Origin: Pseudovibrio brasiliensis
GTDB lineage: Bacteria > Pseudomonadota > Alphaproteobacteria > Rhizobiales > Stappiaceae
DNA: 64,000 bases
NCBI RefSeq assembly: GCF_018282095.1
Contig: NZ_CP074126.1
Coordinates: forward strand, 2,180,501 to 2,244,500
Direction: 5' to 3'
A program made the translations under genes and the position numbers. Every line of letters starts with the position of its first letter. The stretch's first letter is position 1. The notes beneath the pieces are model-generated. The model saw nothing but the letters and a program-made list of their open reading frames with translations, had not been told where the DNA came from and searched no databases. This document shows, in pieces, positions 1 through 64,000 of the stretch.

Positions 1-857
1 GCATCCTGTCCTGCGCGAGCATGCTCCAGCAGCTTGGCGGCCAGATGGGTGGCGCGGTCAACACCCTCAATGATGTTGTCAAACCGCAGCTTGGTCGGAT
101 CATCCAGCTTGTCCCGCTCAATCACCTGACACTGCGCTTTCACCACCGTCAGCGGCGTCCTGATCTCATGGGCCGCATCATCAATGAACCGCTGTTCACG
201 GGCCAGATACTCTTCAATCCGGTCAAACAGCATGTTCAGAGAGTTCACAATCGGCACAAGTTCATCCGCCTGCTTAGAGGTTGTGACTTTGCCAAGGTTC
301 TCCGGCTCACGCGTCTCCAGCGTCTCCGAAAGAGCGGTGAGAGGACGTAGCCCACGCTTCACGATGAAAACCGTTGCAATGATGGAAAACAACAGAACCA
401 GCCCCAGTGGGATGGAAACCGTGGCAACAGTCTGGTCAGCGAGCTCAATGGCTTCATCAAACACAACACCGATGATGTACTGCCTGTCAGTCTTTTGTCC
501 TGGAAAACTCCAGATCACCCAGTTGTCACCCTCATGCTCAATTTCCTGAGAACCCGGCCTCAGATACTTGGGCAGTTGTACCTGGTCGGATGACTTATAT
601 AAATCGTTGCCGTCTCCATCGCGGATGACCACGAAGTAATCATTAAGTTCATGATGATCATCCAGAAGATTAGGAGAAATCGCGTCTCCCTCCAGCTGCG
701 CAATCGCGCTGACAAGCCGAAAGGCCTGCGCATCATGGGTCTCGTAAAGCTCTTCCTCTGTCATGTTGTAGACAATTGCGGAAAACACGCCCCACACCAC
801 AAACAGCAGTGGGATCAGGAATATGAGGATGCGGCTGCGGATGGAGGAAAGTTTCAT
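1..857 (-). CDS. Sensor histidine kinase, N-terminal part, cut by the window edge
   Basis: The reading frame starts at 857 and runs off the window after about 285 residues. A first membrane segment lies at about residues 8-28 and a periplasmic sensor region follows. A second membrane segment lies at about 140-165. The HisKA phosphoacceptor box DAAHEIRTP follows, with the histidine at about residue 230. This is the layout of a QseC/EnvZ-type transmembrane kinase. The ATP-binding HATPase domain must lie outside the window. Its ATG overlaps the TGA of the upstream response regulator by four bases, so the two are translationally coupled and form one two-component system. The stimulus cannot be read from the sequence. 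Confidence 0.9.
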   Translation of the reverse strand, partial: MKLSSIRSRILIFLIPLLFVVWGVFSAIVYNMTEEELYETHDAQAFRLVSAIAQLEGDAISPNLLDDHHELNDYFVVIRDGDGNDLYKSSDQVQLPKYLRPGSQEIEHEGDNWVIWSFPGQKTDRQYIIGVVFDEAIELADQTVATVSIPLGLVLLFSIIATVFIVKRGLRPLTALSETLETREPENLGKVTTSKQADELVPIVNSLNMLFDRIEEYLAREQRFIDDAAHEIRTPLTVVKAQCQVIERDKLDDPTKLRFDNIIEGVDRATHLAAKLLEHARAGQD

Positions 858-1522
858 GCCGGAATATCCTCATCAACAATATAGCCCACACCCCGGATTG
901 TCCGGATCAGCTTGGATGTGGTTTTCCGGCGGATTTGCGAGACATAAACCTCAAGCACATTGCTCTCCGCATTCTCTTCCCAGCCATAAAGCTTTTCCAT
1001 GAGATCAGACTTGGAAACCACACGGCCCCGCCGTTCTAAAAGGATGGTCAGCAGGCGGAAGGCGAGGGGCTGTAGAACCACTTCAGCGCTGTTGTAACAG
1101 GCTTTCTTCTGGTCCAGATCCAGCGTCAACGCTCCATGCTGCAACAACATACGCGTCCGCCCCACAGAGCGCCGCACCAGCGCACGGCAGCGGGCCAGCA
1201 GCTCTTCCATATCAAAAGGCTTGGTCAAGTAATCGTCGGCGCCCAGGTTGAGCCCATCAATGCGGTTTTTGGTGGTCTCCCGCGCGGAGAGGATCAAAAT
1301 CGGCACATCCGCTTTGTCATCGCGAACAGCGCGCAAAAACTCCAGACCATCCTGACCGGGCAGGCCCAGATCCAGAATAACCAGGTCAAATTCTCCGGTT
1401 CTCAGAGCGTCTTCTGCCAAAAGACCATCATCAACCCAGTCCACGATAAACTCATGTCGCTCCAGAAAAGCCTTGATCGCATCCGCAATCAAACGCTCAT
1501 CTTCAACCAACAAAACGCGCAT
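854..1522 (-). CDS. OmpR/QseB-family response regulator
   Basis: A 222-residue protein with an N-terminal receiver domain (about 1-115) and a C-terminal winged-helix DNA-binding domain (about 125-220). The acidic pocket is E7/D8, the phosphoacceptor is D51 in LVILDLGLPG, and the conserved lysine lies in LTKPF near residue 101. The end of the DNA-binding domain has the typical IRTIRGVGYIVDE motif. A GGAAGGA ribosome-binding site precedes the ATG. It is the first gene of the pair with the kinase, which overlaps it by four bases. The length and architecture match the OmpR family exactly. Target genes are unknown. Confidence 0.95.
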   Translation of the reverse strand: MRVLLVEDERLIADAIKAFLERHEFIVDWVDDGLLAEDALRTGEFDLVILDLGLPGQDGLEFLRAVRDDKADVPILILSARETTKNRIDGLNLGADDYLTKPFDMEELLARCRALVRRSVGRTRMLLQHGALTLDLDQKKACYNSAEVVLQPLAFRLLTILLERRGRVVSKSDLMEKLYGWEENAESNVLEVYVSQIRRKTTSKLIRTIRGVGYIVDEDIPA

Positions 1523-1679
1523 GTATTCCTTCCAGCACGGTAATGTGCAGCCTATGTTTGCCTCAACTCTTTCACATCTACAAAAAACATGAAACTGAAT
1601 TGTGCCTGAAGAAACCGCATAGGCTGTTACAATGCCAAGGTAAATGGAGAAGTGCCGACGAGCTGACGTGAGTTTGACG

Positions 1680-2555
1680 CTAAACGCTCAAAGCCGCCTG
1701 TGCGCACAACACCTCCCGGATGAACCTGTCTATGCCCCGCGATGGGTGTCCGCACATCTGCTGTACTGTATCTGTGGTGAAATCACCCCAGCCAACGCGA
1801 TAGGCCTGCGCATAATCTCTCGAGATCCCGGCGATCCATTCATCCCACCCGGCGCCAACGATCCCCTCATAAACATCCTGCGGTGAAACCGGTACATAGG
1901 AAATAGTCCGGTTCAGCTTCGCACTTAGCGCCTGTGCTACATCAAAGTAAGAGAGGCTTTGAGGTCCCGTTACTTCATAGATGTTCCCGTTGAACTGATC
2001 ACTGAGCACACACTGCGCCGCGCAGTCGGCCACATCGCGGGTATCAACCATCCCTATCTGAGCCTCTCCCGTTCCAAAGAAGAAGCTGTCTTGCTCGGTT
2101 ATGGTTTGAGCGGCCAGGAACATGTTTTGCATGAAAAGGTTAGGCCGCAGGATCACATAGTCCAGACCAGAACTGATGATCTCCTGTTCTGTTTGTCCGT
2201 GAAGCACCGTGTTCGCCGTTGGCCCATCAGGAGCCGCTTTGATTGCTGAAACACGAACCACCTTGCGCACACCGCACTCCTTGGCCACCTGCAAAGCATT
2301 GGATGCCTGTTGCGCTGCATTAGGATTGGCCGAGGTGATCAGCACCAGTGTGTCCACGCCCGTCATCGCTTCACCAAGCGAAGCCTGATCCATAAAGTCA
2401 CCGTAAAAGGCCTGCGCGCCCAGCGAGGAGACCAACCGTTCATTCTCAGCACTGCGAATAAGTGCCCGCACGCCCCATGGGGTAGAGCGCAACACTCTGA
2501 GCAGATGCAGGCCAATGGTGCCACTGGCACCTGTAACCAAAACGCTGTTGCTCAT
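1680..2555 (-). CDS. NmrA-like NAD(P)-binding Rossmann protein
   Basis: The protein is 291 aa from the chosen start. It opens with the dinucleotide-binding motif VTGASGTIGLHLL and reads like an atypical short-chain dehydrogenase of the NmrA/YtfG (quinone oxidoreductase or redox sensor) type. There is no clear YxxxK catalytic pair, so it may sense NAD(P) or reduce quinones rather than act as a classical dehydrogenase. The longest frame begins at 2573. The ATG at 2555 is preferred because a GGAGG site lies about seven bases upstream and because it forms an ATGA overlap with the stop of the VOC gene. The two genes are therefore one operon. Confidence 0.85.
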   Translation of the reverse strand: MSNSVLVTGASGTIGLHLLRVLRSTPWGVRALIRSAENERLVSSLGAQAFYGDFMDQASLGEAMTGVDTLVLITSANPNAAQQASNALQVAKECGVRKVVRVSAIKAAPDGPTANTVLHGQTEQEIISSGLDYVILRPNLFMQNMFLAAQTITEQDSFFFGTGEAQIGMVDTRDVADCAAQCVLSDQFNGNIYEVTGPQSLSYFDVAQALSAKLNRTISYVPVSPQDVYEGIVGAGWDEWIAGISRDYAQAYRVGWGDFTTDTVQQMCGHPSRGIDRFIREVLCAQAALSV

Positions 2556-2911
2556 GATGATGCCTCCGTCCACACGGCCAGTTCGTTGCCATTGGGATCA
2601 GCAAAGTGAAACCGCTGCCCACCGGGGAAGGAATAGATCTCCTGCAGGATCTTTCCGCCAGCCTCGCGCACTGCCGACAGGGTGCTGGTAAGATCCTTCG
2701 CATAAAGCACCACCAACACACCGGGAGCTTGAACCGGTATGCCGCTTTCGCCGTTAAAGCCGCCTTCAACACCTGCTCCTGAAAAGCTGATGTAGTTCGG
2801 TCCCCAATCCTCAAAGAGCCAGCCAAACACCGAGCTATAGAAGCTCTTGGTCTCCTCGTTTTTAAGCAGAGGAAACTCGATGTAGTTGATGGATTTGTCC
2901 TGATGTCCCAT
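2552..2911 (-). CDS. VOC (glyoxalase/bleomycin-resistance fold) family protein
   Basis: A 119-residue single-domain VOC protein. It starts with the typical INYIEFPLLKNEETKSFYSS helix-strand unit and ends with FHFADPNGNELAVWTE, the conserved C-terminal strand whose glutamate is a metal ligand in this superfamily. One copy of about 120 residues is the usual size for proteins that dimerise to form the active site. The substrate is unknown. It is the first gene of a two-gene operon with the NmrA-like protein and is divergent from a LysR regulator, which probably controls it. Confidence 0.85.
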   Translation of the reverse strand: MGHQDKSINYIEFPLLKNEETKSFYSSVFGWLFEDWGPNYISFSGAGVEGGFNGESGIPVQAPGVLVVLYAKDLTSTLSAVREAGGKILQEIYSFPGGQRFHFADPNGNELAVWTEASS

Positions 2912-3013
2912 CCCATAAGTCCTTTCATCCTGTGAGTGGACCTATTCTATTATTCTTGGCTATTTGGTAGTATCACCTCAATTGGAAAGCATATTTTCAA
3001 ATACGGGAATATA

Positions 3014-3919
3014 ATGCAGGATCTGAACGCCATCGCCATCTTTGCAGAAGTTGCCAAAGCGGGCAGCTTTTCTGCCGCTGCAAAGAATTTGCGCGTGCCC
3101 CTTTCTACAGTTAGTCGCAAAGTCTCAGAGTTGGAGGCGCAGCTTGGCACCAAACTGCTGGAACGCACCACGCGCCGCATGCGCCTGACCGAGATTGGCG
3201 AGCAGTTCTATAAAACTTGCCTGCCGGGTCTTGAGGCCTTCAGAGCTGCTGACAGAGTGGTCGAGCAACGCCAGTCGGCCTTGTCCGGCGATCTGAAAGT
3301 GACGATCCCACCCAATCTGGCCGAAGCGCTCTTCATCCCCGTCATCGGTCAGTTCCGCCTGCAATATCCTGAAGTTCGCGTGCAGATGATTGTCACAGAG
3401 CGCAATCTTGATTTCATTGAGGATGATGTGGATCTGTCGTTCCGTGTCGGTCCTAAGCCAGATTCTGGCCTGACCCTCACCAAACTGGCCACTTACCGTC
3501 ATGTGCTGGTGGCATCGCCCACCTACATTGCGGAGCACGGTGTGCCAGATCATCCCGATAAGTTGCCGGAACACGCGCTGATCGGGTTCGGCTTCTGGCA
3601 AAAGCCTGAAGTGTCCTGGAGCCTGAGCCGCAAGAATGATGAGCGGGTGATCAGGTTCACCCCGGAAATCGGCATCAACGATTACGCAGCCATGCAATCC
3701 GCCATCAAGGCAGGCCTGGGAATAGGGGAGCTGCCATCCATCCTCTGTCAGGACGCTTTGGCAAAGCGTGCACTGGTGGAAGTTCTGCCGGACTGGACAT
3801 TCCCGGAAATCGACCTGCACGCCATGCACACCGGCAAAGAAAACCAGTCCCGCATCGCACGCCTGTTTCTGGAAGCCTGCATCAGTAGGATTCGGCCCCA
3901 ACTGCGGCAGTTCTCTTAG
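3014..3919 (+). CDS. LysR-family transcriptional regulator
   Basis: A 301-residue LysR regulator. The N-terminal winged helix has AIFAEVAKAGSFSAAAKNL followed by the recognition helix STVSRKVSELEAQLGTKLLE. An effector-binding periplasmic-binding-protein fold occupies about residues 90-295. The open frame reaches back to 2936, but the ATG at 3014 fits the family, which starts immediately before the helix-turn-helix. It is divergent from the VOC/NmrA operon across about 100 bp, the usual position for a LysR regulator and its target. Its stop is only about 10 bp from the convergent kinase gene. Confidence 0.92.
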   Translation: MQDLNAIAIFAEVAKAGSFSAAAKNLRVPLSTVSRKVSELEAQLGTKLLERTTRRMRLTEIGEQFYKTCLPGLEAFRAADRVVEQRQSALSGDLKVTIPPNLAEALFIPVIGQFRLQYPEVRVQMIVTERNLDFIEDDVDLSFRVGPKPDSGLTLTKLATYRHVLVASPTYIAEHGVPDHPDKLPEHALIGFGFWQKPEVSWSLSRKNDERVIRFTPEIGINDYAAMQSAIKAGLGIGELPSILCQDALAKRALVEVLPDWTFPEIDLHAMHTGKENQSRIARLFLEACISRIRPQLRQFS

Positions 3920-3928
3920 GCGCAATCC

Positions 3929-4456
3929 CTAGTAAGAGCCGTAACGCACCAGTTGGCTGAAGGCTTCGACAATCTCATCAACACTGTCGTCGACCGGCTT
4001 CTCAAAAGTGTCAATCACAAGCCGGTGCTTCTTCCATGGCTCATAGCGCCGCCGCTTCACCGCATCCCATGTGGGCAAGGTCATGGCGGAAATGTCGTTG
4101 GGTCGGTTTTCCACGCGCTTCTTGTGTTCCGCCTCATCAGAGCAGATCACCTCGATGTTCATGGCTTTCACTCTGGCGCCCAGCGCAGCTTCCATCCAGA
4201 TGTTACGGGTGATCTCAATCGGGTTCACCGCATCCGCAATCACGTTGTTGCCAAGGAGCAGATTGTCTTTGGCAATGGCTGCAGCCACCACATACCCTGC
4301 GTCTTCCGCAGGCGAAATGGCGAGAACCGAGGTCTTGAGCGCAGCCTCAATAGAATCGATACGAAGATGAACAGCCTGCAGGCGGGGTGCCAGAGCCTTT
4401 GCCAGTGTTGTCTTTCCAACGCCCGGCAGCCCTGAAAATACGAATAAGATAGCCAT
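3929..4456 (-). CDS. Small P-loop ATPase/kinase
   Basis: A 175-residue single-domain P-loop protein. The Walker A motif is GLPGVGKT at residues 9-16, directly after a hydrophobic beta strand. It resembles the AAA_33/zeta-toxin-like small kinases that phosphorylate small molecules or nucleotides. A later basic stretch (VKRRRYEPWKKH) could form a lid. No antitoxin-like partner is adjacent, so a toxin role is not supported. It is convergent with the LysR gene. The substrate is not identifiable. Confidence 0.8.
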   Translation of the reverse strand: MAILFVFSGLPGVGKTTLAKALAPRLQAVHLRIDSIEAALKTSVLAISPAEDAGYVVAAAIAKDNLLLGNNVIADAVNPIEITRNIWMEAALGARVKAMNIEVICSDEAEHKKRVENRPNDISAMTLPTWDAVKRRRYEPWKKHRLVIDTFEKPVDDSVDEIVEAFSQLVRYGSY

Positions 4457-4519
4457 GGCAGGCTCTTAACAGCCTAAGGTTTCACGAGGCTTTCCTCACA
4501 ACCCCTGTGCGGATTGGCC

Positions 4520-5545
4520 TCAGGCGATCCCGCGCACCTCCATCGGCGTCTTGCCCGTCCAGCTCTGAAACGCCCGGAAAAACGAGCCTGTATCCTTGTA
4601 GCCCAGCAGATAGGAAATCTCCGGAATACTCAGATCGCTGCGCACCAGATAATGCTGGGAAAGCTCGGAGCGGGTCTCACTCAGGATATCCTGAAAGCTC
4701 TTGCCTTCTTCCTTCAGCTTGCGCTGCAACGTCCGCTTGCTGGCATTCAGGCGCTGACTGATCACTTCAATGGTGTTTTGCCCCGCAGGCAAACTTTCCA
4801 GCAGCGCATTCTTCACACGGCGGGACATTTCATCAGAAGAACCGGAGCTTTTCAGCTTCTGACGCAAACCATCCTCAAACGTATCCCACATGCCTTCCAT
4901 CTGCGTGATCAGCGGACGGGTTGCGTCTTCGAGCGAAAGGGTGATGTGCGCCACGGGAGCAGGGGTGGCTTTCACGCCGCACTCCGCCTCAACCGCAGAC
5001 CAGTCCAGCTTACCCACCGGACCACCCACACTCAGTGGCACAATCGGCTCGCCAGTAAAGGTGCGGCTGCAATTGGTGAAATAGATAATCTCAAACTGCG
5101 CCAGAATTTCAGGAAATGGCTCGCTCGGATCGCTGGAGGTGAACAGGATGGAGACCGTGCTATCTGTCCGCTCCACCTCCAATCGGATAGGCGCAATCAG
5201 CGGTTTGAACAGCGCCAGACGCTTCACGCCTTCCTCAATGTTAGGGCTGCAGGAAAACGCAAACAGATGCGGTACAAACGAGCCTTGCTTGACCGTACTG
5301 CCCAGCTTTACTGCAAGATCATTGCCGCCATATTCCTGATAAAGAGCCTCCCAAAGTGCGAAATACTGCGCCTGCGTGATGCCCTTGGCCGTCGGGCCAA
5401 GCTGCTCAATGGAAACGCCGGCACGACGCATTACCCGGTCCACAGGCAGATCAAGATATTGGATCACTTGCGCCATCATGGCAGCGCCAGGGTAAAGGTG
5501 TGCGTGTTTCGTCATGTTCGGCTCGGTCTTATTGATTGTTACCAC
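4520..5545 (-). CDS. AraC-family transcriptional regulator with N-terminal Arabinose_bd-type domain
   Basis: A 341-residue regulator. The N-terminal part (about 15-200) resembles the ligand-binding region of the OruR/ArgR/MmsR-like AraC group. The C-terminal double helix-turn-helix includes VISQRLNASKRTLQRKLKEE and the signature region LGYKDTGSFFRAFQSWTGKTP. The first possible start is a GTG at 5545; an ATG at 5515 is an alternative, and neither has a strong ribosome-binding site. It is divergent from the molybdenum hydroxylase genes. The shared upstream region holds phased direct repeats that look like AraC-type half-sites, so it probably controls that operon. Confidence 0.9.
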   Translation of the reverse strand: MVTINKTEPNMTKHAHLYPGAAMMAQVIQYLDLPVDRVMRRAGVSIEQLGPTAKGITQAQYFALWEALYQEYGGNDLAVKLGSTVKQGSFVPHLFAFSCSPNIEEGVKRLALFKPLIAPIRLEVERTDSTVSILFTSSDPSEPFPEILAQFEIIYFTNCSRTFTGEPIVPLSVGGPVGKLDWSAVEAECGVKATPAPVAHITLSLEDATRPLITQMEGMWDTFEDGLRQKLKSSGSSDEMSRRVKNALLESLPAGQNTIEVISQRLNASKRTLQRKLKEEGKSFQDILSETRSELSQHYLVRSDLSIPEISYLLGYKDTGSFFRAFQSWTGKTPMEVRGIA

Positions 5546-5593
5546 TCTTTCATCTCGAAATTTTGCTAGCTAGGCCAGTGCTAAATTCAATAG

Positions 5594-5644
5594 TGGCGCG
5601 AAATGGCAGTACTTTGGCGTGATTTGGCACTATTTTGGCGTGAT
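5594..5644. promoter_or_regulatory. Helically phased TGGC direct repeats, putative AraC-family operator
   Basis: Five TGGC tetramers occur in the same orientation at 5594, 5604, 5615, 5625 and 5636, spaced 10, 11, 10 and 11 bases. The last four form two 20-base copies (5604-5623 and 5625-5644) that differ at only two positions. The spacing puts every repeat on the same DNA face. Paired direct repeats about 21 bp apart are typical of AraC/XylS operators, and the array lies between an AraC gene and the divergent hydroxylase operon. Confidence 0.6.
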
Positions 5645-5813
5645 CCGCTAATGAAAGCCAACAGAGCCGATGCTAGGGATTAATACCGATCATTCGTTTC
5701 AGGCGTAAAAAGCAGAAAAAGCGCACGCGCACATAACACTGCCCCATTCAAAAGTGCCTGAGATTATTGCTGAACCCAGCCAACTGCTACGGATCAAAAA
5801 AGGAAATTTTTTG

Positions 5814-6275
5814 ATGGCAATTTCTTTAAAACTCAATGGCCAGACTCATAGTGTTGAAGCCGAACCCGGCACCCCATTGCTGTGGGTGATCCGCGACGAA
5901 CTCAAACTCACTGGCACAAAATTTGGGTGTGGTGTAGCCTCCTGCGGGGCGTGCACCGTTCACATGGATGGCGAACCTGTTCGTTCCTGCCAGACCTTTA
6001 TTGAAGATGTTGAAGACGCCGAGATCACCACAATCGAGGGCCTGAAGTCCACCCCGGCTCAGGCAGTTCAGCAGGCCTGGACAGAACTCGATGTGGTTCA
6101 GTGTGGTTATTGCCAGTCCGGCCAGATCATGTCTGCTGTTGGCCTCCTCAGCGAAAACGCCAAGCCGACCCTGGAAGAAATTGACGATTACATGGATGGC
6201 AACGCCTGCCGCTGTGCCACCTATCAGCGCATCCGCTCCGCCATCGTTCGTGCATCAGAAATTATGGAGGCTTGA
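5814..6275 (+). CDS. (2Fe-2S)-binding small subunit of an isoquinoline 1-oxidoreductase/aldehyde oxidase-type molybdenum hydroxylase
   Basis: A 153-residue protein carrying two 2Fe-2S clusters. The plant-type ferredoxin cluster uses C39, C44, C47 and C59. The second cluster uses C97, C100, C132 and C134 (CGYCQSGQ and CRCATYQR). The open frame extends back to a GTG at 5754, but the ATG at 5814 has an AAGGAAA ribosome-binding site and begins at the canonical beta strand. In this family the subunit passes electrons between the molybdenum centre and an external acceptor. The large subunit starts two bases after the stop, so the pair is one operon. No FAD subunit is present, as in the IorAB type. 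Confidence 0.93.
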   Translation: MAISLKLNGQTHSVEAEPGTPLLWVIRDELKLTGTKFGCGVASCGACTVHMDGEPVRSCQTFIEDVEDAEITTIEGLKSTPAQAVQQAWTELDVVQCGYCQSGQIMSAVGLLSENAKPTLEEIDDYMDGNACRCATYQRIRSAIVRASEIMEA

Positions 6276-6276
6276 T

Positions 6277-8463
6277 ATGAGCGTTTTGACCTCTCGTCGT
6301 GGCTTCCTCAAAGGCGCAGCAGCGTCTACCGCAGCCGTTCTCGTCATCGGTGTTGCTCCATCCGGCGCCATGGCCGCTGGCAGTGCAGCTGACACCACCA
6401 TGCTCAACCCGTTCGTGAAGATTGCAGCTGATGGCACCGTCACTGCCATCGTCAAGCATTTCGAAAAAGGGCAGGGACCGGCAACCGGACTCACCACCCT
6501 GATTGCCGAAGAGCTGGGCGTCAGCATGGATGCGATTGAGTATGAGTTCGCACCGTCCAACCCGAAGCTTTACAACAACACCGCGTTTGGCCCTATTCAG
6601 GGTACCGGCGGCTCCACCGCCATGTTCAACAGCTTCCAGCAGTACCGCAAAGCAGGTGCAGCCGCCCGTGAAGTTCTGCTTCAGGCTGCCTCTCATGCGT
6701 GGGATGTACCGGTCGCACAGCTCAAGCTGGAAGATGGCGTGATCTCCGGAGCAGGCAACAAAGCGCCAATTGGCGAGTTCGTTGCAGCCGCAAGCACGCT
6801 GACAGCCCCTGAAGAACCTCGCCTGAAAGATCCATCCGAGTTCAAGCTGATCGGCAACGCCAGTGTCCGCCGCAAGGATACACCGCCAAAGATCAACGGC
6901 ACGGCCATGTACGCCATGGACATGCAGCTCGACAATCAGATGGTCGTGGTCATCAAGCGCCCAACCCGCCGCGGTGGAACGGTTGCCTCCTTCGATGACA
7001 GTGCAGCCAATAACGTGAAAGGCTTCATCCGTGCAGCCACTCTGCCAAACAAGGCAGGTGTAGCGGTTTATGCCGAAAACACATGGGCAGCTCTGCAGGC
7101 CCGCGAAGCGCTGGACGTCACCTTCGACAACGCCGCCGCTGAGCGCCGCAGTTCTGAAGATGTCTACAAAGAGCTGATGGCCGCAGTAAACACGGTGCCG
7201 GAATACAACCTGACCAAAAACGATCAGGCTGAAATTGCTAGTGCCATCGACAAAGCCGACAAGGTGGTGGAAGAGACCTTCTACTTCCCGCTGCTGGCCC
7301 ATGCACCAATGGAACCGCTGACCTGTACCATTGAAGCGACGGAAGATGGCGGCGTGATCCTGCATGATGGCGCACAAATGCCAACATCACCGCACGCAGC
7401 ACTGGCCCAGATCTTCCAGCTGCCAATGGAAAAGGTGCAGATCAAAACCATGTTCGCAGGTGGTTCCTTCGGTCGCCGGGCAACACCAACGGTTGATTAT
7501 CAGGTGGAAGCCGCATTGGCCTTCGTCATGACCGATCGCACCCGTCCGGTGAAACTGGTCTGGTCCCGTGAAGATGACATCACTGGCGGCTACTACCGTC
7601 CGGCCTTCGCACACAAGGTCCGTGTGGGTCTGGATGCTGACGGCAACATCGTCGGCTGGGATCACCGCGTCGCAGGCCAGTCCATCTCCAAAGGCACACC
7701 GTTTGAGGCGTTCTCTGTTCATGATGGTGTCGATCACCTCTCCGTAGAGGGCGTCACACCAACGCCGTACTCCATCCCAGGCATGTTCGCCGGTCTGACA
7801 GACATCAAACCAGCGACAACCGTGCTCTGGTGGCGCTCCGTGGGCCACACCCACACCGCCTATGTGATGGAAAGCATGATGGACGCTGCAGCCGTTGCCG
7901 CTGGCCGTGATCCAGTCGAGTTCCGCCTAGCACATCTAGCTGGCGACACGGCAGATCAAAAACGCCTGACCGGCGTTCTGAAACTGGCCGCTGAAAAAGC
8001 GGGCTGGGGCAATGCTGGAAACGGTCGCGCCCAAGGTGTCGCGGTCCACAAATCCTTCGGTAGCTATGTAGCCGAAGTGGTCGAGATTTCCGGCGATACC
8101 GAAAACGGCGTGAAGATCGAAAAAGTCACCTGCGCTGTCGATTGCGGCATCCCGGTCAACCCGGACGTGATCAAGGCACAGATGGAAGGCGGCATCGGCT
8201 ACGGCCTCGGCCACGCCATGCGCGATGAGATCACACTGGAGGACGGTGAAGTTATCCAACAAAACTTCCCGGACTACGAGCCGCTCCGCATCGGGGATAT
8301 CGGTGAGATCGAAACCCACATTGTCCTCTCTACCGAAGCCCCAACCGGCGTCGGTGAACCGGGCACACCACCATCCGCTCCGGCACTGGCAAACGCCATC
8401 GCCGCAAAGGGTCCACGTGTAACCGAGTTACCAATGAACAAGGCTGGCGTCACCTTCGCGTAA
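6277..8463 (+). CDS. Molybdopterin-binding large subunit of a xanthine dehydrogenase-family hydroxylase, Tat-exported
   Basis: The protein is 728 aa from the ATG at 6277. It begins with a twin-arginine signal (SRRGFLKG, then a hydrophobic stretch and an AMA-type cleavage site), so the enzyme is folded with cofactor and exported to the periplasm. Conserved family blocks include AGGSFGRRATPTVDYQVEAA, WWRSVGHTHTAYVMES and the C-terminal GVGEPGTPP, which holds the active-site glutamate. This architecture matches IorB/aldehyde dehydrogenase-type enzymes that work with a 2Fe-2S subunit and a cytochrome rather than FAD. No cytochrome c gene is adjacent, so the electron acceptor must be encoded elsewhere. 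The substrate (N-heterocycle or aldehyde) is not determinable. Confidence 0.92.
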   Translation: MSVLTSRRGFLKGAAASTAAVLVIGVAPSGAMAAGSAADTTMLNPFVKIAADGTVTAIVKHFEKGQGPATGLTTLIAEELGVSMDAIEYEFAPSNPKLYNNTAFGPIQGTGGSTAMFNSFQQYRKAGAAAREVLLQAASHAWDVPVAQLKLEDGVISGAGNKAPIGEFVAAASTLTAPEEPRLKDPSEFKLIGNASVRRKDTPPKINGTAMYAMDMQLDNQMVVVIKRPTRRGGTVASFDDSAANNVKGFIRAATLPNKAGVAVYAENTWAALQAREALDVTFDNAAAERRSSEDVYKELMAAVNTVPEYNLTKNDQAEIASAIDKADKVVEETFYFPLLAHAPMEPLTCTIEATEDGGVILHDGAQMPTSPHAALAQIFQLPMEKVQIKTMFAGGSFGRRATPTVDYQVEAALAFVMTDRTRPVKLVWSREDDITGGYYRPAFAHKVRVGLDADGNIVGWDHRVAGQSISKGTPFEAFSVHDGVDHLSVEGVTPTPYSIPGMFAGLTDIKPATTVLWWRSVGHTHTAYVMESMMDAAAVAAGRDPVEFRLAHLAGDTADQKRLTGVLKLAAEKAGWGNAGNGRAQGVAVHKSFGSYVAEVVEISGDTENGVKIEKVTCAVDCGIPVNPDVIKAQMEGGIGYGLGHAMRDEITLEDGEVIQQNFPDYEPLRIGDIGEIETHIVLSTEAPTGVGEPGTPPSAPALANAIAAKGPRVTELPMNKAGVTFA

Positions 8464-8483
8464 AGCCAAAACAATCAGGAAAG

Positions 8484-8513
8484 GCGGGCTCTGGTCATTT
8501 TGAGCCCGCTTTT
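8484..8513 (+). terminator. Rho-independent terminator after the hydroxylase operon
   Basis: A perfect 8-bp stem (GCGGGCTC with GAGCCCGC) and a 10-base loop, followed by TTTT. It lies 20 bp after the stop of the large subunit. Confidence 0.8.
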
Positions 8514-8846
8514 GCATTTCAGCGCAGAAAAAACGTAAAAAACGCAGATCAACGCAAGTTGCGCACATAGCAACGCAAACGCCAGCCTGATCATTCTTCA
8601 CCTCACAAAATTAAAAGTGTGAGCTGCGCATCTGTTGATCCAATTTTTATAAATAAATCAGCGCCCATTCATTTTGTGAGAAATGATTTCACCCAACCCA
8701 TGAAACCTCTTCAGCTCACATTGTGAACCGTCAATTGTCGCAGTTTGAAAGCTGATCGCGCTCCATGTTCCCTTTAAACGCGTGGGGCAATGCTCCCGAT
8801 TTCTGTCCTTAACACCGTAATGGACAAGGCTTTTGGGAGCTGCGCA
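8514..8846. promoter_or_regulatory. Non-coding region with CAACGCA-type repeats upstream of the giant-protein unit
   Basis: About 330 bp with no credible gene. AACGCA hexamers occur at 8541, 8551 and 8572 (spacings of 10 and 21 bases). The copy at 8551 is part of an inverted repeat, CGCAAGTTGCG. AT-rich sequence follows, which could hold the promoter. A related motif occurs upstream of the 1,735-aa gene at 49972. Function is inferred only from the repetition. Confidence 0.4.
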
Positions 8847-11800
8847 ATGGACTTTGAACAACAGGCCTGCAAAGGCCTCTATCTGGCACCAAATGCGGGC
8901 GATAATGCCGGTGGTTTCGCGTTTGTCGTCAGTAAGATAGCTTCCCGCAAAGCAAAACTCCCCAAACGCATCTCCCTAAAAGACGCTCTCACCAATAAGG
9001 CTTATTCAGGTTCGTTCATCTACTGCCCAGATCGATTGGACTGCGATCACAAAGAAGATCAGCAGCAAACACTGGTTTCCGGTTTGCATGAATATCTTAA
9101 AGCTATGCGTGTCCCACGCGGCTTCATGTGGCTGCCCAGAGCTTCAACACCGCTCCCCATTCCCAAAGGCTATCAGCACCAACGCCCAGCGTTTTTCTCC
9201 ATCAACACCGCTGGTACCGAGACAACAAGCAGCCTTTCATACTCGCTCGCCCCAAACCTCACTATCGAGTTCTACTCCGCCGCCTATATCAAGATCTCCG
9301 AGGATGAAGAGAACTTGCAGCTCTCAGAAGCCGCCATTCAACTAGGGGGATATCTGAGTCCCGACACAGGGTCCGTAAGCAAGGCCGACATCCGCTGCTC
9401 CGGCCCGGATCGCGGGGCCATCGTCTTTGATGCCGATTTTGATCGCGATGCGCTGCATGACCAATGGAATTTGGGATTTCAATGGGTTGCAAGCGATCCC
9501 AATACCAAAACCGGCCTCAACGGCCAGCGCTTTGCCTTGGGAACAGGCGACAACGGCGTGCGTGAACCGCTCCCCATGCGGTTGGTGGTAGACGTCACCG
9601 ATGCGTTGAACAACTATCCCACCCATAACCGCAGCGATCCCAACCGCTGCGCCTTCTACTTCCGTCCGGAAGCAGAAACAGGCCACGGCCCAACCCTCAA
9701 CAGCTTCTACCGAACCACCTATGGCGCCACCGTCACCCTGACGGCCATCACCGGGGATAGCTTTGAAAGCACAGGCAACCCGGCAGGTATTATCCTCACA
9801 CCCAGCTATGAAGATCCCTCGACACTTCATAGCTTTATCGCCAGCCCACTGGGAGATTTCCTCATCTGCGCCCCAGCTGGAGAGGGAACAACCAAAGCCC
9901 GCATCATGTGCGGCCTTGGCGGAACCGAGTTTCTGGAAGTGCCGGGAAATGATGAAGATATCGCATCCGCCGCTAGCCTGCGTTTCATCCCAAATCAGCC
10001 CGCTTATGCCCCCGTCTTCCCCTTGCCCAAATCCTCCCCAACAGGCCGCCCAGCCCCCAAAGGAACTCCCCTGAAGGGAAGCTACAAAACATCCTATGTG
10101 GAGGTCTTTCCAGCCGGGTCTGATGCAGAGAGTGCAGGGGATCCAATCACATACGTCGCCCAGCCCCACGGCAGTGCACTGCATGGGTACGATGATGAAA
10201 TCTGGCAGGAAAACAAAAGCTTGCTGGGCACTGTCAGCCCTGCCTACACCTTGCCTTCGAATGATACGCAAGCATTCCCCATGTTCCCGTACAGCGGCAC
10301 GGATGAGGGCGATCCCACGTACTCCCAATGCGATGTGGCGCTCTTTGAAAAGAGCATCATTGCCCCCACACGGCGCAAGGTGATCGCCGCACTTACCAAC
10401 GGTCAATCCAACACCAACACATCTGAAGCACAAGGCACAGAAGCTGAAGCCACCTTAACGACCCCGCTTGGCGTCATTGCAACCCTGCAATCTCCAACAG
10501 ATGCAAACCACTGGAAAGAGGTTAAGCTCGCTCAGATCAAAACGCCGACAAGTTCTGAGTTCGCCTTTAAAGAGCTAAGCCCAAAGTTGATAGAAGCCTT
10601 TCAAACCAATCAGCTTTTTCTGGTTGCTGCCAATCCGTCAGAGCTGGGAGAGGCGGGGACAACATTCTTCAACACGCTCAACATCGAAGACTGGCAGATA
10701 GAAGCCGACGTCGGCAACTCTCCTGACTTCGGTGACTATGCCAACATATTGATCATAAAAGGTATTCGAGGGCCGCTCTACGATCCAAAGGGCGATCCCA
10801 AAGACAACCTGATCTCCAATCCGCAAAAATGGACCCAGAAAGAAACCTTCGCCGCCCCAACAACAAACAGAGACATCACACCAAACCCGGCCCAGCTGGT
10901 TAACGTCTCCTCCTGGCTGCAGGACTACTTCAAAGCCGCACAAGATAATCCCGCTACAGAGTACTTCGGAGACTTCAACCAACTGGCTTCTGATCCCAGC
11001 TGGACCGGTGTGCTTATGCTACGCGCGCGTATCAAATCACCGCCTGAACAGCTCGCTGGTATCGTTGCTGGCGTGCGTGATCCGGCAAAGTTTTATGCCC
11101 ACCACCTCGCCATCCGCATCAATCAGATCAAAGCGGGGACGGACGGCGAGAAGATCGCAATAAAGAAGCAAAGCTCGGTGTTTGGCTTGATTTACTATGA
11201 GGATCCCGACCTCGTGGTACCAAAGGGGGCAGCAAGCCCGGAGCCAGTTGTCCCCTCAGCAACACGCACTTACGATTTCATCCTGCTTTCACTGAAAGTG
11301 CTTTTTGAGAACTCTGCCATCAAAAAGTTCTCCTCCTTCGCTCAGCTTTCCCTGAACAAGGTGTTCGGCAGTGAAGTCATCAGCTCACAGCCGGTTATCC
11401 CCGCTGGCAAAGCCAAGCCCAAGGGTAGTCAATACAAATCCTTGATCATGAAAGCCAGCTATCAGGACAACAACGGCCACCCATCCTACACCATGGCCGC
11501 CCCACAGCCTTACCTCTTCAAAGTTGACAACAATATCCTCCAGCAAACCGAGTTCACTTCCGCCAGAATGAACACCATCACTGGCCACGATAAGGAGCAG
11601 AAAGCCCAAACCGAACCACTTATCCGCTTCGCATTTACTGGTTTTCTCGATTTTGCAATCCTGGAAGCGGATAAAGATCAACTGGTTGACCTGTTTTCCT
11701 ATGGAGCGGTGACCAACCAGAAATCAACTCAGACAGGCCTCGGCTTTGGCAATCTGGCCCTGCAAATGAGCTTTGCTCAAACCAATCCCTATGAAAGCCA

Positions 11801-12455
11801 AAAGATCATCTGGGTCAGCGATCAGCTAACCTTCGATACCAAGAACAGCACCCCGCGCAGCGGCAGTCTGGTCGACACTATGCCATTGCAATTGAAAGGT
11901 TTTGTCAGCTCAACCAGTTCCGACAAAACCCCGGCCTCTCTGGGCTATCTGGACGTCATCACCAACGCAAACCAGCAAGGCCTTTCAAAGGATTGGAACG
12001 CCCTGCAGTTCGAAGTCAGCCTTGGCACCGCAGGCGACCTTGCTGGAAAACTGGGCCTTTCCGCAGATTTCCTGCTCGCATGGTCTCCCGATTCAACAGG
12101 CAAAACCTACAAATCCCAAAGCGCTATCCATATGCCGGGCTCCTCCAACGGCGCGTCGCTCATCAGCCTGCAGAACGTTTTGTCCATGTCCTACGGCCCC
12201 ATCCAGCTGCTCTATACGAACAAACTCAAGGAGCATGAGAACGATCAGGACAAGCAATATATGTTTGTTCTCAATGAGATCGCCCTGAAGTTCCTCGGCC
12301 TCGCCAAGATCCCCCCAAGCGGCGCCACGTCCTTCTATCTGTTCTCTGAGCCCGAAGAGAACGGCAAAAGCTCTGATGAGACCACAGGTCTGGCCTGGTA
12401 CGCGGTCTACAACAACGAGCCTCCCGAAAACTGCAAAATACCCGCAAAGAAATAG
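8847..12455 (+). CDS. Large uncharacterised protein, first of a giant-protein pair
   Basis: The protein is 1,202 aa if translation starts at 8847; the frame is open back to 8790. The ATG at 8847 is preferred because a GGGAG motif lies about eight bases upstream. No signal peptide, membrane segment or catalytic motif was recognised. The sequence is soluble-looking, rich in beta-type alternation, serine, threonine, proline and asparagine. The C-terminal quarter (about 950-1180) has repeated hydrophobic strands such as YGPIQLLYTN and FVLNEIALKFLGLAKIPP. These recall, from memory only, the strand pattern of very large bacterial DUF6603-type proteins. It precedes the 3,914-aa gene by 32 bp in the same direction, so the two are probably co-expressed and function together. 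Confidence 0.85.
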   Translation: MDFEQQACKGLYLAPNAGDNAGGFAFVVSKIASRKAKLPKRISLKDALTNKAYSGSFIYCPDRLDCDHKEDQQQTLVSGLHEYLKAMRVPRGFMWLPRASTPLPIPKGYQHQRPAFFSINTAGTETTSSLSYSLAPNLTIEFYSAAYIKISEDEENLQLSEAAIQLGGYLSPDTGSVSKADIRCSGPDRGAIVFDADFDRDALHDQWNLGFQWVASDPNTKTGLNGQRFALGTGDNGVREPLPMRLVVDVTDALNNYPTHNRSDPNRCAFYFRPEAETGHGPTLNSFYRTTYGATVTLTAITGDSFESTGNPAGIILTPSYEDPSTLHSFIASPLGDFLICAPAGEGTTKARIMCGLGGTEFLEVPGNDEDIASAASLRFIPNQPAYAPVFPLPKSSPTGRPAPKGTPLKGSYKTSYVEVFPAGSDAESAGDPITYVAQPHGSALHGYDDEIWQENKSLLGTVSPAYTLPSNDTQAFPMFPYSGTDEGDPTYSQCDVALFEKSIIAPTRRKVIAALTNGQSNTNTSEAQGTEAEATLTTPLGVIATLQSPTDANHWKEVKLAQIKTPTSSEFAFKELSPKLIEAFQTNQLFLVAANPSELGEAGTTFFNTLNIEDWQIEADVGNSPDFGDYANILIIKGIRGPLYDPKGDPKDNLISNPQKWTQKETFAAPTTNRDITPNPAQLVNVSSWLQDYFKAAQDNPATEYFGDFNQLASDPSWTGVLMLRARIKSPPEQLAGIVAGVRDPAKFYAHHLAIRINQIKAGTDGEKIAIKKQSSVFGLIYYEDPDLVVPKGAASPEPVVPSATRTYDFILLSLKVLFENSAIKKFSSFAQLSLNKVFGSEVISSQPVIPAGKAKPKGSQYKSLIMKASYQDNNGHPSYTMAAPQPYLFKVDNNILQQTEFTSARMNTITGHDKEQKAQTEPLIRFAFTGFLDFAILEADKDQLVDLFSYGAVTNQKSTQTGLGFGNLALQMSFAQTNPYESQKIIWVSDQLTFDTKNSTPRSGSLVDTMPLQLKGFVSSTSSDKTPASLGYLDVITNANQQGLSKDWNALQFEVSLGTAGDLAGKLGLSADFLLAWSPDSTGKTYKSQSAIHMPGSSNGASLISLQNVLSMSYGPIQLLYTNKLKEHENDQDKQYMFVLNEIALKFLGLAKIPPSGATSFYLFSEPEENGKSSDETTGLAWYAVYNNEPPENCKIPAKK

Positions 12456-12487
12456 CCTGAAACGTCAACCATCAGTGGTGCAGGAAG

Positions 12488-15400
12488 ATGAACGAGCACA
12501 GCCCAATCGAACCCTTCGAGCCTGCCGTCCTACCTCAGGACGAAGCCCTGTCTTCCGACCTCACCAACCTCATCCAGCAGTTCATGTCGGCTGCCGATGA
12601 CCTGAACACCTCACTCTCCAGCAATATCATCAGCAAACTTACAGGAGTTCTGAAGGGCAAGAAGCTACGGTATTTCGTTTGGCAGGATGAGAGATCCGGC
12701 AGCGTTGCAAACACAATCAACATGCTCCGCTCAATGATTTCCCTTGGATTTCAGGTAGATGTCGAACTGATCTACAACAGCGCCCAGAAAACACTGCTGC
12801 AAGAACTTGCCGAGCTGCTCCCCGGTTTCGACCCGTCAACCCGCGCCCCATACACATTAAACGGCATAACAATCACATTCTTCGCCTATGAAGAAACAAC
12901 CGTCGGCGAGATCACCCATCGCCAGGTGCATGGCCTTACTGGCAAAATGCCTCTCTGCCTGTGTGGTGGAGGTGACATTCCCAACATCGACAACACAAGC
13001 ATCGCAACGGCCGTAAAATGCGATTACTTCGTTCTGCTGCAACCCTATCTCTGGTCGGCAGAAAACAGCGCAAGCAACTCCAAAATCATCCTTCCGGGTC
13101 TGAAACGCTCCATAAACCTGGATGACCAACTCGTCCTGCAAGGCGATCAGTTCGCCTATCGCAGTTTCAAACAAGATCTGTCCGCCAAACCCAACTGGAC
13201 ATCACTTCAGAAAATCCCGAATGCCAACAAAAAGGCCTTAAGTGCTGCTCAGAACATCACAAATGCCATAGGAAAGTCAGCACAAAGCGGCATTGGGTTT
13301 TTCCCAGTCGCAAGCCTGCCCAGCTCCTCAAGAGACAAAACCTCTCTGGTCGGCAGTGCAGAGGGGATCGCCTTCGAGCTGATTGCCGCCGCCACTCTGC
13401 TGCAAAAGCAAAAGGCATTTTCCAAAAAGCCAGTTGTCATCGCCATTCTGGATGATCTCTCAAGCTCTACATGGCAAACACTGGGGTATTATTTCCCGGA
13501 AAAAAATGCGTCTAATCAAAGCTCAATGAGCAATCAGGATGCGCTCACAAAGAATGTGAGTGCTTACTGCAAGGCACAGCAACTATTCCGAAATACCCCA
13601 GACTCAGACACCGGGATCTACTTGAACAAGGATCTATCCGGCGCGGCTGGTAAAGCGTTCCTGAGCAAACTGAAGCCCGGTTCAACTGTCGTCACCACAT
13701 TGCAAGGCTTGCCGCCGGAAGCGATCAACCACCTGTATGCCGTAGCCACTTTGCCCGGCGTTCTGCAAGGCACCAAGACCTCCAACCTCGCAGTAAATCT
13801 GGGCAAGCCATTCTTCAAGCTAACTGACTTCACAGTAAACCCGTATCCCAGCACCTTTGGAAACGGCAGCGGAAAGGCGGCAAGCAGCACAACACCAACA
13901 ACCGCAGCGCTGCTCGATATCTCCAAAAACCAGATCGCCCTGGGTCTTTCTGCATTTCAGGAAGGCTTCAAGGTCTCCATGCCGCCAAACGAGCTCGCCC
14001 AATCGCTTGCGGAGATCTCCACACAGTTCAAATCCGGAAAAGGCGCGTACTTCGAATACTTTGACGGCCTCAACAAGTACTACACTGCGCCGCAGAACGA
14101 TAAGCTACTGCAAGCACTCGGCTTTCTTGCTGCAAGATTTGCCCTCGTCAAAATGGCAGGCAGCATCTTCTCCGATTTGAGCAAGCTGAAGAAAGCCCTT
14201 CATGAGGCTACGAAGGACGGCAAACTGTCACTCATCCCTAATGTTGTGAAAGAGGGTCCGTTTCACCAGTTCCTCACAAGCATCTTAGGGGGCGGAGGTC
14301 TCAGTATCGGCTCCGCAAAAGATCCGGTTTCCATCAAGCCTGTCTATCGAGTAAAGAAGCTCAGCCAAATCATCGTTGAGGGCAAAACCTCCGATTTCCT
14401 CGGCACAGAACTCACTGTCACGCTCACTGTCTCCAATGTAGGCCGCGTCACGAAGAAAAACGGACAGAATTACAAGGTCCGCTTGGAAGTTGACCTGCAA
14501 AAACTCTCGCTGCCCGGTGTGGAATGGTTCGCGCTGGAAAACACAGGCTTATTCGCGGAGTTCTCAAGCAATGGTGCAAGACTGACTGGCGGCGTGCAAA
14601 CCTCCGTAGAACTTGGTGAAACGCTGGTGCCATTCCAGATGAACTTCCCAAGCTCGGCCAGCAACAAAATGGTGGTGCAGGGGGCGTTCGCCAATGAAGC
14701 TGCTTCATCGCTGAATGCGGTGTTCGCTCTCATCGGCGGCATGAACTTTGCTAACTCAATCCCGTCAGAACTCGCTGATCTGAATGAGCTAAACATCGAC
14801 GGACTGCGGTTCAACTACGATTCAACCAAGAAGACCGTTGAGAGTTTCCAGATCTCTCTGAAGGATAACAAGGAATGGGATCTGTTTGGCGGGCTGAGCA
14901 TCAAGAATCTGAGCTTTGATGTGACAGCCCAGCAGCCGACAGGAAGTCGCAAAGCCAGTTGGGTCGCCTCGACACAAGCCGTGATCGGCACGAGTGCCAA
15001 TGCTCCTACGCTCGATGTCTCCGCCACCTATCCGCAAACCACAGTCACTGCAACGCTGAACCCGGAGGGACCAAGCTTACCGGTCGACGATCTCGTCGAT
15101 GCACTGCTGCCGAAAGGCTATCACCTCAATGTGGGCGCCAATATCGCGAACCTGTCTCTGGAGTACACCCCAGGACAGAGTAGAAACAACAGCACATACG
15201 CTGTGCAGGCTGGAGTGGATCTTGAAGGCTGGGAAATCTCTCTGGCCCCGGCAAACTTTGAGCTGAAGGACATCTATATCGATGTCAAAGGCATCGGAAG
15301 CAACTCCACTGGCACCATAAAAGCCTCCACAATGCTGTTTGAGGGGCTACCGCGTGTAAAGCCAGTGCCGGTGAGTGTCTCAGCAACCTTTGACACACAA

Positions 15401-18400
15401 AACCATCTCTGGACCTTTACAGGAGAGCAGGGCGACACGCCCATAAAGATCAGCCAGATCATTGCAGCTTATCTCGGCAGTGGTTGGGCAACAAAAAAGT
15501 TCGATCTGGATGTTACAGGCCTAAATGTCACGTTCTCAACGGGTAGCGGAAAAACCGCTTCCAGCTACGAGTTTGGTGGCACCGTCAACTTTTCAAATAA
15601 AGGCAAGAAAAAAGTCAGCTGGCTACCTGAAAACGTCACCTTCACCGCAAATATCGGCAACACTGGCGGCAACGAGTTTTTGCTACCCACCAACAACGCC
15701 CGCATTCCCTTGTTGAATGAACAGGATGAGATCGTTTTTCTGGAACCAACTCGTTCTCTTCCTCGCTTAGAAAAATCCTCCAACGACAACCAGTATGCCC
15801 TGCTGACAGCTGATATTGTCTGGAACAAAATCGACCTTACAGCGTTCTACCAATACGGAAAAAAGAAGTCCTCCTTTGGCATTCAATGGGGTGCTTTGAG
15901 TGCTGAGGTCAATGAGCAACAGATCGCTACGATAAAGTTCACGCAGGCAACCACTCTTGGGGGCATTATTGAAACCTTTGTCGAGTGGATGACAGGCGCC
16001 AGATTTGGCCTTGCCGCACCGTTTGATTTGCTCAACGACGTGAAACTCTCAGACCTTGAACTCACCTGGGATCTCAAGAACGAGAAAGTGTGCTTCAAGA
16101 TTGATATTGGACCTATTGATCTGGTGTTTGCCTCAGTTAAAGGTATCTCTCTGAGTTATAATAGGAATTCTGGTGTCTGGGTCGAGTTGGATGGTGATTT
16201 CCTTTGGTCGGTTCACAGTTTGGAAAAAAGTGCGAAACCTAAGTGGCGCGCCGACCAACCCTCAACAACCCCAAGCCCCGGCGGAGCAGGAAACAAATAT
16301 CTGGACTTGAGGCTTCTTGCAGGTGGTCAGCATGTGAATGTCAAAGGGCTGCAGCAGGTCAGTACGGTGCAGCAAGCTGTTGATATTCTTGGCTGCCTTC
16401 CTGAACCATCAGCAGACAAAATCCCGAGTATTGGCTTCGATGGAGACATCAACTGGCTATTCGCCACGGACTTTGGTGTTTTGCGCATCGACTCCAGCAA
16501 GGAACTTGGACAGGAGCATTGGGGTGAGTTGGAGAAGGGCGGCGCTCAGTATGCGTTCACGCTGCAAGTCGTTCTGACGGATCCCAGTCTCTACGCCTTG
16601 CGTATCGCGTGCAGCGGAAAAGCAGCCAAAGTGTTCTCTGGCCTCGACTTTCAGGTGATCTACAAGAAGGTCTCAGAAGGGCTTGGCAAGTTCTCTGCGT
16701 CCATCGAACTGCCGGAGATTATGCGCCGCATTGATGTGGGGGCCGTCACCATCACGCTGCCCACGTTTGGCATTGAAGTCTACACCAACGGAGACTTTCA
16801 GATCGATGTGGGCTTTCCGTGGAACAACAACTTCTCTCAGTCCTTCTCCGTTGAGGCCATCGTGCCTCCGGGCATCCCGGTCAAGGGCGGTGGCGGGTTC
16901 TATTTCGGCAAGCTGCCTGCAGCCTCTGTGAAAGGCCTTCCCGTTTCCTCAAGGGGTTTCTTCAACCCCAATTTGGTCTTCGGCTTCGGAGCGCAGCTGG
17001 GGCTCGGGAAGTCCTTTGAAATGGGCATTCTGAAAGCAGGTTTCAGCCTCACGGCCTTCGGCATTCTGCAAGGCATTCTGGCCAAATGGAATGCATACCA
17101 AGACCAGCATGCCGACAGCAGCAATGCCTTATCTTTGCAGGGGGAGTACTTCTTCTCGCTCACCGGCACCTTTGGCATTATCGGCAAACTCTACGGTTCC
17201 ATTGACTTCGCCATCATCAAAGCCTCGGTGAACATCAGGATCGAGGTTAGCGCCCAGATCAAGCTTGCGTCCTATGAACCAATCCCGATCACCGTCGCAG
17301 CTAAAGTGGACGTCAGCGCCTCTGCAAGCATCGATCTCGGCTTGTTCACCATCAAAGTAAGCTTCAGTTTCTCCGCCCATGTGCACACCACCTTCACATT
17401 AGGCGCGCTCCAGAACCCGAAAGACGCACCGTGGCTGGATCATTCAGAAAGCCACGAGGGGATGTTGGCATCACCACTGGCAGAGCGTCTGGCTCTCTAC
17501 AGCCGCTTTCCGATGCTGCCAGCTGGCTATGAAGCAGAGCCCATGGAGTTCAACTGGAGTAATCTGAGAGCGGCCGCAGATCCATCAAAGAACCGACTGG
17601 AAATCCATCTGGGCTTCGGCTTGACGCTGGCCAAAGATGAAAACTGGCCGCCAGTTGCGCAGGGCCGCCCACCACAGCTACCGTGTTATGTGGCCAATCT
17701 GTTCATTGAAGCGCCAGCACCAGCAAAACCACAGGACACCGAACTCTTTGAGAAAGCCTCTGGCGTGCAGCTTGACACGGCCTTTGAAGCTTTGGCAAAG
17801 ATGACTACGCGTTGGTTAATCGCAGCCACGATGGGTGATGAAGAGGTGACGGCAAAAGAGGTCGATAGTCACCCCATCAGTGCGGTTGAGATCAACTCTA
17901 TTCTGGATGGCCTGAGCACTCTGGAAACCTCTCCTGATGCGCTCACCGAAAGCGATATCTCGAAGTTCCTTCAGCAACAGTTCCAGCTCGACATTGCAGT
18001 GCCAGCAAGAACCGGTGAGGCACAGGCCACTTACTTCCCGATAGTGCCGGACCTCAGCCTCGCGCTGAAAGTGGGCGACAAAACCACGCTCTCTTACAGC
18101 TTTGCCGAGTTCAACAAAATCAGCCCCAACTATCTGCAGGACTTAACAAATTACTTTAACCAGCTAGCGGTTCAGGTGGAAAAAGAAGGCGGGAAAGATC
18201 CTTCTGAAACCACATCGGAAAACGCGCAAATATCAATTGCATCATACATTTACCAGAACTACTTCATGCTGATCATGAAGCAGATGATGCAAAGCCTTCT
18301 GGATGGTCTGCGTGATTTCAACTATCCGCTTGTTTCAGGCAAAACCCCAGATGGCATCGTGGCTTGGGTGAAAGGCAAAGGGGGAACTGGTTACACGCTT

Positions 18401-21400
18401 GCGGACCTCTTCAAGACCAACGGAACTCACCCACTGACAAGCAATGTTGAGCTTACAATCCCAACCGCATCATTGGTGGTGCCAGCAGGCAAAACCCTCA
18501 AAGAGCTTGCTGAAAAGAACCAGTTCAGCGCGAAGGTCAAAGTCGCCGAGCTCATCTGTAAAAACAAAGACGTCGCTGGTCTGCTGATCAATGGTGAGAA
18601 GATCACCTACACAGCATCTGATGGCACCAAAACCACCCACACAACCTCAGGCAGTGAAACCTTCTGTTCCGTGGCCAAGGCTTTGGGTGTTTCACTGGAA
18701 GAGCTGAGCACCAACAGCTCAATCCCCACCCAGCCAAATCTGCTGTTTGCCGGCACAACATTGCAACTGCCTGAGTTCACACATAAGACAGGCGCCGCCG
18801 ATACGCTCTCTTCAGTTGCGCAGAAGTTTGAGACAAAAGCAGATGCACTCGCTCTGCCAGCAAATGGAACCATCACAGACCTGTTCGTCGTGCCTTCCAG
18901 TGGCTCTTCAAGCAGCCTCAGCATTGCGCATCTGCCACAGTTCTGTGTGGGCGAACTCATCAAGGAAGTGCAGCGCACAGGCGGCATAACCCATCTGTCC
19001 GGAATGGCATCGCGCTATTACTTCCACGGCATGCGCCTGCCCACAAAAAATATTGCATCATTGAAAGAAGGCATCACGCCGCTGAAAGAGGGCATGTGGG
19101 TTGAAAAAGATGAGGCTGGAAAACTCAAGCTGCCAGAAGAAGCTGGCCTGTTCGCGCTTTCAGGGCAGCAGATCCCCATCCCAACACCGCTCACCACCTC
19201 TTTCTCCATGCTTCTCGGCAAGCCTGAGAATGCCGATTGGATCACACTCGGCAACGATACAAATCCGCTGAAGTATCCGGTGGTAGTACCGAAGGATGAA
19301 GAAAAAACCAGCAAAGACTATGAGCGCATTGAAGCGATAATCAAATGCGGCGCAAAAGGGTATCTGCCAGCAGGACCCTGTCAGCTTTCTTTGCTTGCAA
19401 GCGTTGATCAGCAGCCAAGCGCATTCCCAATCCCGCATTACATCAACTGGCAGAGCGCAAAGCCAATTCCGGTTCCATCCAGCTCCAGCACACAGAAATC
19501 CAACTCCCAGTACCTGCGCCTCTGGACACTCTCAGGAGCATTGACAGCATTGGGAGCGCAGGATGGTGAAGCCCTGCCGCCTCACATGATCGTCGAGCAG
19601 GCCGCTCAGGATGCCGCCACCGGCAAAACCATCAAAACAGCGCTGGTAAACTTCGGCTGGACATCAACCATCGAGTTCTCCATCAAAAAATTGCCTCCAC
19701 AACACAAGAAAACGGGGAACGAGGCGACAGGAACATCGGATAATGCGCTGAAAACAACCTATGAACTGAACGGTGTCAGCTCATCCGGCACTGTCGTGCT
19801 GGAGCGTATGCTGCAATCGCTGCCTGATGACCAAAGTTTCACCTTCATCACTCTCGGTTACACCAAAGGCTCTCAAAGCAGCGGAACCCATTTTGTCGGT
19901 GAGGGCGGCAGCAACGTCACCTTTGGCATCTCGCAGACGAACCTTTCTACCGTCACAAATCCGGGCGGCGAGCTTTTCCTGCAAGAGAGCAGCCAAACCA
20001 CAGGTCCAACGCTGCTCAACACGCCCATGAACCTTGTAAAACTGCTGTGGGAAGCAGGTATCACCAACTCAGGTGGGTTCTACCTCTACTACACCGCTGA
20101 TGATGGAGAGACGGGCCTCCCGTCAAACATCTTCAACGAAAAGGGCGAGGCCACGCTAACGCTCGTGATCATTCACAAGGACCAACAACACCTGCATCCT
20201 TACATCAACGGCCTTGTAACAGCACAGCCGCTGGCAAGCTCTGAAGCGTCACTGACAGCTTCGGCCAAAGGCGAGTTGGTGGAGCACAGCGTGCAACAGG
20301 GCGATACTCTGGCAAGCATCGCACGGCTCTATCACTCCAATCTCAACTCACTCATCGCCAACACTCTGTCGTCGGAAAACGCTGAGATTGAGCTGACCAA
20401 AGGCAAAACAATCCTCATAGAGCAGGGCACTTACATGGTCCCGCAAAGCACCAGTGCGCCCGGAACTTCCTTTGCCAGCATTGCCCTGCGCTTTGGCACG
20501 ACCGTCGATAAACTCACGAAGATCAACCCACTTCTAAAAGGTGAAAGCCTGCCCGCAGGCACACCTTTGCGATTGCCTGCCATTGAACTGACCATTGCCG
20601 CGAAAACCCTCAGCAACGATCTGATCAAACTGACGGACCTGAAGAAAATCGCAGAGTACTTCGGCACAGAGCCGATTGTGGTCGCCGTCAGCAATGCGGA
20701 ACAGGAGAATCTTCTCGTGGTCGGCCAGACTCTCACCGCCCGTACTGGTCCACTGTCGGTGCAGCCGGGTGAACATCCCGGTGTTCAGGCCCTCAACGCA
20801 AAGCGAGCCAAACCGCAACCAATCCCGTCAGGTAGTACCGGAACAGATTACGCCAAGGCTCTGCTTCTGAACAACTACAGCCTGCTGGCCTATCAGGTGA
20901 CAGAAAATCAGGACTTTAAATCGAGCAATATGGGGCTTCCCATCGGTGCCTCCGGCAAGTCCACATCACCTGATGAAAACAAAGTGAGATATGTACTGGA
21001 AGCATCAGCTGGCGATGCAGAACAGTATCATGGCGCTATTTCTTATCTGGGTCTTGTGAAAGATAAAGGAAAGGACAAGCCGCTCAACCCTTACATCGCA
21101 AACGGCAGGCTCCTGCAAACCAAACTCGGCTGGAACGATTATTACGGCAACACCATCCTTTCCACGCTGGATGATTACGCCGATCCAGCCGGAAAGCTCA
21201 GCAACAAGCCCGCTCTGCAAGGCTACACCGATCAGATTATCCCGCTCTCCCAATGGCCCTCTACATCCGCCAGTTGGACTGTTGAAGTGAGCAAGGATCC
21301 TGAAAAGACCTTCACGCTCATGGTCTCTTTCAGCTTCGATACCAGCCCCTTCATTCCGCAAAAAGGCCAGAACCCATCCATAACCCAGCAACGCGCGCGT

Positions 21401-24232
21401 TCAGCTCTGGTTATTGTGGAAGATATGCTGGCTCAGTTTGAAGACCCCAACGGGTTTGAAGTGGAGGTCGATACAACACTGGTCAGTGATACCTATGCGC
21501 TGACAGCTGGCGAACTGAAGCAGCTCATTGGTTGGTGGCAGGGCATTCAAAAGTTCCTGCAGGAACACAGTGCTGCGGAAGGAAACGAAACAGACCCCAA
21601 ACCAGTCATTCCATCCCTGAAACTTCCAGTCACAATAGCGCTTACGGATGTCCGCACTGATCAGGTCTTCGAGCTGGTGACAAAGCTCATCTTCAAACGC
21701 ACCCATGGAATCGCGGTAGGAGACTACGCTGCAGACCCTCTGGCGCGTTCAGTGGCAAACACGGTCGCGATTAAAACCAATGTTTCCGCCCCAAACCCCT
21801 CTGACAAAGAGCCGAAGAAGCCCAAACCGGATATCCTTGCAGAGTTCGCCGAATGTGTTGCAAAAGCTGTTCAGGGGCCAGACTTCCAGATGATGGTCGC
21901 GTCCGGCATCAACCGCTACGCTCCGTCTGCGGGCCTGTCTTCCAACGCCACATGGGCGGTCAGAGTGGGGCGTCAGGAGGGAGATCCAATCTCGTTCCGC
22001 ATCACTGATGAGTGCCAGCCCGAACTCTACGCGCCATTGCCAGTCAGCAACACACTGATCTCCCGCAGTGCCTCCGTCTATCCGTACACCGACCTTGATG
22101 ACTTTGATCCCGAAACGGGCAAGTTTACAGGCACGCCAGTCAAAAGCACATTCTCCAACGTGGAATTGGATGTGTGGCTCAAGCAATACTTCGACTTCTT
22201 CGACGGTCTGCTCTCGCCAAAGTATTCATCCTCCATCCTGTTCATCGACCATCATCTGCAGTCCCAGGCAGTAAAAGATGGAATGCTGAAACCCACTGGC
22301 TTTATGGAGCAACTGGCAGATCAGAAAGAAAGCCTTGCCGGGATTACCTCCAACATGCTCGCGCCGATTTATCAGGATGGGGCGAGCTCCCGCTTAGCCT
22401 CAGCGCAGGAAACCTTCCGCCAATCACTGCTGAATGAGCTCTCCAACCTCTACACCACGCAAGCAGCCATCTCCTTCGGTGCGGAGGTGACCGCCAGCAT
22501 TCCACTGCAAGGAAACGAGGAAACACCGCAGCTTTACGGCAACATAAACCTCAACAGTATCGAAAACTGCCCGCCGCAAGCTGAGGAAAACGCGAGCCCT
22601 ACAACCAGCAAGATGCTCGCCAGCCTGATCTCCATGACCTCCCCAAAACTGAAGCTTCAGCAGGGCGAGGAGCAACCACTCACATTTCTGCTGGAAGCCT
22701 CAGAGAAACTGGGGGAGAACACAGAGTGCCTCTGTCTGGATTTGTGTTACAAAGTCACGGCTCTGGAACACCAGATCAGCCCAGTTAAAAACATCGAGGG
22801 CTATAAGGCGTCTAGTTGGTTGTCGCCAATCACAGCCGAAGACACGCCGGTGCTGGAAAAGTCTTTGGGCTCCTTCAAACTGCCAATCCTGCTGCGCAGC
22901 TTCCCCGAAACCCCGCGTATGGTCTCCCAAGCTGGCCCAGCCTTTGATAAGAAGGCCACGCAGCTGAGCAAAATCACCCGATGGGATTATGAGTACACCT
23001 ACGGCCTGAACTTCCACTACTTACAGGACAAAGCCCACGGTCAGATCCAGTTTAACATCAAGGACAAGCCTGCAAACGAACTCGCAGGCTTCCTCGATGC
23101 CTTCGCAGAGCTCGCCCAGTTCATTTCCGTTGCAAATAATCTCTCTGCTATTCTGGACCAATACGTACCCGTCATCAGCGCTGCAAATCAGGACGACGCG
23201 GCAATAGAAGATGCTGCCAGCGTTCTATCCGCAATCATCAAAATCAACGAGGACATCATAAAAGCAGCCTCAGCCGCTGGAAACCTGAGCATGCTGGCAG
23301 CCCCGGCAACTAAGGAAGGAGCAGAAAGCTACAAGTTCAGCATTCTGGAGGAAAATCAGGCGCATACCTCAAAGAATGAAGGCACAGCAGAGCGATGGGT
23401 GGTCAAACTCATTCTGGAAGACTGCAACAGTCTCAAAGGCCTCACCGGAGAGCCCACCGTCGAAATCCCCGAATGGACCAGCCATTTAGCCTCTAAGGCC
23501 TGCGAAAAGGGCAAGAAAACCTACACCTACTATTACACGCAGGAGAAAAAGAAGAAGACCACGTACCTGACGCAGGACATCGCCCAGTCCATCAGTGATC
23601 GGCAGGTGATCCTATCGGGGATGCAGGTACTGGCCCGACAGGATGCCATCGCCTCCATGTACATGACCCGAAACAACAACATCTACGGCAAAATCAACGA
23701 GGGCTTTGTCTTCAAGACGCCAACAGCCACCTTCAAAAACCCGTTCCATCCAACTCTCTCCAGCTATCAGCCACTTAACATCGCGTGGCTGGATGAGCCG
23801 AAGGGGGAGCCGAGCAAATGCAGTCTGACCCAGCATCTAAACCATCTGTTCTACGCGTTGTTCAAGGGCGAGTTCATTGGTGACATTACCCTCCAGCTCA
23901 ACATCGGCTATGCCTATCACCTTACTGAGGGCCTGACAGAGGAGCCGATCGATCTGCCAATCGCACTTCTGCCGCCAACCCCGATCACCATAACCACGAA
24001 AGGCAAGCCCAAAGGAGACATCATCAAGAACCTTGCCAAGTCCATCACAGCTTGGGCTGAGATGCACAAACCGTCCTGCAACAACGCCAGACTAACCTTC
24101 GCGCTCAACATCATGTCCAATCTGACGGAAAACCCGATGCCCTTGCTCAACCTGCAGGATCTCTATCTGTGCACCGATGACATCGAACCGCCGCTTCCGT
24201 CCTATGAAGGGCAAATGGAAGAGGCTAGATGA
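12488..24232 (+). CDS. Giant beta-rich protein with LysM-like repeats, function unknown
   Basis: One uninterrupted 3,914-residue frame. Residues about 1-600 look alpha/beta, with GKMPLCLCGGGDIPNID. About 600-1650 is beta-rich. It includes two related modules about 120 residues apart, near 864 (LPKGYHLNVGANIANLSLEY) and 985 (GSGWATKKFDLDVTGLNVTF). It ends in a glycine-rich and then strictly alternating hydrophobic segment (about 1459-1640). LysM-like motifs lie near 1998, 2050, 2098, 2597, 2660 and 2712, for example HSVQQGDTLASIARLYHSN. The remainder (2760-3914) is unassigned. There is no signal peptide or membrane helix. LysM domains bind peptidoglycan or chitin in known proteins, suggesting envelope contact, but no secretion genes are adjacent. 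The resemblance to DUF6603-type giant proteins is a recollection, not a search result. Confidence 0.9.
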   Translation: MNEHSPIEPFEPAVLPQDEALSSDLTNLIQQFMSAADDLNTSLSSNIISKLTGVLKGKKLRYFVWQDERSGSVANTINMLRSMISLGFQVDVELIYNSAQKTLLQELAELLPGFDPSTRAPYTLNGITITFFAYEETTVGEITHRQVHGLTGKMPLCLCGGGDIPNIDNTSIATAVKCDYFVLLQPYLWSAENSASNSKIILPGLKRSINLDDQLVLQGDQFAYRSFKQDLSAKPNWTSLQKIPNANKKALSAAQNITNAIGKSAQSGIGFFPVASLPSSSRDKTSLVGSAEGIAFELIAAATLLQKQKAFSKKPVVIAILDDLSSSTWQTLGYYFPEKNASNQSSMSNQDALTKNVSAYCKAQQLFRNTPDSDTGIYLNKDLSGAAGKAFLSKLKPGSTVVTTLQGLPPEAINHLYAVATLPGVLQGTKTSNLAVNLGKPFFKLTDFTVNPYPSTFGNGSGKAASSTTPTTAALLDISKNQIALGLSAFQEGFKVSMPPNELAQSLAEISTQFKSGKGAYFEYFDGLNKYYTAPQNDKLLQALGFLAARFALVKMAGSIFSDLSKLKKALHEATKDGKLSLIPNVVKEGPFHQFLTSILGGGGLSIGSAKDPVSIKPVYRVKKLSQIIVEGKTSDFLGTELTVTLTVSNVGRVTKKNGQNYKVRLEVDLQKLSLPGVEWFALENTGLFAEFSSNGARLTGGVQTSVELGETLVPFQMNFPSSASNKMVVQGAFANEAASSLNAVFALIGGMNFANSIPSELADLNELNIDGLRFNYDSTKKTVESFQISLKDNKEWDLFGGLSIKNLSFDVTAQQPTGSRKASWVASTQAVIGTSANAPTLDVSATYPQTTVTATLNPEGPSLPVDDLVDALLPKGYHLNVGANIANLSLEYTPGQSRNNSTYAVQAGVDLEGWEISLAPANFELKDIYIDVKGIGSNSTGTIKASTMLFEGLPRVKPVPVSVSATFDTQNHLWTFTGEQGDTPIKISQIIAAYLGSGWATKKFDLDVTGLNVTFSTGSGKTASSYEFGGTVNFSNKGKKKVSWLPENVTFTANIGNTGGNEFLLPTNNARIPLLNEQDEIVFLEPTRSLPRLEKSSNDNQYALLTADIVWNKIDLTAFYQYGKKKSSFGIQWGALSAEVNEQQIATIKFTQATTLGGIIETFVEWMTGARFGLAAPFDLLNDVKLSDLELTWDLKNEKVCFKIDIGPIDLVFASVKGISLSYNRNSGVWVELDGDFLWSVHSLEKSAKPKWRADQPSTTPSPGGAGNKYLDLRLLAGGQHVNVKGLQQVSTVQQAVDILGCLPEPSADKIPSIGFDGDINWLFATDFGVLRIDSSKELGQEHWGELEKGGAQYAFTLQVVLTDPSLYALRIACSGKAAKVFSGLDFQVIYKKVSEGLGKFSASIELPEIMRRIDVGAVTITLPTFGIEVYTNGDFQIDVGFPWNNNFSQSFSVEAIVPPGIPVKGGGGFYFGKLPAASVKGLPVSSRGFFNPNLVFGFGAQLGLGKSFEMGILKAGFSLTAFGILQGILAKWNAYQDQHADSSNALSLQGEYFFSLTGTFGIIGKLYGSIDFAIIKASVNIRIEVSAQIKLASYEPIPITVAAKVDVSASASIDLGLFTIKVSFSFSAHVHTTFTLGALQNPKDAPWLDHSESHEGMLASPLAERLALYSRFPMLPAGYEAEPMEFNWSNLRAAADPSKNRLEIHLGFGLTLAKDENWPPVAQGRPPQLPCYVANLFIEAPAPAKPQDTELFEKASGVQLDTAFEALAKMTTRWLIAATMGDEEVTAKEVDSHPISAVEINSILDGLSTLETSPDALTESDISKFLQQQFQLDIAVPARTGEAQATYFPIVPDLSLALKVGDKTTLSYSFAEFNKISPNYLQDLTNYFNQLAVQVEKEGGKDPSETTSENAQISIASYIYQNYFMLIMKQMMQSLLDGLRDFNYPLVSGKTPDGIVAWVKGKGGTGYTLADLFKTNGTHPLTSNVELTIPTASLVVPAGKTLKELAEKNQFSAKVKVAELICKNKDVAGLLINGEKITYTASDGTKTTHTTSGSETFCSVAKALGVSLEELSTNSSIPTQPNLLFAGTTLQLPEFTHKTGAADTLSSVAQKFETKADALALPANGTITDLFVVPSSGSSSSLSIAHLPQFCVGELIKEVQRTGGITHLSGMASRYYFHGMRLPTKNIASLKEGITPLKEGMWVEKDEAGKLKLPEEAGLFALSGQQIPIPTPLTTSFSMLLGKPENADWITLGNDTNPLKYPVVVPKDEEKTSKDYERIEAIIKCGAKGYLPAGPCQLSLLASVDQQPSAFPIPHYINWQSAKPIPVPSSSSTQKSNSQYLRLWTLSGALTALGAQDGEALPPHMIVEQAAQDAATGKTIKTALVNFGWTSTIEFSIKKLPPQHKKTGNEATGTSDNALKTTYELNGVSSSGTVVLERMLQSLPDDQSFTFITLGYTKGSQSSGTHFVGEGGSNVTFGISQTNLSTVTNPGGELFLQESSQTTGPTLLNTPMNLVKLLWEAGITNSGGFYLYYTADDGETGLPSNIFNEKGEATLTLVIIHKDQQHLHPYINGLVTAQPLASSEASLTASAKGELVEHSVQQGDTLASIARLYHSNLNSLIANTLSSENAEIELTKGKTILIEQGTYMVPQSTSAPGTSFASIALRFGTTVDKLTKINPLLKGESLPAGTPLRLPAIELTIAAKTLSNDLIKLTDLKKIAEYFGTEPIVVAVSNAEQENLLVVGQTLTARTGPLSVQPGEHPGVQALNAKRAKPQPIPSGSTGTDYAKALLLNNYSLLAYQVTENQDFKSSNMGLPIGASGKSTSPDENKVRYVLEASAGDAEQYHGAISYLGLVKDKGKDKPLNPYIANGRLLQTKLGWNDYYGNTILSTLDDYADPAGKLSNKPALQGYTDQIIPLSQWPSTSASWTVEVSKDPEKTFTLMVSFSFDTSPFIPQKGQNPSITQQRARSALVIVEDMLAQFEDPNGFEVEVDTTLVSDTYALTAGELKQLIGWWQGIQKFLQEHSAAEGNETDPKPVIPSLKLPVTIALTDVRTDQVFELVTKLIFKRTHGIAVGDYAADPLARSVANTVAIKTNVSAPNPSDKEPKKPKPDILAEFAECVAKAVQGPDFQMMVASGINRYAPSAGLSSNATWAVRVGRQEGDPISFRITDECQPELYAPLPVSNTLISRSASVYPYTDLDDFDPETGKFTGTPVKSTFSNVELDVWLKQYFDFFDGLLSPKYSSSILFIDHHLQSQAVKDGMLKPTGFMEQLADQKESLAGITSNMLAPIYQDGASSRLASAQETFRQSLLNELSNLYTTQAAISFGAEVTASIPLQGNEETPQLYGNINLNSIENCPPQAEENASPTTSKMLASLISMTSPKLKLQQGEEQPLTFLLEASEKLGENTECLCLDLCYKVTALEHQISPVKNIEGYKASSWLSPITAEDTPVLEKSLGSFKLPILLRSFPETPRMVSQAGPAFDKKATQLSKITRWDYEYTYGLNFHYLQDKAHGQIQFNIKDKPANELAGFLDAFAELAQFISVANNLSAILDQYVPVISAANQDDAAIEDAASVLSAIIKINEDIIKAASAAGNLSMLAAPATKEGAESYKFSILEENQAHTSKNEGTAERWVVKLILEDCNSLKGLTGEPTVEIPEWTSHLASKACEKGKKTYTYYYTQEKKKKTTYLTQDIAQSISDRQVILSGMQVLARQDAIASMYMTRNNNIYGKINEGFVFKTPTATFKNPFHPTLSSYQPLNIAWLDEPKGEPSKCSLTQHLNHLFYALFKGEFIGDITLQLNIGYAYHLTEGLTEEPIDLPIALLPPTPITITTKGKPKGDIIKNLAKSITAWAEMHKPSCNNARLTFALNIMSNLTENPMPLLNLQDLYLCTDDIEPPLPSYEGQMEEAR

Positions 24233-24950
24233 AACCGGGAAAGGCCATGCGATGGGAAGTCGCGTGCACCATGCTCGCAAGGGTGATGATGTCAAACACT
24301 GGCCGGTTGACCTTGGCCTGCAGTTGATGCGCATAGGGCGGCAAGTCAGTGCATTCCAACACGATCGCACCAATCTCTGGCGAGCGCTCAACCATGCTTT
24401 CGGCAGCAGCCAACAGCTCGCCTGTCACTTTGCCCAGATCCATCTGCGTGCGTTCACCGCGCAGGATCACAGAGGAGAACTCCGGCGCCTCATCCAGCCC
24501 TTGCACCACAATCGGAACATCAGTGGCACCAACACCTTCCAGATGCTTGTCCGTTAAAGAAGAAGCGGAGGCCGTGATAACGCCAACAGGAGCTTTGGTC
24601 ATGTGATAAGCCAGCGGCACCTGAATGAGAGAAGACACAAACACAGGGATGGAAACGGCTTCGGCAATCTCCTTTTGAAAGATCGCGAGAAATCCGCAGG
24701 AGCCGGTGATCGCATGGACACCCTGATCCTCCAGTCGTTTTGCCGCGCTGATGATCGGTTCCAGCAGTTCTGGAGAGGGATCAGCCAGCAGCTTCTGCAC
24801 GGTCAAACCATGGAGGATCTCATAGGTCGTCGTAAACGGCAGACTGGAGGGGTTCTTGATGTGTCCTGGAGGCTTCGGAAAATAGCTCTCCAGTGAAAGA
24901 ACGCCGATTGAAACGCCGCAGATGTTCTGGCCGCCACTATGAATGGTCAT
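24225..24950 (-). CDS. Aspartate/glutamate racemase-superfamily protein
   Basis: A 241-residue protein of the Asp/Glu/hydantoin racemase superfamily. The two usual thiol positions are visible, in AITGSCGFLAIFQ (first half) and IGAIVLECTDLPPY (second half), so both catalytic cysteines appear present. The family racemises amino acids or hydantoins, or acts as a decarboxylase or isomerase. It starts after a good AAGGAAAA ribosome-binding site, 10 bp downstream of the FAD oxidoreductase gene, and is the last gene of the TRAP operon. Its 3' end overlaps the stop of the convergent giant gene by 8 bp. A role in interconverting the imported amino-acid-like substrate is inferred from context. Confidence 0.85.
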   Translation of the reverse strand: MTIHSGGQNICGVSIGVLSLESYFPKPPGHIKNPSSLPFTTTYEILHGLTVQKLLADPSPELLEPIISAAKRLEDQGVHAITGSCGFLAIFQKEIAEAVSIPVFVSSLIQVPLAYHMTKAPVGVITASASSLTDKHLEGVGATDVPIVVQGLDEAPEFSSVILRGERTQMDLGKVTGELLAAAESMVERSPEIGAIVLECTDLPPYAHQLQAKVNRPVFDIITLASMVHATSHRMAFPGFI

Positions 24951-24960
24951 GGGTTTTCCT

Positions 24961-26202
24961 TCAGTAGCGCGTCACGCGAAAAGGTGACATGTCAATGTTT
25001 GGGGTAAGTCCGGCAACAAGATCTGCAACCAGACCTCCGGTTTTCGGGGCCATCATCAGGCCGTAATGACTGTGCCCGAAAGCGCCGATAAGGTTCTGGA
25101 AACCATCAATCTGCCCGATACACGGCAAACTGTCTGGCAGGCTGGGCCGCTGGCCGGACCATGTGCTGATCTGTGCTGTGTTCAGATCTGGCAACAGCTT
25201 GCTCGCAAGGGCAACCAAGGCATCCAACCGCTTTTGGTTGATCGGCGCGTCCAGTCCGGCAAACTCAGCTGTTCCCGCAACCCGAATGGCCTCTTCCATG
25301 GATGAGGCGACGAACTTCATGTCCATATCCATCACGGAATGGCTCAGAGAAACGCCTGGATTGTCAAAGGAAACGTGATATCCGCGTTCTGCTTCCATTG
25401 GAATCTTGATCCCGAGAGGCTTTAAAAGCTCCGCAGACCAAACTCCCATGGAAAGCACGAGCTTGGGTGTGGAGTGCTCACCTTGCTCTGTCACATAGGT
25501 CCAGCTGTCGTCTTCTTTGGGGCTGATCTTAAGCACTTTGGCCCGCTCTATGGTTCCGCCCATGGCCAAAAGCTTTTCAGCAAGCACTTCGCCAATCTTG
25601 CCGGGAGAAACGGCCCGCGCTTGCCCCTTGATCAAAACCGCAGCCTCAAAGTCGTGGGTGAGGGCTGGTTCCAGTTCACGCAGCTCAGAAGCGCCAATCT
25701 GCTCTATCTCTGCCCCAACCGCCTTGCGCATGGCATAATCAGGCGACGATAGGTTGACCTGAGAAGCATCGCGGAAGGCATGCACATACCAGCTGTCTTG
25801 CAGCAGACGGTCATGGCCAGTGCCCGCCAAATGATGCCGGTAAAGCTCCACGCAGTCATGATTGAGCGCATACATGGCATCGCTGATGGGCTGAATGCGC
25901 TCTTGCCGCCCTTCATAAAGAAACCGCAGCCCCCAGGTTGCCACTCGTGGCAGATAGCTGGGCTTGATGCTCACCGGCCCTTGTGGGTCCAGCAACCAGC
26001 CCGGCACCTTTTTCCAGATCCCCGGCATGGATTGCGGCACCACGGACCACGGCGAGATAATACCCGCATTCCCCGCAGAGGTGGCCTGACCGGGAGCATC
26101 CCGGTCAACCATGTGCACGCGAAAGCCTTTTTCAGCCAGCGACAGTGCAGAGCAGATGCCGACAAGGCCTGCACCCAGAATAGTTACATCAGAGGCTGTC
26201 AT
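24961..26202 (-). CDS. FAD-dependent D-amino-acid dehydrogenase-like oxidoreductase
   Basis: A 413-residue DAO-fold flavoprotein. The N-terminal Rossmann motif is VTILGAGLVGICSALSLAEK, followed by the acidic strand end VHMVDRD. The C-terminal FAD-contacting region includes GAFGHSHYGLMMAP. The overall layout resembles DadA-type D-amino-acid dehydrogenases, which feed electrons to the respiratory chain, but sarcosine- or proline-type oxidases share the fold. Its start overlaps the end of the TRAP permease gene by four bases (ATGA), indicating translational coupling. With the racemase-family gene downstream, the operon looks dedicated to uptake and oxidation of one amino-acid-like compound. Confidence 0.85.
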   Translation of the reverse strand: MTASDVTILGAGLVGICSALSLAEKGFRVHMVDRDAPGQATSAGNAGIISPWSVVPQSMPGIWKKVPGWLLDPQGPVSIKPSYLPRVATWGLRFLYEGRQERIQPISDAMYALNHDCVELYRHHLAGTGHDRLLQDSWYVHAFRDASQVNLSSPDYAMRKAVGAEIEQIGASELRELEPALTHDFEAAVLIKGQARAVSPGKIGEVLAEKLLAMGGTIERAKVLKISPKEDDSWTYVTEQGEHSTPKLVLSMGVWSAELLKPLGIKIPMEAERGYHVSFDNPGVSLSHSVMDMDMKFVASSMEEAIRVAGTAEFAGLDAPINQKRLDALVALASKLLPDLNTAQISTWSGQRPSLPDSLPCIGQIDGFQNLIGAFGHSHYGLMMAPKTGGLVADLVAGLTPNIDMSPFRVTRY

Positions 26203-28421
26203 TGCGTAGCTTCCTGCAAACTGCGCTGGCTGGCAAACTGCTGGATCAGCACAGGCGCGATAACCAGCAGAGAGGTCATGTCAGAGCCGAGGCTAGGCGC
26301 CACCAGCATCAGACCACCAATCGCCATCAGGACACGCCAGATGCCATTGAGCGGAGCAATGAAGTAACCTGAAACCGCTGTGGCAATAGCAAACACACCC
26401 AGCGCACAGGTCAGGGTCACCTGTAGGAACGACATCAGCGTGAAGTACTCAGGCAGCACGATCAGCATGGTCGGCGCATAAACAAACACCATCGGCACCA
26501 TCAGCTTGCCCAGTCCCAGCGTGAACGCATTCACACCAGTCCGGAACGGATTAGCGCCCGCAATCCCTGCCGCTGCATAGGCCGAGGCACACACTGGCGG
26601 TGTGATCTCCGAAATAACGCCGTAGTAAAGCACGAACATATGGGTGGCGAGGGCAGGCACGCCCAGCTGAGCTAGCGCAGGTTGCGCCACAGCAACCAGC
26701 ATGATGTAAAGCGCTGTCGTTGGCAGGCCAGCACCCATCAGGATACAGGCAATGGCAATCAACACCAGCGACAGGAACTGCTGAATGGAAGACTGCTCGA
26801 ACACCTCAAGAGAGGTCCAGTCCAGCAGTGGAGCCAGAGAAGCTGCCATGTCAGCTGCTCCATTGGTAACCATGAAGCCCAGACGGAACCCAACGCCGGT
26901 GGTGTTGATCACACCAACCACAATCCCAACCGCAGCTGAGGCAGCCCCAACGGCCAGGGCGTACTGAACACCCACATGGCAGCTGTCGAACAGATCCTTG
27001 AAGCTTTGCCGTTCATTGCGATGCAGACATCCCAGCAGGGTCAGAGCACCCAAAACACCAGCCATGGTTGGAGAGAACCCTTCGCCGGAGTATGGCGAGG
27101 CCTTCCAGAAGATAAACCCAAGCAGCATCAACGGCACAGCCAGAGAAAGCGGCTTGTCGATGGCACAAAAGCCCACCACGATACACAGCGAGATGCCGAT
27201 GAATGCTGCCATGTTGGGTGAGTAGCCTGAGAACAGCACCACCAGAAGACCGATCAGCGGCAGAACAGTGAACCAACCCTCTCGCCAAACCTGCACAAAC
27301 TGTGGGATCTGATCCTTAGGATAGGCTTCCAGTCCAAGGCGTTTTGCCGTGAAGTGTACGATGGAAATGACACCGATATAGTGCATCAGGGCAGGGACAA
27401 TCGCAGCAATCACGATGGTGGTGTAAGGAACTTCCAGATACTCCGCCATCAGGAAACTCGCAGCGCCCATAATAGGAGGTGTGATCTGCCCGCCCGCGCT
27501 GGCTGCCGCTTCCACACCACCCGCAAAGTGGCCCGGATAGCCAAGCTTTTTCATGTTCGGGATGGTGAGAGAGCCGGTTGAAACCGTATTGGCGATGGAA
27601 GAGCCGGAAATCGTGCCAAAGAAGGCGGAGGAAACAACGGAAACTTTTGCGGGCCCGCCGGTATAGCGCCCAGCAAGGATCATGGCGTTGTCGACAAAGA
27701 ACTGCCCAAGCCCCATGCGCTGCGCCACCACACCAAACAGCACAAAGTGGAACACAACAGTGGAGACCACCCAGAGCGTCACCCCAAAGATGCCTTCAAA
27801 CGGGAAGTACATGTTGTTGACGAACTGGCGCCAATCCACGCCCGGGTGTTTCAGGATCTGGATTGGGATGTAAGGCCCAAGCAGCGCGTACCCAATGAAC
27901 ACCAGAATGATCAGCGGCAACACGATGCCAATGGTCCGCCGTGCGATTTCCAGAACCGACAAGATAATGATCGTTCCGAAAAAGATATCTGGCCCGACAG
28001 GATTGCCCTGTCGCAACGCTTGCTCGGACACATTGAAGCCAAACAAGTCAAACCCGCGCCAGCTGAACCACAGATATAGCGAGCCCATCATGGCCAGAAC
28101 CATGATCACCCAATCAAACAGCGGCACATTGCCAAAGCTCAGAAACTTGCCGGGCGTGTTGGCATAGGCGCTATCTGATTTGAGAAACGGAAAAGCGAGG
28201 AAGATAAAGAAGTAGAGCCCGGCAAGGTGGATGCCCATGTGAACATAGTCAACCGGCGTGCCAAATCCAGCCGTCCAGAAGTGATAGAGCGCATACGCAA
28301 TGGTTGCCCAGTAAACCACTTTGGTCAGGAAAGGTCCGTTGTCACGGGTGTGCAGAGCCGAGTCGTACTTCTTCTCCAGCTCTTCCAGAGCCTTGTTATC
28401 AAGGTGCGATTGCAGGGGCAT
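26199..28421 (-). CDS. TRAP transporter fused permease (DctQM type)
   Basis: The protein is 740 aa from the ATG at 28421, which has a strong GGAGGG site; the frame remains open to 28475. It is a polytopic membrane protein with many hydrophobic segments. The N-terminal part corresponds to the small DctQ-like subunit and the rest to the large DctM-like subunit, including ASAGGQITPPIMGAASFLMA and GAGLPTTALYIMLVAVAQPA. Such fusions pair with TAXI-type solute receptors, and a TAXI gene lies immediately upstream. Transport is driven by ion gradients rather than ATP. It overlaps the oxidoreductase gene by four bases. Confidence 0.93.
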   Translation of the reverse strand: MPLQSHLDNKALEELEKKYDSALHTRDNGPFLTKVVYWATIAYALYHFWTAGFGTPVDYVHMGIHLAGLYFFIFLAFPFLKSDSAYANTPGKFLSFGNVPLFDWVIMVLAMMGSLYLWFSWRGFDLFGFNVSEQALRQGNPVGPDIFFGTIIILSVLEIARRTIGIVLPLIILVFIGYALLGPYIPIQILKHPGVDWRQFVNNMYFPFEGIFGVTLWVVSTVVFHFVLFGVVAQRMGLGQFFVDNAMILAGRYTGGPAKVSVVSSAFFGTISGSSIANTVSTGSLTIPNMKKLGYPGHFAGGVEAAASAGGQITPPIMGAASFLMAEYLEVPYTTIVIAAIVPALMHYIGVISIVHFTAKRLGLEAYPKDQIPQFVQVWREGWFTVLPLIGLLVVLFSGYSPNMAAFIGISLCIVVGFCAIDKPLSLAVPLMLLGFIFWKASPYSGEGFSPTMAGVLGALTLLGCLHRNERQSFKDLFDSCHVGVQYALAVGAASAAVGIVVGVINTTGVGFRLGFMVTNGAADMAASLAPLLDWTSLEVFEQSSIQQFLSLVLIAIACILMGAGLPTTALYIMLVAVAQPALAQLGVPALATHMFVLYYGVISEITPPVCASAYAAAGIAGANPFRTGVNAFTLGLGKLMVPMVFVYAPTMLIVLPEYFTLMSFLQVTLTCALGVFAIATAVSGYFIAPLNGIWRVLMAIGGLMLVAPSLGSDMTSLLVIAPVLIQQFASQRSLQEATQ

Positions 28422-28536
28422 GAAACCCTCCGGGATATGGGGATGTGTCATGCGGTGGCACATGGCAGGCAGCACTCAACTGCTCAAAAGCAAAAGGCGC
28501 GCATCAAAGCCATAGGAAAACCCACCGGTGGCAACA

Positions 28537-28568
28537 AACAACAGCGGAAGAGAGCTCCCGCTGTTGTT
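28537..28568 (-). promoter_or_regulatory. Intercistronic hairpin between TAXI receptor and TRAP permease
   Basis: A perfect 11-bp inverted repeat (AACAACAGCGG and CCGCTGTTGTT) with a 10-base loop, located between the receptor stop and the permease start. There is no strong T-run, so it more likely tunes the ratio of receptor to permease mRNA than fully terminates transcription. Confidence 0.55.
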
Positions 28569-28584
28569 CAGGATGTTGTTGCTG

Positions 28585-29595
28585 TTAGTCGAGCAGACCA
28601 ACTTCCTTGTAGAAGCGCTCAGCGCCCGGATGCAGCGGTACGCCAATGCCATCAATGCCGTCCAGAGCGGTCTTCATGGTGATCACTTTGCCCTTTGGGT
28701 GGCCATTATCCAGCAGCTTCCGTGCTGTCTTGGACCAAAGAGCCTTGGTGATCTCGTAGACCAGCTCCTCATCTATATTGGCATTGGTCACAAACATGCC
28801 GCTCACCGCCACCGTATTGGTGTCATGCGTCACGCCCGGATAGGTGCCTGCCGGAATGGTAGACGGAATGTAGTAGGGCACAGTCTTGTTGGCCTGTGCG
28901 ACCTCTTCATCGGTAAAGGAATAAAGGTCCATGCCTTTGGTGTTGTCCAGCTGGATCATCGCAGCAACCGGAGTACCCGCTGCATAAAAATAAGCATCTA
29001 GCTGACCATCTGCCGTCCGTTCTGCACTTTGCGCGTTGTTCAGCTCGGCTTCATCAATGTTGTCACGATTGACGCCGTGGTCTGCAAGGATCAGCTCAAC
29101 AGCAATCTGAGTGCCAGAACCTGCCTGCGCAATGCCAACACGCTTGCCCTTCAGGTCCGCAAGGCTCGCCAGTTCACCACCTTTTGGAAGCACAAGGTGC
29201 AGATCTTCAGGATAAAGGTTTGCAATCACACGCAGGTCCGGCTTGGCATTGCCCTCATACTTGCCACTACCGTGATACGCAAAGTGAAGGGTTGCTGCGC
29301 CCGTCAGACCCGCTTCCATCTGACCCGCTTGAATCGCATTCACATTGTGCGCGGATGCGTTGGTGGACTGAGCAATCGCCACCAGATTTGGCACACCGCA
29401 GTTGCCGCCCTGATCACACGGACGAGAGCCCGGTGGGTTGGAAATGGCGTTGGCAATGATGCCGCCAATCGGGAAGTAGGTGCCGCCTGCACCGCCCGTG
29501 CCGATGCGGAAAAACTTGATGTCCTGCGCAACCGCAGCCCCACTCATCATTGTGCAGGCCAGTGCCACACCTGCGAACTTACTGAAAAATCCCAT
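28585..29595 (-). CDS. TAXI-family TRAP transporter solute-binding protein
   Basis: A 336-residue periplasmic receptor. The signal peptide is at about residues 1-23 (hydrophobic core, then AAVAQD). The mature start, IKFFRIGTGGAGGTYFPIGG, is the hallmark of the TAXI (TRAP-associated extracytoplasmic immunogenic) family. The middle contains LKGKRVGIAQAGSGTQIAVE. A strong GAGGGGGG ribosome-binding site precedes the ATG. It is the first gene of the operon TAXI, DctQM permease, FAD oxidoreductase, racemase. TAXI receptors are known for glutamate, glutamine or other small acids, but the ligand here is not known. Confidence 0.93.
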   Translation of the reverse strand: MGFFSKFAGVALACTMMSGAAVAQDIKFFRIGTGGAGGTYFPIGGIIANAISNPPGSRPCDQGGNCGVPNLVAIAQSTNASAHNVNAIQAGQMEAGLTGAATLHFAYHGSGKYEGNAKPDLRVIANLYPEDLHLVLPKGGELASLADLKGKRVGIAQAGSGTQIAVELILADHGVNRDNIDEAELNNAQSAERTADGQLDAYFYAAGTPVAAMIQLDNTKGMDLYSFTDEEVAQANKTVPYYIPSTIPAGTYPGVTHDTNTVAVSGMFVTNANIDEELVYEITKALWSKTARKLLDNGHPKGKVITMKTALDGIDGIGVPLHPGAERFYKEVGLLD

Positions 29596-29744
29596 GATAT
29601 CCCCCCTCTAACAAATGTAGATGTTCCCAAATAAAGATGATCCGTATTTGTGATTATTTGTGTCATGGTGGGGTAGCCCTATGCATAAAAGCAAATTCGA
29701 AATATTATGGTTATGATAGATTTTGTTTATGTATTGAGGGGCGC

Positions 29745-30668
29745 ATGAATCTGCAGCAATTGGCGGTTTTCCGCGAGATTATGAAAACAGGCTCCGTCAG
29801 CCATGCCGCGCGCAATCTTCACCGCACCCAGCCCGCTGTCAGTGCCTCGCTCAAAGCGCTGGAAGAGGATCTGGATATGCCGCTGTTCATCCGTGAAGGG
29901 CGGCGACTGATTCCTGTGCCCGAAGCCCATTATCTGCTCTCAGAAGCCTCAGGCATTCTCGACCGTCTTAAAACCGTCGAGCAGAACCTTGGCAATATGC
30001 GTGATCAAGTGCAGGGCTCACTGGGTATCGTTGCCATGCCGGGCCCATCCTCCTATCTTCTGCCAGAGTTCATCAGCCAGTTCACTGCGGACAAACCACA
30101 GGTGAAAGTCACCCTCGCGACCCGCAGCTCACCGCAGATCCTCAACCTCATCGCCGCCCAAAGCTTTCAGGTCGGCTTCTGTGATGCCGCTGTTGGCTCA
30201 GAGCAGGAAAAGCTGTTCCACAACACCACAATCCCGTGCACCTGCGTCTGCGCTGTTCCAAAATCATCTCCGCTGGCAGAGAAAAAAGTCATTCAGGCCA
30301 GAGATCTGGATGGCATGCCCATGGGCGTGCTGCAGCCAAGTCACTCCACTTATGAGGCCACAAAGGCTGCGTTTCAGGCGCAAGGCGCGCGCCTCAATAT
30401 CCGCATCGACACCCAATACTTCCTGCCGCTCTTTCATTTTGTCGAGGCAGGGCAGATCTGCTCCATCGTCGATGTGCTCAGCGCCGTCAGCTACCAGCGC
30501 AGCCGGGGAGATGCCTCAAAAATCGTCTTCCTGCCGTTTGAGCCCGCTGTCCCATTCGGATACTCCATCGTGGTGCCGCATCAACGCCCGCTCTCACGCC
30601 TTGCCAACTCCTTTGTCAGTTCCTGGCAAAGCTGGGTAGAAGAGACCATTGCCCAGCCCATCAAGTAG
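29745..30668 (+). CDS. LysR-family regulator, divergent from the TRAP operon
   Basis: The protein is 307 aa from the ATG at 29745 (GGGG ribosome-binding site); the longer frame from 29637 is not family-like. The helix-turn-helix is at the start (LAVFREIMKTGSVSHAARNL, then TQPAVSASLKALEEDLDMPL), and the co-inducer domain occupies about 90-300. The 150-bp divergent region to the TAXI gene contains a direct repeat ATTTGTG at about 29647 and 29656. Position and family suggest it controls the TRAP/oxidoreductase/racemase operon. Confidence 0.92.
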   Translation: MNLQQLAVFREIMKTGSVSHAARNLHRTQPAVSASLKALEEDLDMPLFIREGRRLIPVPEAHYLLSEASGILDRLKTVEQNLGNMRDQVQGSLGIVAMPGPSSYLLPEFISQFTADKPQVKVTLATRSSPQILNLIAAQSFQVGFCDAAVGSEQEKLFHNTTIPCTCVCAVPKSSPLAEKKVIQARDLDGMPMGVLQPSHSTYEATKAAFQAQGARLNIRIDTQYFLPLFHFVEAGQICSIVDVLSAVSYQRSRGDASKIVFLPFEPAVPFGYSIVVPHQRPLSRLANSFVSSWQSWVEETIAQPIK

Positions 30669-30760
30669 CTGAGACATCACACTGTTAGCGCTCGGACAAG
30701 GAAGACAGCTGCAAATCATTCTAAGCTGCAGAAAACTGGAATTTCCGCTGGAAGGGTGTA

Positions 30761-31372
30761 ATGGACGAGATCTGCCAGAATGAAGAAGAGAGCACGGAGC
30801 GGGTCTACCGCCAGCCAGTCTCTCCATGGGCACTAGAAAACCTGCCGGGCGATCCCATGATGTGGATCCTGATCGTCAGCGAAATCCTCGTATTCGGGGG
30901 CGCGCTCTGGGCGTTTGCGGGCAATGAACTGCTCAATGTCGAGATCTACCGCGAGGCTCGCACCCACCTGAATGTGCCACTGGCGACCTTCAACACGATC
31001 ATTCTGCTCACCTCAGGCCTGTTCGCCGCCATTGCTGTTCGCTTTGGTAGGGTCAAAGAAGTAGCAAAGGCACGCCTGTCCTTGCTGGGTGCAGGGGCTT
31101 TGGGTGTCGTGTTCATGGCGCTCAAGATCTATGAGTATAAAGAAAAGCTTGCCCTTGGCCTCAATGTTGAGACCAACACATTCTACACGCTCTACTATCT
31201 CGTCACGGGGTTCCATCTGGCCCATGTCATCTTCGGCCTGATCATTCTCGGAATCGTTGCCCTGTGGCCCACGGAGGACAATCTGGAATCAGGTACGGCC
31301 TTCTGGCACATGGTGGATCTGATCTGGGTGATCATCTTCCCGATCTTCTATCTCATGGGGCAGGGAGTGTAG
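30761..31372 (+). CDS. norE: NorE-like haem-copper oxidase subunit III family protein
   Basis: A 203-residue membrane protein with about five hydrophobic segments. The N-terminal region LPGDPMMWILIVSEILVFGG and the C-terminal helix FWHMVDLIWVIIFPIFYLMG are typical of the NorE/CoxIII family, which accompanies nitric oxide reductase or cytochrome oxidases. It lacks the two N-terminal helices of full-length CoxIII, as NorE does. It is followed by a small NorF-like gene two bases after its stop. No norC, norB, norQ or norD lies in the window. It could assist a nitric oxide reductase or terminal oxidase encoded elsewhere. Confidence 0.75.
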   Translation: MDEICQNEEESTERVYRQPVSPWALENLPGDPMMWILIVSEILVFGGALWAFAGNELLNVEIYREARTHLNVPLATFNTIILLTSGLFAAIAVRFGRVKEVAKARLSLLGAGALGVVFMALKIYEYKEKLALGLNVETNTFYTLYYLVTGFHLAHVIFGLIILGIVALWPTEDNLESGTAFWHMVDLIWVIIFPIFYLMGQGV

Positions 31373-31374
31373 TC

Positions 31375-31680
31375 ATGCAGAATCAGAAAACCACATCCCG
31401 CAGGGTTCCCATGAACGACCTCTTCAAAGCATGGGTCGTGCTGGTCGCTCTCACAGTGCTGGGGTATGTCCTGAGCCTGATCAACAGCGAGCTGCTGGTG
31501 TATGTCGGCCCGCTCATCATCGCCACGCTGATCCTGTTCAAAGCCCGCATCATCCTCACCCAATATCTGGGCCTGACCCGATGTCCCGCATGGCTTTCCA
31601 TGCTCTCCAGCATGATTGTCGCCATCACGGTCATCTGCGCCGGATTGCTCACCTTTGTTTCAGCTGGCCTGATGCAATAA
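31375..31680 (+). CDS. norF: NorF/CoxIV-like small membrane protein
   Basis: A 101-residue protein with three predicted hydrophobic segments (about 20-40, 45-62 and 75-97). The frame reaches back to 31264 inside norE, but the ATG at 31375, two bases after the norE stop, gives the expected size. The composition and the LGYVLSLINSELLVYVGPLI segment fit the prokaryotic cytochrome oxidase subunit IV/NorF group. It forms a two-gene unit with norE and ends just before paired inverted repeats. Small membrane proteins diverge quickly, so the family assignment rests largely on context. Confidence 0.65.
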   Translation: MQNQKTTSRRVPMNDLFKAWVVLVALTVLGYVLSLINSELLVYVGPLIIATLILFKARIILTQYLGLTRCPAWLSMLSSMIVAITVICAGLLTFVSAGLMQ

Positions 31681-31703
31681 CACTGACGACACTGTAAAAA
31701 AGA

Positions 31704-31740
31704 AAACCCTCACGGCCTGAGCGGGCAGCGAGGGTTTCTT
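31704..31740. terminator. Bidirectional terminator between norF-like gene and dddD
   Basis: An 8-bp stem (AAACCCTC with GAGGGTTT). T residues follow on the plus side and an A-rich run precedes on the other side, so it can act for both convergent units. Confidence 0.65.
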
Positions 31741-31745
31741 TCAAA

Positions 31746-31790
31746 GCCTCTCTCCAAACCGTGGGTTCTGGTTCTAGGAAAGAGAGAGGC
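31746..31790. repeat. Inverted repeat, second hairpin between convergent genes
   Basis: A perfect 9-bp inverted repeat (GCCTCTCTC with GAGAGAGGC) separated by 27 bases. It follows the bidirectional terminator and precedes the 3' end of dddD. It has no T-run and is probably an auxiliary 3' stabilising structure. Confidence 0.45.
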
Positions 31791-31804
31791 CTCGGGGGTA
31801 ATCG

Positions 31805-34303
31805 TTAGCTCGGCAGGAACTCCTTGCCCCAGCCGGTGCCTGCAATGCGACGCTCGATCATGTCGCTCACCTGCTCATCACTGTAACCAACGCTGGTCAG
31901 CACTTCGCGGGTGGAGTTGCCGTAAGCCTCTGTGCTTGGCAATGCCTTGATCGCTGCTTCTTCCGGACGGATGGAGTAGTGATCAATCAGCGTCACACGG
32001 TGTCCGCTTGGATGGTCCTCATAAGTGGAGAACGCATAGCTGCCGCGATCAATACCAACAGTGCCATCGGCAGTGCGTGTGTAAGAATCACGCAAGTGTT
32101 CGATGCCAAGTGGTTGGGCCGCAGCAATATCCGCAGCTCTCAATTTCTCACACCAGCTCTCTGCGGTGTCCTGCGCAAAGGCAACGCGAAGGAATTCAGC
32201 GGTGTCGTTGGCCTCATCAACACCAGCAAGGCCTTCCACACCTGCCAGCTTGGCAAGCTCATGCTCTTCAGCATCCATGAACAGCCAGCCATCAGAGGCT
32301 TTATAGAAGTGAGAAAGCGCGTGGTTGCCAAGTGCGTCACGGCCAGAGGCTTCGTCAAATGCAGCGCGACCTTCATAATCAAACGCAAACTTCACCTGCG
32401 CCAGATTGGTCACAGCAGACAGAGACGTCCGGGCGCGGGAGGTCTCACCGGTCTTGTGCTTGTGGTAGAGCGCCAGCGCCATACCCAGACCAGCCGCGAA
32501 ACCGCAGTTCACGTCCAGCGTACCAAGGTGCGCGTGCTCTTCTGGTGTATCCGGACCGCCAAAACGGCTCATGATACCGCTGTTCGCCTGAATGATATCA
32601 TCATAACCAATGTAGTTGGTCTTCGGACCCGGCTTAGGACCACCCAGACAGTCAAGGCGGCAGAACAGAACGCCCGGATTGATCGCCTGCAGGCTGTCAT
32701 GATCCAGTCCCAGCGGCTTCATCTGACGGTCAGGCGCATTGATCACCACAAGGTCCACGGATTTCACGAGACGCTCAAACGCTTCACGGCCTTCGCCGGT
32801 GGTGATGTCCACCAGAGCGCTCTTCTTGCCAATGTTGGTTTGGAAAGTGAAGAGCGTACCGATCAGCGGATCATAAAGTGGTGTCACTGGATCCAGCTTG
32901 ACCACCTCAGCACCAAAACGGCCAAGGAACGCGGTGGAGTGAGGGCCTGCAATCACGTTGGTCAGGTCCAGAATACGCAGGTCTTTCAGCCAGCCAGTTT
33001 TGTCGGCAGACTGTGCGGAAGGTGCTGGCAAGTTATCGTTGTTGCCAACAGCTTTCAGCGCAGCAAGTGCCTCATCGTAGCTCACGTTCTCACGGGCTTT
33101 TGGGGTGAGGAGATAGTCAGCAATCTCTTCAAACCAAACGACTGGACCCGGCTGTTTCATCACGCCGTATTCCGGATCGTTCACTTCCACGATCAGCCCA
33201 GAGGTGTTGGTGTGCTCGCTGTTGACCCATTCCTGCGTGGTGCGATGAGGTGCGCCCGGAATCTGGCCTTCACCAAAGATCACGCCCCATTCCTCAGAAG
33301 TTTTGGTCAGGAACACCTTCTTCATTTTGACTGAAATGATATCCGCCCACTTCTTCGGCAGCGGATATACGCCAATGGAGGTTTCTCCGTCCCACTCTTT
33401 GAGTGGTAGGTGCAGATCGTTCACCTCAGGCAGACCTTCCGCCAACAGCTCCTCATAGATGCCAAGCGCCTGCAGGCAGCGGCGGGCATGGTTTCTGTGA
33501 GACGGGCAAACCGCGTAGAAGTAACGGCCATCCGCACACTCATAGGTGCGGTAGAATGGATCGAGATACTCCTGCAGATCCTCGTAGGACAGGTCCATCT
33601 CGATGTTGTTGTCGCGGCGATGGGAAATTTCGTGCTCGCGCATGGTCATATAGCGCTCTGGCATGCCTTCAATCACAACAGAGTTGTAAGAAAGGCCTTC
33701 CATCAGTGCAGCTGCAATCGGCACCTCAATGGTGTCACCACGGCCCGTCTTCTCGCGAGCAAGCAGTGCCATAACCACGGAGCTTGCTGCCATGGTGGTG
33801 GCGTAGGAAGAACCGAGCGGGAGCGGGGAGAAGCTAGGGTTCAGCCCCATCAGGACACGGTTGAAGCCCATATCGGTGAATGCACCGGATGTGGCTGCAA
33901 CAATTGCTTCAGTTGCTTTCCACTCACGGCGCAGTTCGTCATTGCTGGCAAAGCCCGGCACAGAAAGAGTTACCAGTTCAGGGCGCTCAGCCCGCAGTGC
34001 AGCGAAATCAACGCCAAGTGCTTTCATTTTGCCTGGGCGGAAGCTCTCAACCACCACATCAGCGTTGGCGATCAGCTCAAACGCCTGCTGCAAACCATCC
34101 TCAGACTTCAGGTCCAGCCGGATGCATTTCTTATTGCGGTTCAAAATCGCATTAGCTGGATGATCCCATTGTGGCCCCTGAGGCGGATCAACGTGAATAA
34201 CGGTTGCGCCCATATCCGCAAGGATCATGGCAACAGCCGGACCTGCAATTTGCTGACCGAAGTCGACAACTCTGACACCTTCAAGGGGAAGTCTTTTTTC
34301 CAT
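31805..34303 (-). CDS. dddD: DddD: DMSP CoA-transferase/lyase releasing DMS
   Basis: An 832-residue fusion of two class III (CaiB/BaiF) CoA-transferase domains. The first is about 1-400 (GVRVVDFGQQIAGPAVAMIL) and the second about 437-832 (LRILDLTNVIAGPHSTAFLG). The aspartate in GTLDVNCG (residue 597) is at the position expected for the CoA-transferase catalytic residue. Size and double-domain layout match DddD, which uses acetyl-CoA to convert dimethylsulfoniopropionate to DMS and a 3-hydroxypropionyl product. The neighbours make this specific: a LysR gene, a BCCT transporter and an iron alcohol dehydrogenase, the known ddd arrangement. A carnitine CaiB role is unlikely because CaiB is a single domain of about 405 residues. 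Confidence 0.9.
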   Translation of the reverse strand: MEKRLPLEGVRVVDFGQQIAGPAVAMILADMGATVIHVDPPQGPQWDHPANAILNRNKKCIRLDLKSEDGLQQAFELIANADVVVESFRPGKMKALGVDFAALRAERPELVTLSVPGFASNDELRREWKATEAIVAATSGAFTDMGFNRVLMGLNPSFSPLPLGSSYATTMAASSVVMALLAREKTGRGDTIEVPIAAALMEGLSYNSVVIEGMPERYMTMREHEISHRRDNNIEMDLSYEDLQEYLDPFYRTYECADGRYFYAVCPSHRNHARRCLQALGIYEELLAEGLPEVNDLHLPLKEWDGETSIGVYPLPKKWADIISVKMKKVFLTKTSEEWGVIFGEGQIPGAPHRTTQEWVNSEHTNTSGLIVEVNDPEYGVMKQPGPVVWFEEIADYLLTPKARENVSYDEALAALKAVGNNDNLPAPSAQSADKTGWLKDLRILDLTNVIAGPHSTAFLGRFGAEVVKLDPVTPLYDPLIGTLFTFQTNIGKKSALVDITTGEGREAFERLVKSVDLVVINAPDRQMKPLGLDHDSLQAINPGVLFCRLDCLGGPKPGPKTNYIGYDDIIQANSGIMSRFGGPDTPEEHAHLGTLDVNCGFAAGLGMALALYHKHKTGETSRARTSLSAVTNLAQVKFAFDYEGRAAFDEASGRDALGNHALSHFYKASDGWLFMDAEEHELAKLAGVEGLAGVDEANDTAEFLRVAFAQDTAESWCEKLRAADIAAAQPLGIEHLRDSYTRTADGTVGIDRGSYAFSTYEDHPSGHRVTLIDHYSIRPEEAAIKALPSTEAYGNSTREVLTSVGYSDEQVSDMIERRIAGTGWGKEFLPS

Positions 34304-34615
34304 GCAACATCATCCTCAGAAACCGTCCATCAACGGATCTCAGTTTATTCCAGACATAATTCGTCTTTTATTTCAGATTGTTATGAGTGAAATGGTTCGC
34401 AGCTGCGGGTCATTTCATTGAAAAAACAATAGGCAGGCACATACGTAGAAACCAGCAATTTAAATTTCGGTGCAGACATAAAATTATTTGTAGCTCGACT
34501 AATTCTGAACTGACTGCACTGGTCTCTGAAAGGCTGGTGGAAGATGAATTTCCTTCCACCATTCCCGAAAATTGATCTTTGGATTGAAATAGGCCGCTAC
34601 CGGCAAAAAGGCTGT
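34304..34615. promoter_or_regulatory. Intergenic region upstream of dddD
   Basis: A 312-bp AT-rich stretch between the end of the LysR gene and the start of dddD. No credible gene is visible. It must contain the dddD promoter or leader, and a LysR target site is expected here. No unambiguous T-N11-A palindrome could be singled out by eye. Confidence 0.4.
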
Positions 34616-35509
34616 TTAGCCTTCATGTATCTCGTTCAAAATCCAGTTTCTGAAGGCAACCGCATGGGGGTGCTCAAGACTGTTATTGGAGTAAACGAGG
34701 TAAAACGCTTCTTCCGTCGGAACCCTTTGCTCCAACGGCGCAACCAGCTGTCCGGACTTGATTGCATTTTCCACAAGGCTGGTTCTCCCCAGCGCAACGC
34801 CTTCTCCCAGAGCCGCCATTTCCAATGCAGTTACAAGGGTATCAAACTGATAGCTCTGGCCCAACTCCAGATCACTATGCTTGGTCTGCTTCAGCCAGTA
34901 GCCCCAACCTTCCTGATAACCAATCACATGCAAAATCGTGTGATTTGGCAGATCCTTAGGTGAGGTAAGAGGCCCGTTCTCCTCCAGGTAGCACGGGCTG
35001 CAGACTGGAAACAGTTCATCCCGTGTCAGCCGATCACACTGCAGGGACGGCCACTTGCCCCGGCCATACCGCACCTCCATATCGCAATCGCCGGAGCTTT
35101 CCTTGTTGTCCAGCCAGATGTTGGAGGTGATGCGCAGGTTGATCTTCGGATGCAAACGGCGGAACTCTTTCATACGCGGCGCAAGCCAGCGCATAAAGAA
35201 CACCATATTGATCTTCACTGTCAGCAGATTGTTTTGCCCCTGACCGAAGATTTCCTCAGTTGCCGCCTTCAAGCGCTCAACGGACTCATGAACCGCAGGA
35301 AGATAGGCAGCCCCGGCGTCTGTCAACTCCAACCCACGTGGCAGACGCTTAAACAACACACACCCCAGCTGACACTCCAGTCCCTTGATCTGGTGACTGA
35401 TCGCAGCCTGCGTAAGGTTGAGCTCGGTTGAGGCATGCGTGAAGCTCAAATGTCGCGCGGACGCTTCAAATGCCCTGAGCCAATTGAGCGGGGGTAAATT
35501 CTTCTTCAT
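34616..35509 (-). CDS. dddR: LysR-family regulator of the ddd cluster
   Basis: The protein is 297 aa from the ATG at 35509, which has a GGGAG site seven bases upstream; the frame is open to 35542. The start, PPLNWLRAFEASARHLSFTH, and the recognition helix QAAISHQIKGLECQLGCVLF are of the GcvA-like LysR subgroup. It lies between dddD (same strand, downstream) and dddT (divergent), where known ddd clusters carry the DMSP-responsive activator DddR. The assignment is therefore by family and synteny. It probably activates both dddD and the dddT-dddB pair. Confidence 0.82.
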   Translation of the reverse strand: MKKNLPPLNWLRAFEASARHLSFTHASTELNLTQAAISHQIKGLECQLGCVLFKRLPRGLELTDAGAAYLPAVHESVERLKAATEEIFGQGQNNLLTVKINMVFFMRWLAPRMKEFRRLHPKINLRITSNIWLDNKESSGDCDMEVRYGRGKWPSLQCDRLTRDELFPVCSPCYLEENGPLTSPKDLPNHTILHVIGYQEGWGYWLKQTKHSDLELGQSYQFDTLVTALEMAALGEGVALGRTSLVENAIKSGQLVAPLEQRVPTEEAFYLVYSNNSLEHPHAVAFRNWILNEIHEG

Positions 35510-35673
35510 TTGGTTCTCCCATTCGTATGGGTAGAATTCCATATTCTACGTAAAACTATTCATAAATATTTTTATATCAATGGGTCTTTTTTTGTTGATT
35601 GATAACAATTTAACCCTCCGGCAAAAATTCAAGCTTCAATCAGGACAGCAAAAATAAAGCTTGAGGGGGACAA

Positions 35674-37296
35674 ATGTATAATAACAGCAATACTGGAAGA
35701 AGGACGGAGGAGGGTCTGTTTACAGGTGTTAATCCTGTTATGGCCGTCGGGTCTACTGTACTCGTTGTTGCGTTTGTTTTGTTTACTGTAATGGTTCCTG
35801 AAACTGCCAGCTCAATTTACAATTCAGCTAAAGGTTTCATTGCGGATAATCTATCATGGTACTATATCGGCCTGGTCAGCTTTTTCCTGTTCCTAGCCTT
35901 TGCAATGACCATGAGCCGTTACGGCAATATCCGTTTGGGGAAGGATGATGAGAAGCCGGAATACAGCTTCTTCTCTTGGTTTTCGATGCTTTTTGGAGCA
36001 GGCATCGGCATCGGTATCCTGTTCTGGAGTATCGCAGAACCAATTTACCACTTCCAAAGTAATCCGTTCATTGCAGAAGGGCAGGAGAGTTCCGTAGAGG
36101 CAGCCCAGATCGCAATGCGTATTAGTATTTTCCACTGGGGACTGCACGGTTGGGCGCTGTTTGCACTCTCTGGTCTGGGTCTCGCTTATTTCCACTATCG
36201 CAAGGGCCTGCCGCTGTCTGTTCGTTCAGGGCTCTACCCGATTTTTGGTGATAAGATTTATGGCCCAATCGGTCATGCTGCTGACCTGCTTGCAGTTTTC
36301 GGCACCGTCTTCGGTATTGCTACATCTCTTGGTTTGGGAGCCCAGCAGATGAATACCGGCCTGAACTACCTGTTCGGTATTGAAGTCAGTACCACCAGCA
36401 AGATCGTCATCATCGCAATCATCTCGGTTCTGGCAACCATGTCGGTTCTGAGTGGCGTGAACAAGGGCATTAAGCTGCTGAGTGAGTTCAACATGCACCT
36501 GACCATGGTCATGCTTGTGTTCTTCCTCATCTTTGGCCCAACTGTTTACATTCTCGGTTCTTTCGCAACCAACTTGGGTGACTACCTGACCAACGCCATT
36601 CCGCTTGGGTTCTGGGTTGAAACTGATCCAAACAACAGCTGGCAGGGTGGTTGGACCATCTTCTACTGGGGCTGGTGGATTGCGTGGGCACCATTTGTTG
36701 GCATCTTCATTGCCCGCATCTCCAGAGGCCGCACCGTAAAAGAGTTCCTGCTCGGCGTTCTTCTGGCACCAACACTGCTCTCCACATTCTGGATCACCAC
36801 CTTCGGCAACACCGCAATGTTCCTGGAACTGTTCGGCGCTGGCGGTGTAACGGAAGCGGTGAACAAGGACATCACGTCAGCTCTCTACACCACCATCGAG
36901 CTGATGAACCTGGGCACCACGCTCACCATCCTTGGTGCAGCTATGTGTACCGTCCTGTTGGTGACCTACTTCGTCACCTCTGCAGACTCTGCAACACTCG
37001 TCATCTGCACCATCCTTTCCATGGGTGATGAGAACCCTGCAAACCGCTACCGCATCTTCTGGGGCCTTTCCATTGGCGCAGTCTCCGCGGTGCTGTTGTT
37101 CGCAGGTGGCCTGCGAGCCCTGCAGACAGCCTCGATCGTCGCAGCGCTTCCGTACTCCTTCGTGTTGATCCTCACCACGTGGGGCCTGCTGAAGTCACTG
37201 CACCTTGAGGTCTCTGAAATCATCTCCACCGTCGATGATGAAGAGCATTCCTACTCCGCAGACGGCGCAGCCTCCGCTGCAACTCCGGCAGAGTAA
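35674..37296 (+). CDS. dddT: BCCT-family transporter, DMSP/betaine uptake
   Basis: A 540-residue transporter with about 12 membrane segments. The family core is clear: WFSMLFGAGIGIGILFWSIA (about residues 100-120) and the WIAWAPFVGIFIARISRG signature (about 335-353) with conserved tryptophans. BCCT proteins import choline, glycine betaine, carnitine or DMSP driven by sodium or protons. Its location beside dddD, a LysR gene and dddB identifies it as the DMSP importer DddT. A GAGGGGG ribosome-binding site precedes the ATG. Its mRNA is separated from dddB by a strong hairpin. Confidence 0.88.
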   Translation: MYNNSNTGRRTEEGLFTGVNPVMAVGSTVLVVAFVLFTVMVPETASSIYNSAKGFIADNLSWYYIGLVSFFLFLAFAMTMSRYGNIRLGKDDEKPEYSFFSWFSMLFGAGIGIGILFWSIAEPIYHFQSNPFIAEGQESSVEAAQIAMRISIFHWGLHGWALFALSGLGLAYFHYRKGLPLSVRSGLYPIFGDKIYGPIGHAADLLAVFGTVFGIATSLGLGAQQMNTGLNYLFGIEVSTTSKIVIIAIISVLATMSVLSGVNKGIKLLSEFNMHLTMVMLVFFLIFGPTVYILGSFATNLGDYLTNAIPLGFWVETDPNNSWQGGWTIFYWGWWIAWAPFVGIFIARISRGRTVKEFLLGVLLAPTLLSTFWITTFGNTAMFLELFGAGGVTEAVNKDITSALYTTIELMNLGTTLTILGAAMCTVLLVTYFVTSADSATLVICTILSMGDENPANRYRIFWGLSIGAVSAVLLFAGGLRALQTASIVAALPYSFVLILTTWGLLKSLHLEVSEIISTVDDEEHSYSADGAASAATPAE

Positions 37297-37312
37297 GAAG
37301 CTCGCCCCCTAA

Positions 37313-37345
37313 GTCATCTGGGATGTTCCCGGCATCCCAGATGAC
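37313..37345 (+). promoter_or_regulatory. Strong intercistronic hairpin between dddT and dddB
   Basis: A perfect 13-bp stem (GTCATCTGGGATG with CATCCCAGATGAC) and a 7-base loop. There is no following T-run, so it probably stabilises the dddT message or sets a processing point rather than stopping transcription. Confidence 0.6.
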
Positions 37346-37369
37346 AACCACAACTAAAGGTTCATTCTA

Positions 37370-38566
37370 ATGACATCTCAGATCATTCTGCCGCGCATCA
37401 TGCAAGTTGGTGCGGGAGCCAGCCTCCAATTGCCTGCAGTTCTGGCAAAAATCGGCTGCAAAAAGCCTCTCATCGTCACAGACCCAATGATGGTTCAGCT
37501 GGGATACTCCGAATCTATTCAGGACAGCCTCAAGGCTGAGGGCATCGAAAGTGATGTTTTTGCTGATACCCTGCCTGAACCAACCGTTGCCTCCATCCTT
37601 CCGGGTGTGGAAAAGGCAACAGCCGACAGCTATGACTGCATCGTGGCCCTCGGCGGTGGCAGCCCGATCGACAGTGCAAAGGCCATTTCGATTCTGGCAA
37701 AGTTCGGCGGCGAAATGCGGGACTATCGTTTCCCAAGAGACGTCACAGAGCAGGGCCTGCCAGTCATCGCAGTGCCAACCACAGCCGGCACCGGCACAGA
37801 AGTGACCCGTTTCACCATCATCACCGATGAAGAGCGCGGTGAGAAGATGCTGTGTGTTGGCATCGGCTTCATGCCTGTTGCAGCGCTGGTGGACTACAAA
37901 CTCACCATGAGCCTGCCACCACGCATCACCGCAGACACCGGCATCGATGCCATGACCCACGCACTGGAAGCCTACGTCAGCAAAAAGGCAAATCCATACA
38001 GCGACAGTCAGGCTCTGGCAGCGCTCAAGCTGATCGGCCCGAACCTGCGTGAGGTCTACCACGACGGCACAAACGAAAAAGCGCGTGAAGAAATGATGCT
38101 CGGCTCAACACTGGCCGGTGTTGCGTTCTCTGCTGCTTCCGTTGCGCTTGTTCATGGCATGAGCCGCCCGATTGGCGCGTTCTTCCATGTGCCGCACGGC
38201 CTTTCCAACGCCATGTTGCTGCCGGATGTCACAGCCTTCTCAATTCCAGCGGCACCAGAACGCTACGCACAGGCGGCTCGTGCGCTCGGTTTCGCCTCTG
38301 AGCAGGATGATGATGCCATGGCAAACCGCAAGCTCCTGATCGAGCTGCGTGCGCTCAATGATGAGCTCTCCGTTCCAACACCGGAAGAGTTTGGCATTGA
38401 ACGTCAGGTGTTCATGGATCGCTGCGAGACCATGGCAGAACAGGCGCTGGCCTCTGGGTCTCCAGGCAACAACCCGATCACCCCAACCATTGCAGAAATG
38501 GTCGAAATCTATCAGGGCCTGTGGGATGCCCGTGGCTCTGACAGCGAGTCAGTTGCAGCTGAATAA
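37370..38566 (+). CDS. dddB: Iron-containing alcohol dehydrogenase, 3-hydroxypropionate oxidation
   Basis: A 398-residue group III (Fe-dependent) alcohol dehydrogenase. The NAD-binding motif is ALGGGSPIDSAKAI. The metal-ligand region is DTGIDAMTHALEAYVS, followed by HGMSRPIGAFFHVPHG with further histidine ligands. In ddd clusters this enzyme (DddB) oxidises the 3-hydroxypropionate arising from DMSP to malonate semialdehyde. It follows dddT by 73 bp on the same strand and ends in a strong terminator. The semialdehyde dehydrogenase (dddC) seen in some clusters is not present in the window. Confidence 0.88.
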   Translation: MTSQIILPRIMQVGAGASLQLPAVLAKIGCKKPLIVTDPMMVQLGYSESIQDSLKAEGIESDVFADTLPEPTVASILPGVEKATADSYDCIVALGGGSPIDSAKAISILAKFGGEMRDYRFPRDVTEQGLPVIAVPTTAGTGTEVTRFTIITDEERGEKMLCVGIGFMPVAALVDYKLTMSLPPRITADTGIDAMTHALEAYVSKKANPYSDSQALAALKLIGPNLREVYHDGTNEKAREEMMLGSTLAGVAFSAASVALVHGMSRPIGAFFHVPHGLSNAMLLPDVTAFSIPAAPERYAQAARALGFASEQDDDAMANRKLLIELRALNDELSVPTPEEFGIERQVFMDRCETMAEQALASGSPGNNPITPTIAEMVEIYQGLWDARGSDSESVAAE

Positions 38567-38591
38567 GCTGAAATTCCCGCTCTCCCGAGAG

Positions 38592-38627
38592 GCCAGCTCA
38601 CGACCAATGCCGTGAGCTGGCTTTTTT
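38592..38627 (+). terminator. Rho-independent terminator after dddB
   Basis: A perfect 11-bp stem (GCCAGCTCACG with CGTGAGCTGGC) and an 8-base loop, followed by six T residues. It closes the dddT-dddB unit. Confidence 0.92.
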
Positions 38628-38654
38628 GTTGGATATGTGGGGCTTTAGAGTGGG

Positions 38655-40586
38655 CTAGTCGCCCAGCTCTAGAACAAAGCGGGCGCAGAAATCACCTTCC
38701 CACCACATCGGGAAGTTGGTGCCCCACTTGTTGTTGTAGATGTTAAACCGCAGACCCTCACCATAAGCCGGTGCCTGATGATGGAACGGCATAAACGGCA
38801 GCTCAGCAGGCGCCACAAGCGGTGTATCCAGCGGTGCAATGCGGATCTCCTGACCAGCGTCAGCCTTCGCGCCAAAGATCGCCTGCAACTGACCTCCGCT
38901 CATATCCGGCACATCATGGGCATCCACCCAGAAGCCAGTCTTGTTGAACTGCCAGCTCTTGGCGCCATCCGGTGCAAACCGCAGGAAACCAGCCTCCGGC
39001 ATACGGTTGGCAATCTTGCCATAAAGCCGAAGCGTAATTTCCAGCTTGTCGCTTTCCCCATTCAGAACCAGCTGAATGTTATGGATCGCACCGGGAATAT
39101 CAGAGGCCATCACATAAGACAAAATGGCCTGATTATCGGCAACCGCCAGCCCTTCAAACATTAGGCGATGGCTCTTGGAAACAGCCGTCGCGGCTTTATC
39201 CAGCCCCGGCTTGATGTGATCCAGAATAGCCCACTCTTCTTCATGGGTGAGGTAGGCATCCATATGCGCTTTCACGTCCGCTGCATCATAGGTCTCATGG
39301 GCAAATGAGATCAGATTGTCATCCAACCCGAACAGCTCTTTGCCATCTGGTGATTTAAGATGCTTGATCGCGCCGCTGTCTTGGTCAATCTTAATTGACC
39401 AGCCGCCAAACTCAGCTTCGCTATCGATCTCAAACGGTCCCACATGAGGCAGTGTACAGCTGATTTCAGAAAGGGCGGCTTTGGCAACTGCCTGATCATC
39501 CGCTTCTAAGGCCGCAACCGCATCATCGCAATAAGCGCGCTGCTCTTGCCACGAGGCTTCTGCATATTGGAAGCGAGGATCGTTCTCGCGTGCCGCTTCA
39601 AAATCATCCCGGTTCCACGCCTGCTCATCGCGCAAGTAAGTCTTGATATCCACCCCGCACGTATGCTCGGCCACCATGGAAAGCTTACGGCCAAAGGAAA
39701 GGCGGGAAGGCGTGATTTTATCTTCAGCGAAACGATCATAAACCCGCTGCAAAGCGCGATAGCGCGCTGACTTTACAGGATCAGTCGCAGAGCCATGGAT
39801 CCAGCTGTCGCCAATCTCCTGCGTCACAACCGGGAAGCTCTCGCGATGTGGCCAAAGCACCTCAGCGAACTCATCCAGTGTCGCTGCCTTGACCCGATAA
39901 TCCGGATACTGTCGCTCCATAGCGCGGTACACGTTTACCGTCTGGCCGGTGTTCTGCGGGCCAATGTTGTCTTCCGTATGCGCAAAGCTCAGGCCATCAG
40001 ACATGCCCGGAATGAACTGCGTCGCGCCATAGGAGTTCTGATAGAGCACCAGAATCTCTTCACCTGTGGGCGCCTGCCAGCGGAATACCTCCGGCAACTT
40101 CGGCGTTGGGGAGGCGGTGTTCACACCGAGATGTAAAAACTTGATGCCCGCTTTCGCCATCAACGGCACGATGCCCAGAGTATGGCCCGGAACATCTGTC
40201 ATCTTGGCTGCAACAGTTTGCACCCCAAACCGCTCATCCAGCTCTTTCGAATAGGAAAGACCAGCCTCAAACAGCGCCGGAGACATCAGCTCAGAATGCG
40301 TGGTGAACGGCAGGCCATGCCAGCGGATCAGGCCTTTTTCAATGGCAGCTTCCAGACGTTTGACGTCTTCCGTGCCAGCCTCATTCAGATAGTCCCAGAT
40401 CAACCATGCACCGGTAGTCCAGCGAAACTTGGGATCCTGCGGATTTTCAAAGTAGAAATGCTCTGCCGTATCAAGTGCCTGTGGCAGGAAGTACTTGTGA
40501 TAGCGCTGGCGAACCTTCTCTGCATGATCAGTGAAACCGATATCCAGATGGGTTTTGAAAATCAGGTGAATAGTATTTGGGGACAT
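38655..40586 (-). CDS. GH38-like (DUF5054) putative glycoside hydrolase
   Basis: A 643-residue cytoplasmic protein without a signal peptide. The N-terminal barrel opens with HLIFKTHLDIGFTDHAEK, where H13 and D15 form the HxD zinc-ligand motif of alpha-mannosidase-like (GH38/GH57-type) domains. MTDVPGHTLGIVPLMAKAGI is a second conserved block that includes an aspartate in the likely active site. The C-terminal half looks beta-sandwich-like. It matches what is called DUF5054. It is transcribed with the LacI gene 14 bp upstream. It probably cleaves an imported oligosaccharide or glycoside; the linkage is unknown. Confidence 0.8.
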   Translation of the reverse strand: MSPNTIHLIFKTHLDIGFTDHAEKVRQRYHKYFLPQALDTAEHFYFENPQDPKFRWTTGAWLIWDYLNEAGTEDVKRLEAAIEKGLIRWHGLPFTTHSELMSPALFEAGLSYSKELDERFGVQTVAAKMTDVPGHTLGIVPLMAKAGIKFLHLGVNTASPTPKLPEVFRWQAPTGEEILVLYQNSYGATQFIPGMSDGLSFAHTEDNIGPQNTGQTVNVYRAMERQYPDYRVKAATLDEFAEVLWPHRESFPVVTQEIGDSWIHGSATDPVKSARYRALQRVYDRFAEDKITPSRLSFGRKLSMVAEHTCGVDIKTYLRDEQAWNRDDFEAARENDPRFQYAEASWQEQRAYCDDAVAALEADDQAVAKAALSEISCTLPHVGPFEIDSEAEFGGWSIKIDQDSGAIKHLKSPDGKELFGLDDNLISFAHETYDAADVKAHMDAYLTHEEEWAILDHIKPGLDKAATAVSKSHRLMFEGLAVADNQAILSYVMASDIPGAIHNIQLVLNGESDKLEITLRLYGKIANRMPEAGFLRFAPDGAKSWQFNKTGFWVDAHDVPDMSGGQLQAIFGAKADAGQEIRIAPLDTPLVAPAELPFMPFHHQAPAYGEGLRFNIYNNKWGTNFPMWWEGDFCARFVLELGD

Positions 40587-40600
40587 ATTTCTTTGCTTAT

Positions 40601-41659
40601 TTATGAGCCCACAGTACCGCGCACAATCAGGCGGGTCTGCAGTGTCTCGATCATGGCAGGGGCATTGGGGTCTTTCAGGCGCCGCAAAATCAGGCGCACA
40701 AGCGCACGCACACGGTCTTCCAGATCAATCTTCACGGTGGTGAGGTTGTAGCTCAGCCATCCGGACTGAGCGATGTCATCGAAGCCGACCACTTTCACAT
40801 CTTCCGGCACCCGCAGGCCCAGCTTGAAGCGCAGTGCATCAATCACCCCGAAGGCGCCAACGTCGTTGGCTGAAAAGATGCCATCAACACCTTCACCAAC
40901 CTGAAACAGATCAAGCGTGGAGGCGAGGGCGCTCTCATAAGTATAGTCGCCTTGCAACACCAGCGGTTCCGGCAGGCCGCGTTCGTTCATCACGCATTTG
41001 AAGGCGCGCTCACGCTCTGTATTTGCAAGAGAGGTTGTCGTACCGCCCAGATAGGCAAATCGTTTGCAGCCATAAGCCTGCATCAAGGCAACCGCCTGAT
41101 CGATCCCGTTTTTCTGATCCACGATCAATCGGTCAAACACAGACGTAGACTTCGGCTGGTTCGGCAGGCTGCCATCCTCAGAATAACTCACATAGATCGG
41201 CACCGCACGGCCCAGAGAATGGGCGAGGGTGTCCGGTGTCACGTTCTCCGCAAAGGCAATGATGCTGTCCAGATTGAAACCCTTCATATAGGTCAGCAAT
41301 CGCTCATCCATGCTCTGATCGGTACGGGTCTTAAAGAGCAGCGTCGCAAATCCTTCCGCCTGCAGAGCGGTGGTCAGCGCATCAATCTCCTGCGATTCCC
41401 AGGGGCTGCACACATCCGGCACGATCACGCCCACCAGATGCGAGCGCCGTGTCACCAGGGCGCGGGCCGCCATGTCCGGCGTGTATCCCACATCCTTCGC
41501 GATTTTGAGAATCAGTTCGCGCTTTTCCTTTTTCAAAGAGGCGTGCGGGTTGAAGGCGCGTGAAACAGCGACTCGCGAAACACCGGCAAGCTTGGCAACT
41601 GTATCTGCCGTAGCGCGTTCCGGGCGTTTGACCTCTTGGATGCTTGATTGATCAGACAC
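40601..41659 (-). CDS. LacI-family transcriptional regulator
   Basis: A 352-residue regulator. The helix-turn-helix and hinge helix are at about residues 15-65 (TVAKLAGVSRVAVSRAFNPH, then GYTPDMAARALVTRRS). The sugar-binding periplasmic-protein-like core occupies about 70-345, with GVIVPDVCSPWESQEIDALT. It starts just downstream of two copies of a pseudo-palindromic operator in the divergent region. It probably represses both its own operon (with the GH38-like gene) and the divergent ABC transporter operon until a sugar binds. Confidence 0.93.
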   Translation of the reverse strand: MSDQSSIQEVKRPERATADTVAKLAGVSRVAVSRAFNPHASLKKEKRELILKIAKDVGYTPDMAARALVTRRSHLVGVIVPDVCSPWESQEIDALTTALQAEGFATLLFKTRTDQSMDERLLTYMKGFNLDSIIAFAENVTPDTLAHSLGRAVPIYVSYSEDGSLPNQPKSTSVFDRLIVDQKNGIDQAVALMQAYGCKRFAYLGGTTTSLANTERERAFKCVMNERGLPEPLVLQGDYTYESALASTLDLFQVGEGVDGIFSANDVGAFGVIDALRFKLGLRVPEDVKVVGFDDIAQSGWLSYNLTTVKIDLEDRVRALVRLILRRLKDPNAPAMIETLQTRLIVRGTVGS

Positions 41660-41677
41660 TCAAAATTACTCGATATG

Positions 41678-41691
41678 TGAAAACGTGTTCA
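41678..41691. promoter_or_regulatory. LacI-type operator, copy 1
   Basis: TGAAAACGTGTTCA, a 14-base near-palindrome with central ACGT, located 19 bp upstream of the lacI-type start codon. An identical copy lies 162 bp away. Central CG palindromes of this size are typical LacI-family operators. Confidence 0.8.
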
Positions 41692-41839
41692 CTATTAATG
41701 CCGTATCTAACCCTAGGATGTCAATCGAACAATCTTTATGCACGACGAAAATATGACAGTTTTGTGCGGTTTATATAATATATCTGCACTCAACCATTTT
41801 TAGAATCCTCTTGATTTTTTCAATAGTATTGACGGATAG

Positions 41840-41853
41840 TGAAAACGTGTTCA
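41840..41853. promoter_or_regulatory. LacI-type operator, copy 2, overlapping the ABC operon promoter
   Basis: A second identical TGAAAACGTGTTCA. It follows a TTGACG -35-like hexamer at 41829-41834 by five bases, so bound repressor would cover the promoter spacer. The transporter operon starts at 41931. Confidence 0.8.
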
Positions 41854-41930
41854 TTCTAATTTCACTGATCGATTTCTCATGATTAGTGACAAGGCACACC
41901 AACACAGGATGCCCTGGGGGGATTATTTAG

Positions 41931-43289
41931 ATGAGTAAATTGCGTAGTTATGCATTGGGTCTTGCAGCTGCCACAGCGCTTGCTGGGCCAGCGATGGCAA
42001 CCGACGTAACCATCACTTGCCGTTGTGTGGAAGGCGGCGTGAACAGTGCAGCCGCTGTCTGGCTGAAAACAACCGTCATTCCTGGCTTCGAAAAGATGAT
42101 GAAAGCCACCGGCAAGGACGTAACAGTGAACTTCAAGGAGTTCGCGGGCAAAGATGAGCAGCTGACCCAGCAGCTCGCATTGGACTTCTCAACCGGGGCA
42201 GGTGCAGATGTTTCCTCGTTTGATGGCTTCCTCATTCCAAACTTCGTGGACGCAGGTCTTCTGAAGCCACTAGAAGATGTTGCAGGCGCAGAAGTGAACA
42301 ACTGGGAAGGGTGGTCCCACATTTCTGAAGGCTCCAAAGAGCTGATGTCCTACGGCGGCAAAGCCTACGGCATCGCACTGGGCACCGACAGCCGCATGAT
42401 CTTCGTGCGCAAAGATATCTTCGCACAGGCAGGTCTTGATGCCGACACATGGCAGCCAACGTCATGGGAAGACGTTCTGGATGCCGCGCGCACAATCAAA
42501 AAGGCGATGCCAAAGTCCGCACCTCTTCAGCTGAACGCTGGCGTGTCCATGGGTGAAGCAACCACTATGCAGGGCTACTGGATGGCAATCCTTGGCACCG
42601 GCGAAGGCATGCTGGACGAGAGCGGCAAATGGATCGTGTCCTCACAAGGCATTCTGGATACGCTGAACCTGTATAAGACAATCTACATTGACGAAAAGCT
42701 TGGCGACAAACGCGCTCAGCTGCTCGGTGATGGCCGCAACCGTACCTTTGCGAACTTCCGCGATGGCAAAACAGCCATGTTGGTGGAAGGCGACTGGTTC
42801 TATCGTTCTGTCACCAAGCCGGGTGCAGAGTTTGAAGTCAAAGACCGTGACGTCAACATGACATGGAAGAAGATGCCAGCTCAGGAGCCAGGCAAGGGCT
42901 TCCGCGGTCAGGACTTCGTGACCATGTCTGGTGGTACTGGCTTTGTGATCAATCCAAACACTAAAGCTCCTAAAGAGTCCTGGGCACTGTTGTCCTACAT
43001 GAACTCCAAAGAGCAGCTGGATGCCTTCCAGGCCATCAACCCACGCGTTCGTATTCGTGATGATGTCTGGATTCCAAACTCTGACTTCCTGACAGAAACT
43101 TCACAGACACTTCTGCCATTGACCACAGCGCGTCCAAACAACGCTCACTACAACAAAGTCTCTGTTGCAGTTCAGCGTATGACAGAAGCGGTTGTTTCCG
43201 GTGAACAGACACCAGAAGAAGCAATGGCACAGTACAAGTCTGACGTGATCGCCATCGTTGGCGAAGAAAACACAGTCAGCAAGCTGTAA
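41931..43289 (+). CDS. ABC transporter sugar-binding protein
   Basis: A 452-residue periplasmic solute-binding protein (family 1, maltose/glycerol-3-phosphate type). The signal peptide covers about 1-23 (LGLAAATALAGPAMA, then TD). Family blocks include DVSSFDGFLIPNFVDAGLLK, YGIALGTDSRMIFVRKD and the C-terminal helix that closes the cleft. It is first in the operon, with a G-rich ribosome-binding site, and is separated from the permeases by two hairpins. This gap likely allows more receptor than membrane subunits. The ligand is probably an oligosaccharide or sugar phosphodiester, inferred only from neighbours. Confidence 0.92.
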   Translation: MSKLRSYALGLAAATALAGPAMATDVTITCRCVEGGVNSAAAVWLKTTVIPGFEKMMKATGKDVTVNFKEFAGKDEQLTQQLALDFSTGAGADVSSFDGFLIPNFVDAGLLKPLEDVAGAEVNNWEGWSHISEGSKELMSYGGKAYGIALGTDSRMIFVRKDIFAQAGLDADTWQPTSWEDVLDAARTIKKAMPKSAPLQLNAGVSMGEATTMQGYWMAILGTGEGMLDESGKWIVSSQGILDTLNLYKTIYIDEKLGDKRAQLLGDGRNRTFANFRDGKTAMLVEGDWFYRSVTKPGAEFEVKDRDVNMTWKKMPAQEPGKGFRGQDFVTMSGGTGFVINPNTKAPKESWALLSYMNSKEQLDAFQAINPRVRIRDDVWIPNSDFLTETSQTLLPLTTARPNNAHYNKVSVAVQRMTEAVVSGEQTPEEAMAQYKSDVIAIVGEENTVSKL

Positions 43290-43303
43290 TCAGCCGAAAA
43301 AGG

Positions 43304-43358
43304 ACAACAGAGCATCCATCGCTCTGTTGTATCCGGGAGGGCGCACTCCTGCGCCCTC
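43304..43358 (+). promoter_or_regulatory. Two tandem hairpins between receptor and permease genes
   Basis: Stem 1 is 10 bp (ACAACAGAGC with GCTCTGTTGT, 43304-43330). Stem 2 is 9 bp (GAGGGCGCA with TGCGCCCTC, 43337-43358) with a four-base loop. There is no long T-run. This arrangement is typical of differential expression within ABC operons. Confidence 0.65.
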
Positions 43359-43403
43359 TGATCTTCCAATAAGAAGAATGTTTCCCTCCCGGGAAGGTGT
43401 AAT

Positions 43404-44312
43404 TTGAAGAACTTCTCATTGTTGTCTGCGCGCGCGGGAGCGCTGTTTTTCTCCCCTGCAGCAGCCCTTGTCGGAGCGTTTGTGATTGTCCCGTTTTTCT
43501 GGGTCATCTTTGTCTCCTTCACCAACAGAACTCTGCTCGGAAAAACGGCTCTCAATCCTGAGTTCGTCGGGTTTGATAACTACATAGCCCTGTTCAACAT
43601 GAGCACGTTCTTCACCCGTGGTCAGTTCGGCTTCTCCCTCATCCTGACCATCCAGTTCGTGCTGCTCTCCGCTCTTGTCGGGCAGGCGCTGCTCGGCATG
43701 GTGCTCGCATGGCTGCTCCAGTCCACGCCTAAAAATGTGAAGGTCTTCTCAGAATCCGCCGTAATCGTTGCCTGGATCCTGCCCGAAGTGGTCATCGGCT
43801 TTGCGTGGTTCGCCTTCCTTGATTACGACAACGGCACGCTCAATATGCTGGTCACGTCGCTTGGGCTGGAACCCGGAGACTGGCTGCTGGAAAATCCATT
43901 CTGGGTGATCGTCTTCTTCAATACCTGGCGCGGTGCAGCGTTCTCCATGATGCTGTTCAACTCCGCGTTCTCCTCCATTCCGCCAAGCTATTTCCAGGCC
44001 GCAGACGTTGCAGGTGCAACCTCCTTCCAGAAGTTCAAGGACATCGCGCTGCCGCTGATCAAAGGCCATGTGGTCACCGATCTGATCCTCATCACCATGT
44101 GGACCTTCAATGTGTTCACGCCGTTCCTGCTCACCAACGGTGGCCCGTCCTACCGCACAGAGCTGCTCTCCATCTACACCTACCGCGTGGCCTTCAAGGA
44201 CTTCGAGTTCGGCAAAGGCGCCGCTGTGGGCGTGGTGATCATGCTAATCAATCTGGCCTTCGCGCTGGTTTACCTGCGCATCGCCAAGCAGAAGAACAAA
44301 GGAACAGCATAA
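43404..44312 (+). CDS. ABC transporter permease, MalF/UgpA-like
   Basis: A 302-residue inner-membrane permease with about six helices. The cytoplasmic EAA loop is recognisable in YFQAADVAGATSFQKFKDIA, which contacts the ATPase. Translation appears to begin at a TTG codon, with a GGGAAGG ribosome-binding site a few bases upstream; no in-frame ATG is better placed. The stop overlaps the start of the second permease by one base (TAATG). It is part of the LacI-controlled import system. Confidence 0.92.
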   Translation: MKNFSLLSARAGALFFSPAAALVGAFVIVPFFWVIFVSFTNRTLLGKTALNPEFVGFDNYIALFNMSTFFTRGQFGFSLILTIQFVLLSALVGQALLGMVLAWLLQSTPKNVKVFSESAVIVAWILPEVVIGFAWFAFLDYDNGTLNMLVTSLGLEPGDWLLENPFWVIVFFNTWRGAAFSMMLFNSAFSSIPPSYFQAADVAGATSFQKFKDIALPLIKGHVVTDLILITMWTFNVFTPFLLTNGGPSYRTELLSIYTYRVAFKDFEFGKGAAVGVVIMLINLAFALVYLRIAKQKNKGTA

Positions 44313-45142
44313 TGACACTCTCATTCCATCAAATGCTGTCCCGCATCAGCTTCTCTGTTCTCACCGCCATCATCGGCATCGCATTTGCCTTGCCCCTGTT
44401 GTGGTTCCTGTTCGCACCGTTCAATGCGCGTGCTGAACTCGGTCTTGAGATCCCGGCGGTCTTCACACTGCAGAACTTCTACACGGTGTTTGAAAACAAG
44501 TTCGCTATGCGGGGCCTGCTCAACTCCTTCATTCAGAGTGTCGGCGGTGTTGTTCTTGTTGGCATCTCCGCAACACTGGCGGCATACGCGCTGTCTCGCT
44601 CTGACGTGCCGGGCAAAAAGAGCATCACTTACATCCTGCTGCTGTTTTCCTCCGTGGTGTCCGGCAGTGCAGCCATGGTGCCGATCTTCCTGATCATCTC
44701 CAGCCTCGGCCTGATCGACACGCACATCGCCGTTATTCTGGTGTTCGCAGGTGGCCTTCTGCCAACCGCAATGTTCATCCTGCGCGACTTCATCGATGGT
44801 ATCCCGAAATCCTACGAGGAAAGCGCCATGGTCGCTGGAGCCTCCTCCATGCAGGCCTTCCGTGATGTGGCCTTGCCAGTCATCCGTCCGGGCATCGTAG
44901 TTGTAGTGGTCTGGGCTTTCGTGAACATCTGGGGCAGCTTCCTGATCCCGTTCATCCTGCTGCGCTCTGACGAGCTGATGCCAGCCTCTGTCGCGATCTA
45001 CTCCTTCTACTCAGAAGCAGGCACCCCAATCGTCACGCTGCTGGCAGCATATGCACTGATCTACTCGTTCCCGGTCATCTCTCTCTATCTGTTCGTAAAC
45101 TGGAAGTTCGGTTTCCGGTTCTTTGGCGGCATCAAGGCATAA
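44312..45142 (+). CDS. ABC transporter permease, MalG/UgpE-like
   Basis: A 276-residue permease with six membrane segments. The EAA loop is SYEESAMVAGASSMQAFRDV. The open frame extends into the upstream permease (back to 44099), but the ATG at 44312 overlaps its stop by one base and gives the normal family length. It pairs with the MalF-like permease to form the membrane channel and is followed 14 bp later by the ATPase gene. Confidence 0.92.
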   Translation: MTLSFHQMLSRISFSVLTAIIGIAFALPLLWFLFAPFNARAELGLEIPAVFTLQNFYTVFENKFAMRGLLNSFIQSVGGVVLVGISATLAAYALSRSDVPGKKSITYILLLFSSVVSGSAAMVPIFLIISSLGLIDTHIAVILVFAGGLLPTAMFILRDFIDGIPKSYEESAMVAGASSMQAFRDVALPVIRPGIVVVVVWAFVNIWGSFLIPFILLRSDELMPASVAIYSFYSEAGTPIVTLLAAYALIYSFPVISLYLFVNWKFGFRFFGGIKA

Positions 45143-45156
45143 TCGAAAGAACAAAA

Positions 45157-46257
45157 ATGGCTTCTATTTCATTCCAAAACGTCACCAAATCTTTCGGCGA
45201 CTTCAATGCTGTCTCAAACGCGACTTTTGAAATCAACGACGGCGAGTTCATCTGCCTGCTTGGCCCATCCGGTTGCGGCAAAACCACCAGCCTGCGCATG
45301 ATTGCGGGTCTCGAAACCCCAACCTCAGGCCGCATTTACATTGGCGACAGAGACGTCACAGCCCTGCATCCACGTGATCGTAAGATCTCCATGGTGTTTC
45401 AGGACTACGCCCTCTATCCGCACATGAACATCTCCGACAACATCTCGTACCCACTCAAGGTGCGCGGTGAAAACGAAGCAACACGCGGTGAGCGGGCACA
45501 AGAAGTGGCAGACGTGCTGAAAATCGGCCACTTGCTGGATCGCCTGCCAGCGCAGATCTCCGGTGGTCAGCAGCAGCGTACCTCTCTGGCACGCGCACTG
45601 GTCAACCCAAGCCAGGTCTACCTGTTCGATGAACCGCTCTCCAATCTGGACGCCAAACTGCGTCTGGAGGCCCGTGGCTTCCTGCATCATCTGCAGCACA
45701 GCATGGGCATGACCTCCGTCTACGTGACCCACGATCAGGCCGAAGCCATGGCACTGGCAACCCGTGTGGCTGTGATGGATCAAGGCCGCATCGTTCAGTT
45801 TGCCACTCCAATGGAGATCTACCGCAAGCCAGCAACCACCTTCGTGGCAAACTTCGTCGGCAACCCGCCTATGAACCTGCTGCCAGTGGAAGCAATGGTT
45901 TCTGACAATGTCCTCAAAGTCCGCGCAGACGGGCTGGAAGTTGCGGACATTCCGATGCAGCGCTCCTTCGCAGAAGCCGTCGCAGCCAATCCGAAAATCA
46001 CCATGGGCGTGCGTCCGGAACACCTGCGCGCCACAGCAGAAGCGGAAAACGTGGTACGCGGCAAGCTGTTTGCCAACGAGAACATGGGCGCTGAAAAACT
46101 CGTCACCATCGAACGTCCTGACGCAGCCCGCTTCACTGCACGCATCTTCACCGATGACGACATCATTTTGACCGAAGACGTCGCGCTTGGTTTCTCAAGC
46201 AAGCACATCACCCTGTTTGATGCAGACGGAAACAGACTGGCGCTTGATGATGAGTGA
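45157..46257 (+). CDS. ABC transporter ATP-binding protein, UgpC/MalK-like
   Basis: A 366-residue ATPase with all motifs: Walker A GPSGCGKTTS, Q-loop MVFQDYALYPH, signature ISGGQQQRTSLARAL, Walker B VYLFDEPLSNLD and the switch histidine in VTHDQAEAMAL. The C-terminal TOBE regulatory domain starts at about residue 240. It completes a receptor, two permeases and ATPase importer. Its stop overlaps the following metal hydrolase gene by up to 11 bp, so the hydrolase is translationally coupled to transport. Confidence 0.95.
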   Translation: MASISFQNVTKSFGDFNAVSNATFEINDGEFICLLGPSGCGKTTSLRMIAGLETPTSGRIYIGDRDVTALHPRDRKISMVFQDYALYPHMNISDNISYPLKVRGENEATRGERAQEVADVLKIGHLLDRLPAQISGGQQQRTSLARALVNPSQVYLFDEPLSNLDAKLRLEARGFLHHLQHSMGMTSVYVTHDQAEAMALATRVAVMDQGRIVQFATPMEIYRKPATTFVANFVGNPPMNLLPVEAMVSDNVLKVRADGLEVADIPMQRSFAEAVAANPKITMGVRPEHLRATAEAENVVRGKLFANENMGAEKLVTIERPDAARFTARIFTDDDIILTEDVALGFSSKHITLFDADGNRLALDDE

Positions 46258-47674
46258 AACGCTGGACCACCTCAAGCTCCACAAACACATCACGAAGGCG
46301 GATCAGGCAGCTGATCCGTACTTCTATCTGGACTTTGAGGTGCCCGAAGGCACGACACGCTTTGACGTGTCGCTAAGCTACCCCAAGGCAGAAGATTGCA
46401 TCATTGATCTTGGATGCCTTGACCTCGAGATCACGCCGTTTCCGGCGACCTCGGGGTTTCGTGGCTGGAGCGGGGGCGCCCGCGACAGCTTCTTTATTGC
46501 GCTGGATGATGCCACGCCGGGCTATGTGCATGGCAAGATAGAGCCGGGCACCTGGCAAATCATCCTTGGCCTCTACAAACTGCCGGAAACCGGTGCGGAT
46601 GTAGACCTCACCATTTCCTTTGATCAGACACATAGAAAGATTGCACCACAGCCCGTCACGCCAAATCCGGTGCGACAAGGGGCAGGGTGGTACAAGGGAG
46701 ATCTGCACTGCCATACATTCCATTCCGATGCACGCGGCGGACCTGAGCTGCTCCATGCAGCTGCAAAACAGGCGGGACTGGATTTTCTGGCAGTTGCAGA
46801 TCACAACACCACGACCCAGCGCGGATACTTCCATCCGCACTCCTCCGAGGATCTGGTGTTCGTGCGCGGCATGGAGGTCACCACTGCCGTCGGCCACGCC
46901 AATGTGTTCGGCATAGATGACTGGCTCGACTTCCGCATGACACAGCCAGACCATGCCCATATCGTCGCCAAAGCGGCTCACGATCGCGGTGGTCTGTTCT
47001 CCATCAATCACGACAAGCCACCTATCGACTGGACCTATGAGCTGCCGGAAACCGACTGCATGGAAGTCTGGCAATCTGCATGGCTCATGTACAACTGGGT
47101 CTCTCTGGCTCGCTACCAAACACGCCTGTGCGATGGCCACCGCATCTCGCTGATTGGTGGCAGCGACTTCCACCAGCCAGACAGACTGCTGCCGGAAGGC
47201 CCGCTGGTGCTGGCCCGCCCGACAACAGTGCTCTGGCTGGAAGAACTCAGCGAACAAGCCATTCTGGATGCCATGAAAGCGGGCCTCGGTTATGTAACTG
47301 AAGGCCCAGATGGCCCACACCTGTCTCTCACCTCCGGTATGGCCCGCATGGGCGAGGAAGCCTCTGCGGATACGGCAAACTTCTCCGTTCATGTGGAGGG
47401 TGCCAATGGCGATCTGCTGCGTTGGGTGGATGCCAGTGGGTGCAGAGAGGAAGTACTCATTTCCGGCGATACCGCGCAGATCTCTTTCAATGAGCCGGTA
47501 ACAGGGTTCCTGCGTGCCGAGATTGTCGCCAAGGCGAACCATCAGGATTTACTCGAAGAATTTCTGGGCGCCTTCAAAGGCAAGAAACTTCCTCTGGGAT
47601 TGTCTGAGGAAGAGATACGGGAACAGCCCATCATCCGGGCTCTTTCCAATCCAATATACATAAAAACGGAATAG
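46250..47674 (+). CDS. PHP-domain metal hydrolase of the CehA/McbA type
   Basis: The protein is 474 aa from the ATG at 46250 (an ATG at 46247 is equally possible). The N-terminal ~140 residues form a beta-rich domain. A PHP domain follows, with H153 and H155 in GDLHCHTFHSDARGG, then LAVADHNTT, FSINHDKP and IGGSDFHQP, the other metal ligands. PHP enzymes hydrolyse phosphoesters, and CehA/McbA members also cleave other esters or carbamates. No signal peptide is seen, so it acts in the cytoplasm. Overlap with the importer ATPase suggests it processes the imported compound. This would fit a sugar phosphodiester, but that is a hypothesis. Confidence 0.83.
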   Translation: MSETLDHLKLHKHITKADQAADPYFYLDFEVPEGTTRFDVSLSYPKAEDCIIDLGCLDLEITPFPATSGFRGWSGGARDSFFIALDDATPGYVHGKIEPGTWQIILGLYKLPETGADVDLTISFDQTHRKIAPQPVTPNPVRQGAGWYKGDLHCHTFHSDARGGPELLHAAAKQAGLDFLAVADHNTTTQRGYFHPHSSEDLVFVRGMEVTTAVGHANVFGIDDWLDFRMTQPDHAHIVAKAAHDRGGLFSINHDKPPIDWTYELPETDCMEVWQSAWLMYNWVSLARYQTRLCDGHRISLIGGSDFHQPDRLLPEGPLVLARPTTVLWLEELSEQAILDAMKAGLGYVTEGPDGPHLSLTSGMARMGEEASADTANFSVHVEGANGDLLRWVDASGCREEVLISGDTAQISFNEPVTGFLRAEIVAKANHQDLLEEFLGAFKGKKLPLGLSEEEIREQPIIRALSNPIYIKTE

Positions 47675-47685
47675 GACAGCACGGC

Positions 47686-48543
47686 ATGTTGATTGGGAAT
47701 GCACCGTGTTCATGGGGAATTTGCTACCCGACTGGCAACGCTTACACGCCAGATGAATATTTAGATCAAGTCGCAAGCGCAGGCTATCGAGGGACCGAGC
47801 TCGGGCCATTGGGATACCTGCCAAAAGACGCCGACCAGCTGAAGGCCATGCTGGCAAAGCGCAACCTGACCCTGATCGGTGCCACCCACGTGCATACGTT
47901 CTCTTTAATTGAGACCAGCGACAAGTTCCATGCGGATATGCAAGCGCAGGGCGAGCTTCTGGCATCATTGGGCGCCAAACACCTTGTGGTGATGGACGAA
48001 AGCAATGTCTACCCATCCGGCCAACTGGGCATGATCACACCTGACGCGCGTCAGCAGATGCATGCAGACCTCACGAAAGCCCACACCATGCTGGCAGAAA
48101 CCTTCGGCATCGCGCTGAGTTTCCACCCACACATCGGCACATGCGTTGAGCTGGAAGCGCAGATTGACGATCTGCTCAAAAACACGCCGCTCAACCTGTG
48201 TCTCGACACCGGTCATCACGCGTTCTGGGATCAGGATCCACTGGCCTACATGCAGCGTGTCTGGGATCGCATCGACTATATGCACCTGAAGAACGTGGAC
48301 CCAAACATTTGTGCCCGCGTTCTTTCCGGCGAAATCAGCGTTCAGGAGTCTCTGGTCGCTGGTGCCATGTGCCCGCTTGCAGAAGGGGCCGTTGAAATTG
48401 TGGCAGTTATGGATTTCCTACGGGCAAGGGATTTTCAGGGGCCAGTTGTTGTGGAGCAGGACGTTGCAGAGGATGCAACGGAAACACCGCAGGAACTGGC
48501 CCGCCGCAATTACTCCTACATCGCTGCTATGAGCCAAGCCTAA
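47686..48543 (+). CDS. Sugar phosphate isomerase/epimerase-like TIM-barrel protein
   Basis: A 285-residue member of the xylose-isomerase-like TIM barrel (AP endonuclease 2/IolE) superfamily. Visible blocks are SAGYRGTELGPLGYLPKD, LSFHPHIGTCVELEAQIDDL, LCLDTGHHAFWDQDP and YMHLKNVDP, which carry the metal-binding glutamate, histidine and aspartate positions. It resembles inosose dehydratase-like enzymes. It lies between the PHP hydrolase and the Gfo/Idh/MocA gene with spacings of about 11 bp, so all three are one operon. The reaction is probably isomerisation or dehydration of a keto-sugar or inositol derivative. Confidence 0.85.
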   Translation: MLIGNAPCSWGICYPTGNAYTPDEYLDQVASAGYRGTELGPLGYLPKDADQLKAMLAKRNLTLIGATHVHTFSLIETSDKFHADMQAQGELLASLGAKHLVVMDESNVYPSGQLGMITPDARQQMHADLTKAHTMLAETFGIALSFHPHIGTCVELEAQIDDLLKNTPLNLCLDTGHHAFWDQDPLAYMQRVWDRIDYMHLKNVDPNICARVLSGEISVQESLVAGAMCPLAEGAVEIVAVMDFLRARDFQGPVVVEQDVAEDATETPQELARRNYSYIAAMSQA

Positions 48544-48554
48544 GGAAAACAACA

Positions 48555-49625
48555 ATGTCACTGTACGTTGGAATTATTGGGCTGGGCGAAGTCGCGCAGC
48601 TGATGCACCTGCCATTGCTGGCTGACGATCAACGCTTCACCATTGCAGCCATCAGCGATGTTTCTCAGGAGCTGATGGAATATGTGGGGCAGCGTTACAA
48701 CGTCGAGAAGCGCTACGCAGCCGCCTCTGATCTGATCGCTGATCCATCACTGGATGCGGTTTTCATCCTGACGCCTGATCACCTGCACGCAGACCTGCTG
48801 ACCGAAGCCATGAAAGCTGGCAAGCACGTCTTCATTGAAAAACCGGTCTGTCTCAACAAACATCAGATCCCGGCACTGCTGGAAGAGCAGAAGCAGTGCA
48901 GCAGTGTCGTGTTCGTCGGCTACATGCGTCGTTACTCCCGCAGCTTCCTGGCACTGAAAGAGCGCATGCCAGACTTGGAAAACATCCGCCACGTCCGCAT
49001 CCGTGACATCATCCGCGAAGCGCCATACTTCACCCGCCAGACAAGACCGGTGGTCCGAGGCAAAGACGTGCCGCAAGAGGTGATTGCGGACAGCCAGCAA
49101 CGCACCACAGCCATGCTCCGGGACATCATGGGAGAGGATGCCACAAAGGATCAGCTCCGCGCCTATCAGGTGCTCACCGGACTGTCTTCCCACAGCTTCT
49201 CCGCCATGCGCGAGCTGCTCGGCCTGCCAAAGTCCGTCAGCTACGCCAAGCAGCACGGCGGCGAGACGGTCATGGTCCTGTTTGACTACGGTCACTTCAC
49301 AGCAACGTACGAAGCAGTCATTTCCGATATTGCTGAATTTGATGCAGGGATCGAAGTGCTCACACAGAGCGAGCGGTACCACGCCACCTATGACACACCG
49401 TACATCCGTAACCTGCCAACACAGCTCAGTATCACCCGCTCAACCGATGAGCAGACCATCACAGAGGTGATAGGCCCATCCTATGAGGATCCATTCCGCA
49501 TAGAGCTCGATGCGTTCTACAAAGCAGTCACGGATGGGGCGTCTTACAAAACAACGCTAACCGACGCAGCAAACGACCTGAACCTTTTTGCCGAAGTTGG
49601 GCAAAAATTCTTAAGTGCAGATTGA
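48555..49625 (+). CDS. Gfo/Idh/MocA-family NAD(P)-dependent oxidoreductase
   Basis: A 356-residue oxidoreductase. The N-terminal Rossmann motif is VGIIGLGEVAQLMHLPLL. The family signature GKHVFIEKPVCLNK follows, with the catalytic-site lysine of the EKP motif near residue 98. The C-terminal beta-sheet domain forms the substrate site. Family members oxidise or reduce sugars and inositols at a single carbon. It is the last gene of the ABC operon and is followed by a strong terminator. Together with the TIM-barrel protein it suggests an oxidation/isomerisation route for the imported sugar. Confidence 0.9.
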   Translation: MSLYVGIIGLGEVAQLMHLPLLADDQRFTIAAISDVSQELMEYVGQRYNVEKRYAAASDLIADPSLDAVFILTPDHLHADLLTEAMKAGKHVFIEKPVCLNKHQIPALLEEQKQCSSVVFVGYMRRYSRSFLALKERMPDLENIRHVRIRDIIREAPYFTRQTRPVVRGKDVPQEVIADSQQRTTAMLRDIMGEDATKDQLRAYQVLTGLSSHSFSAMRELLGLPKSVSYAKQHGGETVMVLFDYGHFTATYEAVISDIAEFDAGIEVLTQSERYHATYDTPYIRNLPTQLSITRSTDEQTITEVIGPSYEDPFRIELDAFYKAVTDGASYKTTLTDAANDLNLFAEVGQKFLSAD

Positions 49626-49657
49626 ATATATAAGGCGCCATATCAATGAGTTATATG

Positions 49658-49694
49658 ACATTCCTGATTCAATTTATCAGGAATGTCGGCTTTT
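49658..49694 (+). terminator. Rho-independent terminator after the carbohydrate operon
   Basis: A perfect 12-bp stem (GACATTCCTGAT with ATCAGGAATGTC) and a 7-base loop, followed by GGCTTTTCT. It lies 32 bp after the oxidoreductase stop. Confidence 0.8.
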
Positions 49695-49971
49695 CTCCGG
49701 GGCAATGCGTTCACATTTCAACACAAACCAACGCAAAGTCATTTTTCTATCAGCTTCTGATGTAAAGCCTGCTCTGATTTGCGTATTTAAATCTTGCCTC
49801 AAATACAGTTTCACACTGGATCTAAACTTACCTTAACTTAATCAAGTATCAGCAACGCATTTTTTAGCGAAAGACTTGAATTTTCCCATATCCGAAGTGC
49901 AGCAACGCATAATTACATGCAACGCGACTAGTGTGTGAAACAGCAGTTTCCCTGAACTTCGGAGTTTCCAA
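49695..49971. promoter_or_regulatory. Intergenic region with CAGCAACGCAT repeats upstream of the 1,735-aa gene
   Basis: A 277-bp region with no convincing gene. Identical CAGCAACGCAT copies start at 49850 and 49900, exactly 50 bp apart. Related sites are CCAACGCAAAG near 49729 and TGCAACGCGA at 49919. The last lies about 45 bp from the start codon. A protein-binding function is inferred from repetition only. Confidence 0.45.
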
Positions 49972-52900
49972 ATGCCTGAGAATGATCTCCCTCAAGAGCA
50001 CGAAACCTGGGCGCATGAAGTCCTGAAAGCAATCAAGGTCGGATACAATGTCGAGTTTGATTTGGAAGAAGATGAGCAGGTATCAGATGGTGATAACGGG
50101 CACAAAAAAGCAGCTGTCTCCCAAGCTCAGGAAACACCGCCAGAGGCGACCACAGAACAACCTGATCTAAAAGATCTCGCCGCACAAAAAGCACTTCACC
50201 AAAAGGAAATATCTAAAGCAAGCAGGAACTTAAAGTCACTTGCTAAAGCAGTACATATAGCAGGCAAACGGAGTGATGTGTTCATCGAAGACGTCACGAA
50301 AAAGGTCCTTGATGACGCCAAGCAACTGGCGCAAGCCAACATCAGGCAGGCCAATGAGATCATGAATAAGCCGAACAAAAAAGGCTTCGTCGATCTCGAT
50401 AAAATGCAGGCCTTCATGGATCGCGGAGAAGAATACCTCCGGATCATGCAGACCAACTTCAAGGAAGGTCAGGAGATCAGCGTTGAAGGCATGAAGGGAT
50501 TATCTGCTGAACTTCAGAAGAAAGCAGATGACCTGCACAAGCAGCGTACACCAGCAGAAGCTTGGGGTGTCGATCTATCAAGGCTGGATGATGTCCATGA
50601 GCAAACCTGCGACCGCTTAACAGAGCTGAACAAGGCACTGAACGGCGGCAGCGTCGCGACCGCTAAGCAAAATATGCTCGCTGCGTCCAACAATCTAGCA
50701 ATCCTCAGAGAAGTGCTGGCCAAAGCGCAAACGCAGGTGGAAACAGCGAAAAAAGACGTCGAAGACAGGGTTCAGGCGACAGAAACTGCAGCAGCTGAGC
50801 TCAGTGCGCGCAAAGCTGAAATCGAACATGATCCCAAAGTCTTGGCTGACTTTGAAAAAGAGCATGACGCTGTCGTAGCAGACTGTAAGCAGGCTTCTGC
50901 AAATGCATCTGCTGGCAAGGGTGTTGAGGCTGTCAAAGCCATTGAAAGCGCTGAGGCGCACTTCAGCGCGCTCCAGCAGGTTATGCTACAAAGCCTGGCA
51001 TCCTCACCTGAAACCCCTCAAGATGAAGGCGGCAACCAAAGTGAAGTGAAGGTGCTTTTAGGTGATGCAATTGAGTTGACCAAAAAAGCAGATGAACTGG
51101 CTACTCAGGAAGATCTCATCAAGGGAAGCAACGGGCTTCTGCCGCAGTTTAAAGACGCGGATAAGTCTGCGCGTGCTGCAATTGCAGAGGCGCAAAATGA
51201 TCTGCTCACTGGTGATGTCACAGCGGCGGAAACCAAGCTTATACGCGCCAAACACAATCTGTCTGCCATGCGCGGTCTCACCATAGAGGCCCAATCCGCC
51301 ATCGATATTGCAGCAGAACAGCTCTCTTTGCTGCAAAGACAAGTGGCACCCATGATTGCCCGCCGTCAGGAGTATGTGAAACTCGCTGAGACAGATGACA
51401 GAAACATTCGGTATCTGGAGAGATTTGATGAGGTTGTTGGCGAAGTTGAAAATCACATCAGCCAGGCGGGAACGGCCATCGCTAAGGAAAACCTGAGCCA
51501 AGCCAATCAGGAAATTGCTTACGGACAGGCAGCGGTGCCAGGCTTGCAGAGAGAAGTAAAGAAACTTCAATACCTTAATACGGTTAAGACCGCAGCCACC
51601 AAGGAAGAAAACGCCGAACTGTTCGCGCAAACGCTGGACAAGCTGCGCGAGGATATCGCCTACTTCAATGATCGCGATGACGTCTTTAAAGACAAAGAAG
51701 AATCTTCAATTTTCGATAATTTATACGAAAGAGCGGTCAACTACGCCAATCAGGCTGAAATCCTCTTCAAACGCAAGAAATTTGAGGAAGCCGACGAAGC
51801 AATCGATAACTCCAACATTGTACTCAGTGGCCTGGAAATAGCCTACGAAAGAGGCGTTCAAACCGCAGCAAAAGTTGAGCAGCTTAAGCTGGAGGTCAAA
51901 GAAGCAGCTGAGAAGATCCAATCCTTTGAAAACGTTGCCAAAGCTATCGTAAACGAAGAGCTCCGCGGGGAGTTTCTCAGCTACAAAATAGTGGCTACAG
52001 ACTACGTAAACGAAGCCCTTGATTACATCAATCAAGGCCGCATCACTGATGCCTTAAGTGCGCTTGCTGACCTGAAGCAAGCCATGACCAACCTCAACGG
52101 CTTCCTCACGAATCCACCACAACCAAAGCAGCCAGAAGGCATGCAGTTAGATGAATCTGAATGGGAAATCATCGAGGAAAACCCCTCCGAGGAACAACTG
52201 GCGAAAAAACAGGAACATGAAGATCTTGTGTTGTTTGCCAGTGAGTTGAAGCTGCTGCTTGACGAGATCAAGCAGATGAAAACAGCGGTTAAGGAGGGGC
52301 ATAAAGTTTGGGAGCGCTTCTGCACCGGTGACTATCTGCAACGCTTCCAGACCGCCTTCGAGCAAGCCAATTCCAACCTCAGTGAAGCAACCGATTGGAC
52401 TCTCAACGCAGGCAAGATGACAACTCCCGGTCCGAAAATGAGAGAGAACCAGGAGCTCTTCCTCGCCAGCGCAAGACAACCTCTCTCAGAAGCCAAAAAA
52501 GCCTACCGCGAAATGCAGAACGCTTTTGACGTCAGTAAGCAAATTATGACATCCGAGCTGTCCGGTCTCGCATCAGGTGCTAAATACTACCTTGCTGCAA
52601 TCGAAGGCATTCACAAAATCCAAGAGTACGTCCGCGGATGGGATGTCGATCTCAGCACCTTCGATGCTGCCTATCTCACAGCAATGGATAACCTTGCTGA
52701 GCTGAAGGTTGCCATTGAAAGTCAAGACCTTGTGACTGCTCGAGAGTGTCTGGATAAAGCCGAAACCGATCGCCAAGACTTCCTCAAAAGTGCAGATCTG
52801 GCGTTGAACCAAAGAGCGACGGAACACTCTCAACTCGTGGTCCTGAATGCAGATGTTCAGTCTGAGTATATGGAAGCGTCTATTCAAAGGGGGCGCGTAG

Positions 52901-55179
52901 AAAGCCTCCCGGAACTAAAGAAAGCCTACGATAGCTTAGAGACCGAAATACTCAATGGCTTCAAAACCGTCGAGGATCTTGTCGATGCAGAGGCCGGAAA
53001 AGCCGCGACAGTTGAGCTCTTAAAAATTAGAGAAATCAATATCAAGCTGCAGGATGTTCTTGTCGATGCAGGGATCGCTCTGGCCAATGCTGAACTGGAT
53101 GACATCGCTCAAGGTCTTGCCGAGACAACTGTTTTCCAGATGCGAAGGGATAAGATTTTAGAGGACGCTGACAAACTAGCCGAAGTTGCCCCCGCGTCCT
53201 ACGAAAAATGGCTTCCTTTCTGTAGGGGGGATTATGAGGACATATTCAACCAATATTTTGAAGGCCTAAAGCAAAGCGTAGAAGAATTACACAAGATCTC
53301 CCAAGGTGTGGAACGCGCCGATTTTGCAGCAGTCACTGAAAAAATGAGAGAGCTACTAAAGGACGCACGGGATTATTACAGCTCAATGGAGGGGATCCGC
53401 AATGTCAGTGAGCAGTTTGTCAATTCTCAACTGAAGGGCCTGAATAAATGGGCAGACTTGCATGAGAAGCGCATTGATAATGTGAGTCTCAGCCTTGACA
53501 AATATGCAGATTGGGGACTGGACTTTGCCGATTTTGACGCAAGCTACAGTGAAGCTAAGGACTTGATTGAACAGATGAGAGGGGCTCTTCAAAGAAGAGA
53601 TTACCTCGAAGCTCGGGACCTCAATGCTCTGGTAGCCTCCGCAGTCAAAGCGGTTGAAGACGAGCGGGAAAGTTACGCCAGCTTATTTGAAGATGCAAAA
53701 GCAAGCTTTGCAGAAGGGTTTGAAGACTACCGGCAGCAGATTGCAGAGGTTGTGAAACGACGCCCTGAGCTGGAGAACATCAAACATCTAGCAGCAGCTT
53801 TTGATGATTGTGAACGTTCAGCAATTCAGGCAATTGAGCGTGCACTTGATCTTATAAAAATAGGTGATCGCTTTGGACCTGATAAGGAAAGCGCGCTTAT
53901 AAGCCGACAGGAAAACATGATGCTCCAGTATCTGATGGATGCGCGGCCTCTTTCTGACGATCCTGAAAAGCTAGGGTCTACCATAAATGAAAGTGAGCAA
54001 AAGCTCGCCGAGTTTGAAGCCATGAAGAAAGACATAAAAGATGGCATGGACCGGGAAATCTTTGAGGCTATGCAGGCAAGAGGTGCTGAACACGCTGCTC
54101 AAGCTCTTCTTCTAATGGAGCAAAAAGACTACGAAAAGGCAGAGTTTGAGTTGTTTGCTCTTCGCGTCGTGAATGAGGCCCTGCAATCAAGACACGATTC
54201 CGGTGTGGAGATCGGAGATAAAATTCCTGAACTGGAGCAGGAAATTGAGGACGTCACAACAGATCTCGCCGATATGGAAAAACTGCGTGATACCATCAAG
54301 AATGAAGAGGATGCCGCTCTTTACGGCAAGTATCATTCCGTCGGCTATCGTACAGCATTAGAAGCCAAAGATTATCTACTTAATGACCAAATCAGACGCG
54401 CTCAGGCCGCATTGAACACGCTTCAGTACTACCTTGATAAGATGGAAGAAATCCTAGATAAACAAGGTGCAAAAGGACCAAAACGTAAGTCAGGTAATAA
54501 AAAATCTGAACTTGAAAGTGAACTGGCCAATGCAGGTCAGTCAACTGTCAAGCCATCAGAAAAACTGGCCCAGGAACAGAGGCTAGAACGTGAAGACAGC
54601 TTTGATCCTGATGATGAGGAGAAAAGATCTAGCCTTCAAGACGCAATCACAGCAACAGACAAGCTTCTGGAAACCGCAAAAGCAAATGCCAAGGATTTAC
54701 TGGATGCTTCGGAAGCCGAGTATTACGGCATGATCCTCCAGAAAGCTGAAGAGCACACCGCCGCAGCAAAAGACCACCTCGCGGATGCTAAGTTTGAAGA
54801 AGGCGAAAACAGTGTAGAGTATCTGAAAGTTGCTCTGGACACACTGCACGATGCTCACAAAGTAGGATTGTCAACGTCCCGACTTGTCCCAGGCTATGAA
54901 AAAGAGCTTGATGAGATTGGTAAGGAACTCAATCTAATCTACCTCAAACGGAATACGGTTAGCGATGCGAAGGACTTGGCTGAGTTTGATAAAGCTCGCA
55001 ACGATGCAAGTGTATGTGTGTTCAACATAGCTCGATTGTTGAGGGATAAAAACATCCGTAAAGTCAAATACGAAATGGAGGCCCTACGATCTCACATGGG
55101 CAACCTGAATAAAGTCCTCGGCCGCCACGTCTCCAGACGCCAGAAGTTGAAGGACATGCTGAAGCGGAAGAAGAAGTAA
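49972..55179 (+). CDS. Very large helical repeat protein, function unknown
   Basis: A 1,735-residue, highly charged protein that looks alpha-helical throughout, with long stretches rich in A, E, K, L and Q typical of helical bundles or coiled coils. There is no signal peptide or membrane helix. An internal module recurs about every 300 residues. A CTGDY motif near 780 and a CRGDY motif near 1080 are each followed about 100 residues later by GWDVDLSTFDAAY (890) and DWGLDFADFDASY (1181). A third, diverged copy of the second motif, AWGVDLSRLD, is near 198. The C-terminus is a basic tail (KLKDMLKRKKK) after an acidic linker. A GGAG ribosome-binding site precedes the ATG. It stands alone, with no co-directional neighbour. 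A structural or scaffold role is a guess. Confidence 0.88.
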   Translation: MPENDLPQEHETWAHEVLKAIKVGYNVEFDLEEDEQVSDGDNGHKKAAVSQAQETPPEATTEQPDLKDLAAQKALHQKEISKASRNLKSLAKAVHIAGKRSDVFIEDVTKKVLDDAKQLAQANIRQANEIMNKPNKKGFVDLDKMQAFMDRGEEYLRIMQTNFKEGQEISVEGMKGLSAELQKKADDLHKQRTPAEAWGVDLSRLDDVHEQTCDRLTELNKALNGGSVATAKQNMLAASNNLAILREVLAKAQTQVETAKKDVEDRVQATETAAAELSARKAEIEHDPKVLADFEKEHDAVVADCKQASANASAGKGVEAVKAIESAEAHFSALQQVMLQSLASSPETPQDEGGNQSEVKVLLGDAIELTKKADELATQEDLIKGSNGLLPQFKDADKSARAAIAEAQNDLLTGDVTAAETKLIRAKHNLSAMRGLTIEAQSAIDIAAEQLSLLQRQVAPMIARRQEYVKLAETDDRNIRYLERFDEVVGEVENHISQAGTAIAKENLSQANQEIAYGQAAVPGLQREVKKLQYLNTVKTAATKEENAELFAQTLDKLREDIAYFNDRDDVFKDKEESSIFDNLYERAVNYANQAEILFKRKKFEEADEAIDNSNIVLSGLEIAYERGVQTAAKVEQLKLEVKEAAEKIQSFENVAKAIVNEELRGEFLSYKIVATDYVNEALDYINQGRITDALSALADLKQAMTNLNGFLTNPPQPKQPEGMQLDESEWEIIEENPSEEQLAKKQEHEDLVLFASELKLLLDEIKQMKTAVKEGHKVWERFCTGDYLQRFQTAFEQANSNLSEATDWTLNAGKMTTPGPKMRENQELFLASARQPLSEAKKAYREMQNAFDVSKQIMTSELSGLASGAKYYLAAIEGIHKIQEYVRGWDVDLSTFDAAYLTAMDNLAELKVAIESQDLVTARECLDKAETDRQDFLKSADLALNQRATEHSQLVVLNADVQSEYMEASIQRGRVESLPELKKAYDSLETEILNGFKTVEDLVDAEAGKAATVELLKIREINIKLQDVLVDAGIALANAELDDIAQGLAETTVFQMRRDKILEDADKLAEVAPASYEKWLPFCRGDYEDIFNQYFEGLKQSVEELHKISQGVERADFAAVTEKMRELLKDARDYYSSMEGIRNVSEQFVNSQLKGLNKWADLHEKRIDNVSLSLDKYADWGLDFADFDASYSEAKDLIEQMRGALQRRDYLEARDLNALVASAVKAVEDERESYASLFEDAKASFAEGFEDYRQQIAEVVKRRPELENIKHLAAAFDDCERSAIQAIERALDLIKIGDRFGPDKESALISRQENMMLQYLMDARPLSDDPEKLGSTINESEQKLAEFEAMKKDIKDGMDREIFEAMQARGAEHAAQALLLMEQKDYEKAEFELFALRVVNEALQSRHDSGVEIGDKIPELEQEIEDVTTDLADMEKLRDTIKNEEDAALYGKYHSVGYRTALEAKDYLLNDQIRRAQAALNTLQYYLDKMEEILDKQGAKGPKRKSGNKKSELESELANAGQSTVKPSEKLAQEQRLEREDSFDPDDEEKRSSLQDAITATDKLLETAKANAKDLLDASEAEYYGMILQKAEEHTAAAKDHLADAKFEEGENSVEYLKVALDTLHDAHKVGLSTSRLVPGYEKELDEIGKELNLIYLKRNTVSDAKDLAEFDKARNDASVCVFNIARLLRDKNIRKVKYEMEALRSHMGNLNKVLGRHVSRRQKLKDMLKRKKK

Positions 55180-55198
55180 GCTGGACAAAGTTAGAAGT

Positions 55199-55228
55199 GC
55201 AGCCTGACCCTAGTAATTATCAGGCTGC
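55199..55228. terminator. Inverted repeat between convergent 1,735-aa gene and mauG-like gene
   Basis: A 9-bp perfect stem (GCAGCCTGA with TCAGGCTGC) and a 12-base loop. One arm overlaps the last codons of the mauG-like gene. There is no long T-run; it is a weak bidirectional terminator candidate. Confidence 0.4.
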
Positions 55229-56400
55229 TCAACTCGTGCCTCAGTAGTCAAACAATCCAGATCCGGCGACGTCAAGCTTCGCAAAAACGCCTCAAGATCC
55301 ATTCTCTCAGTACCCGTCAGCTTGAGAGGATGTATCCGTGGATCCTGTCCGGGCAGGCCTGATCCGCCTTGATCGTAAAACCTGACGACATCGGTCAGTG
55401 TGCTGAAGTGTCCATCATGCATGTAAGGTGGGGTGATGGTGAGGTTGCGTAGCGTTGGAGTGCGGAACTTCCAGCGGTCGGATGGGACTTCGGTGACTTC
55501 ATAACGCCCCAGATCGGCCTCCCGCTTTGCACTAACGGAGAGCACCTTGGAAAAGTCCATCTGATGCACGACGCCCGGGGCAACCTGTACTGGGATGCTT
55601 GATGGTGGGTTTTGCCGCTCATTTTCTCGCATTTGACCATAGCCGGTGTCGTGAAACTGTTCATCGGTGAAAAGGGCGTAGTCCTCTTCGATCAAGTGAC
55701 AACCGCTGCAGCCGCCTTTGCCTGTAAAGATCTCGAAGCCGCGTTTTGCTGCGTTAGAAACAGCCGCCTCATTTCCTCCATAGTGCCATTGGTCAAAGGG
55801 GCTGTTTCCAGCTATCACCGACCTTTGATAGGCCCCAAGGGCCATGCCGATGCGGTCGAGGGATGCATGTGCGCCAAAGGCGGCATCAAACAACGGCGTA
55901 TACTCAGGCAAGCTGTTTAACAGCGAGACGACGTTACCTGCCGATGGGTTTGCCATTTCATTTCGTGCTGTGAGAGGGCTGATGAACTGGGTTTCCAGCG
56001 AAGGATCGCGCCCATCATGGAAGAGGGCGCTGAGATACCCAACATTGAGAATGCTGGGCGAATTTCGCTTGATGCTGCGTCCTTCAACACCGATCGCCGT
56101 GCTCAGCTCCCAGTTGGTGAACCCTTGCTCCGGCACATGGCACATGGCGCAGGACATAGTGCGGTTGATGGACAAACGCCGGTCAAAAAACAACTTGCGG
56201 CCCAGCTCAATCTTCGCACGAGTTGGCGGATTATCTGCCGGATGAGGAATGGAAGGCAGTCCAAGCGGAGTGGAGAGAGAGCGTTGTAAAGCGGCCTCAG
56301 ACCAGCTTTCCGGATCAATCTCACAGCTCGGTTTCGCTGTTGCGTTACTCAAGGAGATCAGAAAGACAAGCATGATGCATGAAAGTGAATAGCGCCTCAT
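55210..56400 (-). CDS. MauG/cytochrome c peroxidase-like dihaem protein of the mto cluster
   Basis: A 396-residue periplasmic dihaem protein. The signal peptide covers about 1-22. Haem-binding motifs are CAMCH (C84, C87, H88) and CSGCH (C231, C234, H235), the two-haem plan of bacterial cytochrome c peroxidases and MauG. Its start overlaps the stop of the Sco-like gene (TGATG). In studied bacteria a MauG-type gene and a Sco gene accompany mtoX, where they are thought to assist maturation of methanethiol oxidase. A peroxidase role cannot be excluded, but the operon favours the maturation role. Confidence 0.87.
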   Translation of the reverse strand: MRRYSLSCIMLVFLISLSNATAKPSCEIDPESWSEAALQRSLSTPLGLPSIPHPADNPPTRAKIELGRKLFFDRRLSINRTMSCAMCHVPEQGFTNWELSTAIGVEGRSIKRNSPSILNVGYLSALFHDGRDPSLETQFISPLTARNEMANPSAGNVVSLLNSLPEYTPLFDAAFGAHASLDRIGMALGAYQRSVIAGNSPFDQWHYGGNEAAVSNAAKRGFEIFTGKGGCSGCHLIEEDYALFTDEQFHDTGYGQMRENERQNPPSSIPVQVAPGVVHQMDFSKVLSVSAKREADLGRYEVTEVPSDRWKFRTPTLRNLTITPPYMHDGHFSTLTDVVRFYDQGGSGLPGQDPRIHPLKLTGTERMDLEAFLRSLTSPDLDCLTTEARVEQPDNY

Positions 56401-57110
56401 CAGGACCTGCCTTCTTCCATCAAAAGTGTCTCCACATCAGTAATCAGCAGGCGTGGATCTATCGTTCCCAATCCATAAATGTTACGGATGTTCCCTTGAC
56501 GATCAACCAGATACATCCGCAGCAGATGGTTGATTACGTCCTGATCATTAGAGCGATCAACCACTTGGCCATATCCATCCAGAATAGGCTGCAAGGCTTC
56601 CATGCCGGACGTCGTCAACACATGCCAGGGGAGCTTTTCCTCTGCATGTTCATCAATCTGCATCGGGTAGGCGAAGGAGTTGATTGCCTCCACCGTATCG
56701 CGTGAGGGATCAAAGCTGATAGTCAGCAGTTGAACATCTTCGCGGAGATCCGGAAGCTTCTCGCTGGTCTCGTAAATCTCAAAGAGCGTCGACATAGCAA
56801 TCGGGCAACCGTTGACATCACCGCACATAAGATAAACGAAACTCACTAGACTAATCTTGCCACCCGTGAGATCGCTCAGGTTCCTGGATATGCCATGAAC
56901 ATCGAGCACATGTCCATCAGGAGCAGCTTTGAACGTGTTCAGGCGATAAGACCCCGGAGCAGGTGGTTCAAACTGGAATTCTTCACTGGCACTGAAGGCT
57001 GCTGCGAAGGGACGTGAGGCAGCCGCCTGACTGGTCACCATCGCATACCAAAGCACAGGTACAACCGCAGCAAGACAACTCACTGCAAGGATTTTCTTGA
57101 GTAAACGCAT
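56400..57110 (-). CDS. Sco/SenC-family copper chaperone-like protein of the mto cluster
   Basis: About 236 aa if started at the ATG at 57110; 57128 and a TTG at 57173 are alternatives. An N-terminal membrane anchor or signal is at about residues 5-25, then a thioredoxin-like Sco domain. The metal/redox motif reads CGDVNGCP, with C96 and C102 separated by five residues rather than the usual three (CxxxCP). The distal histidine region VINHLLRMYLVDRQGNI is retained. Sco proteins deliver copper or act as thiol reductants in the periplasm. Its position between mtoX and mauG fits copper loading of methanethiol oxidase. The stop overlaps the mauG-like start. Confidence 0.83.
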   Translation of the reverse strand: MRLLKKILAVSCLAAVVPVLWYAMVTSQAAASRPFAAAFSASEEFQFEPPAPGSYRLNTFKAAPDGHVLDVHGISRNLSDLTGGKISLVSFVYLMCGDVNGCPIAMSTLFEIYETSEKLPDLREDVQLLTISFDPSRDTVEAINSFAYPMQIDEHAEEKLPWHVLTTSGMEALQPILDGYGQVVDRSNDQDVINHLLRMYLVDRQGNIRNIYGLGTIDPRLLITDVETLLMEEGRS

Positions 57111-57175
57111 GTCACCGACCAGCTTCATGAAACAAGCAGGGGGCAGCGAGAAAGCCGCCCCGTGTCGAACCAAAG

Positions 57176-58486
57176 TTAGCTTGAGTAAAGCTCTGAGCTG
57201 CCGAACCGCATGATGTGCGCACGCCCAAGGCCTAGCTTGTAAAAGTCGATGTTAAAGTCTTCGACGAGTTCTTTGCCATCCCAGCTAAAGGCCCGCAGAT
57301 ATTGCACGTCATCATCACCTTTTTTGTCCCAGTTGGCGAGCAGAGAGGAGGTGAAGTATACGCGTTTGCCGTCCCAGCTCTGACTGACCATATTGACCTG
57401 CCGGTCGATGGTTTTCTCATAAATCTGGAAAGGCTTATGTGGGTCGGAAATGTCAAAGAGGCGGGTCTTGCCATCCATGAAACTGTTCACCCAAAGCGTC
57501 TGGTCATCAGCTGCGATGGAAATGTCGACTGGCAGTGGAATGTCTGCCGGATTGCCAATATCCGCCACATCCTTGGCCTGCCATTCGCCATCCTCGTCCT
57601 CGTAGATCAGCCAGAGTTTGGAGGTCAGTGCGGTGGTTGAAAAGGCATAGTTCGCATTCGGTCCCCACGGGAAACGGATCTCCAATGGAGCTCCCGGCAC
57701 ATTGAACACTTTGCGTGGCTGGCGTGTATGCAAGTCCCACTGCACGATGGTGTTCCCGAAGCGCTTCATGGCATCGGCATCCTGCAGCATCTGGCCAAAG
57801 TCCATCATGTAGTTGGACCAGCCGGTGAAAGAGGAGGTCAGCATGACGTTCTTGCGGATCAGTGCGCGGATATCATACCCATAACCATCGGCAACAGCAT
57901 CCCCGACGGCAACCGCTCCCTGCATGTTTGCTGTCGTGGGCATCCAGTAGGTCGCCACATAGTCACCGGCATCATTGTACTCTACCAGCGCGGTACGCCC
58001 GCCATGATCATCATCATTGGAAAGCCCGGTGATCATCATACTGCCGGGCAGGGCAAAGAAGGTATGTGGACCAACAACACCGCCGGAATCCTTGACGAAT
58101 GTCTCAATGGTCTTATGCAGGATCGGTTTTGAAGGATCTGTATGTACATCGAAGATAAAGATGCGGTTGGTGTCCAGCCCACCTGTCCAGAAGTAACGAC
58201 GATCTGCTGAAAACCCTCCATGATGCGCTTCATTGCGCCCACCAACGGACAGGCTGTTGATCACCTGACCACGCGTTGGCGAGTCCGAGCGCAAGTCAAC
58301 CGTGACCAGTTTATCTTGCTCATCGCCCATGCCTTCCACACCCAGCGTCCAGACATAAACGAACTCTTCCTGTCCCGTAATCTTTGGCATGTACGGAGAC
58401 TGGCAGGTCTCATCCGCAAAGGCTCTGATTGGAGCCGTCATGGCTGCAGAAGCTGCAACCAACGCAACAAATTCCCGTCTATTCAT
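57176..58486 (-). CDS. mtoX: SBP56-family methanethiol oxidase
   Basis: The protein is 436 aa from the ATG at 58486, which has a GGGGAGG ribosome-binding site; the longer frame to 58585 overlaps the regulator and is rejected. It begins with a twin-arginine-like signal (MNRREFVALVAA, then IRAFADE), so it is likely exported. Family blocks of selenium-binding protein 56 include GGRNEAHHGGFSADRRYFW, GPHTFFALPGSMMITGLSND and NYMMDFGQMLQD. Bacterial SBP56 proteins were shown to be copper-dependent methanethiol oxidases that yield formaldehyde, sulfide and hydrogen peroxide. The adjacent Sco and MauG genes match the mto operon, so this function is preferred over selenium binding. Confidence 0.88.
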   Translation of the reverse strand: MNRREFVALVAASAAMTAPIRAFADETCQSPYMPKITGQEEFVYVWTLGVEGMGDEQDKLVTVDLRSDSPTRGQVINSLSVGGRNEAHHGGFSADRRYFWTGGLDTNRIFIFDVHTDPSKPILHKTIETFVKDSGGVVGPHTFFALPGSMMITGLSNDDDHGGRTALVEYNDAGDYVATYWMPTTANMQGAVAVGDAVADGYGYDIRALIRKNVMLTSSFTGWSNYMMDFGQMLQDADAMKRFGNTIVQWDLHTRQPRKVFNVPGAPLEIRFPWGPNANYAFSTTALTSKLWLIYEDEDGEWQAKDVADIGNPADIPLPVDISIAADDQTLWVNSFMDGKTRLFDISDPHKPFQIYEKTIDRQVNMVSQSWDGKRVYFTSSLLANWDKKGDDDVQYLRAFSWDGKELVEDFNIDFYKLGLGRAHIMRFGSSELYSS

Positions 58487-58533
58487 AATATCCTCCCCAA
58501 AATCAATAAATGAGTATTCCGTCGTGCCTCCGG

Positions 58534-59319
58534 TTAGTTCGAGCGAGCCTCTGAATGCACTCTTTCTGCATCTACAATTGAACAATGCTGTATCGCTGCC
58601 GCCGCCCGGATGTTCTCTTCCATCAAAATCGGCAGAATACGGCTATGAAGGTGCGTTTTGATCCGGTTTGTCGGGCCCACAACACCCATACTGAAGATGG
58701 AGCCAAGCCGATCCACATTGATCGGAACGGCTACGCTAGTAACACCTTCCTCGATCTCACCATCGCACAGTGCATACCCAGAGCGCCGGACTTGCTCCAA
58801 CTCTGTCGCGATTTGAGAGGTGTCTGTCAGCGTGTTTGCGGTAAAACCGTGTGGCTCACCAGCCAGCAGTTCCTCACGTAACTCCGGTAAAATGAAAGCA
58901 GCAATGGCTTTGGCAGAGGAGCACGCATGGGCTGGCCTGATGCCAAGGCCCGGATAGATGTAGGGGATTGCTGGATCGCTCGGCGTTTCAATGTGAATGA
59001 GATCAACACGGCCTCCGCGATAACGGGCCAGAAAGGCTGTCTCGCCAATATCAATGACCAGCCGGTGGATCATAGCCATTACGGCTTTGATAACATGGGA
59101 ATCGGATTTGCCAGTCAGAGCGATTTTGACAAAGCGAATGCCAAGCACATACCGCTTGCCGTCATCCACTTCATCCAGAAAACCACAGTCCAGCAGGGAC
59201 GAGAGATTCCGATAAATTGTTGCTCGTGGCAGCTTCGTCATCTGCGCAAGATCATTCGCACTGACAGGCTTGGCAGACCCTGCGACAGATTCCAGAAGCT
59301 GTATCAATCGTTCCTGCAT
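58534..59319 (-). CDS. IclR-family regulator upstream of mtoX
   Basis: The protein is 261 aa from the ATG at 59319; the frame is open to 59421, but the extension is not family-like. The winged helix is at the start (LAQMTKLPRATIYRNLSSLL), and the IclR effector domain occupies about 80-250, with GLGIRPAHACSSAKAIAAF and EGVTSVAVPINVDRLGSIFS. It lies 47 bp upstream of mtoX on the same strand, so it is probably the first gene of the mto operon and its local regulator. A perfect palindrome, GTGAAACGATGTTTCAC, at 59435-59451 is a good operator candidate. Confidence 0.88.
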   Translation of the reverse strand: MQERLIQLLESVAGSAKPVSANDLAQMTKLPRATIYRNLSSLLDCGFLDEVDDGKRYVLGIRFVKIALTGKSDSHVIKAVMAMIHRLVIDIGETAFLARYRGGRVDLIHIETPSDPAIPYIYPGLGIRPAHACSSAKAIAAFILPELREELLAGEPHGFTANTLTDTSQIATELEQVRRSGYALCDGEIEEGVTSVAVPINVDRLGSIFSMGVVGPTNRIKTHLHSRILPILMEENIRAAAAIQHCSIVDAERVHSEARSN

Positions 59320-59434
59320 AGAAATCTCACAATTCGGACGCTTTGAGCGTAATCTGAGAAAACTTTTTGCAGCAATCCATAAGAAATAATGGATCCAGTT
59401 CGCTCTAGCTGAGTGAGGCAAAAACGGAAGTCAT

Positions 59435-59451
59435 GTGAAACGATGTTTCAC
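59435..59451. promoter_or_regulatory. Palindromic operator candidate for the IclR regulator
   Basis: GTGAAAC and GTTTCAC form a perfect 7-bp inverted repeat around a 3-base centre (17 bp in total). It is located between the divergent IclR and thioredoxin-fold genes. Size and symmetry fit IclR-family operators; binding is inferred. Confidence 0.6.
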
Positions 59452-59526
59452 TTGCAAGCGGCTTCAACTGGCAGATAAGCTGGAAAAATCTGAGGAGCTA
59501 GCCTGTAAGCGTGGGGAGTAATCTGC

Positions 59527-60813
59527 ATGTCATTTCGCTCAGCGATTAAATCCAGAATTGCGGAATACATTACAAGTGAAACCAGATTACGCAGAAAACG
59601 TGAGACCTTTGAGAAGCAGCGAAAGCGTCAGGGCCATCCTCATGAGGTTCATTACTTCCATCATGTGTCTGACCCATACTCACATCTGGCACTTCAAAAA
59701 TTGGCAGGCTTCCAAAAGAACTACGCAGTCAAGCTGACGTTCCATCTCATCTCAGGCCCTCCTGCATGGGCAACGCCAGATCGAACCGGCTTGGATGCAT
59801 ATGCGCTCATGGATGCCAACCAACTCGCGGCGCATCTGGGATTATCTGGAGTCTCTCAGCAAAAGCCCAGTGCGGAACGCGTCACCCAAGCTGAAGCTGC
59901 TATGGCAGTTCACCTTAGTGAGAGCATGGATATAAGGAAGCTGCAGGACATAAGTAACGCGTTGTGGTCAAACAACGAAATTGCACTGGCCTCAGAAGTG
60001 AATGTGGAAGATGCAAAGGCGCAGGGAGATGCCTTGCTTGAAAAGCTTGGCCACTACCTCGGCGCCACATTCTATTATGAAGGAGAATGGTACTGGGGCG
60101 TTGATCGGCTCCATTATCTGGAAGATCGTCTGCATCAGCTCGGCTTAGGACCAGCGCCTTCCAGTAACCGAAGAAGCGGCCCGGATCAAGGCGTGAGTGA
60201 TGCCAGGGTTTCCTGCAATGAAATCGACCTTTTCCTATCCTTCCGAAGCCCCTATTCTTATCTCGCCTTCAACAGAACATGCGAACTCAGCGATCGGTTG
60301 GGCGCCAAGCTCAATATCCTCCCCGTGCTTCCCATGGTCATGCGCGGCCTGCCAGTACCACCGGCTAAGCGAAAGTACATTCTCATGGATGCTGCGCGTG
60401 AAGCCCGCTCCCACGGCATCCCGTTTGGTCGAATTTGCGATCCATTAGGCCGCCCGATCGAACGTGGCTACTCTCTGCTGCAGTATGCCCAAGAAGAAGG
60501 ATGTCTCAGAGAATACTGCAGTGCCTTCATGACAAGTGTTTGGTCCGAAGGAGTTGATGCGGACACAGACAACGGACTGGCGAAGATAATAGAAGCAGCT
60601 GGACTGGATTGGAGCAAAGCCCGCACCATTGTCGACAACGACGACTGGCGTGTGCAGATAGAAAAGAACCGGGAAAATCTGACAGCTCCCGGTCTCTGGG
60701 GCGTGCCAAGCTATCGTGTCGGCACAACCGCAATCTGGGGGCAGGATCGCATTTGGGCCGTCGAGGCCGCTTTGCAGCACACCACGACACCCATCGTTAG
60801 CTGTCAGCCTTAA
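59527..60813 (+). CDS. Double DsbA-fold (HCCA isomerase-like) protein
   Basis: A 428-residue protein made of two thioredoxin/DsbA-fold domains. The first is at about 35-215 (VHYFHHVSDPYSHLALQKLA) and the second at about 225-420 (IDLFLSFRSPYSYLAFNRT, ending GLWGVPSYRVG). Both have SPYS-type sites where DsbA has CxxC, like 2-hydroxychromene-2-carboxylate isomerase and kappa-class glutathione transferases. It is therefore more likely a glutathione-dependent isomerase or transferase than a disulfide oxidase. There is no signal peptide, so it is cytoplasmic. It is divergent from the IclR/mto unit across the palindrome. Its stop overlaps the next convergent gene by 4 bp. Confidence 0.82.
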   Translation: MSFRSAIKSRIAEYITSETRLRRKRETFEKQRKRQGHPHEVHYFHHVSDPYSHLALQKLAGFQKNYAVKLTFHLISGPPAWATPDRTGLDAYALMDANQLAAHLGLSGVSQQKPSAERVTQAEAAMAVHLSESMDIRKLQDISNALWSNNEIALASEVNVEDAKAQGDALLEKLGHYLGATFYYEGEWYWGVDRLHYLEDRLHQLGLGPAPSSNRRSGPDQGVSDARVSCNEIDLFLSFRSPYSYLAFNRTCELSDRLGAKLNILPVLPMVMRGLPVPPAKRKYILMDAAREARSHGIPFGRICDPLGRPIERGYSLLQYAQEEGCLREYCSAFMTSVWSEGVDADTDNGLAKIIEAAGLDWSKARTIVDNDDWRVQIEKNRENLTAPGLWGVPSYRVGTTAIWGQDRIWAVEAALQHTTTPIVSCQP

Positions 60814-61496
60814 CCCAGATAATCCTTAAACGCATTGATGCGTACGGCAAGATCTCGCGGATTCGCAGAGTGTTGGCTCAACTTGGCCAGCAGCCCAACA
60901 ATCGTCGCGCAGCGAGTGCGCAGTGCTTTGTCTTCCGCTGTAAGCTCGTAGCCGTCAAGTTTCTCATTTTCCTGCAAAGCAGAAACAGCATGTTCAGTCC
61001 GGGCAATCGCCTGGGCCAGAACCTTATCCAGGATCACCTGCGAACGACCTTCAAACTCTTTCTGGTCAGTCATGTTGGAAAGGTGAGGGCACATGAAGGT
61101 GATGTCCTCAGTAATAGCACTCTTCATGGCAAATGAAACTCGCTTCAAAGCCTTGGAAACCACCGGAGGCATGCGCCCGACAGAGATATCATATCCCGCC
61201 ATCAGCAGTGAGTTCGGCAGGTTTTCTGAGTACTGCATCAACGCAAGATAAAAGAAACCTGAGCACTGGAACAAATCAATCGCAGCACCTTGCACCGCAT
61301 CGCTTTTCTCGCTCTCACCGTTCAGCAAAACTGTCAGCTCACTCAACGCATTAAAGCGTTCTTCAATAAGCCGACGTGCATCATCCAACCCATTCGCAAA
61401 CGCTTTGGGAGACCCACTCGCCACTGGCAAAAGCGGGCTGGAAGTATCAAAAAGATCAGCCAGCGTCCTGGCAGCGATTTCGATTTGTTCAGACAA
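60810..61496 (-). CDS. Conserved-looking protein of unknown function
   Basis: A 228-residue protein that I do not recognise. It is predicted to be mostly helical, without a signal peptide or membrane segment. It has an internal region rich in hydrophobic and aromatic residues (FQCSGFFYLALMQYSENLPN) and a helical C-terminal third. Codon use looks like that of its neighbours, and the frame is clean from an ATG, so it is likely real. It is convergent with and overlaps the double DsbA-fold gene by four bases, with about 230 bp upstream before the divergent amidohydrolase. No function can be assigned. Confidence 0.7.
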   Translation of the reverse strand: MSEQIEIAARTLADLFDTSSPLLPVASGSPKAFANGLDDARRLIEERFNALSELTVLLNGESEKSDAVQGAAIDLFQCSGFFYLALMQYSENLPNSLLMAGYDISVGRMPPVVSKALKRVSFAMKSAITEDITFMCPHLSNMTDQKEFEGRSQVILDKVLAQAIARTEHAVSALQENEKLDGYELTAEDKALRTRCATIVGLLAKLSQHSANPRDLAVRINAFKDYLG

Positions 61497-61729
61497 AGAG
61501 AGGCCTCAGGTGATTAGGATAGTCAGTTTATTGCGTATAAGCTTCTCAGTGATGTTTCAATGAGCAGTTTCTCGAAAGAAGGAAACATCACCCGAAAAGA
61601 CCACAACATCAAAGATTTTGCGTTACAAAATAATCTTAACACAGCCATTCGCTATTGCGTCGCAGGTGAGGTGATATAGGTTTCCTCAAAACACTTTGAG
61701 CTGATGCTTGGGTTTGGGGAGGATGTTTT

Positions 61730-62902
61730 ATGTTGGATGCAGCTGTTATGGCTCTGCCGGATAAGCAGCTGGAGGAACTTACGAAAGTTCGCCAGTCGTT
61801 GCATATGTCGCCAGAAGCCTCTGGGGAGGAAGAGCAGACGGCACAGTTTGTGGTGGAACAGCTGACGCAGATTGGTGCGGACCGTGTTGTGAGTGGGATT
61901 GGCGGTTTTGGTGTTATTGCCGAATACCAAGGGGCTGCTGATGGACCAACGGTGATGATCCGTTGTGAGCTGGATGGCCTGCCGATTGAAGAGATCTCTG
62001 AGGTTCCTTATCGCTCGCAAGTTCCGGGCAGGGGCCATCTGTGCGGTCATGATGGGCATATGGTGATGGTGCTGGGCGTCGCGCATATGCTGGCAAAACA
62101 TCCGCCGCAAAAGGGCCGTGTGCTACTCATGTTCCAGCCAGCGGAAGAAACAGGGGCGGGTGCTCCAGCTGTTATCGCGGATCCAAAGTTCGCTGAATTT
62201 CGCCCTGATTTTGCATTCTCATTACATAACCTGCCGGGCCGCCCACTGGGAGAGGTGAGCATATGCCGTGAGTATGCCAACTGCGCCTCTCGTGGCATGC
62301 AGATCAACCTGCGTGGCAAGAGTTCTCACGCGGCGGCTCCGGAAGATGGCTTGTCTCCGGCCACAGCAATGGCAACGCTTATGGGAGAGTTGGCTGCACT
62401 GGGTGCTGGCGGAGAGGTGAATGATCAGTTTGCGCTCAGCACCTTAACCCATGCCCGTTTAGGAGAGCCGACATTTGGCATTGCACCGGGCTTTGGGGAG
62501 CTGCGCGTCACGCTGCGCTCCATCAATGATGCCTTGATGGATGATATGGTCGCACGGGCAGAGCAAGCTGTTGCGAGTGCAACGAAAGATCTGGAAGTCT
62601 CCATCTTCTGGCACGACATCTTTCTGGCTTGCGTCAACCATCCGGAGAGCCGGGATCACATCATCAAAGCAGCAAAGCACAATGGTGCAGCGCTGAAGGA
62701 ACTGGACTACCCAATGCGATGGTCAGAAGATTTTGGTCGGTTCGGATTGGATGGAGCCAAATCAGCTATGTTCTTTTTAGGCTCAGGCGAAAACCAACCT
62801 CAGCTGCATAATCCGGACTATGACTTCCCGGATGAGCTGATCCCAATCGGTACATCAATGTTCACCACATTGATTGACCAGCTGCTTGGATTAAATGATT
62901 GA
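61730..62902 (+). CDS. M20-family amidohydrolase
   Basis: A 390-residue zinc/manganese amidohydrolase of the hippurate hydrolase/N-acyl-amino-acid deacylase group (M20D). The metal-binding block is GRGHLCGHDGHMVMV near residues 100-112. It is followed by FQPAEETGAGAPAVI with the catalytic glutamates and SLHNLPGRPLGEV. A dimerisation domain is inserted at about 185-295. Members release free amino acids from N-acyl forms or from IAA conjugates. A monocistronic arrangement is likely, and it is convergent with the ctlX gene. The natural substrate is unknown. Confidence 0.9.
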   Translation: MLDAAVMALPDKQLEELTKVRQSLHMSPEASGEEEQTAQFVVEQLTQIGADRVVSGIGGFGVIAEYQGAADGPTVMIRCELDGLPIEEISEVPYRSQVPGRGHLCGHDGHMVMVLGVAHMLAKHPPQKGRVLLMFQPAEETGAGAPAVIADPKFAEFRPDFAFSLHNLPGRPLGEVSICREYANCASRGMQINLRGKSSHAAAPEDGLSPATAMATLMGELAALGAGGEVNDQFALSTLTHARLGEPTFGIAPGFGELRVTLRSINDALMDDMVARAEQAVASATKDLEVSIFWHDIFLACVNHPESRDHIIKAAKHNGAALKELDYPMRWSEDFGRFGLDGAKSAMFFLGSGENQPQLHNPDYDFPDELIPIGTSMFTTLIDQLLGLND

Positions 62903-62955
62903 TTTTTAAAGCTCATGCCCGCCGCACAAAACCTCGACGGGCATGAAAATTCACA

Positions 62956-63879
62956 TCAGTGACGCGGTGACAAATGCAGTCCCGCAATCGTGCAACGCAC
63001 AGAACCACCAGCCAGTTCCAATGTTGGAATAGCTAGCGGCAGTAATATCGCGGAAGCTGAAATACGTTCCCGCTGTTCTTCCGTCAGAACATCATAAGCC
63101 GTCTGAGAAAGCGCAAGCAGCGGACCGTCTTTGCCCATCAGCTCGATTGCATTGCCTGCAAAGGATGACACCTGCGCATTGCTCAGCTCAATCACATCAC
63201 GTCCGGTCGATTGCAAACGAGAGATCACTTCAGCACGCCGTGCAGTGTCCGTGATCATCTCAGTGCCGATCAGCGCAAAGTTGGTTCCAACGCACATCAA
63301 AACATTGGTGTGGTAGATGGAGGTGCCTTTGTCGTCTTCCGCCGCGAACACCATTGGCTCGAAGTTGAAGTGCGTACAAAAGCGCTCCAGTGCAATCGGG
63401 TTGGTCCGGTCACTTTCAACCGCATAGGCCACACGGTCGATATGATCGAGCACCATAGCGCCGGTGCCTTCCAGAAAAAGACCATCCTGCTCAAGGCCGG
63501 AATAATCAATCACATCCTGCACACGGTAGTTACTCTTGAGCATCTCAAGAATGTCCTGACGACGCTCCAGGCGGCGGTTTTCTGCCTTCATCGGGAAGAT
63601 GGCCACATGACCGCCCGCGTGGGTAGAGAACCAATTGTTTGGGAAAACGCAATCCGGAAGCCCCGGATTATCGCCCTCAAAAACATGCACCCGAACCCCA
63701 TGAGCTTCCAGCTGCGCAATCATGGCAGAGTGCTCATCGTAAGCCTGCTTGGCATGGTCCGCATCTGTTGTGATCTCTGCCTGAAAGGCATTGTCAGCAG
63801 CAGTTTCAGCGTTGACTGAGAAGTGATGGGGCCGAACCATCACAACGGCACCCGGAGCCTGAACAGAGGTCCGGTTCAT
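62956..63879 (-). CDS. ctlX: Citrulline utilisation hydrolase, CtlX type
   Basis: A 307-residue amidinotransferase-fold (guanidino-modifying enzyme) protein. Recognisable parts are DCVFPNNWFSTHAGGHVAIF, HTNVLMCVGTNFAL and the C-terminal GGSVRCTIAGLHL, in which C296 would be the nucleophile. This fits the arginine-deiminase-related CtlX family linked to citrulline breakdown. A relation to dimethylarginine dimethylaminohydrolase is the main alternative. Its ATG overlaps the stop of the upstream gene by four bases (ATGA), indicating one operon. It lies convergent with the M20 amidohydrolase. Confidence 0.85.
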   Translation of the reverse strand: MNRTSVQAPGAVVMVRPHHFSVNAETAADNAFQAEITTDADHAKQAYDEHSAMIAQLEAHGVRVHVFEGDNPGLPDCVFPNNWFSTHAGGHVAIFPMKAENRRLERRQDILEMLKSNYRVQDVIDYSGLEQDGLFLEGTGAMVLDHIDRVAYAVESDRTNPIALERFCTHFNFEPMVFAAEDDKGTSIYHTNVLMCVGTNFALIGTEMITDTARRAEVISRLQSTGRDVIELSNAQVSSFAGNAIELMGKDGPLLALSQTAYDVLTEEQRERISASAILLPLAIPTLELAGGSVRCTIAGLHLSPRH

Positions 63880-64000
63880 GCAGTCTCTCCACCTTCAGGA
63901 TTGGCGCGCATCACCATCCCAAAGAGGTCGCGTGGATCATCCGGATCTGCCAGCATGTCTAGATCATGATAAAGGCCAGTACCTTCCAGCTGATCGCGAA
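63876..64000 (-). CDS. C-terminal end of an unidentified gene, partial
   Basis: The last 40 codons of a gene entering from the right edge. The visible C-terminus includes LYHDLDMLADPDDPRDLFGM and ends in PEGGETA. It is too short to name. The stop overlaps the ctlX start by four bases, so the product is probably an enzyme or partner in the same arginine/citrulline pathway. Confidence 0.6.
   Translation of the reverse strand, partial: RDQLEGTGLYHDLDMLADPDDPRDLFGMVMRANPEGGETA

Follow-up and report, generated by a model that had tools for sequence, protein, structure and literature searches.

What might two adjacent giant genes do together when most of their length matches no named family? The question is raised by a same-strand gene pair, here called A and B (Table 1), in a stretch of 64,000 nucleotides of Pseudovibrio DNA (the window) from a genome of 6.03 Mb. 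A preliminary description of the window, made from its letters, had presented two giant proteins with no recognisable function that may form a large cell-surface or particle-like complex. Below, loci are numbered with L and genomes with G.

Table 1. Features of the gene pair in the window (B numbers are residues of protein B)
Feature	Position	Strand	Remarks
Gene A	8847..12455	+	1202 aa; partner protein without named family
Spacer A/B	12456..12487	+	32 bp; AGGAAG directly 5' of the B ATG
Gene B	12488..24232	+	3914 aa giant protein
GT-B-like domain (predicted), exchangeable slot	12644..14152	+	B ~53-555; AlphaFold model and VIA-align
Helix-plus-strand modules (predicted)	14285..15937	+	B ~600-1150; secondary structure of predicted model
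Conserved core	15935..17407	+	B ~1150-1640
First LysM block	18380..18937	+	B ~1965-2150; by profile
Second LysM block	20225..20767	+	B ~2580-2760; Pfam and profile
Conserved C-terminal region	20768..24229	+	B ~2761-3914; conserved columns

Reading frames and genomic surroundings

Both frames were present without interruption and the 32 bp gap between them was reproduced, in agreement with the preliminary description. The frame of A has its earliest opening at 8790 (1221 aa) and an in-frame ATG at 8847 (1202 aa). Given that the frame opens one codon 5' of the 8847-equivalent in six of the seven other Pseudovibrio loci (in the seventh, L010, A is split into two frames), that the nearest A homologs among the matches listed are 1195-1202 aa in length, and that GGGAG sits immediately 5' of 8847, the originally proposed start at 8847 is favoured over 8790. 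Nonsynonymous change was far below synonymous change within Pseudovibrio for A and for segments of B: dN was 0.13 and dS 1.49 for A (window against L007), and B segments in four Pseudovibrio pairs gave about 0.04-0.24 where dS was finite, the dN/dS ratios being rough because dS is close to saturation. Combined with full-length homologs across many phyla, this constraint indicates that the frames of A and B are not chance, and the selection that had been claimed for them is borne out. Neither a signal peptide nor a membrane helix was seen in A or B on inspection by eye.

A Pfam scan of 20 nearby frames matched genes of ordinary metabolism, transport and regulation, including AraC, LysR and response regulators and, upstream, a molybdopterin-binding oxidoreductase. 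The 3' side carries, on the opposite strand, a racemase-like gene (next after B), an oxidoreductase and a TRAP transporter. In line with the preliminary description, no secretion gene was found for A or B, and no defence gene or phage tail gene was recognised among the scanned neighbours. No immunity gene was found for A/B and no shared downstream gene was noticed across L002-L006, the 3' flank being seen for few loci only. The 64-kb window gave no match to Rfam at gathering score and no tRNA. It does hold another giant gene (49972-55179, + strand, 1735 aa) without a Pfam match at E 0.001, whose product reads as long helical repeats, probably coiled-coil, and differs from A and B by eye; a 643 aa protein (38655-40586, - strand) matches DUF5054 and, weakly, glycosyl hydrolase 38. 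In another Pseudovibrio, G012 (contigs C17/C18; L121, L122), the ortholog of an AAA gene of the window lies just 5' of A, and the molybdopterin oxidoreductase sits on a different contig from A, indicating that the gene order around the pair varies within the genus.

Pairing and distribution

A scan of one genome per species gave 39 A loci. In 37 of them B comes after A in the same orientation, and the contigs of the remaining two stop at or inside A, so that adjacency holds in 37/37 loci with room for B. The synteny search that the preliminary description had proposed therefore places the pair far beyond the source strain. Of 72,556 records in a plasmid collection, 8 matched A, and the B core matched the identical 8. 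(L063 and L082, the latter in G275, entered the counts as one, since their equal length of 692,456 marks them as the same plasmid.) The A family and the B core are moreover fused, in L070 into one protein of 1725-1740 aa and in L079/L080 into one of 3339 aa. With the L070 fusion as query, 46 protein matches were obtained (self included), 44 of which cover at least 85% of the A-core stretch.

Divergence of the parts is also correlated. Across 23 GT-bearing loci, pairwise distances of A and core correlated at r = 0.91, and those of the GT domain at r = 0.66 with A and 0.63 with the core; none of 2000 permutation runs attained any of the three values, to all of which common ancestry of whole loci contributes. 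(Besides being confined to the 23 GT rows, this comparison dropped L009, L013, L018-L020, L036 and loci outside the alignment used.) Of the parts compared, the GT domain has the lowest mean identity (0.24); the values are 0.39 in A and 0.51 in the core. Taken together, adjacency, shared plasmid records, fusions and correlated divergence support, at the level of sequence comparison, the view that A and B belong together as one two-gene system, as had been claimed.

Protein searches returned at least 106 matches for A and at least 89 for residues 1-1900 of B. The 39 loci span Pseudomonadota, Bacteroidota, Bacillota, Actinomycetota, Cyanobacteria, Spirochaetota, SAR324, Eremiobacterota and two Methanosarcina; Clostridium, Streptomyces and Paenibacillus also carry the system. 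Some of these loci are metagenome bins, and M. spelaei MC-15 is a named strain. Identity to the window in one Methanosarcina copy is 36% for A and 53% for the B core. Viral contigs searched with A and phage records searched with the B core gave no match. Presence is patchy (own genome included each time): 9/16 genomes in the genus, 5/385 in the class and, by the B core, 3/398 in the phylum. Patchiness and plasmid carriage suggest an accessory trait, and the distribution pattern suggests horizontal transfer.

Within Pseudovibrio, the A and B frames are open over the length available in the six loci besides L010, and a P. denitrificans record (P0107) holds a B of 3914 aa that is 93% identical. 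In L010, the draft of P. denitrificans JCM 12308, A is in two frames and B in five, and in G004 A is in two pieces; both cases may reflect assembly errors or decay. A clean empty site was not shown in the A-less Pseudovibrio genomes: G002, G003 and G015 keep the ortholog of the upstream flank gene, and a close ortholog of the downstream one was not found in them. An A relative of 901 aa that stops early (L072; G160:C1:9399-12101) had no B core within the 20 kb examined and is an orphan or remnant.

Protein domains, the enzyme slot and upstream genes

Protein A had no match in Pfam, PADLOC or PHROG, and only sub-cutoff matches in NCBIfam (E about 0.08). Against the PDB, a sequence search of A gave no match and its profile gave three, at E 0.28-0.57. 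Both predicted structures are parts of B. Homology between the beta-rich segments of like style that had been described in A and B found no support, and the idea that the two are duplicates of one fold was dropped: comparison of their profile segments gave nothing at 25% probability or above. The statement that the pair has no recognisable function is right only in part, as B has LysM and a predicted GT-B-like fold. These two features, the exchangeable slot and the genes found upstream in relatives had escaped the preliminary description. Pfam found nothing in A and B except LysM types in B, and LysM was also the only family above cut-off in Pfam or NCBIfam. The suggested resemblance to DUF6603 giant proteins found no counterpart among the Pfam matches to A/B at E up to 1; any likeness would lie in the style of the beta-rich repeats.

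LysM (PF01476) scored 47.2 bits in B against a cut-off of 20.9 (E 2.2e-12) in two stretches, the best at 2661-2697, and the second block matches the first by profile with a probability of 98.4%. An endolysin match in PHROG falls at B 2043-2117, in the first block; all PHROG matches of B (lysis families and one transglycosylase) lie at LysM stretches. The B profile gave 18 PDB matches at E up to 5, of which 17 lie on LysM stretches; the exception is 7jrq (E 1). When B segments were compared with each other, only LysM-containing stretches matched besides shared segment ends. B thus belongs with LysM-domain proteins by the PF01476 cut-off, but the blocks make up only about 9% of it, and the family name is uninformative about the remainder.

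Residues ~53-555 of B are predicted to have a two-lobed GT-B fold (model 1, pLDDT 78.6, pTM 0.77), which VIA-align supports; Foldseek alone found no significant match for this model. Sequence searches of the domain (Pfam, NCBIfam, PDB profile) did not identify it and gave only scattered matches, each family in 1/26 members and the best at E 0.003, and its PDB profile listed viral capsid chains at E 0.05. The GHQ and FEGQ motifs of most relatives are GSV and LQGT in the window: the E of FEGQ is kept in 22/26 rows and the H of GHQ in 19/26, where the window has Q and S. The following modules (B ~600-1150) each combine, in the model, one helix with mostly five or six strands, at a helix spacing of about 120 residues. 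In the core, 1463-1640 forms long amphipathic strands in model 2 (pTM 0.42), and 1385-1640 aligns with arcs of membrane beta-barrels. The amphipathicity of the strand faces was 2.39 against 1.08 +- 0.14 in shuffled sequences. Whole-chain Foldseek matches of model 2 had an rmsd above 27 A, and the fold searches, whose lists contain LptD, TonB receptors and apolipoprotein B, were chiefly informative for B 53-555 and 1385-1670.

In some loci the GT-B position is organised differently. The GT-B part is a gene of its own between A and the remainder of B in L029 and L044. An EEP-family gene lies between A and B in L005, L045 and L064 (PF03372, E 5e-5 to 2e-4, slightly below cut-off). L069 instead has its EEP gene (E 0.007), whose product shows an export-type signal by eye, on the upstream side of A with one gene in between; the Pfam matches of all four proteins are under the curated cut-off. 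GDxN and SDH are invariant in the four EEP rows, which align poorly outside the C-terminal motifs, and none of the PDB matches of the L045 protein was better than E 0.34. In L063, L065, L071 and L081 the interval between A and B is taken up by one or two MBL-fold genes. A Pfam scan of five MBL proteins (the second L081 copy was left out) matched three, weakly, to PF00753, at E values from 5e-5 (the sole one above cut-off) to 0.0045, and gave no match for the L063 protein or the second L071 copy. HxDxDH, GDAT and PHHG are common to all six aligned MBL rows; we take these and the invariant EEP motifs to be metal-site motifs. PDB profile searches with the MBL slot proteins gave no match at E up to 0.01. 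The L065 protein, the only one scanned against PADLOC, matched RTasMBL (1.2e-7), PDC-M48B (1.8e-7) and LmuA (4.3e-7), and weakly Avs1a (0.048). A slot enzyme of GT, EEP or MBL type is absent from L004, L006, L030, L070 and L079/L080.

A core tree of 43 rows held 30 GT, 4 EEP, 4 MBL and 5 enzyme-free labels. (L003, L007, L008, L010, L011, L023, L031, L040-L042, L072, L080 and L082-L085 were omitted as near-copies, fragments, broken frames or loci with no B.) The slot label changes 7 times on the best tree against a mean of 12.5 for shuffled labels, so the labels are clustered. Most non-GT rows belong to a single divergent clade in which several branches are long, three of the four MBL rows are near-identical, and the strongly supported inner branches (11/40) force just 2 GT-label changes. 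Exchange therefore appears real but infrequent: judged from this tree, the enzyme module has been exchanged to a modest extent, with GT-B dominating. In the Paenibacillus plasmid locus L004, a gene for a Nal1 C-terminal-domain protease, presumably trypsin-like, lies directly 5' of A (18655-19635) and is possibly another enzyme type of the system.

A family of small proteins (C, about 200-300 aa) is encoded 5' of A in 28/38 loci with upstream sequence, and 17 of these 28 have two or three copies of it. C is absent from all seven other Pseudovibrio loci, and it had no match anywhere in the source genome in a search that found it in 3/3 control genomes. Among further loci it occurs in the plasmids L002 and L003 and is absent from the divergent ones (all those listed beyond L045). 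Its fold search gave antibody-domain matches only, at E 0.12 or worse, so that Ig-like, read from the sequence pattern, is a weak label for C; PHROG had no match for it. By eye, the first C copy has an export-type signal in 5/30 C loci (L002, L014, L015, L022, L028). Other upstream neighbours of relatives include a Peptidase_S74 (chaperone of endosialidase) protein directly 5' of A in a SAR324 bin (L038, 3135-4397), Laminin_G_3 in L005 and a weak fn3 match in L063. Such adhesion-type neighbours, together with LysM, are compatible with the cell-surface or particle-like complex proposed at the outset. The upstream proteins at L069:14006-15304 (-; 432 aa) and L063:9527-12688 (1053 aa) share YSFDP...LxPGMxLRxE by eye and may represent one more accessory family, belonging to the EEP and MBL subtypes.

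Possible roles and comparison with known systems

The scaffold, the LysM blocks, the exchangeable enzyme and the adhesion-type neighbours give the system the look of an effector carrier, and we consider a toxin-complex-like carrier of exchangeable effectors the most likely use of A and B, with a probability of about 0.4. A and the B core would build a large beta-rich scaffold, and the N-terminal part of B would serve as its enzyme slot, GT-B-like here and EEP (DNase I-like) or MBL in some divergent relatives. The LysM blocks would bind a GlcNAc-containing glycan (peptidoglycan, chitin or similar). The scaffold would carry the enzyme, accessory proteins and LysM would direct the carrier to its target, a cell or glycan surface, and contact with a membrane, or passage through it, would fall to the amphipathic beta core. 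The elements of this proposal that were computed are the pairing, the fusions, the exchange at the slot, LysM, the GT-B-like slot fold and, in a weak model, the amphipathic long-strand core; from these we infer formation of a complex, export or release independent of a signal peptide, the glycan bound, membrane contact and an antagonistic purpose. Against the carrier stand the lack of any secretion gene, immunity gene or signal peptide found for A/B, the modest exchange, the loci with no slot enzyme of the three types, the divergent loci devoid of C, and the occurrence in Methanosarcina, which has no murein. The GT-B domain of the window also has other residues at positions kept in most relatives. 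Given these altered positions and the missing C genes, the Pseudovibrio copy may be specialised or weakened.

The same LysM blocks could instead anchor a producer-surface or matrix complex to the cell's own wall or matrix glycan, with the slot enzyme modifying that glycan or extracellular polymers (DNA, phosphoesters). The adhesin-like neighbours of relatives and the export-type signals on some first C copies point this way, but A and B show no signal peptide by eye, patchy presence and plasmids suggest an accessory trait, and the murein-free Methanosarcina fits poorly, so that we regard such a surface role as rather unlikely, if well worth considering. The enzymes point elsewhere: EEP and MBL are effector types, and defence systems exchange effectors. 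A and B could thus be the sensor or scaffold of an intracellular conflict system, for example an anti-phage one, with the slot enzyme as effector, in line with the PADLOC matches of the L065 MBL protein and with patchy, partly plasmid-borne presence. PADLOC, however, returned 0 families for A, B, the C of L014 and the EEP protein of L064, so that no named anti-phage system accounts for them; the only Pfam domains of A/B are LysM types, which are normally extracytoplasmic; and no defence gene was recognised beside the pair among the scanned neighbours. An intracellular system of this kind therefore seems unlikely.

The module pattern, the amphipathic strands and the appearance of LptD, TonB receptors and apolipoprotein B among the listed fold matches would also suit a conduit for lipid or glycolipid. 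Modules and strands would then line a hydrophobic groove or barrel, with the GT-B domain adding sugar to a lipid-linked substrate. The replacement of GT-B by nuclease-like enzymes fits such a conduit poorly, and bridge-like lipid transfer proteins are not among the fold rows listed, which excludes nothing; we think it improbable. About equally slender are the chances that the pair is a decaying or neutral passenger in Pseudovibrio and active only elsewhere, a case compatible with the other readings. The altered GT-B motif positions, the missing C, the 7/16 Pseudovibrio genomes without A and the broken frames of the L010 draft would agree with decay, but the frames of the other six Pseudovibrio loci are open and strongly constrained, and B is of full length in P0107. 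In the most specific form of the carrier reading, which we put forward only tentatively, A and B would represent an unnamed cross-domain class in which a LysM-anchored, membrane-active beta shell with an exchangeable enzyme of GT-B, DNase I-like or MBL nuclease-like type is released independently of a signal peptide and attacks other cells.

No known kind compared here fits, and on the sequence evidence A/B appears to be a previously unnamed two-protein system spanning bacteria and archaea. No paper on it was found in open-licence PMC. The terms LysM and giant are absent from two Pseudovibrio genome papers (PMC3806328, PMC4811931), and a paper on lipocone proteins mentions LysM in a single passage and does not name Pseudovibrio (PMC12419801). 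Should the carrier reading be correct, the system would embody a new principle of delivery; as a surface or defence machine it would still count as a large kind that is little explored. Its parts lend themselves to direct tests, thanks to the fusions of A with the core and to a slot that can be separated.

Several known systems share single properties with the pair. EarP (GT104, the protein-arginine rhamnosyltransferase of EF-P) resembles the slot domain in fold only: membership in its family was rejected for want of a sequence match by Pfam, NCBIfam or PDB profile, and the slot domain sits inside a 3914-aa protein with altered motif positions in the window. In a weak model (pTM 0.42), B matches only arcs of outer-membrane beta-barrels (TonB receptors, LptD, SlpA); B shows no signal peptide by eye, and among the carriers of the system Clostridium, Streptomyces, Paenibacillus and Methanosarcina have no outer membrane of the Gram-negative kind. 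A contractile injection system or phage tail was set aside, with PHROG matching only at LysM, no match in viral contigs (A) or phages (B core) and no tail gene among the scanned neighbours of the window. Tc (ABC) toxin complexes are alike in giant subunits without ordinary signal peptides, a beta-rich shell, an exchangeable enzyme and a patchy distribution. Identity with them was rejected because Pfam matches to Rhs, TcA, TcB and TcC are absent from A/B, and the enzyme module, C-terminal in TcC, is here either N-terminal in B or encoded between the two genes; A/B also has LysM and occurs in archaea. Polymorphic toxins (Rhs, CDI) likewise combine a conserved carrier with exchangeable enzymes, as A/B does with GT-B, EEP, MBL or none, and differ in module position, in the immunity gene, none being found here, and in exchange, which is modest and clustered here (7 changes in 43 rows). 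In the part available, a survey of polymorphic toxins mentions other giant proteins, does not name Pseudovibrio, and counts LysM and laminin-G among the adhesion domains of these toxins (PMC3482391).
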